A stretch of 64,000 nt of DNA. Origin: Heliocidaris erythrogramma (taxonomy: Eukaryota; Echinodermata; Echinoidea; Camarodonta; Echinometridae). The position numbers and the translations under genes were made by a program. Each line of letters opens with the position of its first letter. The first letter of the stretch is position 1. Where the stretch lies: assembly GCA_025617745.1 (NCBI GenBank), contig CM046871.1, positions 35,994,722 to 36,058,721 of the forward strand, read 5' to 3'. A model generated the notes under the pieces. It was not told where the DNA came from, searched no databases, and worked only from the letters and a program-made list of their open reading frames with translations. Below, piece by piece: positions 1 to 64,000 of the stretch.

Positions 1-246
1 GGCTAGGATGAGGTCTTCCCTGCAAGCCATAGGGGTGGCACGGTCGACTCCGTAGAGTGGATGCGATGTCACAGGCAAAGATCAGCATGCAGGTGACCGG
101 TGGACGACCAGGAGGTTCAGCTCTCTTACCATAGAAGGACCAGTCTCGATCTGCGAGGGATGCAGATGTGTCTATGGGGGTGAACAGTTCAGCTTCTGGT
201 GGGCGACCACGAGAGGTGTCGATCTTCACTCTATAGGGACGGTGAC
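1..246 (-). CDS. Probable partial coding exon of an unidentified gene, running off the left edge
   Basis: Read on the minus strand, 246 to 1 is open for 81 codons with no stop after a two-base split codon. It contains the stretches HRPYRVKIDTSRGRPPEAEL and CMLIFACDIAS. It is preceded by a C/T-rich tract (three copies of a GCCCCTC-type unit) ending in CAG at 249-247, a good splice acceptor. The segment is GC-richer than its surroundings, as exons in this window are. I do not recognise the protein, and no start or stop lies inside the window. It could also be a chance open frame or part of an old transposon. Open frame and acceptor are seen; gene identity is unknown. Confidence 0.4.
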
Positions 247-592
247 CTGCGAGAGCGAGGGGCGAGGGGCGAGGGGCGATTGCATATAAACAATCATATA
301 ACATAACTTTGCCACAAGGTGGCGGTATAACACAATCCAATGTAGAGCATAATAAAGGAACTCTAATCCAATGGCGGTAGGTGACTGTAGGACCTAGGTC
401 TGTGCCAGCAATGGACAAATCCTTGTCCTTTGAGCTATCAAAATAATAGACTGACACCTTGATGGCCAATGTCCTTCTTTCAACAGTACTTTTCTCCCTT
501 TGAAACTCTCTTTATCTCCCCCCCCCCCCTCACCTCGCTTTGACTATTATTTCTTTAATTCTAAATTTCTTTCTAAAATCATGTTCACGTTA
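247..592. other. Unassigned spacer
   Basis: No gene seen. It holds the triplicated GAGGGGC tract at 256-278, which is the polypyrimidine tract of the minus-strand exon, and a poly-C run near 519-530. Confidence 0.5.
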
Positions 593-600
593 GAAGCAGG

Positions 601-791
601 CAAGGCCGTACGCGTACGCGGGGGGGGGGGGGGGGGGGGGGGGGGGAGGGGGGGGGGGGGTGGGGGGGGGGGCAGAAATTTCAAAATCATACTTTTTTTT
701 AAATCGGGTTTTAGACTTTTACCTGATCCAATAATTGAAATCGATCATCTTGCCCCCCCCCCCCCCGAAAAAATTTCTGCGTACGGCCTTG
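601..791. mobile_element. hAT-like MITE with poly-G/poly-C arms
   Basis: Perfect 13-bp terminal inverted repeats CAAGGCCGTACGC (601-613) and GCGTACGGCCTTG (779-791) are flanked by the same 8-bp duplication GAAGCAGG at 593-600 and 792-799. An 8-bp target duplication with C-A-start termini fits a non-autonomous hAT element. The left half holds a ~50-bp interrupted poly-G tract and the right half a poly-C run, so the arms can pair. No coding capacity. Confidence 0.8.
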
Positions 792-951
792 GAAGCAGGT
801 AATGAAAATTAAAAAAACATCTTGTTTTAGTATACCTTTCTGTAATTTGTGGAAGATTTTTGTCCCCCCCCCCTCTGTCTCTCTGTCTCTCTTTCTCTCT
901 CTCCAACCCCCCCCCCCCCCCCAGATTTTACTTCTTCTTCTTCTTCTTTCG

Positions 952-1862
952 TTAAAGGAGAATTAACCTCAAACAATAAAGACGATAGTGTTCAAAGGTG
1001 TTATTTATTCCTACTTGTTAGACTATATGGCTTCGCGTCAAAATATACGAGATCGATACGAATCAAGATTTTCTGAGCAAAATTTATCATCTGCTAGCAA
1101 TATGTATCGTCTGCTAGCAATACATGGGGGCTGCCATTTTTTTTATGTGTACAAGAAGATTTTCTTAATCCAAATGCCCAATTGCCTTTTTCAAAATTAA
1201 AAACCCATTTGAGATTTAAAATATAGAATAGATATGTCAATTTATTTTTAAACTGAAGATTTCCTTATATATTTCTGTTGAAAATCGATATTCGCTTAAT
1301 ATAAATCTATTTTCTAGATACTGTGACGCAATGGACGGAGCAAATTAATTCAAATTTTATGGATGCTTCTTCCCTGAGCATCTATAGCGGCAAACTATGC
1401 ATTCACCTGCTTTCGGATAATGGGACTTGAAAAGTCAGAATGCATGCTGCATATATTATGCTCTGCTCTGTTTGGCAAACCAAGAAAATAGATTTTTGTT
1501 AAGCAAAACCAGACAATTTAAAAGTATCATTATAAAGATTTAATTTTTATAAATCATGTAAACACCCACTTTATATTTTTCGTCACATATGGGATTTTAG
1601 GTAATGAAGAAAATCAATTTAGGTCTTGGATTCAAAGTATCTTCCTGACCGGAACATTTCTCAATGGTTCATGTACAAATCCAAATCAGCAAGAAAATGG
1701 CAGCCCCCATGCAAATGAGTAGTAGACGATACCGGGTGTTGGAATATCTTTATTATACCCTTTTCTGATATCTTATTGGAAAATGATTTAGGCCAATAAG
1801 TAGGAATATACTACACCTTTCAATATAAGTAAATTTGTACTCAGGGGTTAATTCTCCTTTAA
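952..1862 (+). mobile_element. TTAA-flanked MITE, family T1, copy 1
   Basis: The ends are TTAA-AGGAGAATTA and TAATTCTCCT-TTAA. The TTAA target duplication with AG-starting inverted repeats fits Kolobok-type elements better than piggyBac, whose ends start CCY. A second, internal inverted repeat (CATGGGGGCTGCCATTTT near 1122 and its complement near 1695) lies inside each end. Other copies are at 18153-19020 (opposite orientation), 45810-46718 and 61865-62773. Short open frames inside it have no resemblance to a transposase. Confidence 0.8.
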
Positions 1863-2095
1863 TGTTAATTGGCAATCAGTCATATTTGACTACTTTGTCG
1901 CCAATGACTCCCCCCCCCCCCCCCCCCTTCTCTCTATTATAAGGATATTATTTACATATACTTTCTATAATTTTATCTTTATTTGTTTTGGGGTTTTTTT
2001 TCTGCTAAAATATTTTTTCTCGCTAGATTTACATTGAAAACCCCGAAAAAACAACCGCTATCTTCAGCACAGTTCCAACGGCACTTGCCCTGCCC
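1863..2095. other. Unassigned spacer with a poly-C run
   Basis: Poly-C of about 17 near 1911-1927, then AT-rich sequence up to the target duplication of the satellite-bearing element. No gene seen. Confidence 0.5.
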
Positions 2096-5000
2096 TTTCC
2101 AAGAGGTTGAGGCTATGTTGGCGTGATTTGGGCACCCTCATTATTATTCATGAGCTCGGATTCCGCGCGCGCGCTCTCTTCCATAGAGATTGTACATGAT
2201 GCATCGAGGTGCGTGAGAATACCTACCAGGACTTCGAATATTGGTTAGACAGTTAGTTTGGCGCGATTCCAGGATTATTGGCGTAATTTTGGCATTTCTT
2301 TGTTTTTACAATTGAAATCACTTAAAAGAATGGAAATAAAGGTGTCATATTGTGAGATTCAATGTACAAAATGATATCCAACCCTTAAAATATCAATAAA
2401 TGTAAACAGATAGAACTTTTCCGACTTTTCATTTTCTTCTTGTTTCATATTTGACAAAGTACAGTAAGACTGGCGCGATTCCAGCATTATTGGCGTAATT
2501 TTGGCATTTCTTTGTTTTTACAATTGAAATCACCTAAAAGAATGGAAATAAAGGTGTCATATTGTGAGATAAAATGTACAAAATGATATCCAACCCTTAA
2601 AATATCAATAAATGTAAACAGATAGAACTTTTCCGACTTTTCATTTTCTTCTTGTTTCATATTTGACAAAGTACAGTAAGACTGGCGCGATTCCAGCATT
2701 ATTGGCGTAATTTTGGCATTTCTTTGTTTTTACAATTGAAATCACCTAAAAGAATGGAAATAAAGGTGTCATATTGTGAGATTTAATGTACAAAATGATA
2801 TCCAACCCTTAAAATATCAATAAATGTAAACAGATAGAACTTTTCCGACTTTTCATTTTCTTCTTGTTTCATATTTGACAAAGTACAGTAAGACTGGCGC
2901 GATTCCAGCATTATTGGCGTAATTTTGGCATTTCTTTGTTTTTACAATTGAAATCACCTAAAAGAATGGAAATAAAGGTGTCATATTGTGAGATTTAATG
3001 TACAAAATGATATCCAACCCATAAGATATCAATAAATGTAAACGAATATAGAACTTTTCCGACTTTTCATTCTGTTATTGTTTCATATTTGACAAAGTAC
3101 AGTAAGACTGGCGCGATTCCAGCATTATTGGCGTAATTTTGGCATTTCTTTGTTTTTACAATTGAAATCACCTAAAAGAATGGAAATAAAGGTGTCATAT
3201 TGTGAGATTCAATGTACAAAATGATATCCAACCCATAAGATATCGATAAATGTTTAAAAAAAAAAATCCGACTTTTCATTTTCTTCTTGTTTCATATTTG
3301 ACAAAGTACATTAAGACTGGCGGGATTCCAGCATTATTGGCGTAATTTTGGCATTTCTTTGTTTTTACAATTGAAATCACCTAAAAGAATGGAAATAAAG
3401 GTGTCATATTGTGAGATTCAATGTACAAAATGATATCCAACCCATAAGATATCGATAAATGTTTTTAAAAAAATAAAATCCGACTTTTCATTTTCTTCTT
3501 GTTTCATATTTGACAAAGTACAGTGAGACTTGCGCGATTCCAGCATTATTGGCGTAATTTTGGCATTTCTTTGTTTTTACAATTGAAATCACCTAAAAGA
3601 ATGGAAATAAAGGTGTCATATTGTGAGATTTAATGTACAAAATGATATCCAACCCATAAGATATCAATAAATGTAAACGAATAGAACTTTTCCGACTTTT
3701 CATTTTCTTCTTGTTTCATATTTGACAAAGTACAGTAAGACTGGCGCGATTCCAGCATTATTGGCGTAATTTTGGCATTTCTTTGTTTTTACAATTGAAA
3801 TCACCTAAAAGAATGGAAATAAAGGTGTCATATTGTGAGATTCAATGTACAAAATGATATCCAACCCATAAGATATCGATAAATGTTTTAAAAAAAATAA
3901 AATCCGACTTTTCATTTTCTTCTTGTTTCATATTTGACAAAGTACAGTAAGACTGGCGCGATTCCAGCATTATTGGCGTAATTTTGGCATTTCTTTGTTT
4001 TTACAATTGAAATCACCTAAAAGAATGGAAATAAAGGTGTCATATTGTGAGATTTAATGTACAAAATGATATCCAACCCATAAGATATCAATAAATGTAA
4101 ACGAATAGAACTTTTCCGACTTTTCATTTTGTTATTGTTTCATATTTGACAAAGTACAGTAAGACTGGCGCGATTCCAGCATTATTGGCGTAATTTTGGC
4201 ATTTCTTTGTTTTTACAATTGAAATCACCTAAAAGAATGGAAATAAAGGTGTCATATTGTGAGATTCAATGTACAAAATGATATCCAACCCATAAGATAT
4301 CGATAAATGTTAAAAAAAAAAAAAAATCCGACTTTTCATTTTCTTCTTGTTTCATATTTGACAAAGTACAGTGAGACTGGCGCGATTCCAGCATTATTGG
4401 CGTAATTTTGGCATTTCTTTGTTTTTACAATTGAAATCACCTAAAAGAATGGAAATAAAGGTGTCATATTGTGAGATTCAATGTACAAAATGATATCCAA
4501 CCCATAAGATATCAATAAATGTAAACGAATAGAACTTTTCCGACTTTTCATTTTCTTCTTGTTTCATATTTGACAAAGTACAGTAAGACTGGCGCGATTC
4601 CAGCATTATTGGCGTAATTTTGGCATTTCTTTGTTTTTACAATTGAAATCACCTAAAAGAATGGAAATAAAGGTGTCATATTGTGAGATTCAATGTACAA
4701 AATGATATCCAACCCATAAGATATCGATAAATGTTTTTAAAAAAATAAAATCCGACTTTTCATTTTCTTCTTGTTTCATATTTGACAAAGTACAGTAAGA
4801 CTGGCGCGATTCCAGCATTATTGGCGTAATTTTGGCATTTCTTTGTTTTTACAATTGAAATCACCTAAAAGAATAGAAATAAAGGTGTCATATTGTGAGA
4901 TTTAATGTACAAAATGATATCCAACCCATAAGATATCAATAAATGTAAACGAATAGAACTTTTCCGACTTTTCATTTTGTTATTGTTTCATATTTGACAA

Positions 5001-8000
5001 AGTACAGTAAGACTGGCGCGATTCCAGCATTATTGGCGTAATTTTGGCATTTCTTTGTTTTTACAATTGAAATCACCTAAAAGAATGGAAATAAAGGTGT
5101 CATATTGTGAGATTCAATGTACAAAATGATATCCAACCCATAAGATATCGATAAATGTTAAAAAAAAAAATCCGACTTTTCATTTTCTTCTTGTTTCATA
5201 TTTGACAAAGTACATTAAGACTGGCGGGATTCCAGCATTATTGGCGTAATTTTGGCATTTCTTTGTTTTTACAATTGAAATCACCTAAAAGAATGGAAAT
5301 AAAGGTGTCATATTGTGAGATTCAATGTACAAAATGATATCCAACCCATAAGATATCGATAAATGTTTTTAAAAAAATAAAATCCGACTTTTCATTTTCT
5401 TCTTGTTTCATATTTGACAAAGTACAGTGAGACTGGCGCGATTCCAGCATTATTGGCGTAATTTTGGCATTTCTTTGTTTTTACAATTGAAATCACCTAA
5501 AAGAATGGAAATAAAGGTGTCATATTGTGAGATTTAATGTACAAAATGATATCCAACCCATAAGATATCAATAAATGTAAACGAATAGAACTTTTCCGAC
5601 TTTTCATTTTCTTCTTGTTTCATATTTGACAAAGTACAGTAAGACTGGCGCGATTCCAGCATTATTGGCGTAATTTTGGCATTTCTTTGTTTTTACAATT
5701 GAAATCACCTAAAAGAATGGAAATAAAGGTGTCATATTGTGAGATTCAATGTACAAAATGATATCCAACCCATAAGATATCGATAAATGTTTTAAAAAAA
5801 ATAAAATCCGACTTTTCATTTTCTTCTTGTTTCATATTTGACAAAGTACAGTAAGACTGGCGCGATTCCAGCATTATTGGCGTAATTTTGGCATTTCTTT
5901 GTTTTTACAATTGAAATCACCTAAAAGAATGGAAATAAAGGTGTCATATTGTGAGATTTAATGTACAAAATGATATCCAACCCATAAGATATCGATAAAT
6001 GTTTTTTAAAAAAAAAATCCGACTTTTCATTTTCTTCTTGTTTCATATTTGACAAAGTACAGTGAGACTGGCGCGATTCCAGCATTATTGGCGTAATTTT
6101 GGCATTTCTTTGTTTTTACAATTGGAATCACCTAAAAGAATGGAAATAAAGGTGTCATATTGTGAGATTTAATGTACAAAATGATATCCAACCCATAAGA
6201 TATCAATAAATGTAAACGAATAGAACTTTTCCGACTTTTCATTTTCTTCTTGTTTCATATTTGACAAAGTACAGTAAGACTGGCGCGATTCCAGCATTAT
6301 TGGCGTAATTTTGGCATTTCTTTGTTTTTACAATTGAAATCACCTAAAAGAATGGAAATAAAGGTGTCATATTGTGAGATTCAATGTACAAAATGATATC
6401 CAACCCATAAGATATCGATAAATGTTTAAAAAAAAATAAAATCCGACTTTTCATTTTCTTCTTGTTTCATATTTGACAAAGTACAGTGAGACTGGCGGGA
6501 TTCCAGCATTATTGGCGTAATTTTGGCATTTCTTTTTTTTTACAATTGAAATCACCTAAAAGAATGGAAATAAAGGTGTCATATTGTGAGATTCAATGTA
6601 CAAAATGATATCCAACCCATAAGATATCGATAAATGTTTAAAAAAAAATAAAATCCGACTTTTCATTTTCTTCTTGTTTCATATTTGACAAAGTACAGTG
6701 AGACTGGCGCGATTCCAGCATTATTGGCGTAATTTTGGCATTTCTTTGTTTTTACAATTGAAATCACCTAAAAGAATGGAAATAAAGGTGTCATATTGTG
6801 AGATAAAATGTACAAAATGATATCCAACCCTTAAAATATCAATAAATGTAAACAGATAGAACTTTTCCGACTTTTCATTTTGTTATTGTTTCATATTTGA
6901 CAAAGTACAGTAAGACTGGCGCGATTCCAGCATTATTGGCGTAATTTTGGCATTTCTTTGTTTTTACAATTGAAATCACCTAAAAGAATGGAAATAAAGG
7001 TGTCATATTGTGAGATTTAATGTACAAAATGATATCCAACCCATAAGATATCGATAAATGTTTTTTTAAAAAAAAAATTCCGACTTTTCATTTTCTTCTT
7101 GTTTCATATTTGACAAAGTACAGTGAGACTGGCGCGATTCCAGCATTATTGGCGTAATTTTGGCATTTCTTTGTTTTTACAATTGGAATCACCTAAAAGA
7201 ATGGAAATAAAGGTGTCATATTGTGAGATTTAATGTACAAAATGATATCCAACCCATAAGATATCAATAAATGTAAACGAATAGAACTTTTCCGACTTTT
7301 CATTTTGTTATTGTTTCATATTTGACAAAGTACAGTAAGACTGGCGCGATTCCAGCATTATTGGCGTAATTTTGGCATTTCTTTGTTTTTACAATTGAAA
7401 TCACCTAAAAGAATGGAAATAAAGGTGTCATATTGTGAGATTCAATGTACAAAATGATATCCAACCCATAAGATATCGATAAATGTTTAAAAAAAAATAA
7501 AATCCGACCTTTCATTTTCTTCTTGTTTCATTTTGACAAAGTACATTAAGACTGGCGGGATTCCAGCATTATTGGCGTAATTTTGGCATTTCTTTTTTTT
7601 TACAATTGAAATCACCTAAAAGAATGGAAATAAAGGTGTCATATTGTGAGATTCAATGTACAAAATGATATCCAACCCATAAGATATCGATAAATGTTTT
7701 TAAAAAAATAAAATCCGACTTTTCATTTTCTTCTTGTTTTTCATATTTGACAAAGTACAGTGAGACTGGCGCGATTCCAGCATTATTGGCGTAATTTTGG
7801 CATTTCTTTGTTTTTACAATTGAAATCACCTAAAAGAATGGAAATAAAGGTGTCATATTGTGAGATAAAATGTACAAAATGATATCCAACCCTTAAAATA
7901 TCAATAAATGTAAACAGATAGAACTTTTCCGACTTTTCATTTTGTTATTGTTTCATATTTGACAAAGTACAGTAAGACTGGCGCGATTCCAGCATTATTG

Positions 8001-8551
8001 GTGTAATTTTGGCATTTCTTTGTTTTTACAATTGAAATCACCTAAAAGAATGGAAATAAAGGTGTCATATTGTGAGATTCAATGTACAAAATGATATCCA
8101 ACCCATAAGATATCAATAAATGTAAACGAATAGAACTTTTCCGACTTTTCATTTTGTTATTGTTTGAAATTTGGCAAAGTACAGTAAGACTGGCGCGATT
8201 CCAGCATTATTGGCGTAATTTTGGCATTTCTTTGTTTTTACAATTGAAATCACCTAAAAGAATGGAAATAAAGGTGTCATATTGTGAGATTCAATGTACA
8301 AAATGATATCCAACCCATAAGATATCAATAAATGTAAACAGATAGAACTTTTCCGACTTTTCATTTTGTTATTGTTTCATATTTGACAAAGTACAGTAAG
8401 ACCGGCGCGATTCCAGCATTATTGGCGTAATTTTGGCATTTCAGAGCGAGCGCGATTAAATTAGCGCGGCGCGCCCGTACTTATGAATATTCATAATTGC
8501 TCGTTCAATAGCTGCCCAAATGACGCCAACATAGCCTCAACCTTTCCAAGA
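2096..8551. mobile_element. Mutator-like non-autonomous element packed with satellite repeats
   Basis: 30-bp terminal inverted repeats lie at 2105-2134 and 8513-8542 (GGTTGAGGCTATGTTGGCGT and its complement) with one mismatch. They are flanked by an identical 9-bp direct repeat TTTCCAAGA at 2096-2104 and 8543-8551. A 9-bp duplication is typical of Mutator-like (MULE) transposons; because of flanking symmetry the boundary could shift by a few bases (7 to 13 bp). Nearly the whole interior is a tandem satellite, with no transposase. The superfamily is inferred from duplication length alone. Confidence 0.75.
2262..8442. repeat. Satellite array, ~212-bp unit, about 29-30 copies
   Basis: The phrase GCGTAATTTTGGCATTTC recurs at 2281, 2493, 2705, 2917, 3131, 3340 and onwards to about 8428, a spacing of 208-214 bp. 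Units are well conserved except for one linker. In type A it reads ATATCAATAAATGTAAACGA, in type B ATATCGATAAATG followed by an A-rich run, and in type P TTAAAATATC with AAACAGATAG. A subset ends TTGTTATTG instead of TTCTTCTTG. The GGCGTAATTTTGGCA core resembles the inner part of the host element's terminal repeat (GGCGTGATTTGGGCA), so the monomer may derive from it. Confidence 0.95.
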
Positions 8552-8939
8552 GGCAATCTTACCGGGTCGGCGCAGTACGTTGCGCCAATTTTTCGGTCGA
8601 GCCTAGGTAACTCAAGTATGGGCGAGGGGGCGCTCGTGTACCTGTGCGTATAGATGGGTTTGTACATATTTAAATGTATTTTACAAGTTTTACAATATTT
8701 TATCAACAAGGCGAAAACACTTGTGGGCTTGGTTAGTAAACAACATGTGCATCTTATAGCTATAAATAAATCTTTCTCTAATATTCTTCTATAAGATAAA
8801 CCTATATACTTACATACGTATTCATACATAGGAATATAAAAATTTAATCAATTTTTTAAAATTAAATTCACACAAAATATTTTTAAACATACCTACTGCA
8901 CATACCTACACACATACACATACAATAATGGTAGATTAC
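8552..8939. other. Spacer between satellite element and LINE, probably LINE 3' region
   Basis: AT-rich sequence downstream of the stop of the minus-strand LINE, so possibly its 3' untranslated region. No gene seen. A minus open frame crossing 8491-8829 is partly transposon terminus and is not credible as a gene. Confidence 0.4.
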
Positions 8940-11237
8940 CTATTCTTTACTGAAACGTATAGCTTTTTGTATTCCTGGGTCTCTTTTTTTTAAATACTCC
9001 ATAATTTGCCCTGATTGAGATTCATTTAATTCTGATAGAAGCATTGCTCTCTCTATAATATATTTCGGACATACTATAAGGAAATGTCTGACTGTTTCTA
9101 CCTCAGGGCATCTGTCACAAAAACTGTTGGATGAATACCCAATCTTAAAAGATCTTGATTAAGACCGATAACTCCTACGCGGAGACGATGGAGTGTACTA
9201 GTTTCTTGTCTTCCCAGATTACATATATATGGGGATGTCACGATGGCTGTAATTCTTTCAAGGCTGAGTTTGTTTGATTCCATCTTTCTTGCCAAAGTAT
9301 CTTGGAACTTTGTAATATTACATGTAGTTGCTTAATTTCTGATAATGTTAATTTATTATGTATTTCTATTCTATTTGATGAAGTTGCTTTTGCACAGGAG
9401 TCTGCTATTTCATTTCCTAATATTCCACAGTATCCTGGGATCCATTCAAAATATATGTCAATTCCTTTATATTTAAGCCTAGTATATAGTTAGAATTTCT
9501 GTAATAATGGGTTCGTCATTTTGTTGATGTAAGGATAAAAGTGCACTTAGTGAGTCACTGAATATGACAACACCTGTGTATATGTTTATATCTATACCCA
9601 TTCCAGTGCAAGAACAATCGCTGCCAATTCTGCCCTATATAAGAAGAGGTAAAGTTAGATAATCTTTTTCCTTGGTATATCGAGAAATACGGTACATAAA
9701 AAGCAGCTGAACTGATCCCCTTTTCGGGTACTTTGGATCCATCAGTGTATATGTGAAGTTGGTTTGACCACTTTGTGTTTATCAATTCTAAACTATATTG
9801 TTGTAATTGAATTGGGTGATCTGATTTCTTTATTTGTGAGCTTAATTCGGTAAATATTATTGGTGGGCAGAATAACCATGGGGTAAAAGCTGGAGGACTT
9901 ATCTTTTCCATACTTTCTTTCCCTATCTTGCACTGGAGCCTATATCCGAAAGGTTTACTTACATTCTTACCTTTAAGATATTCAAATTGCCAGCATGGTT
10001 CAATATGTTTTATCAATGGATGATGGGTGTGTCTTTCAATGTTTTGTCTATAATTGCTTGACTCTGTCTTCTTAAATCTAGTGGGAGTTCTCCCATTTCC
10101 ACCTGCACTGAAGCTAGTGATGTTAAAGGCAGACCACCAGCGCATATCTTAAGTGCTTGATATTGCACTGAGTCTAGCATCTTCTTTGTAGTTTCAGCTG
10201 CACTATCATATGCTTGACATCCATAATCAATTAGGAGGGATCTTATGATTGCCCTGTATACAATTAATAAGGATTTTGACGAACTTCCCCATTTTGCTCC
10301 TGTCAAACTTCGTAGTATATTTAATTTTCGTTTACTTCTTGTAACTACATTTTCTATATGGGGATGCCAGGTCAGTTTCCTATCCAATATCATTCCTAAG
10401 AAACGGTGGGTGTTTTTATATGTCAATATACTTCCTTCCAACTTTATTACAGGTGGGGAGACATTTGTACTTTTAGTAAATAATATTGGTGCGGTTTTCT
10501 CGATGGAAAGCTTAAAACCCACTCTTTAAACCAGGAAGATAATATGTCTAAGTATGTTTGTATTTTCATCCCAATATTGTCAACATTTTTACCTGATGTC
10601 CATATTGCACAGTCATCGGCATACATAGATATTATTACTTCTGGGTCCGTTGGGGTATCTCTCATCATTATATTATATAAGAGGGGGCTCAGAACACTCC
10701 CTTGTGGGAGTCCGTTATGCAAAAGTTTCGGATTCTATGTTTGCAATTCTAACCTGGAAAGTACGTTCCGTTAAAAAAATTTCTCAATAATTTAACATAT
10801 TCCCTTGTATACAACATGAAGTGATTAAGTTTAAATAACAATCCTTCAATCCAAAGGCTGTCATAAGCCTTTTCGACATCCAAGAAAACTGCTAGTGTGT
10901 GTTCACTGCAGCTAATAGTTTTTTGAATGTCATTTTCTAGTAAGACGATATAATCAGTAGTACTACGCCGTTTTCTAAACCCACTAAGGAAGTTAGGCAA
11001 TAAACTATTCTTTTGTATACCATATTGTAATGTTTCTTTTATCATACGCTCAATAACTTTGGCAAAACATGATGTGAGTGATATTGGTCTGTAAGAAGAG
11101 ACAATTTTTGGATCCTTACCAGGTTTTAAGTTTAAGATTGGCACCAATATAGAGTGTTTTAGAGGGCGTGGGATATTTCCCGTTTCCCATATCTTATTAA
11201 TGATATCTAACATAATTTCTTTTGTAGCCTTTGGCAT
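8940..11237 (-). pseudogene. 5'-truncated, frameshifted LINE: reverse transcriptase, RNase H, C-terminal Cys/His motif
   Basis: Read from 11237 down, the frames give reverse transcriptase motifs SYRPISLTSC, FLDVEKAYDSLW (catalytic FxD), GLPQGSVLSPLLYNI and MYADDCAIW (catalytic YADD), then FLGMILDRKLTW. After a frame change there is an RNase H start, LHIYTDGSKVPEKG. After another comes HRLRVGVIGLNQDLLRLGI, and then a CPEVETVRHFLIVCPKYI motif ending in a stop at 8942-8940. This domain order (RT, RNase H, C-terminal Cys/His) is that of I-group non-LTR retrotransposons. At least three frame changes (near 10450-10520, 10013-10145 and 9300-9560) and the missing endonuclease show it is dead and 5'-truncated near 11240. 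Confidence 0.88.
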
Positions 11238-12527
11238 ACGAATTCTGCTCCAACTGACGCTTTAAAGCTACCATACCATAGCTTGCACCAAAAATCCCGT
11301 AGAGATCAGTGCAGTGGAGATATATCGATAGGCCACAAGGCCAACCCGGTACCCGAGCACTACCGCACGACTGCCGTACCATAGCTGCAGCCTAGCCCGG
11401 CCGTCCCCGACATCGATACCGTCCGCTAGATGCCCCATATTTCTGCGCAGCCTACACTAGACCTAGACAGTCGATATCTAACTTAGTCAAGATCAAGGCT
11501 CGAGGTCGAACTCCAACCGACCGTACCCGGCCGTCCACCCCCGGCCCCCATGTTTTGTTATTGGGATCTGCTCTTCTTTATTATTCAGAGGTACTGAATC
11601 GTATCATACAGTTGCAGCTCGCCGCTTGTTCCGTAGTTGTAAAAAGGGCTCCTCTCATCATGCTCATTGATTGTTATTGTAAATCGAGGGCAGCCATCAG
11701 AGGCCAAGATCAAGGTGCATCCATGAAGAAGTCATTTCAGTCGATTGTGCAACGCCAAAGGCAAACCAATAATTAAGGGAAGGTCTCGGCGAGGTTAAGT
11801 TGTATCGACACGGACACGGTCGGTGAATTAAAATTGAATCAGGAATTGAGGGAAGGATCTAGGCCTAGGCTACTGTAGGCCTAGTGTAAGTATCTCTGAG
11901 TCTCGAATCTAAGACTCTAAGACTAAGAGTATTATTAAAAGACTCCGTAAGACCAGTCACCAAGCATGCCAAGACTGCTGAGGAGAAGTAAGAGAATAAG
12001 ATCAAGATATTCAGAGACAGAGAATGAGAGATCAGAGATTTTCTGCTTAGAAATTAAACTTACTTTAATAGTCTTACTCTTAGGCCTAGACAGCTGAAAA
12101 CCGTCTGTTCGGAGGAGTCTTTATTCTTTAAGTTAACATTTTTTTAATTTTTTACCTTCTCTCCTATGTAAGGAGGTGTAGTGAAGCAAGACGTAGTCCA
12201 GCGGAACACCCGACGAACAGAGACTGAAGCTTTCAATATATCTATCTTAGGCCTTGCATTGAACTGGGTTTGGCGTTTTACAAATACTGCCTGGTAATAG
12301 GCCCTAATTAATTGACATTGTTAGATGTGTCTTACTCTTAATAATAGCCTTATTATTATTTTAGAGAATCATTGTTTATCATATCTTCATATCATATCAT
12401 TCATAATCTAGGCCTACTGTAGATTAGTTAGCATATAATTAAAGATCACCTGATTTAGTGATTATAGATCTATAATTAAAGGTTAGGCCTATCTAATTTA
12501 CTAAGTTGTCTAACTCAAGACTTTCTA
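11238..12527. other. Spacer without recognised gene; TAGGCCTA-rich
   Basis: 11240-11550 is GC-richer and unlike the LINE, but no reading frame is convincing. 11850-12500 carries several copies of the palindromic motif TAGGCCTA. No terminal inverted repeat or gene recognised. Confidence 0.4.
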
Positions 12528-12536
12528 CAATAGGTC

Positions 12537-12987
12537 TAGACCGAAATTTTCTGTCTCTCGTTCGTTAGCCTCTTATTTGGATAGGGTCGGCCATTCACTT
12601 AGAGACAGAAACGCTCCATTCACTCGCCTGTGCAAACTCACTGTCAACCGCTTGACAGTAGGCATGTCGTTTTTGAAAATCGTATTATTCACATTTTAAC
12701 AATATTTGTGTAAATTAAATAGATTAGGCCTAGGCTGTATACTTAAACGAACATGTTCAACTTACCAATTTGACTGTTATTCCTTTTAATGCTCCTTTTT
12801 CAGGTAATTCAGGGTCCAAGGTTTTCTCCGTTTGAAAATCTTCCAGCCGTATTCAAACTGTATAGTGTGTGAGTCAATGGGATTCGGTTTGCACAGGCGA
12901 GTGAATGGAGCGTTTCTGTCTCTAAGTGAATGGCCGACCCTATCCAAATAAGAGGCTAACGAACGAGAGACAGAAAATTTCGGTCTA
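12537..12987. mobile_element. Mutator-like MITE, copy 1
   Basis: Almost perfect inverted repeats of roughly 100 bp at each end begin TAGACCGAAATTTTCTGTCT. They are flanked by the 9-bp direct repeat CAATAGGTC at 12528-12536 and 12988-12996. Long terminal repeats plus a 9-bp duplication are the MULE signature. The interior (about 250 bp) is AT-rich and non-coding. Confidence 0.85.
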
Positions 12988-13153
12988 CAATAGGTCTAGG
13001 GATTTTATTGACAAACAAGAAGATTTCCAGTGACCTATTGATAATTAGACTTCTGCCATATGGAGAACAATAGAATTTAGTACTTAGACTAACTAGTACT
13101 ACTTGGAGTCATCAAAAGGGGCAACGAAAATGAAAGTGTAGCATCATGAACAT

Positions 13154-13583
13154 TAGACCGAAAATTCTGTCTCTCGTTGTTAGCCTCTTGTTTGGATAGG
13201 GTCGGCTCTTCACTTAGAGACAGAAACGCTCCGTACACTCGCCTGTGCAAACTCACTGATCGCCGAGGAACAGTAGGCATGTAGTTGTTAAAATGTGAAT
13301 ATTACGATTTTTAAAAATATTTGTGTAAATTAAATAGATTAGGCCTAGGCTCTATACTTAAACGAACATGTTCAACTTACCAATTTGACTGTTTTATTCC
13401 TTTTAATGCTCCTTTTTCAGGTAATTCAGGGTCCAAGGTTTTCTCTGTTTGAAAATCTTCCAGCCGTATTCAAACTGTTATAGTGTGTAAGTCAATGTGT
13501 ATTCGGTTTGCACAGGCGAGTGTATGGAGCGTTTCTGTCTCTAAGTGAAGAGCTAACGAACGTGAGACAGAATTTTCGGTCTA
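13154..13583. mobile_element. Mutator-like MITE, copy 2
   Basis: Same family and interior as the copy ending at 12987, inserted separately: its 9-bp duplication is CATGAACAT at 13145-13153 and 13584-13592. The terminal repeats have small deletions (for example CGTTGTTAGCC for CGTTCGTTAGCC), so it is the older or less well kept copy. Confidence 0.85.
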
Positions 13584-13940
13584 CATGAACATGGGTGATA
13601 AAGATGTTAAAAGTGAAATGGTATTCTGTCATATTAAAGCAGAATAACTGCCCTTTAATTTCAATGTATTTCAAGTGCAGAAACTTAAATCAATTTGAAT
13701 TTTTAAGTTAAAAATATAAAGTTTTCACCATGACAATACATGTATTTTCGTTTAACCGGTTTGGTATGATTTGATTTTGGGGCCAAAGTCGTTATTATGC
13801 CCAGCCGCCATTAAACCCGCCTGAACAAGTGAATAATTAGTCAAGTTTCTTGGTTTTCATTGTTGAAATCCAGTTATTTATAACGGAATAAACGCTATCG
13901 TTATCGAGTCATAACTGAAAAAATTATCAGCAAGAAAGAA

Positions 13941-14034
13941 CGGGATTTGAACCCGGGACCTTAAACGCGAGTACAGTAAAGAAAGAGAATACTCCGACAG
14001 TCTGACCAGACACCTTTACCACTAGACCACGAGC
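13941..14034 (-). repeat. tRNA-like (SINE-type) sequence in left arm of foldback
   Basis: On the minus strand it reads GCTCGTGGTCTAGTGGTA (A-box-like) and, further on, GGGTTCAAATCCCG (B-box-like), the internal Pol III promoter layout of tRNA genes. The spacing is too long and the acceptor arm does not close, so it is a tRNA-derived repeat and not a functional tRNA. Confidence 0.65.
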
Positions 14035-14417
14035 AATTGACAGCGAATGATCTTCCTGCACTAGATCTATTACTTAGTTTCTTATAAGCCGCTTTATACC
14101 TCCGCTCAATACAAATCGTATCTATACCTCCGTTCTGCTGTTTTTTTGATATCCTAGGTAGGATTCTTGCCAATTTGGGGATTACTGGGCATATTAGCCA
14201 TAATAGCCGATTTTGGTATATTAAACCCACCTTCCTGTAGACTCCAGACCGAGTTATCGGGGGGTCTAGTATTCCATTGGTTGGCTATATTAGCTAATAT
14301 GCCCAGTAATCCTCAAAGTGGCAAAGATCCTACCTAGGGTATCAAAAAACGGAGGTACTAAATTTCTATAGAGTGGAGGTATTAAATCCTTAAGAGCAAC
14401 AAGCTGTACCGTCAACT

Positions 14418-14509
14418 GCTCGTGGTCTAGTGGTAAAGAAATCTGCATGGTCGAAGTATCCTTATTCTACACCGCACGTTCTACAATGTTGCTGGTTCGA
14501 ATCCCGCTC
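14418..14509 (+). repeat. tRNA-like (SINE-type) sequence in right arm of foldback
   Basis: The mirror copy of the left-arm block: GCTCGTGGTCTAGTGGTA followed by GGTTCGAATCCCGC. It has diverged from the left arm in the region between the two boxes. Confidence 0.65.
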
Positions 14510-14729
14510 TTCTTGACTGATATTTTTTCAGTTATGAATTAACAATAGCATTTATTCCATTGAAAATGATCATAATTTCAATAATAAAAACACAAGAAAC
14601 TTGACTAAATATTCACTTGGTCAGGCAGATTTAATGGTGGCTGGGCATAATAACGAATTTGGCCCACTGGTTTGAGGTTATAACTGTCTGGTACATTGGA
14701 TGAGTGGACTTCACATGTACACTTTACAT

Positions 14730-14759
14730 GTACAAGCTTATCTAAAGATAAGCTTGTAC
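14730..14759. repeat. Perfect 14-bp palindrome
   Basis: GTACAAGCTTATCT and its exact complement are separated by AA. It is too short for a transposon; no T-run follows. Confidence 0.7.
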
Positions 14760-15203
14760 TCCACAATAGCGTTTATGGGTGAATAGGCTTCAATAGCTTT
14801 TGTGTGTATTAGTGAGCTATGCTATGGTCCATTCTAGATCATTCATACATGAGAAGAAAATAATTATTAAGATTTCACTTTCAAATCTGAAACCTCAAAT
14901 TTGTAGCATACATGTAGTAAAAGATGAAAAGTTAGGTAATATAGCAATTAGCAAATTTAAGAAAGTTAAATCTTTCGTAGAACAATTTTGTTGTCTGTTT
15001 TTGACTACTGCAACAGTGAATATTTGACACATTCCCACATAGGCTAGGGCCTAGATGTATGATTCCTTGTATAGAATGGAAATAATATTCTTTTTCATAT
15101 TTGTTTGCTTTTTTTCTATTTGTGTTCCTTCATCTAGCTTACTTTGTATCATTATTTTCTCTCGCTATTTTCTTGTGCTTTCTAGAATTTTTATGCAGTA
15201 AAC

Positions 15204-15339
15204 ATGATGTTGAGAAGAGTACCCAGTAGCTGCCTCAATCATTTGGGTCATTGGAACAACCTCTTCACCAGATGGGAAATGTTTGCAGCAAGGAGGACCA
15301 TTGCGAGTCTTGCCAAGAGATCTGCTACCTCTGATACAG
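15204..15339 (+). CDS. TMLHE: TMLHE coding exon 1: start codon and mitochondrial presequence
   Basis: Starts at the ATGATG of AAACATGATG (an upstream ATG at 15193 is followed at once by CAG TAA) and ends ACAG before the donor GTAGAT. The 45 encoded residues begin MMLRRVPSSC and include FAARRTIASLAKRS. They are rich in Arg, Ser and Ala with few acidic residues, as expected of a mitochondrial targeting peptide. The exon ends in phase 1, which fits the acceptor at 16391. With this exon the protein length matches the family. Assignment rests on phase, length and presequence character, since presequences are not conserved. Confidence 0.75.
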
Positions 15340-18300
15340 GTAGATAGAGCATGTAAAAATTCACTGTTCAATTGGAGAACTGTTTAATCAAAACCATCAT
15401 ATATCACAAATAATAGATGTATATTGTTCACCATTTTAGGAAAGCAAAGTGTCTTTATTGAAATCTGACTGGCGACCAAAGGTCGAATTGCACATGTACA
15501 CAGGCTCAAATAAAATATGAATGGACATTAAAAAAAGCCTAACTTCATACATAAATATACGAATCAACATATTTAAATTCCATACAAATACAAAACAAAT
15601 ATTAAACTTATGGGAATTGTTTTTAAATAAATTGGTATGATATGGCATGGTTGCAAATTCAAATTACAAACTTATAGCAAACTAGTTTCAACAATATCCA
15701 TCCAGAAATCTACAATCCATCCAAAAGAGCTCCAGAGCAGTCAACGCCCTAATGCCTTGAAATAGCCTTCACTGTTTGGTATGGCATTGAATCATTAAGC
15801 CATGCGATGCATTAAAGATAAAGTTGAGTTCTGGTCATGAGATTGAATTGTGAAAGAAACTGTCTCAAAGCAATTGGGAAAGGTTGATTTATACAGCAAA
15901 TAAGAATAGGTGTATGCTGTAAGTTATTGGAATCACAAAAAGGATAAGAAATTGACTCAATCCTGCTGAGAGGCACGTGCGCTGCACACAGAAATATGTA
16001 TATGGGACTACACACAAATGTCTGACCCAAACATTTCAGCTGTTTCTTGCCATATTTTGAATGTGAGAGCATTTGAAGAGCAATCCTTTTCAGGGGACAT
16101 ATCTACTATGATAATCTTCCAAAGTAACAAAAGAATGAGAAAGCTCACAAATTATTTTTTACATTTTCCAGAACTCAAGCGATTCATTAAGCAATGTCCC
16201 ACAGAACAAATGTTGGATCACCTTTGTGACAAGTCTAGATATCATGTAGTACTTTCTAATCTAGCTTTTCAGACAAGATGGCTTTGCTCGGGCCCATTAT
16301 CCCTAAATCAATCCTTCAGAGCAAATCTACAAAGCAGACTGGTGAGAGTCACATCTCTGTGCCAACAATCTACATCATCCCGTGCTGCAGAGAGTATCCT
16401 AGCAGCAGACATACAGCAGGAAAGGGATCACCTGTCTGTTACAGTGGGCAACCAGAGCTTCAAAGCAAGTTACCTCTGGCTTAGAGATCATTGCAGGTAT
16501 ACTTTTTTATCACAGCTTTATGCATGTGTGAAAAGTTCATAGGCGACAATTGCTCCACAATTTCTGACAAATAGTAAGCTAAATTTGAATCCTAGACCCA
16601 ATGCTCAACTTCATCCTAAAAGGCTGGTCCTACCTGAATAATGATAAACTGTAAGCATATATAATGTACCTATAACAATAACAATAGAAGTGGTCCCACC
16701 TGAAAGATTTTGGAAACTTTAAAATTGTATCATGGGGTTCTATCAGTCGAACACAAAGGAAACTGCCTGCAGGGCATAGCTGTTCTGACGTCACATCACA
16801 GGAGTGAAATGATTCACTCACGAAGTTTATCGTTGAGATGAAAAGTAACAAAGAAATTTGCGCATGGTAACGCTTAAACAACCCACCCTGATAGGACTAG
16901 TTAAGAAAAGAAAGGCAAATTACTTTGGTCTCATCAAAAGACATTAGAGTCTCTTGAAAGATATGTTGGAATGGAAAGTAGAAGGTACTAGACCAAGAGG
17001 GAAGCCAAGAACCAACTGGGAAGAGAACATTAAGACGAGTGGAAAAAAACTGCAAGGATGCACTAGAATGGCACAGAACTGAGATGTCTGGAAAAATGTT
17101 GTAATCAACCTCCAAACCTGGAGAAAATACCACGATAGATAGACTTATTTTCCACAGGCCTTCAAACTTTCAAAATTTGTCAAATGTCTGTCTGTGACTA
17201 ACCGATCAGGGCTCCTCTCCCTACAATTCCATTAGACTGCCTTTGTCCGCCTTTGTCTTCAAAATGTTGCATGGAAGGAGTGTTATACACAGGATTGGTA
17301 GACATCATTTATCTTTTAACAGCTGTATCACTTATTTTTTTAACAATAAGTGAATTTTCAAGAGCCAGATTTGCACGCCTAATGCCTTGTAATATATTTA
17401 CATTATATTGGACGGCTCTGAATGGGATACCAGAGAATATTCCACAAGTTAGGGCCAATATTGCACGAATCGAAGATGAGTGCAATATTGGCCCTAACTC
17501 GTGTCATATTTTCTGGTATTCCATGAAATAAAGCCATCCAATATAATTATTATTATCTATACCCAACAGGAAAATGATTTGGAACTTAATAAAAATCATG
17601 TAACCAACCACATTCAGTTAAAGGGATACTCAACCGCAGATTATGGACGTTTGAATGCCGCAAGAGGGCACCGTGATTGTTGCCCTGTGGGGCGCAAACC
17701 TCGGACAGACTGGTCGCCGCACAGCATGCACGCTCCGCCCGAGCTCGAGCTTTCGTGCGAAATTCGGTCGGCTTTGTGCAGTCGAAATGTAATCCCACTG
17801 AGTCCAACGGACGCGTTCGACACACAAACTTTGTTTACGAGTGAATGGGGCTTACGCAATCCAGACTTTCCCCACGGCCGCCTGGTGTCCTATCCCTTTA
17901 ATAGAGCCCCTCATCATACTTCATTGTGATCACACAAGTTTGAGTTAACCTCTTTATGACGTCATGTGCGTATGCGCGCACACAAACAGACCAGACAAAA
18001 TACGACATAATACTGCACGGCAAGTTTAGTACTGTAGCCTATGGGGAATTCAGCATTCCGTGCAATATCCTCTCATATTGCAGGTGCAAATCAAGCGGAC
18101 CAAAATATGTCTTTTTAATGCGCCGCTAAAATGCCTTATATAAGTAATAATGTTAAAGGAGAATTAAGCCCTGATTACAAATTTACTTATATTGGAAGGT
18201 ACAATATATTCCTACTTATTGGCCTAAATCATTTTCTAATAAGATATCAGAAAAGGGTATAAATAAAGATATTCCAACACCCGGTATCGTCTCCTACTCA

Positions 18301-19714
18301 TTTACATGGGGGCTGCCATTTTCTTGCTGATTTGGAGTTGTACATGAACCATTGAGAAATGTTCCAGCCAGGAAGATATTTTGAATCCAAATCCTAAATT
18401 GATTTTCTTCATTACCTAAAATCCCATATGTGACGGAAAATATAAAGTGGGTGTTTACATGTATTATAAAAATTAAATCTTTATAATGATACTTTTAAAT
18501 TGTCTGGTTTTGCTTAACAAAAATCTATTTTCTTGGGTTTGCCAAACAGAGCAGAACATAATATATGCAGCATGCATTCTGACTTTTCAATTCCATTATC
18601 CGAAAGCAGGTGAATGCATAGTTTGCCGCTATAGACGCTCAGGGAAGAAGCATCCATAAAATTTGAATTAATTTGCTCCGTCCCATACGTCCAGTATCGA
18701 GAAAACAGATTTCTATTAAGCGAATATCGATTTTCAACAGAAATATATAAGGAAATCTTCAGTTTAAAAATAAATTGACATATCTATTCTATATTTTTAA
18801 TCTCAAATGGGTTTTTAATTTTGAAAAAGGCAATTGAGCATTTGGATTAAGAAAATCTTCTTGTACACATAAACAAAATGGCAGCCCCCATGTGCTGCTA
18901 GCAGACGATACATATTGCTAGCAGATTTGATTCGTATCGATCTCGTATAGTCTAACAAGTAGGAATAAATAACACCTTTGAACACTATCGTCTTTATTTT
19001 TGAGCGTAATTCTCCTTTAAATATTGTATGAAATATATTCCTTGAGAACAAACCCCGCAGTGCATGTACTCATTCCTGTTTCAGAAAGAGAAATTGAGCT
19101 CTTCGTTATATTTCCACCAGTGGAATTCTTGAGTTCTGGCACAAAAGGGATCAAGTGATTTGGCATATTTACTTCAATTGATATTTAAGCTTTGCACAAG
19201 TAGAAGAAATATGCTTACTGTGTGATTTTGTTCTCTACTTGCAGCATTGCTAAATCCATCACCAAAATGTTGACACCTGTAATCTTTTGTGACCATGTCT
19301 TTAGTGGGATTTTTTTATTACATTGTAACACATAGATCCATTAAACTCTTGTATCTAGATGTCTCATACTTAACATATAATTAGATTTATATGAGAACTA
19401 GAATCATAAAATTAATGTTATCTCAAACTCCCCAAGGCCAGTTATATGAAAAGTACACAATCCAGGTTATAAATCGTTTTCATATCTTGTAAATAACTTG
19501 CCAAGGTCAAATAGTTCAACTGGTTATATTGGTTTTCACAAATTGAAAGCTATTTTGAACATTTCTTTTTACCAGACCTCCTCTGTTACTGAGTTGACAT
19601 GATTTAAATCTCCATAGTTGAAAAATATTAGATTAAGTATTTATTTGTGGTCAGTTAAGAATTAATTGTATCCCCCGGCAGTATGCCGGAGGATACTTTG
19701 GATTCAGCAGCGTT

Positions 19715-19748
<34 letters not shown>

Positions 19749-22700
19749 GTCACATTCTTGTGTGCGCTCTAGCGGTCGCATTTCTCGACGATTTTTTTTC
19801 AAACTTCCTGTGGACGTGTATCTTGGTAAAATCTGGACCCCTATAGTTTCTGGTGATGCTGCCCCAGTGTTCCGTCTTTTATAGGGTAAAAGGCCATATT
19901 TTTTTGGATAGTTTGTGTGCGCTCTAGCGGTCACATTTCTCAACGGATTTTGTTCAAATTTTGTATGGAGGTGTCTCTTGGTAAAATCTGGAACCCTATA
20001 GATTTTGGTGATGCTGCCCCCAGTGTTCCGTCTTTTATAGGGTCAAAGGTCATATTTTGATAGATGTCTTGTGTGTACTCTTGTGTGCGCTCTGGCGGTC
20101 ACATTTATCAACGGATTTCGTTCAAATTTTGCATGAAGGTGTCTCTTGGTGTAATTTAAAAACCTATAGTGTTTGGTGATGCTGCCACCAGTGTTCCGTC
20201 TTTTATAGGGTCAAAGGTCATACTTCAGGGCATGGCGTGAGTGCACTCTGCAGGCCACATTTCTCAACGGATTTTGTTCAAATTTTGTATGGAGATGTAT
20301 CTTGGTATAATCTACACATGTTTAAGTTTTGGTGATGCTGCCCTCATTGTTCCGTCCTTTATAGGGTCAAAGGTCATTTTTCCATTTCTTGCACTCTTAC
20401 TTCTGCATTTCTCAACGGATTTCGTTCAAATTTTGCATGAAGGTGTCCCTTGGTGTAATCTAAAAATCTGTACTTTTTGGTGATGCTGCCACCAGTGTCC
20501 CGTCTTTTATAGGGTCAAAGGTCATACTTCAAGGGATGGCGTGAGTTCACTCTGCAGGCCACATTTCTTGATGGATTTCTTTCAAATTTTGTATGGAGAT
20601 GTATCTTGGTATAATCTACACATCTTTACTGGTTGGTGATGCTGCCCTCATTGTTCCGTCCTTTATAGGGTCAAAGCTCATTTGTCCCTTTTGTGCAATC
20701 TTACTTCTGCATTTCTTGACAGATTTCATTCAAATTTTGTATGGAGATGTATCTTGGTATAATCTACACATATTTAATTTTTGGTGATGCTGCCCTCATT
20801 GTTCCGTCCTTTATAGGGTCAAAGGTCATTTTTCCATTTCTTGCACTCATCTGCATTTCTTGACGGATTTCGTTCAAATTTTGTATGGAGATGTATCTTG
20901 TTATAATCTACACATATTTAATTTTTGGTGATGCTGCCCTCATTGTTCCGTCCTTTATAGGGTCAAAGGTCATTTTTCCATTTCTTGCACTCTTCTGCAT
21001 TTCTTGACGGATTTCGTTCAAATTTTGCATGAAGGTGTCTCTTGGTGTAATCTAAAAACCTATAGTTTTTGGTGATGCTGCCACCAGTGTTCCGTCTTTT
21101 ATAGGGTCAAAGGTCATACTTCAGGGAATTGCATGAGTGCACTCTGCAGGCCACATTTCTTGATGGATTTCTTTCAAATTCTGTATGGAGATGTATCTTG
21201 GTATAATCTACACATCTTTACTGTTTGGTAATACTGCCCTCATTGTTCCGTCCTTTATAGGGTCAAAGCTCATTTGTCCCTTTTGTGCACTCTTACTTCT
21301 GCATTTCTTGACGGATTTCATTCAAATTTTGTATGGAGATGTATCTTGGTATAATCTACACATATTTAATTTTTGGTGATGCTGCCCTCATTGTTCCGTC
21401 CTTTATAGGGTCAAAGGTCATTTTTCCATTTCTTGCACTCTTACTTCTGCATTTCTTGACGGATTTCGTTCAAATTTTGCATGAAGGTGTCTCTTGGTGT
21501 AATCTAAAAACCTATAGTTTTTGGTGATGCTGCCACCAGTGTTCCGTCTTTTATAGGGTCAAAGGTCATACTTCAGGGCATGGCGTGAGTGCACTCTGCA
21601 TGCCACATTTCTTGATGGATTTCTTTCAAATTTTGTATGGAGATGTATCTTGGTATATCTCTCAACACATTTCTTTCAAATTTTATATGAAGATGTGTCT
21701 TAGTGAAACCTACACATCTAATTTCTACACCATCCTTTTGTTTGAGGGAGGGGATGGGGGAGGGTCTTTGTCCCTCCTTCAAATCGCTGCCAGTGCCGGG
21801 GGATACATTTAGCATTGCGCGGCCCCAGCAATGCACATTTCTAGTTATTGCTGTATTCCCAGTGTGAAAACAAATGTGTAGGAAATTCTTCCCATAAAGC
21901 CTCCTAGCGATTATCATACATGTACTAATGTAAAGGTCGAGGTACACATGTTATCGCATGTTTGTTTTGCTAACACATCTGGATCTTGTGATCTAACTTC
22001 TTTTCTTCATGCTCTGTTGTGAATTACAAATGCTCTCAAATATAAGGGCTATAAATTTCATATTGAGTAAAATTTCTCTCAGTAGTAATGCTTTTCTTGC
22101 AGTGTAACACTGATTAATCTGTGAGTCATAGCCCACTTGTCAGAATATAGATCAAAGGTAGCGTAATCTTTAAAAATAAAAGATAAAATATAAAATTTAA
22201 AAAATAAAAGTTGAGTACTGGCCGTGCGATTGCATTGTATTAAAAAGAAAATGTCGCAAAGTTACCAGTATTCGTAATGGTTGATTATGTAGTACATAAG
22301 AATCATTTATATTGTGAGGTTTTGGAATCACAAAAACGAATTCCCCCAAGCTTGCTAAAATCACAAAAGTGAAAAGCACTGCGCACTGATTCTATATGGG
22401 TATGTTGGACTACAAACAGATCTAGCATTAGAATTTGGTCTAAAGTTTTAAACCATTATTAGTTATAGTAATATTATATTCAGAATATGAAGAGTAATCC
22501 TATTCTTCATTTTTTGCATTTTTTTTGCATTTATTCTGCATTGAAAGATGCAGGAATAATAATAATAACGTCTATTTATATAGCGCTTTTCAGAAGTAAA
22601 GTAATATCAAAGCGCTTTACATATTACGATACTATTATTACCCCGGTCCTCGGATTCTGACATGCCCGCACACAATGTGTGCACTTAATCCTCTCCCTGG

Positions 22701-25700
22701 GGAGTATTCCAGCAAGAGCAGCACAGTGGGGCTCAAATTGCTAAACAAACGACATTAACTTTCGCATCCTACCGGGTACTCATTTAACACCTGGGTGGAG
22801 AGTGGCAAATGTAGATTAACGTCTTGCCAAAGGACGCTAGTGGTGCGGTGGGATTCGAACCCTGGACCTCGTGGTTCACAGTCCAGGGACTTATCCACTG
22901 ATCCACAACACCTCTACAATGAGAATGATTCAACTTTAGCAGGACTTATGCCTCTCGTGTAGAGATGTTATGGACTGTGAACCACAAGGTACGGGGTTCA
23001 AATCCCCAGCCCAGCACCAATGTCTCTTGGCAAGACATTAATCTGCATTTGCCACACTCGACCCAGGTGAGGTAAATGGGTATACTAGAGCGCCGTAAGA
23101 ACAGCCATGCTGAAGCCAGGGTAATAATAGTAGAGCACCAGGACTGTCGAGTCGGACAGACATATGAGCTATACAAGAACCCACAATTACAATTATTATG
23201 TAACCTTTTCTTTCAGATGTAGCACTTGTTATGAGGAGGCATGCCACGAAAACTTTGTGGATATTGTAGCTCTGCCTGAGGACATCAAACCAAAGGAATG
23301 CAACTACGAGAATGGCAATCTGCACCTGACCTGTAAGATTTTGTAGAGTCTTAACCCATTGTCTACAAGAACTAGATGTTCCCTGTATAAAGCCTATAGG
23401 AATGAGATAATTCAGTAGTCATCTGGGGAGCGTTTCGTCAAGCGTTTTGTCAGTGATTTTTACCAACAAATTTGCTCTCAGCCAATCAGATGCAAGGATT
23501 TCAGTAGCTTATAACAGTTGTCGGTGAAAATCACTGACAAAACGCTTGATGAAACGCTCCCCAGGTTTAGTAGGACCAATCACAACATGTTTTGGTATGA
23601 ATATTGGCAGGTTCCTTGCCTACATCATATATTCAAACTATCAGCTTCATATATTACTTCTGGTAAAGAGATATCGCAAGTTTCGATACTGAATCCTGCA
23701 AAATTTGAATGACATTTTTACTGTTTATGCTTAACACAATGGTGGCCACAAGGTAAAAGCTGAGCTGTGAAATTTCACTTGGGACCCTTAAATTTTTCAA
23801 ATATGAACAGGGGCCTGTTATACATGAATGGACCACATTGTTATGCCATAGACTCCAAGGAAATGAAAGTTATTGTGAAACCCTAATATAGTGAGGTAAG
23901 AGATATCATTGATCAAAATTAAATTTCCAAACTTCTCTTTGAAAAGTTAAGCCTCGTTCCCTTATGATGCCCATAGCACTCCCTGCCGAGCAAAATGAAT
24001 GACATAAGCGTAGTGTGCCTCATAGTTCTGTATCTTACTTATAACAGAGATACCTGTATATATTCAAGTGCATAAAATCTGAGGGGCCTTTGTTATGCGC
24101 AAATTATTTTGTCCTCGCCCAAACTTGCGACTCATTTACTCGTACTATCATTTTTATTATGCTGCGTCATGTGTGAACGAGCCTGTAATCTTCTTCTCGG
24201 CAGGGCCTGATGATCATGTGACCAGCTACTCCATCCAATGGCTACAAGACAATGTACCAGGTCAGAGGTCACCTGCATCCAGCCAGCAGCTACAGCCATT
24301 CTACTGGGACAAGACGAGCCTGACCACCAACCTCCCGAAAGATGTCCCAGTTGATGCGGTCCGGGAGGGTGACGGACTGAAGAGGGTCATGGAGAATCTT
24401 CACGTTTATGGATTTACGTTCATCTCAGGATTGGAGGCTACGCGGGAGAGCACAGAGGTGAGAGGAATACATTGATGTTTGAAGAGAATCCTAGCCCCAA
24501 ATCAAGTTTCTGATTGAAAAAAACTTTGGGGGAGCGTTTCATCAAGCGTTTTGTCAGTGATTTTTACCGACAACTGTTATAAGCTACTGAAATCCTTGCA
24601 TCTGATTGGCTGAGAGCAAATTTGTCAGTAAAATACACTGACAAAATGCTTGATGAAACGCTCCCCAGAGATGCACATAAACAATGAGACAAATAGTAAT
24701 AACTTTTCATTACGCTGATAGCTTTCTGTTATTGTCACAACCGTTTGTCTTATTTTGCTGCAAAGCAAGTTACGATCTTCTTGAACTGGGTCAGTACAGT
24801 GAAGTGGTCATGAACCCCATCATATCTTTCATGTAATTTGTTTATCATTCTTATCTAAACCCTCATTGAATAATATAATAATAATAATAATATGTCTTGT
24901 TTACCCAGGGTAGCTTCAGTAGTACTAAATACTGTTATCCCTGAGGGCCCTGCATATTATTACCCCGGCTTTAACATGGCAACCGTAGCGCTCAGTGCAT
25001 TCAAGGAATAAATCTACCAGGTACCCACTTACTCCACCTGGGTTGAGTGTGGCAAATGTAGATTAATGTCTTGCCAATGTGTTCTACATGTATATCGAAC
25101 AGGACTGCATTGTCAAACATTGCTTTGGAGGGGCTTCACAAACCATTATCTTTTGTATTCTGAGACTGAACCTTTCCTCAAGCACTCAAACCGCCCGAGA
25201 ACGCCTGTAGACTTTGACCCATTTAACAACGAATGTAGGGGATCGGGCTCAATAAAAGTGTGTGTGTGCTATAAACTGTTTAGAATCTGCATCACAACAA
25301 CGCGTTACTGCAGAAAGATTTTGCATACAGCAGAGAGACTATTGCAAAAGATGGTTAACTTAAGGGGTAGTGTGAGCAGTAAATGACTACAATCTCCAGA
25401 CTCTTCAAGTGCTAAAGGGTTAAACATACTAAATACTCAAAGTACCATGTAACCTTTTCGGTTATCAGTATGAGAGAACAAAAATCAAATTGTGATGTGA
25501 AGAAAATGTGATGTGAAATATTTCTCTTACATAAGGGAGATTTGTATCAGTGTTGGTACAATTTAAAACGGCTTGATATTTTTTTCCATATTGCAGATTG
25601 AGATGAAAAATTAAGAAATACATAAGACACTAAATTGTTGATTTTATTGATGTGACAAAAAAATCCAATCAAAAATCTTTGTTTGATTTTAAACATTTTT

Positions 25701-28700
25701 TAGCTAAGAATTTGTCCAGGTTTTTGTACTCCAAAAAAATGTCTGATATAGATCTACCAAAAGAATATGTTCCTTTTCTATTGGAGCAACATTTAGTCCT
25801 ATAACTAAAGAAAATCAAATAAATCAATGTAAATCAAATAGATTTTTATTATTTGCCTCTGACGAAGATTCTGCTAGGATCGAAAGCTCAGCCCCTTTTG
25901 ACTCCATTTTACTCCATTGGCTCGCTATTATTGGATAAGCAGTTTTCAGCAGCTTGTTTTCGACATTTAAAAAAAAGCTCATTTCTTTTTTTCAGTCCTG
26001 CTCCAAAGTGTTTTTGTAAAGCATACTAAAGAGAAAAGAAGTAGAAAGAGACAGTTTTCTCTCAACACACTGAAAATGATTATCTTTTTTGGGCGTAATT
26101 TTTAAATAAGTTGTTTCAAAGAGTTTAAGATTGATAAATATTCTTCATGGTTCTGTTGAGACCGACTTCGGATAAAGGATATGTATTACCATTATTTCTT
26201 CTGTCATGCTGTTAAATCATTAGGTACAAATAATTGTTCTTGATTGTTATCAGTCATATTTCATTTGTGCTTTTGAATTATGTATCTTCTATATTGGTTC
26301 TGCTTGAAATTCATGTTGTGTCATAAAATACAGGAAGAATTATAATACAATGCTCTTTTTTCTGATTCCTCCATTTCAAAATCCCTTTATTCCACCTTTG
26401 TGATATTGTTTTTCTTTTCTCTTTCTAATATTCTTCATACTGCACAAGTGAATGAAAATCTAGATAAAAAGCAAATCTCAATAAAAAGCAAATCTCAACA
26501 TTATGCTGACTACTTTAATCACCCCTCCATTCCATCTCTTAATATTTAAACCCTTTTTGACTCCTCTCTGCTCTTCTTCCTTGTGCACCCATTCTGTTTC
26601 TGCCCCCTCCATTTTGCACCCTGCCCATCTGTTATTCTCCATTGTGTACCCCTTTTCTATCCCTTTCTGCCCCCCCCCCCCCCTTTTTCCCCTCTCTGGC
26701 CCTATCCTCTTTTGCACCATTTTCTATCCCTTTGTACTCATTCACTGTTGCCTCCTTTTTCCCCCTCTCCCTCTTTCCTTCTCTCTGTTTTGCACCCCTT
26801 TCTTCCTCTAACCGCCCGTCTCCGTTTTGCACCCCTTTCTTTCTCTATCCGCCCCTCTCTCCGTTTTGCACCCTTCCTCCGTTTTGCACCCTTCCTCTAT
26901 CTGCCCGTCTCCGTTTTGCACCCTTTTCTTTGTCTATCTGCCCCTCCCTGTTTTGCACCCTTCCTCTATCTGCCCTTATCCGTTTTGCACCCCTTTCTTC
27001 CTCTATCTGACCTTCTCCGTTTTGCACCCCTTTCTTCCTCTATCTGCCCTTCCCTGTTTCGCACCCTTCCTCTATCTGCCCGTCTCCGTTTTGCACCCTT
27101 TTCTTTGTCTATCTGCCCCTCCCTGTTTTGCACCCTTCCTCTATCTGCCCGTCTCCGTTTTGCACCCCTTTCTTTCTCTATCCGCCCCTCTCTCCGTTTT
27201 GCACCCTTCCTCCGTTTTGCACCCTTCCTCCGTTTTGCACCCTTCCTCTATCTGTCCCTCTTCGTTTTGCACCCTTCTTCTATCTTCCCTTCTCCGTTTT
27301 GCACCCTTTTCTTCATTTACCTCTTTACCTCGTCTCTATTGTACATCCTTTCTTACTCCTCTCTGCCCCCCCCCCTTCCTTGCTGCTCGATACCCCTAAC
27401 AGGAAGCTCTACACCTAGTTGCTCCTCCCATGTATACCCACTATGGTACGGTATGGCAGTATCAGAATGATGGAGAGTTAGCGGATGCAGGGTATACGTC
27501 TGTGAGTCTCAAGGACCATACAGATCACACTTACTTTGAACATGGTGCAGGGTAAGAGTCTTTCAAAAATGCAAGCCTTTCTATCTTTACCCCTCCCAAG
27601 CCTCACTCTCTTTTTTAGTTTTGCAAGGTGATCCCTCATCTCTTCCCCCCCCCCCTATTTTCTACCCCTGGTGCAGTGTCATGAATTAATTCAATCCTTC
27701 TTTCTCACTATTAATAGTGATGCAGTATAATTTTTACACTATATGCAAGCCCTTACTTCTCTATCCCTACTTCTCTCTCCCTCTCTTTATTTCTGCTGTG
27801 TATTTTTTGTAGATCGTGTAAGCTCTTATTTTTTTTTATCGCCACCTCTTTCTATCTCTCTCTCACCCTCTCCTCCTATTCCTTAATGATGCAGTTTAAT
27901 GTTCATAAAGCAAGCCTTCGTGTCTATATCCCCAATTCTCTATAGCTCTCGCTCTTTTTTTCCTTTTTCGTAGGATGCAGAGTGATAATATTGAGCTTTC
28001 GATTTGTGACAGGTAAAATCTAGTAGGGTAACTGGAGACGAAAATCGATCTGCGCATGAGCGAAATCCCGATTCTCTCCGTACCGCAGAATTTAACGACG
28101 GTCATCAGGCAAAATAGTACGGAGAGCGGCAAATTTCTGTGCGATGCATGCAAACAACTAACGTCACACACATTCTCCCGTAGCTGTCGCGTGGACGGAA
28201 ACGAAATGGCTTCAGAACAGGACGGGAGCTTGGGTGCGAGAACGGTCAGTACGTCAAATCCCCCGTACCGTGCGTCTCCTGTCGCAGATGGAAAGCTCGT
28301 TATTGAAACACTAAGCAACTTTCATATCTGTATCCCTCTCCTGATTCTCAGTACATCCATGCATCTATTTTTGTTGGAAAGTGCACTGTAAAAGTGGATA
28401 TTTTTGCATGATTAATTTTTCGCGCTCGGCTGAGTAAAGTGAATTTCGCATGTTTTTAATTTCACCGACGCGCTAGGCTCATGGGCAAAAAAATACATAA
28501 AGAAAAATATTCGCCTGTTTTTATTTTCGCGCACATATCATGCTACGTGAAATGCGCGAAAATTTCCACACCGCAAAATATTTCACGTTTACAGTATGTG
28601 AAAGGTTGTGTATTTGTCTGTTATGCCAGACACTAGCATGTAGTACAAAGTTCTTTTTAGTACATCTATGTGTCTATTTTAGAGCAAAGCATCTACATGT

Positions 28701-31700
28701 ATGAAGAGTTGTGTATTTGACATGTTTACCTGATATTAGTGTGTATCCCAAGGTTATTTACTGTGTTGTTGATGATTCTGCATGGTATCTGTATACAATG
28801 TTGTTTAAATAACTGTGCTTGTCTCTTATACCAGGGGAGCATTTCATCAAGTGTCTTGTCAGTGATTTTTACCGACAAATTCGCTCTCAGCCAATCAGAT
28901 GCAAGGATTTCAGTAGCTTATAACAGTTGTCCGTAAAATTCACTGACAAAATGCTTGATGGAACGCTCCCCAGACATTAATGCGGTTTTGATTCTCTCAC
29001 TGAATGTCGACTATAAGTTGCTCGAGCATGAAGACAAGCACAGTACCCTTTCCTCTGTGTGTGGAGAATTAGTATTTAAATCTGCAGACTTATCAAATGA
29101 ATATTAATTGTACCCATTTTGACCATTAAAGTGCTGATTATACATAAAAAGGCTTCAGATTATAGATTTCAAGCTGTTTTGTTAGAACTTTCCTCATTGC
29201 CGATTTCATAACAGTGTGAACAGACCAGAATTTGACTCGGCTCATGTGGTAGGATATGGAGGGCGACATGATCGCAATGTGAATCTCTTTGAAAAGCAGG
29301 TTTGGAAGGATTATCAGTAAAGGGAAAGAGTGCAATATGGTATTTGTGTACCTCAAAAGCCAGAAGATGTGTGCTGCAGGAGTTATAGATTGCAGTTGTA
29401 GTTTGGAAATCACATTGTCTGCCGATTTTTCCCAATACCAAGTGTTTATTTATTATATCCTCAGGAATGCAGTGTGGGTGTATGATTTACGGGTCTTATT
29501 ATATTATGCATACCGTTCAATAGCTTTAAATTGTTGTTGCCTCGAGGGATATTTATTTGAAATATTCTTCTCCCGATGTATTTTCTATAAGGTAGCTTAA
29601 CGAAACTCCATGGCGTATAAAGACGCAGGAAAGAAGCAAAGAGAAAAGTTGCTCCTTTTGTTTGTCATATTATTTTGCTTAAAACTGTTCAGAGGTTAAT
29701 ACTCGTTCTACATCCTAATATTTTTGTTCTGCCTCTATAAAATACAATTTAAATTTTGAAATAATTTTTGTCATATACATGCTTCTTTCCCTTGTTTTTA
29801 CGTGCCACGACGTTTCGCTATTAAAGCTACCTAACACAACCCCTAGACTACCGAGGCCTCTTTTCCTGCATTATGAATAGTCTATTCATGCCTTTGTCAT
29901 CAAAGACTATATAGCCCTTGGCATTGTAGTTTTCCATTTTGTACCGACTCTTGCACATGTCGTATCAAGACCTTAACCCCTAGCATGCCGTGGGCGGCAA
30001 ATCCCACCCAAAATTTTGAGTGTTGAATATTTTGTTTAACCTCTGAATGGCCTGAAAGTTCTTCCTCATACAGAAACCTGTGCCATCAGTATAATGTTTA
30101 TTCTTATGCAATATAACTTTGCCCAGTTTGCTCAAGAAAATTAACTCTTTGAAAGTTAATATTGAAAAATCATTTTTAGCATTTGCTCAAAAGTCTGGTG
30201 GCATGGAAGGGGTTAAGGGAATTTGGGGTCAATTTTTTTATTAATTGTTCTTCTCACAAGTTGCTTTTACTGTGATTTTGGTATTCATGCTTCCAATGTC
30301 TCTTTCCAGAAGTAATTATTTACAGCTGACGGATATTTTTAAGACAGTATGCGACCATGGAACCCCAAAGTAAAGAGCAAGGAATAAGCCAGTTCGGGGT
30401 TAGCGCATGGTACAAATGACTCCAAATATCCACAGATATTTTAGACATGGAGGGTCCCTTCATGTGCACTTCAGAAAAATAACTCTGGGAGTGATAGAGG
30501 TGCCTCATGAATAGCTATTGTTTCCCCCTTTAAAAAGAATACTTCCACCTGGATATCATGGAATGCGCCATTAGTGCATAATTGAATAATGATTACATGA
30601 CATTCATGAGCACATATCGAATATTAGTGTCAGTGGGTTTTAGAATTTGGTACAGATGACCTTTATCTGCTCATGCTCAGATTGCATCTCTGAAGTGGCT
30701 TATTGTTAGGTGATTGGTCCCCTTATATGTGTGAAATTCAATCATAGAATTACAGTGAAATCTGTAAATAAAGACCACTCAATTAAGGGAGACCAAAATG
30801 TCGACTGGGGTGTTGCAAGAAAGTTGCAATCAATTGCAAATTTGTAAAGCAAATTAGAACAACCATTCTGAATGGTTCAGGCTCTGCCCATTCAAGAAGA
30901 TGCGCTTGCAACAATGATTTTGATTGGTCAGTACCGACCAGTTGCAACTTGCAATCAATCGCAACTTTCTTGCAACACCCCATTAAACTGGTAGAATTCG
31001 AAGAGCACTATCTTACAGTCATTCTTAACCTTAAGAGATTAGTTGCATTTTATTTTGATTTCTAACCAAAAAACTTGCTTGGAAAATGAGCACATATTAT
31101 TTCTGACTTGCAAACGTAGAAAATTTCCCAGCAAGTACATTCATGCCTCGTGTGTGTACAGTCCCATGTACCCATTTATGTGTGCAGTGCATGTGCTTTT
31201 CAGTGAGCTTGGGTCAATTTCTTATTTTGATGATTCCAAAACCTCACAGTATACACCACTTCTTATGTAGACATGATCAACCTTCCCCAATTGAGTTTGA
31301 GACAGTTTCTTTCTCAATGTAGTCGCATGACCGGAACTCAACTGGGTCAATCCACATCATATCAACTGATGGGTGTCACCCGACCCCCTCCAATTTTCTT
31401 TAAACTCGCACCAAATGTTCCCCCAAGTGTCTGACGGAAAACTCCAAAATATTTTGCCCCAAGGTCAAACGGTTGCTAAGATATGGCCTCGCCTAGCAAC
31501 CAATGCACAGACAAACCAACAGGGCTAATTAAACTTATGCATTTTTGATTGACAAATGTAGCCAAAATTCTTCACACAGGGAGATCATTGTCTGGATATT
31601 GAGAGAACTTTATGCCCTTTACAAAAAAGATAATCATGACACAAATACGATTCTCCGTTTTCATGTACAAGGTCACCAAAAATGACATGAACTGTAAAAT

Positions 31701-34700
31701 CTGTGATTTCAAGTGTATGTTTGGAGGTTCATAGCTTCAAAATCAAATAAGCTTAGGACCCAATATTTTGTATATTTGAACACTTTTAGTAATTGAACAA
31801 ACCTTTAAAAAAAATCAGAACGTTTGTCCAAGCGGTTTTGCTAAAGAGCGCCCTCAAATTAGGGATATTTTCAAAATAAGCCAAGTTCAAAGTCATAGAT
31901 CTCCCTTAGTCCAATCTCGGAACACCACCAATTCTTGTGTATGGATAGGCATTTACCTATATTTTAACAAGTTACCAAAGAAATTTTGCGTCCGGAATGT
32001 TCAATGGCCAATGTACACTGTCGAAAGTGGTCATAAACGCATCAAAATCAAAAGAAAATTGACATATGGGCTAAAGATCATATTTCAAATGTTAATTTCT
32101 TCAAGATAAAAGGGCCATGCATAGTGATATTAACAGTTATGGTAGTATGTTATAGGTACTAAAAGAATATATACTACTGTAAGTTTGTTTTGTAGGAGAA
32201 TGACCTTGAAATCGCTTCTCAAAGTCAACAAAAAACATACACTTAAAATATGCTCATTTCTGGTCACCTGTGACCTTTATAGCATATTTCATAATTGATT
32301 TTCTCACAGACCCTAAAAAAATCAGAATGTAACCATCCTGATTGGTCAAATAACACCACTTGACCTTGCAAAAAAAAAGTACTTACGCACGGCAAAAAGG
32401 TACTAACACACGGCTGAGCTGCACCTACGCGTACAAACTTAAACGCAATGAAATTGTGTGGTTTAATTGTCATTTTAGCGCAGGGATTACATGCGCGCAC
32501 TGCAACGCGCATGACTTTTGTTGGCTACTCTTATGTGATGTCATCCAGGAAAGCGAATGGCAGCCTCCATGACTGTGCGACTCTTGGCATTTCTGTGAGG
32601 CTTGTAACGTAACCTATTTTTATAGACTTCATAAACATATTGCCGACCCGTTTTATAAAACTATTAATACATGGTTGTGAGTTTGTGCGTTAGTGCGATC
32701 CAGCAACACGTAGGTTTTTATCGAAAACACGCGGCTTGCGCCTCGTGCGTATAGTACACCACGATGAAAATCTTTTTGTTGCCAGATCGCAGGAACGCAC
32801 TCCCAACCATGTATTAATAGTATAATATCCCATCTTCATTTATTCTGGGTATATCTATTCAACAATGAATATTTGTATCTTACGTCAGGCGGTACTAAAT
32901 CTTATCAGTAAGCCTATGCCGACCCTGTTTGGGGACACTTGGTGTTACCAGAATGATGGAGCACTCTCTGATGCTGCATCTCTAAACATAACGCTTCAGA
33001 ACCATACTGATACTACATACAATGAAGGCAGTGCAGGGTAAGCAAAGAAAATGCTGTTTGCTTGCTTCCAAGGCCAAAAGATGCTTGCTTCCAACTATTC
33101 CAATCATAATAATAACAATGATGATAATAAAAAAATTCTTGTATGGCTCTCATATACATCATGCAAAGTGCTAAAAACACTACCCCACATTTACATGTAG
33201 CTCTGCTTCTAGTTTCTTTGCTCACTGCATTCAAGGAATCCTTCCCGCATAATAGGTACCCATTTACTACACCTGGGGGGTTTTTCATAAAGCTGTTCGT
33301 AAAGTTACGCATGACTTTATGAACAACTTAAATATGACAAGCCAAATGGGATGCTTAATCATTTTTAACTGCATCAACTAAAGTTGAAGTGTGCAGATGT
33401 ACATGTAGATTAACAATCTTATCATAACAAACATTTTAAATGCAAAGTATATTTTTTGCCGTAATTTAATTGAGGTTATTTGAAATATAGTCACATTTTG
33501 TTAAAACATCAGGAATCCTATTGGGCATCCTATCTGGCACTTCATGTTCAAGTCATTCGTAAAGTCAAGTGTAACTATACGAACAGCTTTATGAAACAAC
33601 CCCCCTGGATGGAGAGTGGCAATTGTAGATTAATGCCTTGCCAAAGAACTGCAGTGACATGCCAGGAGTCAAATCCACGACCTTTGCATCTCCAACCCCC
33701 TGGATGGAGAGTGGCAAATGTAGATTAATGCCTTGCCAAAGAACTGCAGTGACATGCCAGGAGTCAAATCCACGACCTTTGCATCTCCAACCCCCTGGAT
33801 GGAGAGTGGCAAATGTAGATTAATGCCTTGCCAAAGAACTGCAGTGACATGCCAGGAGTCAAATCCACGACCTTTGCATCTCCAGTCCAGTTCTTATACC
33901 ACTATTGGGGTGTTGCAAGAAAGTTGCAATCAATTGCAAATTGTAAAGCAAATTAGAACAACCATTCTGAATGGTTCAGGGTCTGCCCATTCAAGAAGAT
34001 GCGCTTGCAACAATGATTTTGATTGGTCAGTACCGATCAGTTGCAACTTGCAATCAATCGCAACTTTCTTGCAACACCCATATGACACCTACTTTTTTCA
34101 AAGCCATAACAAAAAGCCGTACAAGGCAGTACAAGTATTTTTTAAAAAAGCGTAAAAAGAAGGGAAAAAATCTTACTTTTATAACTCATCCAACACTTCA
34201 ATTATACTATTCCTTGTTATTGCCCTGCATCTCATTGTAGTGTATAATGTATGTGTCTTTCATTTACCTAGATATATTTTTCACTTTCTATATTTTTTCA
34301 TCCCTCCCATCTCGTTTACACTCTTCTATTAATCTGGTTTATAATCTTTTCACTAATATCAACTTTTGTAACAGTACGTAAAGAAAATCTTGCCATTTGA
34401 TTTGCTGATTTTGCACATCACCAGACCTTCTCCAAACCATGCAAGTTTTCTTCAAGCAAAATGGATACTGCATGTTCAATCATATTAATCCATCTACCTG
34501 CATGTGTTGTCATAAGTGGACAGTCATTGCTTGATCACCGATTTAAATAGCAATACATGTATTCATATTCACCCATAGTGGAATGTTTACCCAGGGTAAC
34601 CACATCAGTGAGTAACACTGTTATACTTGCAGGCCTTGCATTCCTAAGATAGAAAACATTTTAGTTTGAAAGATGTAGCATTCTAATCAACTCATACCCC

Positions 34701-35097
34701 TTTCAAACCAAAGGTCCAGTCTGTAAGGAACAAGAGAAAAGTTACCCGCGTAAAGCCGAACAACTTCCCCACGTAACTTCTAATGAGGTAGAGAACTTAC
34801 GCGGGGAAAGAGAGTGTCAGCGGATAAGTGGTCAGTTTGAGAGGTTGGTGGAGAACTTCCCCTGTGAAATATGTCTGAGATCAATTATCACTTCCGGCTG
34901 GTCACACCGTGATCCCAAGTCGTCGTATCATTATCATTATAGTTATGTGTATAGTTTGATGCATTCAGTTCAGTGAGTTAACGTTGTATATGTTGTACTT
35001 TCTTTTGTATATGTACGTATAGCACCACTAGTGTCATGTTTGACGGACATAAGAGCTTTATAAGAAGCCACATTATTATTATTTTTCTCATTATTAA

Positions 35098-35133
<36 letters not shown>

Positions 35134-38100
35134 CAGTGGTAGTAGTAGTAGTAGTAGCAGCAGCGATAGTAGTAGTAGTAGTGTTATCAATAAATTTATT
35201 ATAATATGGCAATAATAGGATGTTGAGATCCTTTCAATGCTGTGGAGAAAAGGACCATTTAGTTTTGAATCGTTGTGATAACATTCTGTGAATAATTGTG
35301 CAATTATTTGTTTTTCAGAGGCCTTGCCCTACATTGCATCTACCATGATGGTGGAGGAGGTGAAAACACTCTTGTTGATGGGTTCCATGCTGCAAAACTC
35401 CTAAAGGTAGTACAGTGTAACCTGTCTATAAAGACCGCTCAAGGGAGACGAGAAAAGCGGTCTTTATGAGCAGGTGGTCTTTATGTACAGGTTCCTTTAA
35501 TACACATGTCAATGAGAAACACTTTTCAAGGGAAACGAAAATTGTGGTCTTTATAGACAGGTGGTCTTTCTATACAGGTGGTCGCTAAAGCAGGTTTGAC
35601 TGTAATTTGTGTTGGTCAGAATTGCAAGTTTTGGCAATGCTGTGGTATCTGTCCAGTATGATACAGTGGAAATTCGCTATAACGAGGATCTTGGAATTAT
35701 GAAAATTACCTTGTTATATCTGGGGGGTGTTTCATAAAGCTGTTCGTAAGTTACGCACGACTTTACGAACGACTGGTGATCAGTTCTTGTGCTAAATGAT
35801 TGAGAATCTGATTAGTATAGCACCCAAGAACATGTTCCAGTCGTTTGTAAAGTCATTTGTAACTTTACGAATAGCTTTATGGAACACCCCCCAGGAATCT
35901 CCTTATATTGGGGTATAAAAGCAAAAGAACATAAATACCTGGGACCAGAAAAATCACCTTTTTATATCAGGAATCTCGTTATAACCGAGCTCTTTATATC
36001 AAGTTTCCACTTTATCAGGGTTTTATTCTTGTAATTCAATTCAAAGATAAAACATCCCTTGATATGAGCAATGATTATTGGTGGAAATACCATGACGAAC
36101 CTTTGATTAATGGTCATATCAAGAGATTTTAATTTTTGGATGAAATAAATGGATAAAATAGTTATGTCATAATGGTGCAAATTTACTGACTTTTTCATTG
36201 ATATAATTGCATTTTCTTATGGTGTATTAGCACAGCATTAATTCAAAATATAATCACTATGGATTTTGTGAGAAAATTGCTCTGTCCATGGTGTAACAGC
36301 TCAATAATTATTAGTTATTGTCATAACAAAATGAATATGGACTTGTTGAAAACGTGTTCTTCATTGTAAGCCTTTGTTATGTGTTAATGTGCCCCTCCCC
36401 TCTTCCATACGGCCTCTTCCATAGATGCAGGCTAGGTTAAAGAGTAAAACACTCTGTCCTCAGATAGGACGTTAAATGGAGGACCTATGAATAGAAGAGT
36501 TCATCTCTTATGTACGTTAAAGGGCAATCCAACCTTGGTGATAAGTTGATTTGTGTGAAAGCAGAAAAATAAGAAAAACAGGATTGTGAAAGTTTGAGAG
36601 AAATCGGACAAGGAACAAGAAAGTTATGTTTGAAAAATGAAATCAGTACATCTATGTGAATCTCAAATTGGCAATTTGGTGAGTCGATTGTGACATACTT
36701 GTGGACAACTCTCCTGTTTGTCGTACAGAAAAATATTAATTTGCGGTTTTCTCCGAAGCGCCTTTACCCTCGGGGCAGTACTCAAAATATATTGGATATA
36801 GCATATTGTTATAGGTCTTCATGAAAGAAAAAAATCCTGAGTAATAGATTTTGAAAAAAATGATATCTTAGCCATTTTGTGTGTTGGAGCGAATGGGAGA
36901 GTTGTCCGCAACTACATCAGTGATGTTACCTATTCGGCCAATTTGAAATTCCCATATGTATAGTTATTACAACCTTCAAAAATTCATAACTTTCTTATTG
37001 TTTGTCCGATTTCGTTCAAACTTTCACCAATCTGATTCTCTGATTTTTCCTCTTTCATTCAGAGCAACTTGCCATTAGGGTTGGATTTCCCTTTAAGAAC
37101 CTACTGCACCCTTCTTCTAGGAGTAGGGGAAGCCCCAATCAGTCATGCCAGGAGGATAGATCCCTGGGTCAATCAGCATTTTTCTGCTGGAGACCAGAAA
37201 AGCAGCAGAATGTTTTACTTATAATAAAAATTCAGCACTAACACCTATCAGCATGTAACGAGTCAGGTTCTACTAAAGCACAATAAACTGTTTATCTGCA
37301 CAGCACAAAAAATTTAGTATGTACCCCCGGATGTCTAGAAAGTGGCTGCTGCATGGGCCGGACGTGCACATTATGTACGTATTGTAACACGTGACCTTAT
37401 TACAGTTTGGTATGGAGTTCGATTCCCTGCCGTAGCACTGCCATCCTTTGGTAAGACATTGATATACTGGTGGTGTAAAAAAAGTTTTACCTGATTGCTA
37501 AGAAAGCATGTGTATGCTATCTTAGCAATAATAATAGTAATTATTATTATTAAGTATTTGGCATCACCTGTGCCTGGGAGGGGAAAAAACGAACTGAATC
37601 ACTGTAACCCTTAGGTCTCTCCTCCCGATATAACTGATTTGGACGTGCAGGTGTACCACTACACCGGGGTTTCCCCCTTCTCTTACTCGAATAGTGCCAT
37701 GTGTAATTAATAATTATTCTGACTTACCTTTATAGGAAACCCATCCTGAGCATTACAGCACCTTACTGCATGCTCCTGTGGTAGGACACTATTTGGATGA
37801 AACAAGAGACTTCCGTTGCTACCACAATGTGTTGCGCCACAACGTGGTGACAGGCCAACTACAACAAATCAGGTATGGTGACGTTGATCTTAATTAACCC
37901 TAAAAAGACGGGGGGGGGGGGGGGGGGGGGGGGGACGTTTCGCATGATAACTCCGGAATGCGAAAAGCTTTCACCGCGCCGCTCCGTGACTTTTTACTTT
38001 CAAGTCTCGCGCAACTCGCTTGTGCATGCCGTTTGAAAAAAGTTTGTCAACCCCAAAATTGCTCAGAAACGTGATTTTGTGTACAAAGTCAATGCAAATT

Positions 38101-39792
38101 GTGTTTTTACAATTAATTCATATAAAAATTCATACTTTTAATTTCAATGGCTGAAATTAATTGATTTTAGCATAATTATGCTTCTAAAAATGTTTGCAAT
38201 AAATTTCGCTAAAAAAACCCAAAAACAAACGGTCAAAAAAACAATGAAATACATAAGAAATTAATAAAACAATAAAAAAACAAAAAAAATTGTTGATTCC
38301 AAAATTTTTTTATGTACAATTGTTTGGAATGTAACAAGGAATATTTCCACCAAAAATCAGCATCCTAGAAGCTTTATTTAGTGATTTAGGTCAAAAAGTA
38401 TGCTTTTACGCATAAATTAGAATAATTAAATTAAAAATAATTAATGAATATTTTTCGAAAATCTGAGTATGCAATTTTGTAGTTTACGCGTCTGCAGAAT
38501 TTTGCGACGATCGCGCAATCAGCGGCCAAGATCTCGGGGGGCCCTTTAGGCCCCCCCCCCCCCCCCCCCAGTTTTTCCAGCCTCCAAAATACCCCAGTCT
38601 TTTTAGGGTTAAGAATACCAACATTTGCAAATGTTTAGGACCACTATTCCAAAATGCAATAAGTCAATTATTTTCATGGCATAACCTATGTATCATACTT
38701 GAACTATAGGCTTATACCATTACTCTTGTGCTACTGATCAATGTAGTAAACATGTTATGTAATCATTCAATGAGACAAAAGAAAGTATTCCAAATTATTG
38801 AAATACCCACAAATCCCAAGTTGGTCTTAAACTTTTGCAAATGATGGTAATGAGTTGCAATTGATTCCAGTAGATTGCAACTTGAAAATTAATCACAACT
38901 GTGTATTTCTTAGATGGGAGATTATAAATGAAGGACTTTGGGACCATGAAAGTTCCCTTGTTATATCTGGAATCTCCTGATATTAGGGTAAAGTAACAAA
39001 AGAACATAAAGACCGGGGACCAGCAAATTTACCTTGTTATATCAGGAATCTTGTTGTAATCAGAACTCTTTATAACAAATTTCCACTGTATGCGATTGAA
39101 TGGTAGCTGCATATCCTATTCAGTCAATCATAAGTCACTCTACGACAAGCCCTGGTTTGGGTAATTCTCCTGGACACCAAACATGATTTATGTTTTGTTT
39201 TTTCTTCCAATAATCATAATTATGAAAGTGACTTTTTCTGTACTTGTGTGCAGGGAAGTATCTTATACGGCATTATAGACTGAGGATATTTGTGTTGGAG
39301 GCTTGTGTTCCTGATGCTGCTTTCTTTCAATAAAACTTGTTTATTAAATAGGAAGTATCTAATGTACATAGTATGTAAAAACCTTGCTGTCCCAAGATAT
39401 GTTTAGTAAATTTCTACTTATTTTGTTTCAAGTTTTCTATACAAGAGGTTGTTTGGACGTAATATTTTGTAAATACTTTAGTGCATTAAAATCTTTGCGT
39501 CCTTTTCATCCTATCCAGATTCAATCCTCACGATCGTCGCACCCTCTCGTACTTATCGTACGAAGACGCCGAAAGATTCTACGCTGCTTATCGTGCTTTT
39601 GGCCGCATCATCGAATCCCCTGAGAGCAATTTTGAGACCAAGCTGCAGCCGGGGCGGATGGTGATCTTCGATAACTGGCGTCTGTTGCACGGCCGCAAGG
39701 GATTTACAGGAAAGCGTATCATGGTCGGATGCTACTTCAATGATGACGACATTCAGAACCTGAAGAGGACCAAAGCGAACCTGGATGTCTAG
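15204..39792 (+). CDS. TMLHE: Trimethyllysine dioxygenase, mitochondrial; complete gene, 8 coding exons plus one alternative exon
   Basis: Fe(II)/2-oxoglutarate oxygenase that hydroxylates N6-trimethyllysine, the first step of carnitine biosynthesis, in mitochondria. Exons 15204-15339, 16391-16496, 23217-23332, 24204-24457, one of 27403-27551 or 32889-33037, 35319-35406, 37736-37872 and 39519-39792 total 1260 nt. All seven junctions agree in phase (1,2,1,0,2,0,2). The product is 419 residues; human TMLHE is 421. Visible features are a basic mitochondrial presequence (about 1-45), WLRDHC (74-80) and CSTC (82-85) of the N-terminal domain, iron ligands H243 and D245 (HTD), distal ligand H386 in LLHGR, and 2-oxoglutarate-binding arginine candidates R388 and R395 in HGRKGFTGKR. 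The presequence and the HTDxTY and DNWRLLHGR motifs favour TMLHE over its cytosolic relative BBOX1. Expression and isoform use are not visible here. Confidence 0.92.
15812..16020 (-). repeat. Dispersed repeat R1, copy in intron 1
   Basis: Related to 22203-22415 (minus) and 31140-31345 (plus). Shared words include GGAATCACAAAAA, TTGACTCAATC-type and GAAACTGTCTCAAA-type segments. No terminal structure or coding seen; family unknown. Confidence 0.5.
16391..16496 (+). CDS. TMLHE: TMLHE coding exon 2
   Basis: Encodes ESILAADIQQERDHLSV...ASYLWLRDHCR; the WLRDHCR block is a family hallmark at the start of the N-terminal domain. Donor is GTATAC after TGCAG. I chose the acceptor CCGTGCTGCAG because it matches the phase of exon 1 and gives the family length. 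The same frame stays open upstream to 16018, and two other good acceptors exist: TTTTCCAG before 16172 (same phase) and CTTTTCAG before 16273 (incompatible phase with exon 1). A longer exon 2 starting at 16172 would add 73 residues and remains possible. Confidence 0.8.
16905..17140 (+). pseudogene. Remnant of a non-LTR retrotransposon C-terminus
   Basis: Reading with small frame changes gives KRKANYFGLIK, then LLKDMLEWKVEGTRPRGKPR and TNWEENIK, then the MAQN..DVWKNVV type ending. The pattern of a short GKVEGxRxRGRPR stretch followed by W..NI is common at the 3' ends of LINE reverse transcriptases in animals. It is a decayed fragment of about 230 bp in TMLHE intron 2, on the gene's strand. No domain upstream. 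Confidence 0.6.
17402..17547. mobile_element. Foldback MITE, ~146 bp
   Basis: The two halves are inverted copies: ATTATATTGGACGGCT at the left against AGCCATCCAATATAAT at the right, meeting through TTAGGGCCAATATTGCAC and GTGCAATATTGGCCCTAA around a 13-nt loop. Transcribed, this would be a long hairpin. No clear target duplication. Confidence 0.7.
17618..17901. mobile_element. TTAA-flanked MITE, family T2
   Basis: TTAA-AGGGATACTCAACC at the left and GTGTCCTATCCCT-TTAA at the right; 276 bp between the TTAA duplications. GC-rich interior with several overlapping open frames that look like noise. The AGGG start resembles the family T3 element at 36521-37092. Confidence 0.7.
18153..19020 (-). mobile_element. 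TTAA-flanked MITE, family T1, copy 2
   Basis: Opposite orientation to the copy at 952-1862; ends TTAA-AGGAGAATTA and TAATTCTCCT-TTAA. It contains the same internal inverted pair around CATGGGGGCTGCCATTTT. Sits in TMLHE intron 2. Confidence 0.8.
19021..19666. other. Intronic sequence, nothing recognised
   Basis: AT-rich part of TMLHE intron 2 without repeats, hairpins or open frames that I can assign. Confidence 0.5.
19667..21807. mobile_element. Inverted-repeat element containing a ~150-bp tandem array
   Basis: Perfect 14-bp terminal inverted repeats TGTATCCCCCGGCA (19667-19680) and TGCCGGGGGATACA (21794-21807). The left end continues into a small hairpin (CCCCCGGCA-GTA-TGCCGGAGG). Inside are about 13 units of roughly 148-155 bp, each with TTTATAGGGTCAAAGGTCAT, ACGGATTTCGTTCAAATTTT and TTGGTGATGCTGCC. 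Open frames of about 64 residues recur per unit but are shadows of the repeat. No clear target duplication. In TMLHE intron 2. Confidence 0.8.
19715..19749. repeat. (CCG)n microsatellite
   Basis: About ten CCG/GCC triplets just inside the left end of the surrounding inverted-repeat element. Confidence 0.9.
22203..22415 (-). repeat. Dispersed repeat R1, second intronic copy
   Basis: Diverged relative of 15812-16020 and 31140-31345, recognised by GAGTACTGGCCGTGCGATTG, TTTTGGAATCACAAAA and GGGTATGTTGGACTACA in the same order. Confidence 0.45.
22551..23160. repeat. SINE-like repeats S1 with tRNA-like blocks in opposite orientation
   Basis: From 22551 it reads AATAATAATAACGTCTATTT, ATATAGCGCTTTTC, CAAAGCGCTTTACATATTA, then GAGAGTGGCAAATGTAGATT and a minus-strand tRNA-like block (GGGATTCGAACCCTGG, GTGGTTCACAGTCC). 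A second tRNA-like block follows on the plus strand at about 22962-23020 (GGACTGTGAACCACAAGG, GGGGTTCAAATCCCC). Related copies are at 24868-25078 and 33100-33885. The inverted tRNA-like pair could fold. Confidence 0.6.
23217..23332 (+). CDS. TMLHE: TMLHE coding exon 3
   Basis: Acceptor TTTCTTTCAG, donor GTAAGA. Encodes CSTCYEEACHENF...ENGNLHLT, the rest of the N-terminal domain; a Cys-rich CSxC site directly follows WLRDHCR, as in the family. Starts in phase 2 (completes the Arg codon) and ends in phase 1 (T of the Trp codon). Only 56 bp from the SINE-like copy upstream. Confidence 0.88.
23426..23561. mobile_element. CWG-MITE, family M1, copy 1
   Basis: 136 bp, nearly all inverted repeat: GGGAGCGTTTC... 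at the left and ...GAAACGCTCCC at the right. Flanks are CTG at the left and CAG at the right. Confidence 0.75.
24204..24457 (+). CDS. TMLHE: TMLHE coding exon 4
   Basis: Acceptor TTCTTCTCGGCAG, donor GTGAGA. With the T from exon 3 it begins WPDDHVTSYSIQWL, matching the WPDGHVT block of the family. It then runs through FYWDKT, the acidic VDAVREGDGL and MENLHVYGFTFISGL, the first strands of the jelly-roll core. Ends in phase 0 after GLEATRESTE, so either 149-nt exon can follow. Confidence 0.92.
24530..24665. mobile_element. CWG-MITE, family M1, copy 2
   Basis: Same 136-bp inverted-repeat family in the opposite orientation, 72 bp after the exon 4 donor. The left flank is TGG, not CWG; the right flank is CAG. 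Confidence 0.75.
24868..25078. repeat. SINE-like repeat S1, partial copy
   Basis: AATAATAATAATAAT, then TTTACCCAGGGTAGCTTCAG, TGCATTCAAGGAATAA, CACCTGGGTTGAGTGTGGCA and TGTAGATTAATGTCTTGCCA, the order seen in the other S1 copies. The tRNA-like end is missing. Confidence 0.6.
25079..26519. other. Intron 4, nothing recognised
   Basis: AT-rich intronic sequence. A 106-codon open frame at 25066-25386 starts inside the SINE-like repeat and shows no domain; I treat it as chance. Confidence 0.5.
26520..27380. repeat. Pyrimidine-rich minisatellite just upstream of TMLHE exon 5a
   Basis: The plus strand is almost entirely C and T, built of imperfect units such as CCGTTTTGCACCCTTCCTCT followed by ATCTGCCC, about 30-45 bp each and repeated some 15-20 times, with higher-order doublets. 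Open frames of up to 295 codons here are low-complexity shadows. The tract ends about 20 bp before the exon 5a acceptor. Confidence 0.9.
27403..27551 (+). CDS. TMLHE: TMLHE alternative exon 5a (iron-binding HTD segment)
   Basis: Acceptor CCCCTAACAG, donor GTAAGAG; 149 nt, enters in phase 0 and leaves in phase 2. Encodes EALHLVAPPMYTHYG, WQYQNDGELADAGYT and SLKDHTDHTYFEHGAG, with H243 and D245 as the first two iron ligands. 24 of 50 residues are identical to exon 5b. Position 246, right after the HTD, is His here and Thr in 5b; position 249 is Phe here and Asn in 5b. AGYT and TYF are the more human-like features of 5a. Confidence 0.9.
27552..28380. other. Intronic sequence with pyrimidine tracts and a CpG-richer patch
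   Basis: 27580-27990 is rich in CTCTCT and poly-T, a fading continuation of the C/T character upstream. 28030-28300 is richer in CpG and holds short open frames on both strands with no recognisable domain. I do not assign a gene. Confidence 0.4.
28385..28597. mobile_element. MITE with ACTGTAAA termini
   Basis: Inverted ends ACTGTAAAAGTGGATATTTT and (complement of the right end) ACTGTAAACGTGAAATATTT flank an AT-rich interior with CGCG clusters. About 210 bp. Target duplication not certain. Confidence 0.6.
28835..28970. mobile_element. CWG-MITE, family M1, copy 3
   Basis: 136 bp, flanked on both sides by CAG (28832-28834 and 28971-28973), a clean 3-bp target duplication. Confidence 0.8.
28974..30805. 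other. Intronic sequence between exons 5a and 5b, nothing recognised
   Basis: AT-rich; no repeats, hairpins or domains that I can name. Open frames near 29138-29600 overlap on both strands and lack any recognisable motif. Confidence 0.45.
30806..30982. mobile_element. MITE family M3 (TGGGGTGTTGCAAG ends), copy 1
   Basis: TGGGGTGTTGCAAGAAAGTT at the left and the matching complement at the right. The interior is a further inverted set of TTGCAA and GATTGG words. A second copy is at 33906-34080. Confidence 0.75.
31140..31345 (+). repeat. Dispersed repeat R1, third intronic copy
   Basis: Plus-strand relative of the R1 copies in introns 1 and 2, with GTGCAGTGCATGTGCTTTTC, TTGGGTCAATTTCTTATT and GAGACAGTTTCTTTCTCAA in matching order. 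Confidence 0.5.
31346..32660. other. Intronic sequence, probably an unclassified repeat
   Basis: 31330-32340 has the even base composition of a dispersed repeat (GGTGTCACCCGACCCCCTCC, AGCGCCCTCAAATTAGG) but no visible ends. 32370-32560 is CpG- and GCGC-rich. No gene recognised. Confidence 0.35.
32661..32820. mobile_element. MITE with perfect 17-bp ends, 68 bp before exon 5b
   Basis: CTATTAATACATGGTTG and its exact complement CAACCATGTATTAATAG; pairing continues imperfectly through TTTGTGCGTTAGTGCGATC-type sequence. 160 bp long, it sits directly upstream of the exon 5b acceptor region. Confidence 0.75.
32889..33037 (+). CDS. TMLHE: TMLHE alternative exon 5b (iron-binding HTD segment)
   Basis: Acceptor ATCTTACGTCAG, donor GTAAGC; 149 nt, phase 0 in and phase 2 out, identical to exon 5a in length and phases. 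Encodes AVLNLISKPMPTLFGDTW, CYQNDGALSDAA and NITLQNHTDTTYNEGSAG. H243 and D245 are kept, so the encoded enzyme should still bind iron. HTDTTY is the more human-like version of the motif itself. No stop or frameshift. Confidence 0.9.
33100..33885. repeat. SINE-like repeat S1, interrupted by a MITE and ending in a 95-bp triplication
   Basis: ATAATAATAACAATGATG, GCATTCAAGGAATCC and CATTTACTACACCTG match the other S1 copies up to 33275. The M2 MITE interrupts it at CTG, and S1 resumes at GGATGGAGAGTGGCAA. Its tail is then present three times in tandem with a 95-bp period (33602, 33697, 33792). Confidence 0.75.
33276..33604. mobile_element. CWG-MITE, family M2, copy 1, nested in S1
   Basis: GGGGGTTTTTCATAAAGCTG at the left and its near-complement ending AACAACCCCC at the right, flanked by CTG on both sides (33273-33275 and 33605-33607). 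The uninterrupted S1 sequence shows the empty site CACCTGG. Confidence 0.8.
33906..34080. mobile_element. MITE family M3, copy 2
   Basis: Very similar to 30806-30982, one C shorter at the right end; flanked by TAT at both sides (ACTAT and TATGAC). Confidence 0.75.
34081..35095. other. Intron 5, nothing firmly recognised
   Basis: AT-rich. 34735-34870 contains GTTACCCGCG and ACTTACGCGGGG in inverted arrangement, perhaps another small element. 34580-34650 is a short S1 fragment (TTTACCCAGGGTAACCACAT). Confidence 0.4.
35096..35182. repeat. (TAG)n trinucleotide microsatellite
   Basis: More than 20 TAG units with a few GTGG and AGC interruptions. Homopolymer-like open frames across it are artefacts. 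Confidence 0.95.
35319..35406 (+). CDS. TMLHE: TMLHE coding exon 6
   Basis: Acceptor TTTGTTTTTCAG, donor GTAGTA; 88 nt. The first base completes the Gly codon left by either 5a or 5b. Encodes GLALHCIYHDGGGGENTL then LVDGFHAAKLLK, the family block F/LHC..H.G.GG.T.LVDGF that follows the HTD strand. Ends in phase 0. Confidence 0.92.
35410..36020. repeat. Two old dispersed repeats with a nested MITE
   Basis: 35417-35605 carries CCTGTCTATAAAGACCGCTC and CAGGTGGTCTTTATGTACAG, an inverted-type repeat whose wording also appears near 30760. 35665-36020 is a second repeat (GGAAATTCGCTATAACGAGG ... GAGCTCTTTATATC) whose uninterrupted relative is at 38935-39095. The M2 MITE at 35723-35891 splits it. Confidence 0.6.
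35723..35891. mobile_element. CWG-MITE, family M2, copy 2, nested
   Basis: GGGGGTGTTTCATAAAGCTG against the complementary right end; flanks CTG and CAG. The related unoccupied site at about 38960 reads TATATCTGGAATC, confirming the insertion point. Confidence 0.8.
36517..37096. mobile_element. TTAA-flanked MITE, family T3, nested
   Basis: TTAA-AGGGCAATCCAACC at the left and GGTTGGATTTCCCT-TTAA at the right, 572 bp. Subterminal inverted repeats include GAAAGTTTGAGAGAAATCGG against CCGATTTCGTTCAAACTTTC. It lies inside a flanking repeat (GACGTTAAATGGAGGACC ... GTACG and GAACCTACTGCACC) that would be continuous without it. Confidence 0.85.
37736..37872 (+). CDS. TMLHE: TMLHE coding exon 7
   Basis: Acceptor TTACCTTTATAG, donor GTATGG; 137 nt, phase 0 to phase 2. 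Encodes ETHPEHYSTLLHAPVVGHYL, then DETRDFRCYHNVLRHNVVTG and QLQQI, the region between the LVDGF block and the C-terminal core. A piggyBac-like MITE lies only 25 bp beyond the exon end. Confidence 0.9.
37898..38608. mobile_element. piggyBac-like MITE, copy 1, beside the exon 7 donor
   Basis: Flanked by TTAA (37894-37897 and 38609-38612) with inverted ends CCCTAAAAAGAC... and ...AGTCTTTTTAGGG. TTAA target sites with CCCT-starting termini are the piggyBac pattern. A poly-G run inside the left end and a poly-C run inside the right end can pair. No transposase. The second copy is at 53977-54687. Confidence 0.85.
38935..39095. repeat. Uninterrupted relative of the repeat at 35665-36020
   Basis: CCTTGTTATATCTGGAATCT, AAAAGAACATAAAGACC and GTAATCAGAACTCTTTATAA in the same order as 35665-36020, without the MITE. 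Duplicated near 55010-55170. Confidence 0.6.
39519..39792 (+). CDS. TMLHE: TMLHE coding exon 8: C-terminal core and stop
   Basis: Acceptor TTTTCATCCTATCCAG; 274 nt ending at TAG. Encodes FNPHDRRTLSYLSYEDAERF, AAYRAFGRIIESPE, LQPGRMVIFDNWRLLHGRK, GFTGKRIMVGCYFNDDDIQN and LKRTKANLDV. H386 is the third iron ligand; R388 and R395 are candidates for 2-oxoglutarate binding. GCYFNDDDIQN corresponds to the GCYLTRDDVLN ending of the human enzyme. GC-rich compared with the flanking introns. Confidence 0.95.
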
Positions 39793-39889
39793 AGAATGTG
39801 GCTTTTAAACCCATTCAGGATCTGGCTAAATTGATCAGTATTCCTTCTTAACATCAGGAAAACTTATTTTATTATAACCACATTTTTCT

Positions 39890-39895
39890 AATAAA
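39890..39895 (+). terminator. Likely TMLHE polyadenylation signal
   Basis: AATAAA 98 bp after the stop codon, followed by GGACTTGTGTCTG, a GU-rich element. It is conserved at 55966-55971 in the second copy. Confidence 0.65.
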
Positions 39896-40476
39896 AGGAC
39901 TTGTGTCTGAAAAGAATATTCATGGACAGCACTACGTTTTTTTTAAAGTTAGGAAATTGAATATTTGTCTGGAAAACAATGATTTGAAACATTACAACAT
40001 GTTGCCAATTAAAGGTTTATAATCCTTATTTTACTTTTTAAAATTCTTGATGTCAAACACTGGGACATACAAGAGAAATTGACACAATGTGTGCAGAAAT
40101 TATTACTCTTTCTGCTCATGTCGTATATATATTTAAGAGTTGGCCCAACCCTGTTGGTTCTGTGGAGGGCAAATGCCACCCAAAAATTGTAATGTGTTAG
40201 GACCAAGAATGGCTTGGTTTTTTTTTTTTTTTCTTGTTTTGCTTCTTTTTTTTTTAAAGTGGGACTAGAACAGTGGTTACCGGTAGTTGTATGCAATTTT
40301 GAATAGGTATGTCCTGTATATCGTCGGCCTTATGCCAAAAGTGCCTTATCACTGTATAAAGTCTATGGCCTTAAGGCCCTTTTGGCATATGGCTGACGCA
40401 ATCATATGCTGTATATTATCTTAGAAAATTTAAAGGAGCATAAAACTATGCTATAATGTGTATGAATTTACTCTAT

Positions 40477-40781
40477 GGCCCGTATTCTCCAGTTTAACTT
40501 AAACCTTGGTTTAAATCTGTGGTTTAACTATGGGTAGCCAAAAATGTCAAAATTTGTTTACACTGTATGTTCCTTATGTTTACTGGATTCTGGTCTCTTG
40601 CTTTAACGGTCAAGAAAACTATTGTACTTATCATTCCCGACAGTTTTTAAAAGTTTGAGTACCCAAAATGCTGATAAATTGAATATCTACTGTTAGAGAT
40701 TTGTGTCACACTTGGCTGCCCATAGTTCAACCACACGTTTAGACCATGGTTTAAGTAAAACCGGAGTTCAGAATACGGGCC
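40477..40781. mobile_element. MITE with GGCCCGTATTC ends
   Basis: GGCCCGTATTCTCCAGTTTA at the left against the complement of GAATACGGGCC at the right. Pairing continues through TTAAACCTTGGTTTAA / CCATGGTTTAAG and ACTATGGGTAGCC / GGCTGCCCATAGT. 305 bp, downstream of the gene. Second copy about 56552-56856. Confidence 0.75.
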
Positions 40782-42399
40782 AATGAGTTTTCTTTCATAC
40801 TCAGCTATATAGTCATCCTTTTAGATCATCAACATTTTATGCATATACATAAATAATATTTACTCTCTTATCAATATCAATCATTGCTGCATTATTAAAG
40901 TTACTATTTAAAATTCTATTTTACACAATGCAAATCAGCCATGCAACTAATGAAATTAAATTTGTAGATAATTATATCAAGTTTTATGCCTAGCCCTCAT
41001 GTAAGTTTACCAAACAGTTGTAAATGAAAAGTTATTAGAAAGTAGAAGACATTTTATTGCACTTTTGCAATATCTGAATTGGGACCTTTTTAAGAGCAGT
41101 AAACTGCCCAGTCAGAGAGAGAGGGGGGGGGGGGAGGGGAGAGAAGTCAATTATTTTTTTTTACATCTGGTATCCAGAAGGGAAGAATTGCAGCTTTATC
41201 TTATTAATACAAATACTTATTTCATGAGTTAATAATTATCAAGTTATTATCAAATACCTGATTGATTGATTGATGATTTATTTGCCCGACTTCATCATTG
41301 ACCAAAAGAATTTGACCACCGATGTTTTTCATTTAGATTAATTATATGAATTTAGTTTAATTGTATTTATTATTTTGAGATGAGGATATGCACAGAAGAA
41401 TAAATATACTGAAATATGGTGTATTAAATAAAGGATCATATTGTATGCTTACAATGCAGAAATACTGTACTGGATAATGCTATACCATCTGTTATCTGAG
41501 AATGTGAAGCATGAGACAGTGTTGTAGCTACATCAGGACATGTGCCCCCCCCCCCCCCGGAAAAATAAAATAAAATAATAAAATAAAATAAGAAAATAAC
41601 AAATAACAAATAATAAATAACAATAAATAAATAAATAAAATTTAAAAAAAGAGGAAGAGAAAAGGGGGGGGGGAGATAAAAAAGAACCATAGAAAGGAGA
41701 TGTTTGTATCCCTTCCCACTGTATTGGTGGCACATTCACATTCACATTTCATATACTTGGTGAGAGGAGGGGCTCATGGTATGCTACTGCCATAAAGACC
41801 AAATTTTGCAAAGCTCGTATTGGATGAGGAAAAAGATGTTAGAATGGTAGGGGGACAAGAGAGCATGAAGGGGCGAGAAGAGTTACAGAAAGAGAGAGAG
41901 AGAGAGAGAGAAAAGGAAGATGGATATAAAGGAGAAAAGGAGATAGAGAGGGGGTGGAGAGAAGTTAGAGGAGAGGGTGGGAGATAAGGATGAGAGAACG
42001 AGAGGGGCAAGGTCAAATCAAAATAAGAAAAAAGAAAAAAAGGCCGAGAAGTGATTTTTATATTAAGAGATAAGAGGGAGAGAGAAAGAGTTGAGAGATA
42101 AGAGAGAAAATGAAAACAATGGAAGAAAAAATCAGAAGGACGAAAGGGACAGACGTATAAAGAGAAGGAATTGACCAAAAAGAGAGGGGGAGAAGAATAG
42201 GGTTAAAGGGAGTATTGTATTTACATCATACCATTCCGACTGGTAGCCCATTTTGGCCTTCTCCATACCATGACTATAAGCCTTATAAATACCTTGCCAT
42301 TTCTGTTAGTAACTCCATTTGGGTCTCCTGTCGGATACAATTTAAAATGTCAAAATTTCGTATGTAATCTTACTTCAATTCATTTAAAAACCCAGTCGT
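40782..42399. other. Downstream sequence: simple repeats only
   Basis: Contains poly-G near 41127-41140, poly-C at 41544-41558, an A-rich (TAAA)n-type tract at 41567-41650 and a GA-rich purine tract at 41840-42200. No gene seen; open frames here are low-complexity. Confidence 0.6.
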
Positions 42400-42437
42400 C
42401 AGGCCCGTAACTAGGCGGGTTCAGGGGGTTCGAACGA

Positions 42438-42473
<36 letters not shown>

Positions 42474-44698
42474 TTGGCGAGCAGAGGTCCGCTTGAAGAA
42501 AAAAAGATAAATTAAAAAAAAGAAGCGAGGGGAGAGATGATGGAAAGGGAAAATAACGTGATAAAATATCGGTCTTGCCGTCTATTTCAATACATTTGAT
42601 TTTGATTTTTTCCCGTAACTTCCTAATCTGGCAAATCTATAATTAATCAATGTCGTCTTTCACCATTCATTTTCGAATTTTGTACGTTATGCCATGTTGC
42701 AATCGATTTATTATTCAAATTCGTTTGTAGTATCCATGACAGGCCTGTAACGAGGCGGGGGCGGGGATGGGGGAGTGGTGGGGGTTCTGAGGGTGCGAAC
42801 ACCCCCCCCCCCCCAAAAAAAAGCAGAAATATGCTTGAACAACAACAAAAAAATATCATAAGGCGAAAAAATTCTCCAAAGTGACATCAGAATAGTGATT
42901 TTTAGGTTAAAAATTTGAAAACATTTCCATATACCAACTGGCTTAGATAGGGGAGTGCGCACAAGGGAGTCACGTGAAAGGGGAGAGAGGAAGGAAAGTG
43001 GGAAACAATGTGAGATAATAGGGTTTGCAGCCGGGTTTCCAGTCAATTTGAACACTTTTTTATTTGCTTTTGTCCTGCAACTTCATAGTAAGGCCTATAG
43101 TCAATATACGTCTTTCGCCATTCATTTTCGAAATTTATTGATTTTGTCAAAGACTGAAAAGTTCAAAGAGTTATTCAAAATCGTCTCCCGCTCGTTGTAA
43201 GGTCTATGTGACGAATCTTGAAATCGACTTCCCAGAGATGGATTTGATAAAATTTTGCCAGGTCGGACGAATTCGATTGAAATCTGATGAAAATGAATGG
43301 AGATAATGTTGAAGTTGATTCACCATTTAAACCGTTTTTTTTTTATTATTAAACTATCTTTGACATCTGACATATCCTATCAGCCTATAGGATGAAATTG
43401 AATAGCATTTTGATCTTTCAAAAGTGTTAGATTGGACAGGAAATCCTGACAAAACAAGGAAATAGATTGCTTAAAACACCATACAAAGATAACGTGGGAA
43501 GATAAGCAGTGATAAGCATGATAAGACTCAAATGAAATCTGTGGTAATGGAATATAATAGTGAAATATAGAAACCATATAATGGAAAAGAGAGAGGGGTA
43601 TTTAATGTGTCTGTTCACTTTAAAATGGAAAATTTTCCCGCTTGCATGGAGTACTCCTGGAGGACCCGGTCGGTCTAGTCATTCAGGCCCTTAAAATTAT
43701 GGCCCTCTAATCCAGCCTGTTCAACCGGAGAAACTATAATCAGAAATAACAAGATCCCCGATATAACACTTGGGGTGTTTTGGAAATAACATTTGGGAGA
43801 TAGAAAAGTGCGTTTTCCGTCGTTCACTTCGCTCATTCACAAAACTTTGAAACAAGATAGTTTCAGGCAGCGAGGACCATGAATATTTCCAAATTATGTT
43901 ATTATGTCCATGAATATTCAATGTTATGACTATTTTCGAGCACGTCACTGCTTTTTCGCCATGGCGCCCAGAAATTAGGATTACCATAGTTACTTTCTAT
44001 ATTGAAATGAACAACGAATTAAAGTGCATTTTCCTTCCTCGCTCGCAAATCTTAGAAATGAGTTTCAGGCAGCGAGGTCCATGAATATTTCCATAAGGAT
44101 GTTATTGCAACATCCAGGCAGGTCGCTGCCCTATCGCCAAGGCACCCAAATACTTGTTAGGTCCACTTTCTATACTGAAATGAGTAACGGCAAAGTAAAG
44201 TATACCTCGCTCGCTTCGCTCACTAGCCACCAAACCAGATAGTTTCATGCAGCGAGGTCACGTCACTGCCCTATCGCCATGGCGCCCGGATATTAGGGTT
44301 ACTTTCTACAAAAGAACAACAGCAAAGTCCCCCGCCCCCGTTCGCTTCACTTCCTAAAAACTTTATTAATATGAATGATTCCTGCATATGGCAACAAGAT
44401 GACCGGAGATATAGCTTTACTTTTCACTAATGAAATACAATTTTGCCATTTAAAAATACTTTTTTATTTTTCTCTCGATCGCTTTGCTCGCTCGCGGTAT
44501 TTGGAATCCTACAGTGGTAGCATATGTTCAGGCTTCACATTTGGCCCACCCATAATTCTGACTACGCTCGTGCCTAAACCCTTCGAGGGGCACGCCCCCT
44601 GACCCCCACCCGCCACCCCTACTCGGTCGCTTCGCTCCCTTAGAAAGGTCCACTTTTTCCAATGTTGAACCCCCGCAAAAATCCTAGTTACGGGCATG
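42400..44698. mobile_element. Possible composite of hAT-like elements
   Basis: CAGGCCCGTAACTAGG at 42400, CAGGCCTGTAACGAGG at 42740 and, inverted, CCTAGTTACGGGCATG ending at 44698 are three versions of one terminus, each next to a poly-C or poly-G run. I could not pair them with an 8-bp duplication, so the limits are provisional. Inside, 43780-44310 has three degenerate repeats containing TTTCAGGCAGCGAGG and CTATCGCCATGGCGCCC. Duplicated at about 58482-60755. Confidence 0.45.
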
Positions 44699-44904
44699 GT
44701 CGTGGTCAGGTGTGGGATGGCCTGAACATCATGATGTGCACACTGCATTAACGTATGCCACCATCAAGAAATAAAATCAATAAAATCAATAAAAAATAAA
44801 AAATAAAAATAATGAAAAAATAGCTTAAATTTACAATATTATTGACACATTTCCCGACTGCACATGTTAAGCATTAAGCAAGTGGGATCATAATATGAAC
44901 CCCC

Positions 44905-44934
44905 TACACACACACACACACACACACACACATC
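44905..44934. repeat. (CA)n microsatellite
   Basis: About 13 CA units; its counterpart in the second copy is near 60966-60993. A poly-C run follows at 44959-44973. Confidence 0.9.
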
Positions 44935-45538
44935 GCTGTAGTGACCCCCTGTGCTGTCCCCCCCCCCCCCCCCTCCTGCCATTCAAACGTCGGCTAACTG
45001 GTGAATATAGCTTTGTAAATTGAACATTGAGAATGATCCTGTATGTTTGGATTTTGAATCAATAAATGAATATGAATTTGAATTTGAAAAAAAAAATTAA
45101 AAGTGACTTCTCCTTCCTCCCCCCGTTTTCTTACCAAGAATGAAGCACAAGCGATGGAACGTCGGGCTCCGGCAATGGAAGTGGTGGGGGGGGGGGGGGG
45201 GACCTTTTGTCCGCCAAACGAAAGGCGTCTCCACTTCCATACACTTCCATTGTAGGCATAAGGAATTTCTTGGGATATCTATTTACGATAAATAGGCTAG
45301 TAATGGCATCAGAATACAAACTGTTTTTTAATCGGTTTCTCCGATTTTTAACTTTGTCACAAACAACTTATTTGGGGGCAAGAATTCATAAGAATTGATT
45401 TCAAGTCAGGTCAGGCCTGTCCGACATAGCAACAAATAAGGTATACAACCTATATTCTGACTTTTGAATTATGCGATAACTCCAAACAGATGATTGCAAT
45501 AATTCGTCAACAGCGTATTTTGGGTAAAGGCGTTCCTA

Positions 45539-45766
45539 AATAGACCGCTTCGGTAATGTATGCAAATTTTATGCATACTTTTCAAACAAAGGTTGTTCTT
45601 GACAACCTGAGAGCTTGCCGGGCATAGCAACAAATAATGTATGGAACTGGATTCAACGCATTGAGGCTCATTTATAAAAAAAGCATGTTCATCGAATAGC
45701 TCGTCACTAGGTGCTCAGAGAATATATATGTGCATAAATTTGTATACATTACAGAAGCGGTCTATT
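45539..45766. mobile_element. MITE with AATAGACCGCTTC ends, copy 1
   Basis: AATAGACCGCTTCGGTAATG at the left and GAAGCGGTCTATT at the right, with GTATGCAAATTT / AAATTTGTATAC inside. Another copy is at 51103-51310 and the duplicate at about 61594-61821. Confidence 0.75.
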
Positions 45767-45809
45767 TGAACACATTTTACAGGGAACTGGACCCATATTC
45801 ATAAAACAT

Positions 45810-46718
45810 TTAAAGGAGAATTACGCTCAAAAATAAAGACGATAGTGTTCAAAGGTGTTATTTATTCCTACTTGTTAGACTATATGGCTTCGCGTCAAAA
45901 TATACGAGATCGATACGAATCAAATTTTTCTGAGCAAGATTTACCATCTGCTAGCAATATGTATCGTCTGCTAGCAGCACATGGGGGCTGCCATTTTGTT
46001 TATGTGTACAAGAAGATTTTCTTAATCCAAATGCTCAATTTCCTTTTTCAAAATTAAAAACCCATTTGAGATTAAAAATATGGAATAGATATGTCAATTT
46101 ATTTTTAAACTGAAGATTTCCTTATATATTTCTGTTGAAAATCGATATTCGCTTAATAGAAATCTATTTTCTCGATACTGGACGTATGGGACGGAGCAAA
46201 TTAATTCAAATTTTATGGATGCTTCTTCCCTGAGCATCTATAGCGGCAAACTATGCATTCACCTGCTTTCGGATAATGGACTTGAAAAGTCAGAATGCAT
46301 GCTGCATTATTATGTTCTGCTCTGTTTGGCAAACCCAAGAAAATAGATTTTTGTTAAGCAAAACCAGACAATTTAAAAGTATCATTATTAAGATTTAATT
46401 TTTATAATACATGTAAACACACACTTTATATTTTCCGTCACATGTGGGATTTTAGGTAATGAAGAAAATCAATTTAGGATTTGGATTCAAAATATCTTCC
46501 TGACTGGAACATTTCTCAATGGTTCATGTACAACTCCAAATCAGCAAGAAAATGGCAGCCCCCATGTAAATGAGTAGGAGACGATACCGGGTGTTGGAAT
46601 ATCTTTATTTATACCCTTTTCTGATATCTCATTAGAAAATGATTTGGGCCAATAAGTAGGAATTTATTACACCTTCCAATATAAGTAAATTTGTAATCAG
46701 GGCTTAATTCTCCTTTAA
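45810..46718 (+). mobile_element. TTAA-flanked MITE, family T1, copy 3
   Basis: Same ends and internal inverted pair as 952-1862 and the same orientation; TTAA duplications at 45810-45813 and 46715-46718. Confidence 0.8.
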
Positions 46719-46839
46719 ATACTATTTGCAAAGGCAACAGGGCATGGCTGGTTGCCAATTAGGTCTAGTATAAGATTTTATGAATATGGGCCCTGGTCTT
46801 CTGTAAAGCAAGGGTTACGCCAGAACCGAATTCTCCCGA

Positions 46840-47040
46840 ATAAATTCGGACCGATTCTGCCCGAATATGGCCTGAATCGGATGGATTCGGTTGATACGGA
46901 ACTTACAGCTCCCCGAATCAGAGACGAATAGGTCCCGAATAGGTCCCGAATCAAGCAGAATCGCCAAGAATTGACCCGAATCGATTTTGGGCATCCCGAA
47001 TAAAGTCGAATGGCAATCCGAATAGAGGCCAGAATCGAGC
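46840..47040. repeat. Cluster of CCGAAT motifs
   Basis: At least eight CCGAAT words at irregular 9-45 bp spacing, mostly with CCC before or ATC after. Not a regular tandem repeat. Duplicated near 62880-63095. Confidence 0.6.
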
Positions 47041-47285
47041 CAAAAAAAAAGGCACAAAATTTTTTTTCGCCAAACCTTCTAAAAACGCTTAGTAAGGGGC
47101 TATGGGGTCCAATTTCGCTCCATAATTACCTGACAAGCAAAAAAAAAAAAAAGGTTTCACTCCAAAAAAAGGGGGGGGGGCACAATCGACAAAATGGCGG
47201 ATCGTCAATGGTAAAAACTCATACTTCTCTTCCAAAAGGGGGGGGGGCACGGGCCGGCTGTGCCCCCCCCCTGGATCCGCCAATG
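47041..47285 (-). mobile_element. Truncated relative of the GGCGGATCC hAT-like MITE
   Basis: On the minus strand it begins CATTGGCGGATCCAGG and continues with the GGCACAG..CCCGTGCCC block, poly-C, TTGGAAGAGAAGTATG and GCTTGTCAGGTAATTATGG. That is the same order as the element at 47964-48268. The other terminus is not found. Duplicate ends at 63344. Confidence 0.65.
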
Positions 47286-47313
47286 TTATTCGGGTCTATT
47301 TGGCTAGATAGAT

Positions 47314-47343
47314 CCTCTATAGATCTAGATAGATCTATAGAGG
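47314..47343. repeat. Perfect 13-bp palindrome followed by a second hairpin
   Basis: CCTCTATAGATCT and its complement around AGAT. Directly after it, CAAGAACC-TCC-GGTTCTTG forms a second stem, and AGAGGGTCTC pairs with GAGACCCTCT near 47391, enclosing it. Confidence 0.7.
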
Positions 47344-47963
47344 GTCTCAAGAACCTCCGGTTCTTGGAAGCAGCCTACATTCAATTTGGAGACCCTCTTT
47401 TGTGTAGACAAAAGGAGTTCGTCCAAGCATTGCGTTTGTTTTAACTATGCAGGATGTGCCCAGTTTAGCTTTCAGTATAACTAGTTGATTTTCTTGTTAT
47501 TTGTTCATATCTGCGTGATAACCTGATGAGTTGCAGATCGAAAAGCTTCGTTATCATTTTAATGTTTTAATATGTTACTGTTTAAAGCCATTTGGAAAGT
47601 TAATGTATCATAATTTTTATTCAATTTATCGAAATATATTGGGGTGGATGATAATACAGGGCATCCCCCACCTCAAATTTTTTTTTGGGGATATATACCC
47701 CCATCCCCCGGGATCGGCACTCACGTGTCCATTGGTTTATGCAGTATCTTATTCTTTTGTGCAATCCAAAAAAATCAAATACATGTACCTGGATCAGGAG
47801 CCGCGGAGCGTTTTTGAAAGTGAGGGGGAGGGGCTGATCTGCTTTCCTTTTCATTAATGACAATTTTCACACCTTTTTTACGACATTTTATAAAAGTGTC
47901 TACTAAAAAAAAGTGAGGGGCTGCAGCCCCCAGCCCACCGGTTCCACGGCCCATGTGGATATA

Positions 47964-48268
47964 CATTGGCGGATCCGGGGGGGGGGGGGGGGGGGGCACG
48001 GCCCGTGCCCCCCCCCCCCATTGGAAGAAAAATATGCATTTTTTCGCTTGTCAGAGAATTATGGCGGAAACTGGAACCCCCCCCCCCCCCCCCCCACTGG
48101 GCAAATTTTGGAGGTCTTGCGAAAAAAAGAAATTGTCGCACCCCCCCCCCCCCCCCCCCACCCCCCCAAGACCAAAAACATACGGGTCTACCTTTTCCAA
48201 CAGTTGACAAACCTGCATTTGTGTGCCCCCCCCCCCCCCCCTTATACTAAATCCTGGATCCGCCCCTG
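47964..48268. mobile_element. hAT-like MITE with GGCGGATCC ends
   Basis: CATTGGCGGATCC at the left and GGATCCGCCCCTG at the right (two mismatches as inverted repeats), flanked by the 8-bp duplication TGGATATA at 47956-47963 and 48269-48276. Four poly-C runs and one poly-G run occur inside. The 8-bp duplication fits hAT. Confidence 0.85.
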
Positions 48269-48429
48269 TGGATATAGGCCTGATTTGCTGCTCCTACCCG
48301 TACCCCGTCAGTCATGGCGCCAATAATACACGATTTTCCAATTACTTCCCCCTCCCATTTACCACCCGATCTTAGATTATTGACACCCGTTTAAATAATG
48401 GAGGAGTCCTCGAAACTTTTGTTTGGCCT

Positions 48430-48711
48430 ATGACGTAAGCTGCACGTGGGTGAGTCTTCGCCTCTTCGGCTGTGAATTACGCAATAACAATAACACTTGT
48501 GCCGGTATGCAAATTTAGTGGCTGATTTTGGTAAATCACGAAAACTTCGGAGTGGTATTTATTTGTTTCATGTCAAGTTTTCCCGGAAATTACCTAAGGA
48601 GTTGGTGCTCAATTGAATATCAGTGCTGTTGTGCAAGGCCATCGGATCTTCTGCAAAACTTAGTGGTGATTCTATGCCCTGTTTGAAGATTGAGGCGCGG
48701 AGACAAAATGG
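48430..48711 (+). promoter_or_regulatory. Promoter-like region with possible first exon
   Basis: TGACGTAA (CRE-like, 48431-48438), CACGTG E-box (48443-48448) and ATGCAAAT octamer (48507-48514) lie within 85 bp. They are followed by a non-repetitive stretch ending GAGACAAAATGG before GTAAGAAG, a strong donor. The ATG at 48708 has a good start context (A at -3, G at +4) but would contribute only Met and one base. I found no matching second exon before the gap. Could be a chance grouping. Confidence 0.25.
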
Positions 48712-48719
48712 GTAAGAAG

Positions 48720-49386
48720 CTGTGTGTGTTCTGGTACTGGTAGGGTGGCTCATCCAGTGCCTGTTGTTACGGTACCCGTGCGCGGCGGGCCCATGCACCG
48801 GCACCTCAGTGTACTTAGTTATGACAGACTTCGGGGTCCCACACACCGTGATTTGGGCCTGCTGTGGACAGTGGTTGTGAGAGCATGAAGCTACATTGTA
48901 GGTTAACTCACTCATTGGTAGCTTCATACTCATACTGATCTCATGTTGTTTTAGTGGATGATATATTGTGTTCTTTACTGCTAGAAATCTACCATTCTGC
49001 CGTCTGGTCTAGGGATTTATTGGAACACTTGTTGTAAAATGGACTGTAAACAAGGTCTGGAACACTCATAGGTACACGCCATTGCCGACTGTGTAGTAAC
49101 GCAGCCAACACACATCCCATACCTAAACTGCATCACTGTGCATTTTTGGCTATATTTAATTGAAACTGATCTATTGCAGTTTACTTAAATGCAAATAATT
49201 ATGTTGAATAATAGATGATTAAAACTTACCAGGTTGTTTTGTGACCTTTGAAGAGGGTTTCCTGAAATTTTGGGTCCTTTTTGTCGATAACTGCTATCGA
49301 GACTGTCCCGTCAGCATCCAGTTTGTATTTTTCACGATTATGATGAAGGGAGCCCTCAGCGCTCGTAGTAGTACCGGCGCGATCTC
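48720..49386. other. Spacer, nothing recognised
   Basis: Moderately GC-rich, apparently non-repetitive. No exon I can support on either strand. Confidence 0.4.
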
Positions 49387-49523
49387 CTACGAAGACCTGG
49401 AAGGGCCAAACTGACGACGTAAAAAAATAAAAAATATTACGTACGTACGTAATAATTACTACGTACGTACGTAATATTTTTTATTTTTTACGTCGTCAGT
49501 TTGGCCCTTCCAGATCTTCGTAG
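49387..49523. repeat. Near-perfect 65-bp-arm hairpin with ACGT core
   Basis: CTACGAAGACCTGGAAGGGC ... and ... GCCCTTCCAGATCTTCGTAG are inverted, continuing through CAAACTGACGACGTAA, AAAAATAAAAAATATT and three ACGT repeats on each side to a short centre. Only one or two mismatches and a one-base length difference. Probably a recent palindromic MITE; transcribed, it would be a long dsRNA stem. Confidence 0.85.
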
Positions 49524-49679
49524 AATAGCTTGTGTGCGTAACATTCTGCGTACGTATCTACGGTGCGTAACCATGTAGAGCGGCCTCACTAGTGCGCAAC
49601 ATATTGAGAGCAGTCGTCATCCGTATGGAGGTGTGGTAACAAGTACCAAAAAGAGGGCTGCAAATGTAAGTTTTTATAA

Positions 49680-50373
49680 CTTTCTACATTTTGTATCTTA
49701 ACGAACTGATAACTTAAAATCTAAAGAATGATACTTCAGTATCAGTTTGCCCACAAAAACCTCCATTTCAAACAAAATTACATCTGTATCCCCAATACCC
49801 AGTATACACACATGTATATGATCCTAATGATCAATATGACCATTGCTTGCTGATGTGGTCTGGAAAGTTTTAAAATTAGATCGTGATAAAGTGATATAAA
49901 CTAGTTAAGTTTTGAGTGTATTTTATTTATTTTATTTTATTTTATTTAATTTCCAGGATTACAATATATGACAATAATACAAGAATACAAGAATACAAAA
50001 TACAAAGTACATTATTAGCTATAATATGGGGTATTTTTACAGGGCAATTAAAATTCATATTTTGCGCGGTCCGCAAATGACCTAGTTCTGAGCGGTCATC
50101 ATTCCCTCATATTTTCCCTCTTCCGGGTTTCACCGTTCACAAAAGTACAAAAAGTGCTGTCAACATTGAGCCCGTATAACATCCACCTTTTCTTGTCAGT
50201 TCGCTTTTATTAAAGTGCATACACGCAGTATTGTGTACGCGTTAAAGTGTAGGCTTAAACAATGGATACGCGCGGTAACAATTTACATCACAATTACTTG
50301 GCCCTGATTACATACCTGCATGAATAACTGAAATCAGAGAGACTGACAGGCAAACAGACGTGTCTGTCATTGC
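49680..50373. other. Spacer, AT-rich
   Basis: (TTTTA)n-type tract at 49920-49955. No gene seen. Confidence 0.45.
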
Positions 50374-50660
50374 TGCATGATAACACTATGAACACGATGA
50401 CAAAGAGAGCGGACAAAATATACAGCTCCTCATTGTACCCCAACAATTGCTCTGGTAGAAAAAAGAACATCCATTCATTGCTATTATGTAAAATAAGTAG
50501 AACAGGTGAATATGCATGTGACACCTGTTCTACATATTTTTACATAATAGCAATGAAGGGATGTTCTTTTGTCTACCAGAGCAAGTGTGGAAGGTACAAT
50601 GAGGAGCTGTATATTTTGTCCGCTTCTTTTGTTCGCCATGTTCATAGTAAACATGATATA
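50374..50660. mobile_element. Foldback MITE with ~140-bp arms
   Basis: The arms match through GCGGACAAAATATACAGCTC, CTCATTGTACC, TTGCTCTGGTAGA, AAGAACATCC, ATTGCTATTATGTAAAA and GTAGAACAGGTG, with the complement in reverse order after a short centre (AATATGCATGTGA). The outer 30 bp pair less well. Confidence 0.8.
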
Positions 50661-50672
50661 GGTAGTAATAAT

Positions 50673-50861
50673 AATATTGACTGGCTCTACTTTTGGGGAA
50701 TATCGAAAATGTTGCCCTTAAAACAACCATATTGCCCTTAAAACAACCATATTGCCCTTAAAACAATCATATTGCCCTTAAAACAACCATATTGCCCCTC
50801 GTCTTCAACTGATTCTGTTGCGGGCAACATATTCGATGTCCCCCTCAAGCCAGTCAATATT
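50673..50861. mobile_element. Small inverted-repeat element with internal 20-bp minisatellite
   Basis: AATATTGACTGGC at the left and GCCAGTCAATATT at the right; the inverted match goes on through GGGG..ATCGAA..ATGTTGCCC. Between the arms lie just over four tandem copies of ATATTGCCCTTAAAACAACC (50709-50797). Confidence 0.75.
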
Positions 50862-51102
50862 ATATATAACAGAAGGAGAGGGGGAAAAAACACCAGCTAA
50901 TGCCTGCCGATTACCCAAAAAACAAAACGTGTTTGAATTTTGAATACTGAAAAACCAAAAATTGAGCGTGCATGATACTTTTGTGAATTTTGCAAGTGGT
51001 CGAGATTTGCAAAAGTTTTATGCTGCTGCTTGCTGCAAAATAATCATATCACAACTGAAACAACATAAAATTATTGTACTTTGTGAAAGTTTCTTGCTGC
51101 AA

Positions 51103-51310
51103 AATAGACCGCTTCGGTATTGTCTGCAAATTTTATGCATACCTTTCAAACAAAGGTTGTTCTTGACAACCTGAAAGCTTGCTGGACATACATGTAGCAA
51201 CAAATAATGTATGCAAACTGGATTCCAAGCATCGAGGCTCATTTATAAACAGCAGGTGCTCAGAGAATATATGTGCATAAATTTGTATACATTAACAGAA
51301 GCGGTCTATT
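51103..51310. mobile_element. MITE with AATAGACCGCTTC ends, independent copy
   Basis: Same family as 45539-45766 with an internal deletion and substitutions, inserted at a different site, so not part of the large duplication. Confidence 0.75.
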
Positions 51311-51427
51311 GGCTGTCATTAACAAATTGCGAAAGTTTTATGTAGCGAAAGTTTCAGGTTTAACATTAGACTTTTAATAAACATATTTACCGGTAATGAA
51401 TGTTGAATAGTGCCTTCGTCAGTACTG

Positions 51428-51563
51428 GGGAGCGTTTCATCAAGTGTTTTGTCAGTGATTTTTACCGACAAATTTGCTCTCAGCCAATTAGATGCAAGGA
51501 TTTCAGTAGCTTATAACAGTTGTCGGTCAAAATCACTGCCAAAACGCTTGATGAAACGCTCCC
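51428..51563. mobile_element. CWG-MITE, family M1, copy 4
   Basis: 136 bp, flanked by CTG on both sides (51425-51427 and 51564-51566). Confidence 0.8.
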
Positions 51564-51566
51564 CTG

Positions 51567-52340
51567 ATGTTTTCTGTCAACGTGTTGACATGGTTTCCTG
51601 AGGTACTGTACTTGACCACTCACACATATGCAAGGTTATTGTAGATATAACTCTGTCAAACACATATTTTTACCTGAAAGTGTCCTAAAAATCTTCATCT
51701 GCAAAATTCATGTCACTTTGACTATGTTTAATGCATGTTAAAACTGTTGATCTTCTTGAATAAGTTTCCCATTTGAATCAGAATACAAAATGACTGATTG
51801 ATTTTTCAATATTTGAGATAAAGATAAAGATAAAATTATGATGCGTCATATTTTTCTCCCCTTCGTTTCAGGTTTTGTTTTTCTTCTATGTTTTTGAATT
51901 CCCTGAATGACCTGTTGAAGATGCTCCTGTACGTGATCCACCATTTGGTATTCTATACATCTACAATACATGTACCACATTTAATACATGAACTTGCTTT
52001 ATAGGAAACGGCTTCCTAGAGCCAGGACGTTGTTTAGACATTAACGCCATTCTGATTTCTAGCAGATGCAATCAAATGCCATGACACTCCTGTTCATCCA
52101 GAAAAAATATAATCCACGTCTGCGCCTCCCCGTCCCTCACCCCACTCCCCTATACTTGTTTGTTTATATAGTAAGTTAAAGTGTTCATAGCTTGTTGTTA
52201 TGAGAATTTAGAGCAGGAAAAGGAAGATGAACAGCTTAATCTCATATGTAATGCTATCAAGGACAATCGCTACCCGAAAAACGTCCATATTGATTTTTGT
52301 CTGTCCAAATGATTGGTTAGAGTTTGAGCTTCATGGGTGC
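51567..52340. other. Spacer, nothing recognised
   Basis: AT-rich, no repeats or exons that I can support. Confidence 0.45.
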
Positions 52341-52343
52341 CAT

Positions 52344-52367
52344 CATTGAGAGAGGGGAGAGAGACAG

Positions 52368-52406
<39 letters not shown>

Positions 52407-53143
52407 GGGTTGTTGGGGAGATATAGAGAGGAATAGAGAGACATGAGGGATACAGATGGTATATGTAAGGGAAAGAGTGATGGAGTGAGGAGAAAGAGAG
52501 AGAGAGAGAGATGGGGAAGGGATAGAGAGATAAAAAGCGACAGAGAGAGGGGGTTGGGGAGATATAAAGAGGAATAGAGAGACATGAGGGATACAGACAG
52601 TAAATGTAAGGGAAAGTGATCGAGTGAGGAGAAAGAGAGAGAGAGAGAGATGGGGAAGGGATAGAGAGATAGAAAGCAACATAGAGAGAGAGAGAGAGAG
52701 GGGGGGGGGGGGGGGGGGTGAGATATAGAGAGGAATAGAGAGACAGGAAGGATACAGAGTAAGAGAAAGAGAGATGGAGTGAGGGGAAAGTGAGATGGAG
52801 TGAGGGGAAAGTGGGAGAGAGGGATAGGGAAGGGAATTCAAGGGATAATGAGATAGAAAGCAACAGAGAGAAAGAGAGAAGATAAGATAGAATTAGAAAG
52901 AGAAAGAGAAAGAGAGAGAGAGAGCGGAGAGAGGGGAGAGAGAGGGGGTGGGGAGATATTGAGAGGAATAGAGAGAACAGGAAGGATACAGACAGAGTAA
53001 GGGAAAGAGAGATGGAGTGAGGGGAAAGTGACACAGAGAGAGAGAGAGATATGGAAGGGAATTCAAGGGATAATGAGATAGAAAGCAACAGAGAGAAAGA
53101 GAGAAGATAAGATAGAAGAGAAAGAGAGAGAGAGAGTGATTGA
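52344..53143. repeat. 800-bp polypurine (GA) minisatellite
   Basis: Plus strand is nearly all A and G with short GATATAGAGAGGAATAGAGA and ACATGAGGGATACAGA phrases repeating every 110-180 bp between (GA)n runs. The long minus-strand open frames (up to 292 codons of Ser/Leu/Pro) are low-complexity artefacts. Confidence 0.9.
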
Positions 53144-53282
53144 TACAAAGCGCAACCTTAATTTTCAAAGGTGTCATAATCTAGATAGGGTGTTAGCTAG
53201 CAAGATTACCATATCATTCACTTTGTCCAAGACCTATCACCTTCAACTTAACACCCTTCCATGCCACCAGATTTTTGAGCAG

Positions 53283-53782
53283 NNNNNNNNNNNNNNNNNN
53301 NNNNNNNNNNNNNNNNNNNNNNNNNNNNNNNNNNNNNNNNNNNNNNNNNNNNNNNNNNNNNNNNNNNNNNNNNNNNNNNNNNNNNNNNNNNNNNNNNNNN
53401 NNNNNNNNNNNNNNNNNNNNNNNNNNNNNNNNNNNNNNNNNNNNNNNNNNNNNNNNNNNNNNNNNNNNNNNNNNNNNNNNNNNNNNNNNNNNNNNNNNNN
53501 NNNNNNNNNNNNNNNNNNNNNNNNNNNNNNNNNNNNNNNNNNNNNNNNNNNNNNNNNNNNNNNNNNNNNNNNNNNNNNNNNNNNNNNNNNNNNNNNNNNN
53601 NNNNNNNNNNNNNNNNNNNNNNNNNNNNNNNNNNNNNNNNNNNNNNNNNNNNNNNNNNNNNNNNNNNNNNNNNNNNNNNNNNNNNNNNNNNNNNNNNNNN
53701 NNNNNNNNNNNNNNNNNNNNNNNNNNNNNNNNNNNNNNNNNNNNNNNNNNNNNNNNNNNNNNNNNNNNNNNNNNNNNNNNNN
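53283..53782. other. Assembly gap, exactly 500 N
   Basis: A round-number gap, meaning that the true distance is probably unknown. The left contig ends 140 bp after the polypurine tract. The right contig begins in TMLHE intron 6 sequence already present at 37704. Confidence 0.98.
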
Positions 53783-53814
53783 TAATTAATAATTATTCTG
53801 ACTTACCTTTATAG

Positions 53815-53951
53815 GAAAAACCCATCCTGGCATTACAGCAACTTACTGCATGCTCCTGTGGTAGGACACTATTTGGATGAAACAAGAGACTTCCGTTGCT
53901 ACCACAATGTGTTGCGCCACAACGTGTTGACAGGCCAACTACAACAATCAG
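53815..53951 (+). pseudogene. TMLHE: Second copy of TMLHE exon 7, frame disturbed
   Basis: Same 137 nt as the exon at 37736, with two extra A near the start (GAAAAACCC for GAAACCC), one base lost at CCTGGCAT (CCTGAGCAT in copy 1) and one A lost near the end (CAACAATCAG). Between these the frame is wrong and would hit a stop after about 20 codons; the correct frame DETRDFRCYHNVLRHNV is still legible. The first errors lie within 40 bp of a contig end, so sequencing error is as likely as real decay. Confidence 0.8.
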
Positions 53952-53976
53952 GTACGGTGACGTTGATCTTAATTAA

Positions 53977-54687
53977 CCCTAAAAAGACGGGGGGGGGGGG
54001 GGGGGGGGGCCTAAAGGCCCCCTCGACGTTTCGCATGATAACTCCGGAATGCGAAAAGCTTTCACCGCGCCGCTCCGTGACTTTTTACTTTCAAGTCTCG
54101 CGCAACTCGCTTGTGCATGCCGTTTGAAAAAAGTTTGTCAACCCAAAATTGCTCAGAAACGTGATTTTGTGTACAAAGTCAATGCAAATTGTGTTTTTAC
54201 AATTAATTCATATAAAAATTCATACTTTTAATTTCAATGGCTGAAATTAATTGATTTTAGCATAATTATGCTTCTAAAAATGTTTGCAATAAATTTCGCT
54301 AAAAAAACACAAAAACAAACGGTCAAAAAAACAATGAAATACATAAGAAATTAATAAAACAATAAAAAAACAAAAAAAATTGTTGATTCCAAAATTTTTT
54401 TATGTACAATTGTTTGGAATGTAACAAGGAATATTTCCACCAAAAATCAGCATCCTAGAAGCTTTATTTAGTGATTTAGGGCAAAAAGTATGCTTTTATG
54501 CATAAATTAGAATAATTAAATTAAAAATAATTAATGAATATTTTTCGAAAATCTGAGTATGCAATTTTGTAGTTTACGCGTCTGCAGAATTTGCGACGAT
54601 CGCGCAATCAGCGGCCAAGATCTCGGGGGGCCCTTTAGGCCCCCCCCCAGTTTTTCCAGCCTCCAAAATACCCCAGTCTTTTTAGGG
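53977..54687. mobile_element. piggyBac-like MITE, copy 2
   Basis: Counterpart of 37898-38608 with TTAA at 53973-53976 and 54688-54691. The left end here keeps GGCCTAAAGGCCCCCTCGACG, lost or collapsed in the first copy's poly-G. Confidence 0.85.
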
Positions 54688-55594
54688 TTAAGAATACCAA
54701 CATTTGCAAATGTTTAGGACCACTATTCCAAATGCAATAAGTCAATTATTTTCATGGCATAACCTATGTATCATACTTGAACTATAGGCTTATACCATTA
54801 CTCTTGTGCTACTGATCAATGTAGTAAACATGTTATGTAATCATTCAATGAGACAAAAGAAAGTATTCCAAATTATTGAAATACCCACAAATCCCAAGTT
54901 GGTCTTAAACTTTTGCAAATGATGGTAATGAGTTGCAATTGATTCCAGTAGATTGCAACTTGAAAATTAATCACAACTGTGTATTTCTTAGATGGGAGAT
55001 TATAAATGAAGGACTTTGGACCATGAAAGTTCCTTGTTATATCTGGAATCTCCTGATATTAGGGTAAAGTAACAAAAGAACATAAAGACCAGGGACCAGC
55101 AAATTTACCTTGTTATATCAGGAATCTTGTTGTAATCAGAACTCTTTATAACAAATTTCCACTGTATGCGATTGAATGGTAGCTGCATATCCTATTCAGT
55201 CAATCATAAGTCACTCTACGACAAGCCCTGGTTTGGGTAATTCTCCTGGACACCAAACATGATTTATGTTTTGTTTTTTCTTCCAATAATCATAATTATG
55301 AAAGTGACTTTTTCTGTAGTTGTGTGCAGGGAAGTATCTTATACGGCATTATAGACTGAGGATATTTGTGTTGGAGGCTTGTGTTCCTGATGCTGCTTTC
55401 TTTCAATAAAACTTGTTTATTAAATAGGAAGTATCTAATGTACATTGTATGTAAAAACCTTGCTGTCCCAAGATATGTTTAGTAAATTTCTACTTATTTT
55501 GTTTCAAGTTTTCTATACAAGAGGTTGTTTGGACGTAATATTTTGTAAATACTTTAGTGCATTAAAATCTTTGCGTCCTTTTCATCCTATCCAG

Positions 55595-55868
55595 ATTCAA
55601 TCCTCACGATCGTCGCACCCTCTCGTACTTATCGTACGAAGACGCCGAAAGATTCTACGCTGCTTATCGTGCTTTTGGCCGCATCATCGAATCCCCTGAG
55701 AGCAATTTTGAGACCAAGCTGCAGCCGGGGCGGATGGTGATCTTCGATAACTGGCGTCTGTTGCACGGCCGCAAGGGATTTACAGGAAAGCGTATCATGG
55801 TCGGATGCTACTTCAATGATGACGACATTCAGAACCTGAAGAGGACCAAAGCGAACCTGGATGTCTAG
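55595..55868 (+). CDS. TMLHE: Second copy of TMLHE exon 8, intact
   Basis: 274 nt with the same acceptor and stop as 39519-39792; I see no difference in the coding part. It carries the distal iron ligand in LLHGRK and the GFTGKR motif. No upstream exons 1-6 accompany it in this window, so it is not a complete gene here. Poly(A) signal at 55966-55971. Confidence 0.85.
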
Positions 55869-56551
55869 AGAATGTGGCTTTTAAACCCATTCAGGATCTG
55901 GCTAAATTGATCAGTATTCCTTCTTAACATCAGGAAAACTTATTTTATTATTACCACATTTTTCTAATAAAAGGACTTGTGTCTGAAAAGAATATTCATG
56001 GACAGCACTACGTTTTTTTTAAGTTAGGAAATTGAATATTTGTCTGGAAAACAATGATTTGAAACATTACAACATGTTGCCAGTTAAAGGTTTATAATCC
56101 TTATTTTACTTTTTAAAATTCTTGATGTCAAACACTGGGACATACAAGAGAAATTGACACAATGTGTGCAGAAATTATTACTCTTTCTGCTCATGTCGTA
56201 TATATATTTAAGAGTTGGCCCAACCCTGTTGGTTCTGTGGAGGGCAAATGCCACCCAAAAATTGTAATGTGTTAGGACCAAGAATGGCTTGGTTTTTTTT
56301 TTTTTCTTGTTTTGCTTCTTTTTTTTTTAAAGTGGGACTAGAACAGTGGTTACCGGTAGTTGTATGCAATTTTGAATAGGTATGTCCTGTATATCGTCGG
56401 CCTTATGCCAAAAGTGCCTTATCACTGTATAAAGTCTATGGCCTTAAGGCCCTTTTGGCATATGGCTGACGCAATCATATGCTGTATATTATCTTAGAAA
56501 ATTTAAAGGAGCATAAAACTATGCTATAATGTGTATGAATTTACTCTATGG

Positions 56552-56856
56552 CCCGTATTCTCCAGTTTAACTTAAACCTTGGTTTAAATCTGTGGTTTAA
56601 CTATGGGTAGCCAAAAATGTCAAAATTTGTTTACACTGTATGTTCCTTATGTTTACTGGATTCTGGTCTCTTGCTTTAACGGTCAAGAAAACTATTGTAC
56701 TTATCATTCCCGACAGTTTTTAAAAGTTTGAGTACCCAAAATGCTGATAAATTGAATATCTACTGTTAGAGATTTGTGTCACACTTGGCTGCCCATAGTT
56801 CAACCACACGTTTAGACCATGGTTTAAGTAAAACCGGAGTTCAGAATACGGGCCAA
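56552..56856. mobile_element. MITE with GGCCCGTATTC ends, second copy
   Basis: Counterpart of 40477-40781 within the large duplicated segment. Confidence 0.75.
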
Positions 56857-57963
56857 TGAGTTTTCTTTCATACTCAGCTATATAGTCATCCTTTTAGATC
56901 ATCAACATTTTATGCATATACATAAATAATATTTACTCTCTTATCAATATCAATCATTGCTGCATTATTAAAGTTACTATTTAAAATTCTATTTTACACA
57001 ATGCAAATCAGCCATGCAACTAATGAAATTAAATTTGTAGATAATTATATCAAGTTTTATGCCTAGCCCTCATGTAAGTTTACCAAACAGTTGTAAATGA
57101 AAAGTTATTAGAAAGTAGAAGACATTTTATTGCACTTTTGCAATATCTGAATTGGGACCTTTTTAAGAGCAGTAAACTGCCCAGTCAGAGAGGGAGGGGG
57201 GGGGGGGGGGGGGGAGGGGAGAGAAGTCAATTATTTTTTTTTTACATCTGGTATCCAGAAGGGAAGAATTGCAGCTTTATCTTATTAATACAAATACTTA
57301 TTTCATGAGTTAATAATTATCAAGTTATTATCAAATACCTGATTGATTGATTGATGATTTATTTGCCCGACTTCATCATTGACCAAAAGAATTTGACCAC
57401 CGATGTTTTTCATTTAGATTAATTATATGAATTTAGTTTAATTGTATTTATTATTTTGAGATGAGGATATGCACAGAAGAATAAATGTACTGAAATATGG
57501 TGTATTAAATAAAGGATCATATTGTATGCTTACAATGCAGAAATACTGTACTGGATAATGCTATATCATCTGTTATCTGAGAATGTGAAGCATGAGACAG
57601 TGTTGTAGCTACATCAGGCATGTGCCCCCCCCCCCCCCCCGGAAAAAAATAAAAAATTAATAAAATAAAAATAAAAAATAACAAATAAATAAATAACAAT
57701 AAATAAATAAATAAAAAAAAAAAAAAGAGGAAGAGAAAAAGGGGGGGGGGTGGGGAGATAAAAAGAACCATAGAAAGGAGATGTTTGTATCCCTTCACAC
57801 TGTATTGGTGGCTTGTTCATTCACATTTCATATCATTGGTGAGAGGAGGGGCTCATGGTATGCTACTGCCGTAAAGACCAAATTTTGCAAAGCTCGTATT
57901 GGATGAGGAAAAAGATGTTAGAATGGTAGGGGGACAAGAGAGCATGAAGGGGCGAGAAGAGTT

Positions 57964-57994
<31 letters not shown>

Positions 57995-60900
57995 AGGAAG
58001 ATGGATATAAAGGAGAAAAGGAGATAGAGAGGGGTGGAGAGAAGTTAGAGGAGAGGGTGGGAGATAAGGATGAGAGAACGAGAGGGGCAAGGTCAAATCA
58101 AAATAAGAAAAAAGAAAAAAAGGCCGAGAAGTGATTTTTATATTAAGAGATAAGAGGGAGAGAGAAAGAGTTGAGAGATAAGAGAGAAAATGAAAACAAT
58201 GGAAGAAAAAATCAGAAGGACGAAAGGGACAGACGTATAAAGAGAAGGAATTGACCAAAAAGAGAGGGGAGAAGAATAGGGTTAAAGGGAGTATTGTATT
58301 TACATCATACCATTCCGACTGGTAGCCCATTTTGGCCTTCTCCATACCATGACTATAAGCCTTATAAATACCTTGCCATTTCTGTTAGTAACTCCATTTG
58401 GGTCTCCTGTCGGATACAATTTAAAATGTCAAAATTTCGTATGTAATCTTACTTCAATTCATTTAAAAACCCAGTCGTCAGGCCCGTAACTAGGCGGGTT
58501 CAGGGGGTTCGAACGAAACCCCCCCCCCCCCCGTTGGCGAGCAGAGGTCCGCTTGAAGAAAAAAAGATAAATTAAAAAAAAGAAGCGAGGGGAGAGATGA
58601 TGGAAAGGGAAAATAACGTGATAAAATATCGGTCTTGCCGTCTATTTCAATACATTTGATTTTGATTTTTTCCCGTAACTTCCTAATCTGGCAAATCTAT
58701 AATTAATCAATGTCGTCTTTCACCATTCATTTTCGAATTTTGTACGTTATGCCATGTTGCAATCGATTTATTATTCAAATTCGTTTGTAGTATCCATGAC
58801 AGGCCTGTAACGAGGCGGGGGCGGGGATGGGGGAGTGGTGGGGGTTCTGAGGGTGCGAACACCCCCCCCCCCCAAAAAAAAAGCAGAAATATGCTTGAAC
58901 AACAACAAAAAAATATCATAAGGCGAAAAAATTCTCCAAAGTGACATCAGAATAGTGATTTTTAGGTTAAAAATTTGAAAACATTTCCATATACCAACTG
59001 GCTTAGATAGGGGAGTGCGCACAAGGGAGTCACGTGAAAGGGGAGAGAGGAAGGAAAGTGGGAAACAATGTGAGATAATAGGGTTTGCAGCCAGGTTTCC
59101 AGTCAATTTGAACACTTTTTTATTTGCTTTTGTCCTGCAACTTCATAGTAAGGCCTATAGTCAATATACGTCTTTCGCCATTCATTTTCGAAATTTATTG
59201 ATTTTGTCAAAGACTGAAAAGTTCAAAGAGTTATTCAAAATCGTCTCCCGCTCGTTGTAAGGTCTATGTGACGAATCTTGAAATCGACTTCCCAGAGATG
59301 GATTTGATAAAATTTTGCCAGGTCGGACGAATTCGATTGAAATCTGATGAAAATGAATGGAGATAATGTTGAAGTTGATTCACCATTTAAACCGTTTTTT
59401 TTTTATTATTAAACTATCTTTGACATCTGACATATCCTATCAGCCTATAGGATGAAATTGAATAGCATTTTGATCTTTCAAAAGTGTTAGATTGGACAGG
59501 AAATCCTGACAAAACAAGGAAATAGATTGCTTAAAACACCATACAAAGATAACGTGGGAAGATAAGCAGTGATAAGCATGATAAGACTCAAATGAAATCT
59601 GTGGTAATGGAATATAATAGTGAAATATAGAAACCATATAATGGAAAAGAGAGAGGGGTATTTAATGTGTCTGTTCACTTTAAAATGGAAAATTTTCCCG
59701 CTTGCATGGAGTACTCCTGGAGGACCCGGTCGGTCTAGTCATTCAGGCCCTTAAAATTATGGCCCTCTAATCCAGCCTGTTCAACCGGAGAAACTATAAT
59801 CAGAAATAACAAGATCCCCCGATATAACACTTGGGGTGTTTTGGAAATAACATTTGGGAGATAGAAAAGTGCGTTTTCCGTCGTTCACTTCGCTCATTCA
59901 CAAAACTTTGAAACAAGATAGTTTCAGGCAGCGAGGACCATGAATATTTCCAAATTATGTTATTATGTCCATGAATATTCAATGTTATGACTATTTTCGA
60001 GCACGTCACTGCTTTTTCGCCATGGCGCCCAGAAATTAGGATTACCATAGTTACTTTCTATATTGAAATGAACAACGAATTAAAGTGCATTTTCCTTCCT
60101 CGCTCGCAAATCTTAGAAATGAGTTTCAGGCAGCGAGGTCCATGAATATTTCCATAAGGATGTTATTGCAACATCCAGGCAGGTCGCTGCCCTATCGCCA
60201 AGGCACCCAAATACTTGTTAGGTCCACTTTCTATACTGAAATGAGTAACGGCAAAGTAAAGTATACCTCGCTCGCTTCGCTCACTAGCCACCAAACCAGA
60301 TAGTTTCATGCAGCGAGGTCACGTCACTGCCCTATCGCCATGGCGCCCGGATATTAGGGTTACTTTCTACAAAAGAACAACAGCAAAGTCCCCCGCCCCC
60401 GTTCGCTTCACTTCCTAAAAACTTTATTAATATGAATGATTCCTGCATATGGCAACAAGATGACCGGAGATATAGCTTTACTTTTCACTAATGAAATACA
60501 ATTTTGCCATTTAAAAATACTTTTTTATTTTTCTCTCGATCGCTTTGCTCGCTCGCGGTATTTGGAATCCTACAGTGGTAGCATATGTTCAGGCTTCACA
60601 TTTGGCCCACCCATAATTCTGACTACGCTCGTGCCTAAACCCTTCGAGGGGCACGCCCCCTGACCCCCACCCGCCACCCCTACTCGGTCGCTTCGCTCCC
60701 TTAGAAAGGTCCACTTTTTCCAATGTTGAACCCCCCGCAAAAATCCTAGTTACGGGCATGGTCGTGGTCAGGTGTGGGATGGCCTGAACATCATGATGTG
60801 CACACTGCATTAACGTATGCCACCATCAAGAAATAAAATCAATAAAATCAATAAAAATAAAAAATAAAAATAATGAAAAAATAGCTTAAATTTACAATAT

Positions 60901-61593
60901 TATTGACACATTTCCCGACTGCACATGTTAAGCATTAAGCAAGTGGGATCATAATATGAACCCCCCTACACACACACACACACACACACACATCGCTGTA
61001 GTGACCCCTGTGCTGTCCCCCCCCCCCCCTCCTGCCATTCAAACGTCGGCTAACTGGTGAATATAGCTTTGTAAATTGAACATTGAGAATGATCCTGTAT
61101 GTTTGGATTTTGAATCAATAAATGAATATGAATTTGAATTTGAAAAAAAAAATTAAAAGTGACTTCTCCTTCCTCCCCCGTTTTCTTACCAAGAATGAAG
61201 CACAAGCGATGGAACGTCGGGCTCCGGCAATGGAAGTGGTGGGGGGGGGGGGGGGGACCTTTTGTCCGCCAAACGAAAGGCGTCTCCACTTCCATACACT
61301 TCCATTGTAGGCATAAGGAATTTCTTGGGATATCTATTTACGATAAATAGGCTAGTAATGGCATCAGAATACAAACTGTTTTTTAATCGGTTTCTCCGAT
61401 TTTTAACTTTGTCACAAACAACTTATTTGGGGGCAAGAATTCATAAGAATTGATTTCAAGTCAGGTCAGGCCTGTCCGACATAGCAACAAATAAGGTATA
61501 CAACCTATATTCTGACTTTTGAATTATGCGATAACTCCAAACAGATGATTGCAATAATTCGTCAACAGCGTATTTTGGGTAAAGGCGTTCCTA

Positions 61594-61821
61594 AATAGAC
61601 CGCTTCGGTAATGTATGCAAATTTTATGCATACTTTTCAAACAAAGGTTGTTCTTGACAACCTGAGAGCTTGCCGGGCATAGCAACAAATAATGTATGGA
61701 ACTGGATTCAACGCATTGAGGCTCATTTATAAAAAAAGCATGTTCATCGAATAGCTCGTCACTAGGTGCTCAGAGAATATATATGTGCATAAATTTGTAT
61801 ACATTACAGAAGCGGTCTATT
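61594..61821. mobile_element. MITE with AATAGACCGCTTC ends, duplicate of copy 1
   Basis: Counterpart of 45539-45766 within the large duplicated segment. Confidence 0.75.
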
Positions 61822-61864
61822 TGAACACATTTTACAGGGAACTGGACCCATATTCATAAAACAT

Positions 61865-62773
61865 TTAAAGGAGAATTACGCTCAAAAATAAAGACGATAG
61901 TGTTCAAAGGTGTTATTTATTCCTACTTGTTAGACTATATGGCTTCGCGTCAAAATATACGAGATCGATACGAATCAAATTTTTCTGAGCAAGATTTACC
62001 ATCTGCTAGCAATATGTATCGTCTGCTAGCAGCACATGGGGGCTGCCATTTTGTTTATGTGTACAAGAAGATTTTCTTAATCCAAATGCTCAATTTCCTT
62101 TTTCAAAATTAAAAACCCATTTGAGATTAAAAATATGGAATAGATATGTCAATTTATTTTTAAACTGAAGATTTCCTTATATATTTCTGTTGAAAATCGA
62201 TATTCGCTTAATAGAAATCTATTTTCTCGATACTGGACGTATGGGACGGAGCAAATTAATTCAAATTTTATGGATGCTTCTTCCCTGAGCATCTATAGCG
62301 GCAAACTATGCATTCACCTGCTTTCGGATAATGGACTTGAAAAGTCAGAATGCATGCTGCATTATTATGTTCTGCTCTGTTTGGCAAACCCAAGAAAATA
62401 GATTTTTGTTAAGCAAAACCAGACAATTTAAAAGTATCATTATTAAGATTTAATTTTTATAATACATGTAAACACACACTTTATATTTTCCGTCACATGT
62501 GGGATTTTAGGTAATGAAGAAAATCAATTTAGGATTTGGATTCAAAATATCTTCCTGACTGGAACATTTCTCAATGGTTCATGTACAACTCCAAATCAGC
62601 AAGAAAATGGCAGCCCCCATGTAAATGAGTAGGAGACGATACCGGGTGTTGGAATATCTTTATTTATACCCTTTTCTGATATCTCATTAGAAAATGATTT
62701 GGGCCAATAAGTAGGAATTTATTACACCTTCCAATATAAGTAAATTTGTAATCAGGGCTTAATTCTCCTTTAA
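61865..62773 (+). mobile_element. TTAA-flanked MITE, family T1, copy 4
   Basis: Counterpart of 45810-46718 within the large duplicated segment; appears essentially identical to it. Confidence 0.8.
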
Positions 62774-64000
62774 ATACTATTTGCAAAGGCAACAGGGCAT
62801 GGCTGGTTGCCAATTAGGTCTAGTATAAGATTTTATGAATATGGGCCCTGGTCTTCTGTAAAGCAAGGGTTACGCCAGAACCGAATTCTCCCGAATAAAT
62901 TCGGACCGATTCTGCCCGAATATGGCCTGAATCGGATGGATTCGGTTGATACGGAACTTACAGCTCCCGAATCAGAGACGAATAGGTCCCGAATAGGTCC
63001 CGAATCAAGCAGAATCGCCAAGAATTGACCCGAATCGATTTTGGGCATCCCGAATAAAGTCGAATGGCAATCCGAATAGAGGCCAGAATCGAGCCAAAAA
63101 AAAAGGCACAAAATTTTTTTTCGCCAAACCTTCTAAAAACGCTTAGTAAGGGGCTATGGGGTCCAATTTCGCTCCATAATTACCTGACAAGCAAAAAAAA
63201 AAAAAGGTTTCACTCCAAAAAAAGGGGGGGGGGGGGCACAATCGACAAAATGGCGGATCGTCAATGGTAAAAACTCATACTTCTCTTCCAAAAGGGGGGG
63301 GGGGGGCACGGGCCGGCTGTGCCCCCCCCCTGGATCCGCCAATGTTATTCGGGTCTATTTGGCTAGATAGATCCTCTATAGATCTAGATAGATCTATAGA
63401 GGGTCTCAAGAACCTCCGGTTCTTGGAAGCAGCCTACATTCAATTTGGAGACCCTCTTTTGTGTAGACAAAAGGAGTTCGTCCAAGCATTGCGTTTGTTT
63501 TAACTATGCAGGATGTGCCCAGTTTAGCTTTCAGTATAACTAGTTGATTTTCTTGTTATTTGTTCATATCTGCGTGATAACCTGATGAGTTGCAGATCGA
63601 AAAGCTTCGTTATCATTTTAATGTTTTAATATGTTACTGTTTAAAGCCATTTGGAAAGTTAATGTATCATAATTTTTATTCAATTTATCGAAATATATTG
63701 GGGTGGATGATAATACAGGGCATCCCCCACCTCATATTTTTTTTTGGGGATATATACCCCCATCCCCGGGATCGGCACTCACGTGTCCATTGGTTTATGC
63801 AGTATCTTATTCTTTTGTGCAATCCAAAAAAATCAAATACATGTACCTGGATCAGGAGCCGCGGAGCGTTTTTGAAAGTGAGGGGGAGGGGGCTGATCTG
63901 CTTTCCTTTTCATTAATGACAATTTTCACACCTTTTTTACGACATTTTATAAAAGTGTCTACTAAAAAAAAGTGAGGGGCTGCAGCCCCCAGCCCACCGG

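Follow-up and report, generated by a model that had tools for sequence, protein, structure and literature searches.

The DNA analyzed is a stretch of 64,000 nucleotides from contig CM046871.1 of Heliocidaris erythrogramma (the window). It contains a gene on the forward strand that corresponds to TMLHE, and two alternative exons, A and B, lie between its third exon (e3) and the exon following the pair (e6). The parts of the gene are:

16210..16496, forward strand: TMLHE coding exon 1, with a possible (guessed) start Met, a likely presequence and the start of the GBBH-like N domain
23217..23332, forward strand: TMLHE exon 2 of the gene model
24204..24457, forward strand: TMLHE exon 3 (e3), phase 0 at its end; TIGR02410 match at 24206-24457
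27403..27551, forward strand: exon A of the alternative pair, encoding the cage and the HxD strand; canonical residues Y, W, D, Y, H, D
32889..33037, forward strand: exon B of the alternative pair, encoding the cage and the HxD strand; residues F, W, D, S, H, D
35319..35406, forward strand: exon following the pair (e6), phase 2 acceptor; TIGR02410 197-222, 20.6 bits
37736..37872, forward strand: penultimate exon of the gene model
39519..39792, forward strand: last coding exon, with the distal His and 2-oxoglutarate Arg residues and a stop at 39792; TIGR02410 91.7 bits

Exons A and B are each 149 nt in length, entered in phase 0 and left in phase 2, and flanked by GT-AG sites. With the junctions marked by slashes, the boundaries are ...CTAACAG/GAA...AGG/GTAAGAGT for A and ...CGTCAG/GCG...AGG/GTAAGCAA for B. 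The coordinates, lengths, phases and splice sites proposed for the pair in an initial annotation of this DNA are those of our gene model, and alignment of A with B returned the 24 of 50 shared residues that it had counted, with HTD in both; at the nucleotide level 83 of 149 positions are identical. As adjacent homologs that match in length and phase, they fit the pattern of tandem-duplicated exons. Used as a DNA query, exon B has a single location in its own genome, and among the best candidates scored by a genome-wide profile search there were six matches on the contig, of which A and B were the only cage exons. GC at third positions is 19/49 in A and 19/49 in B, so this measure is uninformative for telling them apart; it is 111/219 in exons 1-3 and 93/166 in exons 6-8. 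The acceptor of B contains 15 pyrimidines in 27 positions, the lowest among seven, with 20 in A and 16 to 20 in the other acceptors.

In the gene model the e3-A-e6 and e3-B-e6 splices each lead to a protein of 434 amino acids, with a Pfam GBBH-like_N domain at residues 69-148. The start codon is a guess on which residue numbers taken from the model depend; the residues previously numbered 246 and 249 are the same ones as 261 and 264 in the later model, but the numbers themselves change with the model. Because 149 is not divisible by three, inclusion of both exons or of neither results in an early stop. A transcript containing A and B terminates at 32898, 10 nt into B and upstream of three junctions, and one from which both are skipped terminates at 35348. 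The earlier proposal that either exon joins in frame while the two together shift it, and with it the arithmetic of mutual exclusion, is thus supported.

From the exons, frames and splice sites we infer that both forms would be expressed, with exactly one of A and B spliced into each mRNA, to give a canonical form with A and a form with an altered pocket with B. Exclusion would most simply be kept by the reading frame, with both the A+B and the neither forms truncated early, and such frame-broken mRNAs, having stops upstream of later junctions, should be removed by nonsense-mediated decay. A steric block is unlikely because the intron between A and B is 5337 nt, longer than what we take to be the threshold for such a block, and this mechanism was set aside. 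U2/U12 incompatibility was also set aside; by comparison with the U12 motif, the splice sites flanking both exons appear to be of U2 type.

Identification of the gene as TMLHE, as initially annotated, is upheld by scores against TIGR02410 (NCBIfam trimethyllysine dioxygenase), where the A isoform gives 295.7 bits and the B isoform 288.3, both above the curated cut-off of 268.3 bits. Each exon also matches this model alone, with 34.7 bits for A and 25.6 bits for B. The BBOX model gives 214.3 and 205.7 for the A and B isoforms, neither reaching its cut-off of 414.75, and when searched over the genome it found exon A and not exon B. The fit of B is poorer than that of A to TIGR02410, TIGR02409, BBOX1, TauD and the bacterial exon profile. 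In human numbering, the iron triad H242, D244 and H389 and the first 2-oxoglutarate Arg (R391) align in both isoforms and in 86/86 bacterial relatives, and the second Arg (R398) is invariant in an eight-row alignment. The iron-ligand content claimed for the two exons is therefore present. The best explanation of these residues is that the A isoform would be an ordinary trimethyllysine hydroxylase, and the B isoform an enzyme with the same iron ligands and an altered cage.

The trimethylammonium cage differs between the exons. Exon A retains Tyr217, Trp221, Asp231 and Tyr234 (human numbering). In exon B Trp221 and Asp231 are retained, Phe replaces Tyr217 and Ser replaces Tyr234; the Asp at 231, common to A and B, is Asn in BBOX. 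On alignment to the human BBOX1 structures (PDB 4bg1, 3ms5), the Y, W, D, Y of A and the F, W, D, S of B fall at BBOX Y177, W181, N191 and Y194, sites that hold substrate according to an excerpt of PMC13257696. Human TMLHE and BBOX1 are of the same enzyme family, exon A carrying the same cage, and Y217, W221, D231 and Y234 matter in TMLH (excerpt of PMC7764450; PDB 4bg1, 3ms5). With the cage opened at Tyr234 and altered at Tyr217, the B isoform would probably have a changed substrate range or lower activity. The suggested difference in substrate preference is plausible. The residues just after HTD are less strong evidence for it than two upstream cage positions, where B has Phe for Tyr217 and Ser for Tyr234.

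An aromatic residue occupies the Tyr234 site in 76/86 bacterial relatives (the full tally being 66 Tyr, 10 Phe, 9 Met and 1 Ser), and 11/11 readable paralogue segments of the same genome have Tyr or Phe there. The following residue is Leu in B; among the 86 relatives it is Thr in 84 and Ser in the other 2. These bacterial sequences were recovered with an alignment query, a single-sequence scan of bacterial genomes having found no relative. They comprise 80 rows selected for their similarity to an alignment with isoform A at its head and 6 picked by hand; Halomonas-type and Rhodobacter-type bacteria are strongly represented, and the rows are not independent. The loss of Tyr234 in B could simply signal a weak enzyme.

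Exon B does not have the appearance of a copy in decay. Of 10,000 neutral simulations run to the nucleotide identity seen between A and B (5,000 starting from each exon), none attained the amino-acid identity or the BLOSUM score of the real pair; the frame stayed open in 14-20%, and HTD survived in 1.4-1.9%. Against the bacterial exon profile 0/6,000 simulations (3,000 in each direction) reached the 24.4 bits of B, the maximum being 17.9. Both sets of simulations agree with the selection on both exons that had been proposed. Between A and B the third codon position is changed in 28/49 cases and the first and second in 38/100, a marginal difference (Fisher P 0.035), and since dS is saturated at 2.6 (NG86), dN/dS is a hint only. 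In an exon tree of only 34 columns A and B are sisters with support of 97/99, and the same 34 columns place the change on the B branch (0.75 vs 0).

The best explanation for the origin of B would be an old tandem duplication of one exon within the TMLHE gene. Duplication of the whole gene is unsupported, because among the other exons tblastn found additional copies in the window for exons 7 and 8 alone, both in the 3' contig overlap. The tree gives no support to an independent capture of B from a BBOX paralogue, and A and B share a phase-2 donor, unlike most readable paralogues, where the donor seems to follow a full Gly codon.

Taken together, the sequence makes it likely that the locus holds a tandem exon duplication with mutually exclusive splicing policed by the frame, A being canonical and B having an altered pocket. 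As to catalysis, we suggest tentatively that the exon swap might give two 2-oxoglutarate oxygenases, the A form hydroxylating trimethyllysine and the B form another alpha-amino acid without a trimethylammonium head. Exon B retains Asp231, a residue close to the alpha-ammonium in TMLH. The retention of this trimethyllysine-type residue argues against a rather unlikely reading, whereby the B isoform would be a weak or dead partner, spliced and translated with an open cage and no turnover of trimethyllysine, that damps the enzyme in mixed dimers and so tunes carnitine output. TMLH is indeed a homodimer in which Y217 and Y234 matter for activity (excerpt of PMC7764450), and B has lost the aromatic at Tyr234 and gained Leu beside it. 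Yet all the iron and 2-oxoglutarate ligands checked are retained in B, and a dead isoform would have no need of HTD in its exon.

If B acted as a poison exon, its addition after A would lower TMLHE mRNA through frameshift and decay, and its protein content would be a leftover of the duplication. The position of the A+B stop fits such a role, which does not need a conserved protein; yet B is open in the family frame, and its profile fit lies far past neutral expectation, making this very unlikely. The simulations bear too on the idea that B is an unused relic of exon or whole-gene duplication, intact by chance: B is the faster-evolving copy and the third-position bias is only marginal, but none of the 10,000 neutral runs gave the joint outcome, and exons 7 and 8 in the contig overlap are the only others duplicated in the window. 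We regard a relic as highly improbable. Scarcely credible is a separate, shorter transcript starting at B from its own promoter. Upstream of B the open frame extends over 21 codons, with an ATG among them, but a protein made this way would be missing the N-terminal domain and the likely presequence, and B has an AG acceptor at exactly the same place in the protein as that of A.

Mutually exclusive exon pairs in enzymes are a known kind, seen in coq-2, ACSL6 and P4HA1, to which the TMLHE pair would by analogy belong. P4HA1, a prolyl 4-hydroxylase, is in the same Fe(II)/2-oxoglutarate superfamily as TMLHE. To our knowledge its exon 9a/9b pair lacks the HxD iron motif that both TMLHE exons carry, and we know of no duplicated cage exon in human TMLHE or BBOX1. 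Exons 9a and 9b are mutually exclusive, as proposed for TMLHE (excerpt of PMC11868403). The coq-2 exons 6a/6e of helminths, annelids and molluscs are of equal length (134 nt in C. elegans) and mutually exclusive, and like the TMLHE pair would, they remodel the enzyme core and switch substrate; coq-2 is however a different enzyme, a polyprenyltransferase, and in C. elegans the case is backed by RNA, exon-deleted strains and quinone levels, whereas the TMLHE pair is known from sequence alone (excerpt of PMC7434440). In ACSL6, an acyl-CoA synthetase, a mutually exclusive pair swaps an aromatic (Phe/Tyr) in the fatty-acid gate, as in the TMLHE cage; there the swapped element is a 26-residue gate motif, and the excerpt of PMC1543647 does not describe metal ligands in the swapped exon. 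The exon-swap arrangement in TMLHE was absent among the matches listed in literature text searches for the arrangement or the enzyme, and an excerpt of a Drosophila carnitine review (PMC7767417) gives no splice form of the TMLH gene.

If both forms are made, they would constitute a natural experiment on what governs substrate choice in the TMLH/BBOX group: a single animal would have one enzyme in two versions, with a cage tyrosine or lacking it, chosen by splicing, and carnitine synthesis would gain a point of regulated branching at its first step. Alongside coq-2, this would be a further case of splicing that exchanges the pocket of a metabolic enzyme, with the iron-binding strand itself part of the swapped exon. 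Should the B form act on another substrate, splicing would let the animal alternate between making carnitine and a different hydroxylation.

TGCATG sites number 6, against about 2.7 expected with equal base frequencies, which is too weak to support a claim. Inverted repeats enclose each of the alternative exons:

24529..24666, forward strand: left arm of the 138-nt inverted repeat enclosing exon A, 91% alike
28834..28971, reverse strand: right arm of the same 138-nt, 91% repeat around exon A
30942..30985, forward strand: left arm of the 44-nt inverted repeat enclosing exon B, 86% alike
33903..33946, reverse strand: right arm of the same 44-nt, 86% repeat around exon B

We did not adopt the view that these formed an ancestral device for looping out exons; such pairs (arms up to 5 kb apart) enclose 19% of the window, e2, e3 and e6 included. 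With arms 91% and 86% alike, the repeats look younger than the split between A and B. They could still affect splicing of the two exons today.

The TMLHE gene, which encodes trimethyllysine dioxygenase, has two alternative exons, here called A and B. Exon modelling gives the following arrangement.

16210-39792, + strand: TMLHE gene, putative start to stop
16210-16496, + strand: exon 1, from a possible start
23217-23332, + strand: exon 2
24204-24457, + strand: exon 3
27403-27551, + strand: alternative exon A
32889-33037, + strand: alternative exon B
35319-35406, + strand: exon 6, the first after the A/B pair
37736-37872, + strand: exon 7
39519-39792, + strand: exon 8, the last, ending at the stop at 39792

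Every intron of the model is bounded by GT-AG. Exons A and B are each 149 nt, starting in phase 0 and ending in phase 2, and inclusion of either one alone gives a protein of 434 amino acids (isoforms A and B). Inclusion of both leads to a stop at 32898, and omission of both to a stop at 35348. A premature stop upstream of later junctions directs an mRNA to decay; since both of these stops precede later exon junctions, both forms should be decay targets.

Both isoforms score above the cut-off (268.3 bits) of the trimethyllysine dioxygenase model TIGR02410, at 295.7 bits for A and 288.3 bits for B, and below that of the gamma-butyrobetaine dioxygenase (BBOX) model TIGR02409 (414.75). Both contain the Pfam TauD and GBBH-like N domains. 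The highest-scoring solved structures are those of human BBOX1 (148.3 bits for A, 131.7 bits for B). A profile search of the genome (1.06 Gb in 26 contigs), with the best candidates scored, gave 59 exon matches to TIGR02410. Six lie on C19, the 37-Mb contig that holds the window (35,994,722-36,058,721); they correspond to exon 3, exon A (31.5 bits), exon B (22.0 bits), exon 6 and two copies of the last exon. The others are on contigs C3, C7, C11, C12, C14, C17 and C20, and judged by the TIGR02409 search these look mostly BBOX-like. That search gave 79 matches genome-wide, a few being the TMLHE gene's own exons; exon A was matched (14.5 bits), and exon B was absent from the list up to E 10. BBOX-like exons are numerous on the same contigs, with several clustered on C12, C14 and C20, and some carry HVD, HND or HLD as the His-x-Asp motif.

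In the BBOX1 alignments either exon covers the substrate cage as well as two of the iron ligands, the first and the second. Through these alignments Y217, W221 and Y234 (human TMLHE numbering) pair with the BBOX cage residues. In BBOX the trimethylammonium group is held by Tyr177, Trp181 and Tyr194, and the carboxylate by Asn191 and the Tyr205 main chain (PMC13257696). In TMLH, Y217, W221, Y234 and D231 are reported to be important for activity, the last occupying the BBOX Asn191 site near the alpha-ammonium group (PMC7764450). These four sites read Y, W, Y, D in exon A and F, W, S, D in exon B.

We compared these sites with 86 bacterial relatives, of which 80 were chosen by likeness to a protein alignment headed by isoform A and 6 were others; the set is therefore biased, and is rich in a few groups. 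The Y217 site is F in 62, Y in 15 and W in 9, so the Phe of B is ordinary there. The Y234 site is Y in 66, F in 10, M in 9 and S in one, and the following site, Leu in B, is T in 84 and S in two. We also scanned 26 paralogue loci of the same genome from the TIGR02410 search, some overlapping and two fetched for other exons, leaving out others such as those near 42.9 and 43.0 Mb on C17 and C12. A readable cage segment came from 11 separate places, and each of them has Tyr or Phe at the Y234 site. H242, D244, H389 and R391 are present in both isoforms and in 86/86 bacterial relatives, and N334 in both isoforms and 81/86. With the iron and 2-oxoglutarate residues kept and Y234 lost, isoform B is, on sequence grounds, equipped for iron and 2-oxoglutarate with one wall of the cage gone. 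At two sites B has the common bacterial residue and A does not (Ala in 77/86, Ile in 59/86), and both exons deviate at some consensus sites, including a Pro present in 86/86.

A and B are identical at 83/149 nucleotides and 24/50 residues, with matches by codon position of 31/50, 31/50 and 21/49. Neutral drift was simulated by substitution (kappa 2, without indels) until the nucleotide identity had fallen to that seen between A and B; the observed amino-acid identity or BLOSUM score was reached in 0/5,000 runs from A and 0/5,000 from B. The frame stayed open in 14% (from A) and 20% (from B), and HTD stayed intact in 1.4% and 1.9%, respectively. On a bacterial exon profile built from the 86 relatives A scores 33.9 bits and B 24.4 bits; the top drift copy scored 17.9 bits among 3,000 from A and 11.3 bits among 3,000 from B. 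Differences fall at 28/49 third positions versus 38/100 first and second positions (Fisher P 0.035). NG86 gives dN 0.51 and dS 2.62; as dS is saturated, the argument for constraint leans on the simulations. In an exon tree of 13 rows and 34 columns, with 7/10 inner forks open, A and B are paired with support 97/99, and the branch length is 0.75 on B and 0 on A. B thus looks like a derived, faster-evolving copy that nonetheless stayed within the family.

Exon A would probably give the ordinary enzyme and exon B a form with an altered pocket. On the simplest reading, exclusion would be policed by the reading frame, with competition or a tissue factor picking the exon. Steric exclusion is unlikely given the 5,337 nt between A and B, and the site sequences of both exons do not match the U12 splice-site motif. 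Each exon is enclosed by an inverted repeat.

24529-24666 with 28834-28971: inverted repeat enclosing A
30942-30985 with 33903-33946: inverted repeat enclosing B

Such pairs span 19% of the window and enclose exons 2, 3 and 6 too, so we build no mechanism on them. A MITE-like, hairpin-forming repeat of ~140 nt has copies along the gene and further downstream, in either orientation (24529-24666, 28834-28971, 23422-23562 and 51425-51573). TGCATG occurs in the introns around A and B at 28145, 28405, 28779, 31188, 34469 and 34499, that is six times in 24458-35318 versus ~2.7 expected at equal base frequencies.

TMLHE shares its superfamily with P4HA1. P4HA1 has a mutually exclusive exon pair (PMC11868403), and such exons reshape an enzyme pocket in coq-2 (PMC7434440) and ACSL6 (PMC1543647), as proposed for A and B; the human gene set holds 236 tandem duplicated exon events (PMC9741552). 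Pocket-reshaping mutually exclusive exons are thus already known, and what is unusual here is that a single swapped exon carries both the strand that binds iron and the trimethyl cage. Among the matches listed in the open literature there was no TMLHE case.

Exons 7 and 8 and ~13 kb downstream (37704-53282) recur at 53783-69982, partly beyond the window, the two copies being separated by a 500-N gap at 53283-53782. They are ~98.6-99.8% alike over most of their length and 94.7% in one piece rich in repeats; the exon 7 copy adjoining the gap has small indels. This looks like unmerged contig ends or haplotypes and not a second gene. Intron 1 contains a tandem array at 19772-21743, with 11 copies of ~145-170-nt units at 73-100% identity to a reference copy. 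Open stretches at 9101-11261 on the - strand look like fragments of the reverse transcriptase of a non-LTR retrotransposon. The mitochondrial COX1, which looks like a sea urchin's, fits the echinoderm/flatworm code best when read at residues conserved in this protein, with TGA coding for Trp, AAA for Asn, AGA for Ser and ATA for Ile.
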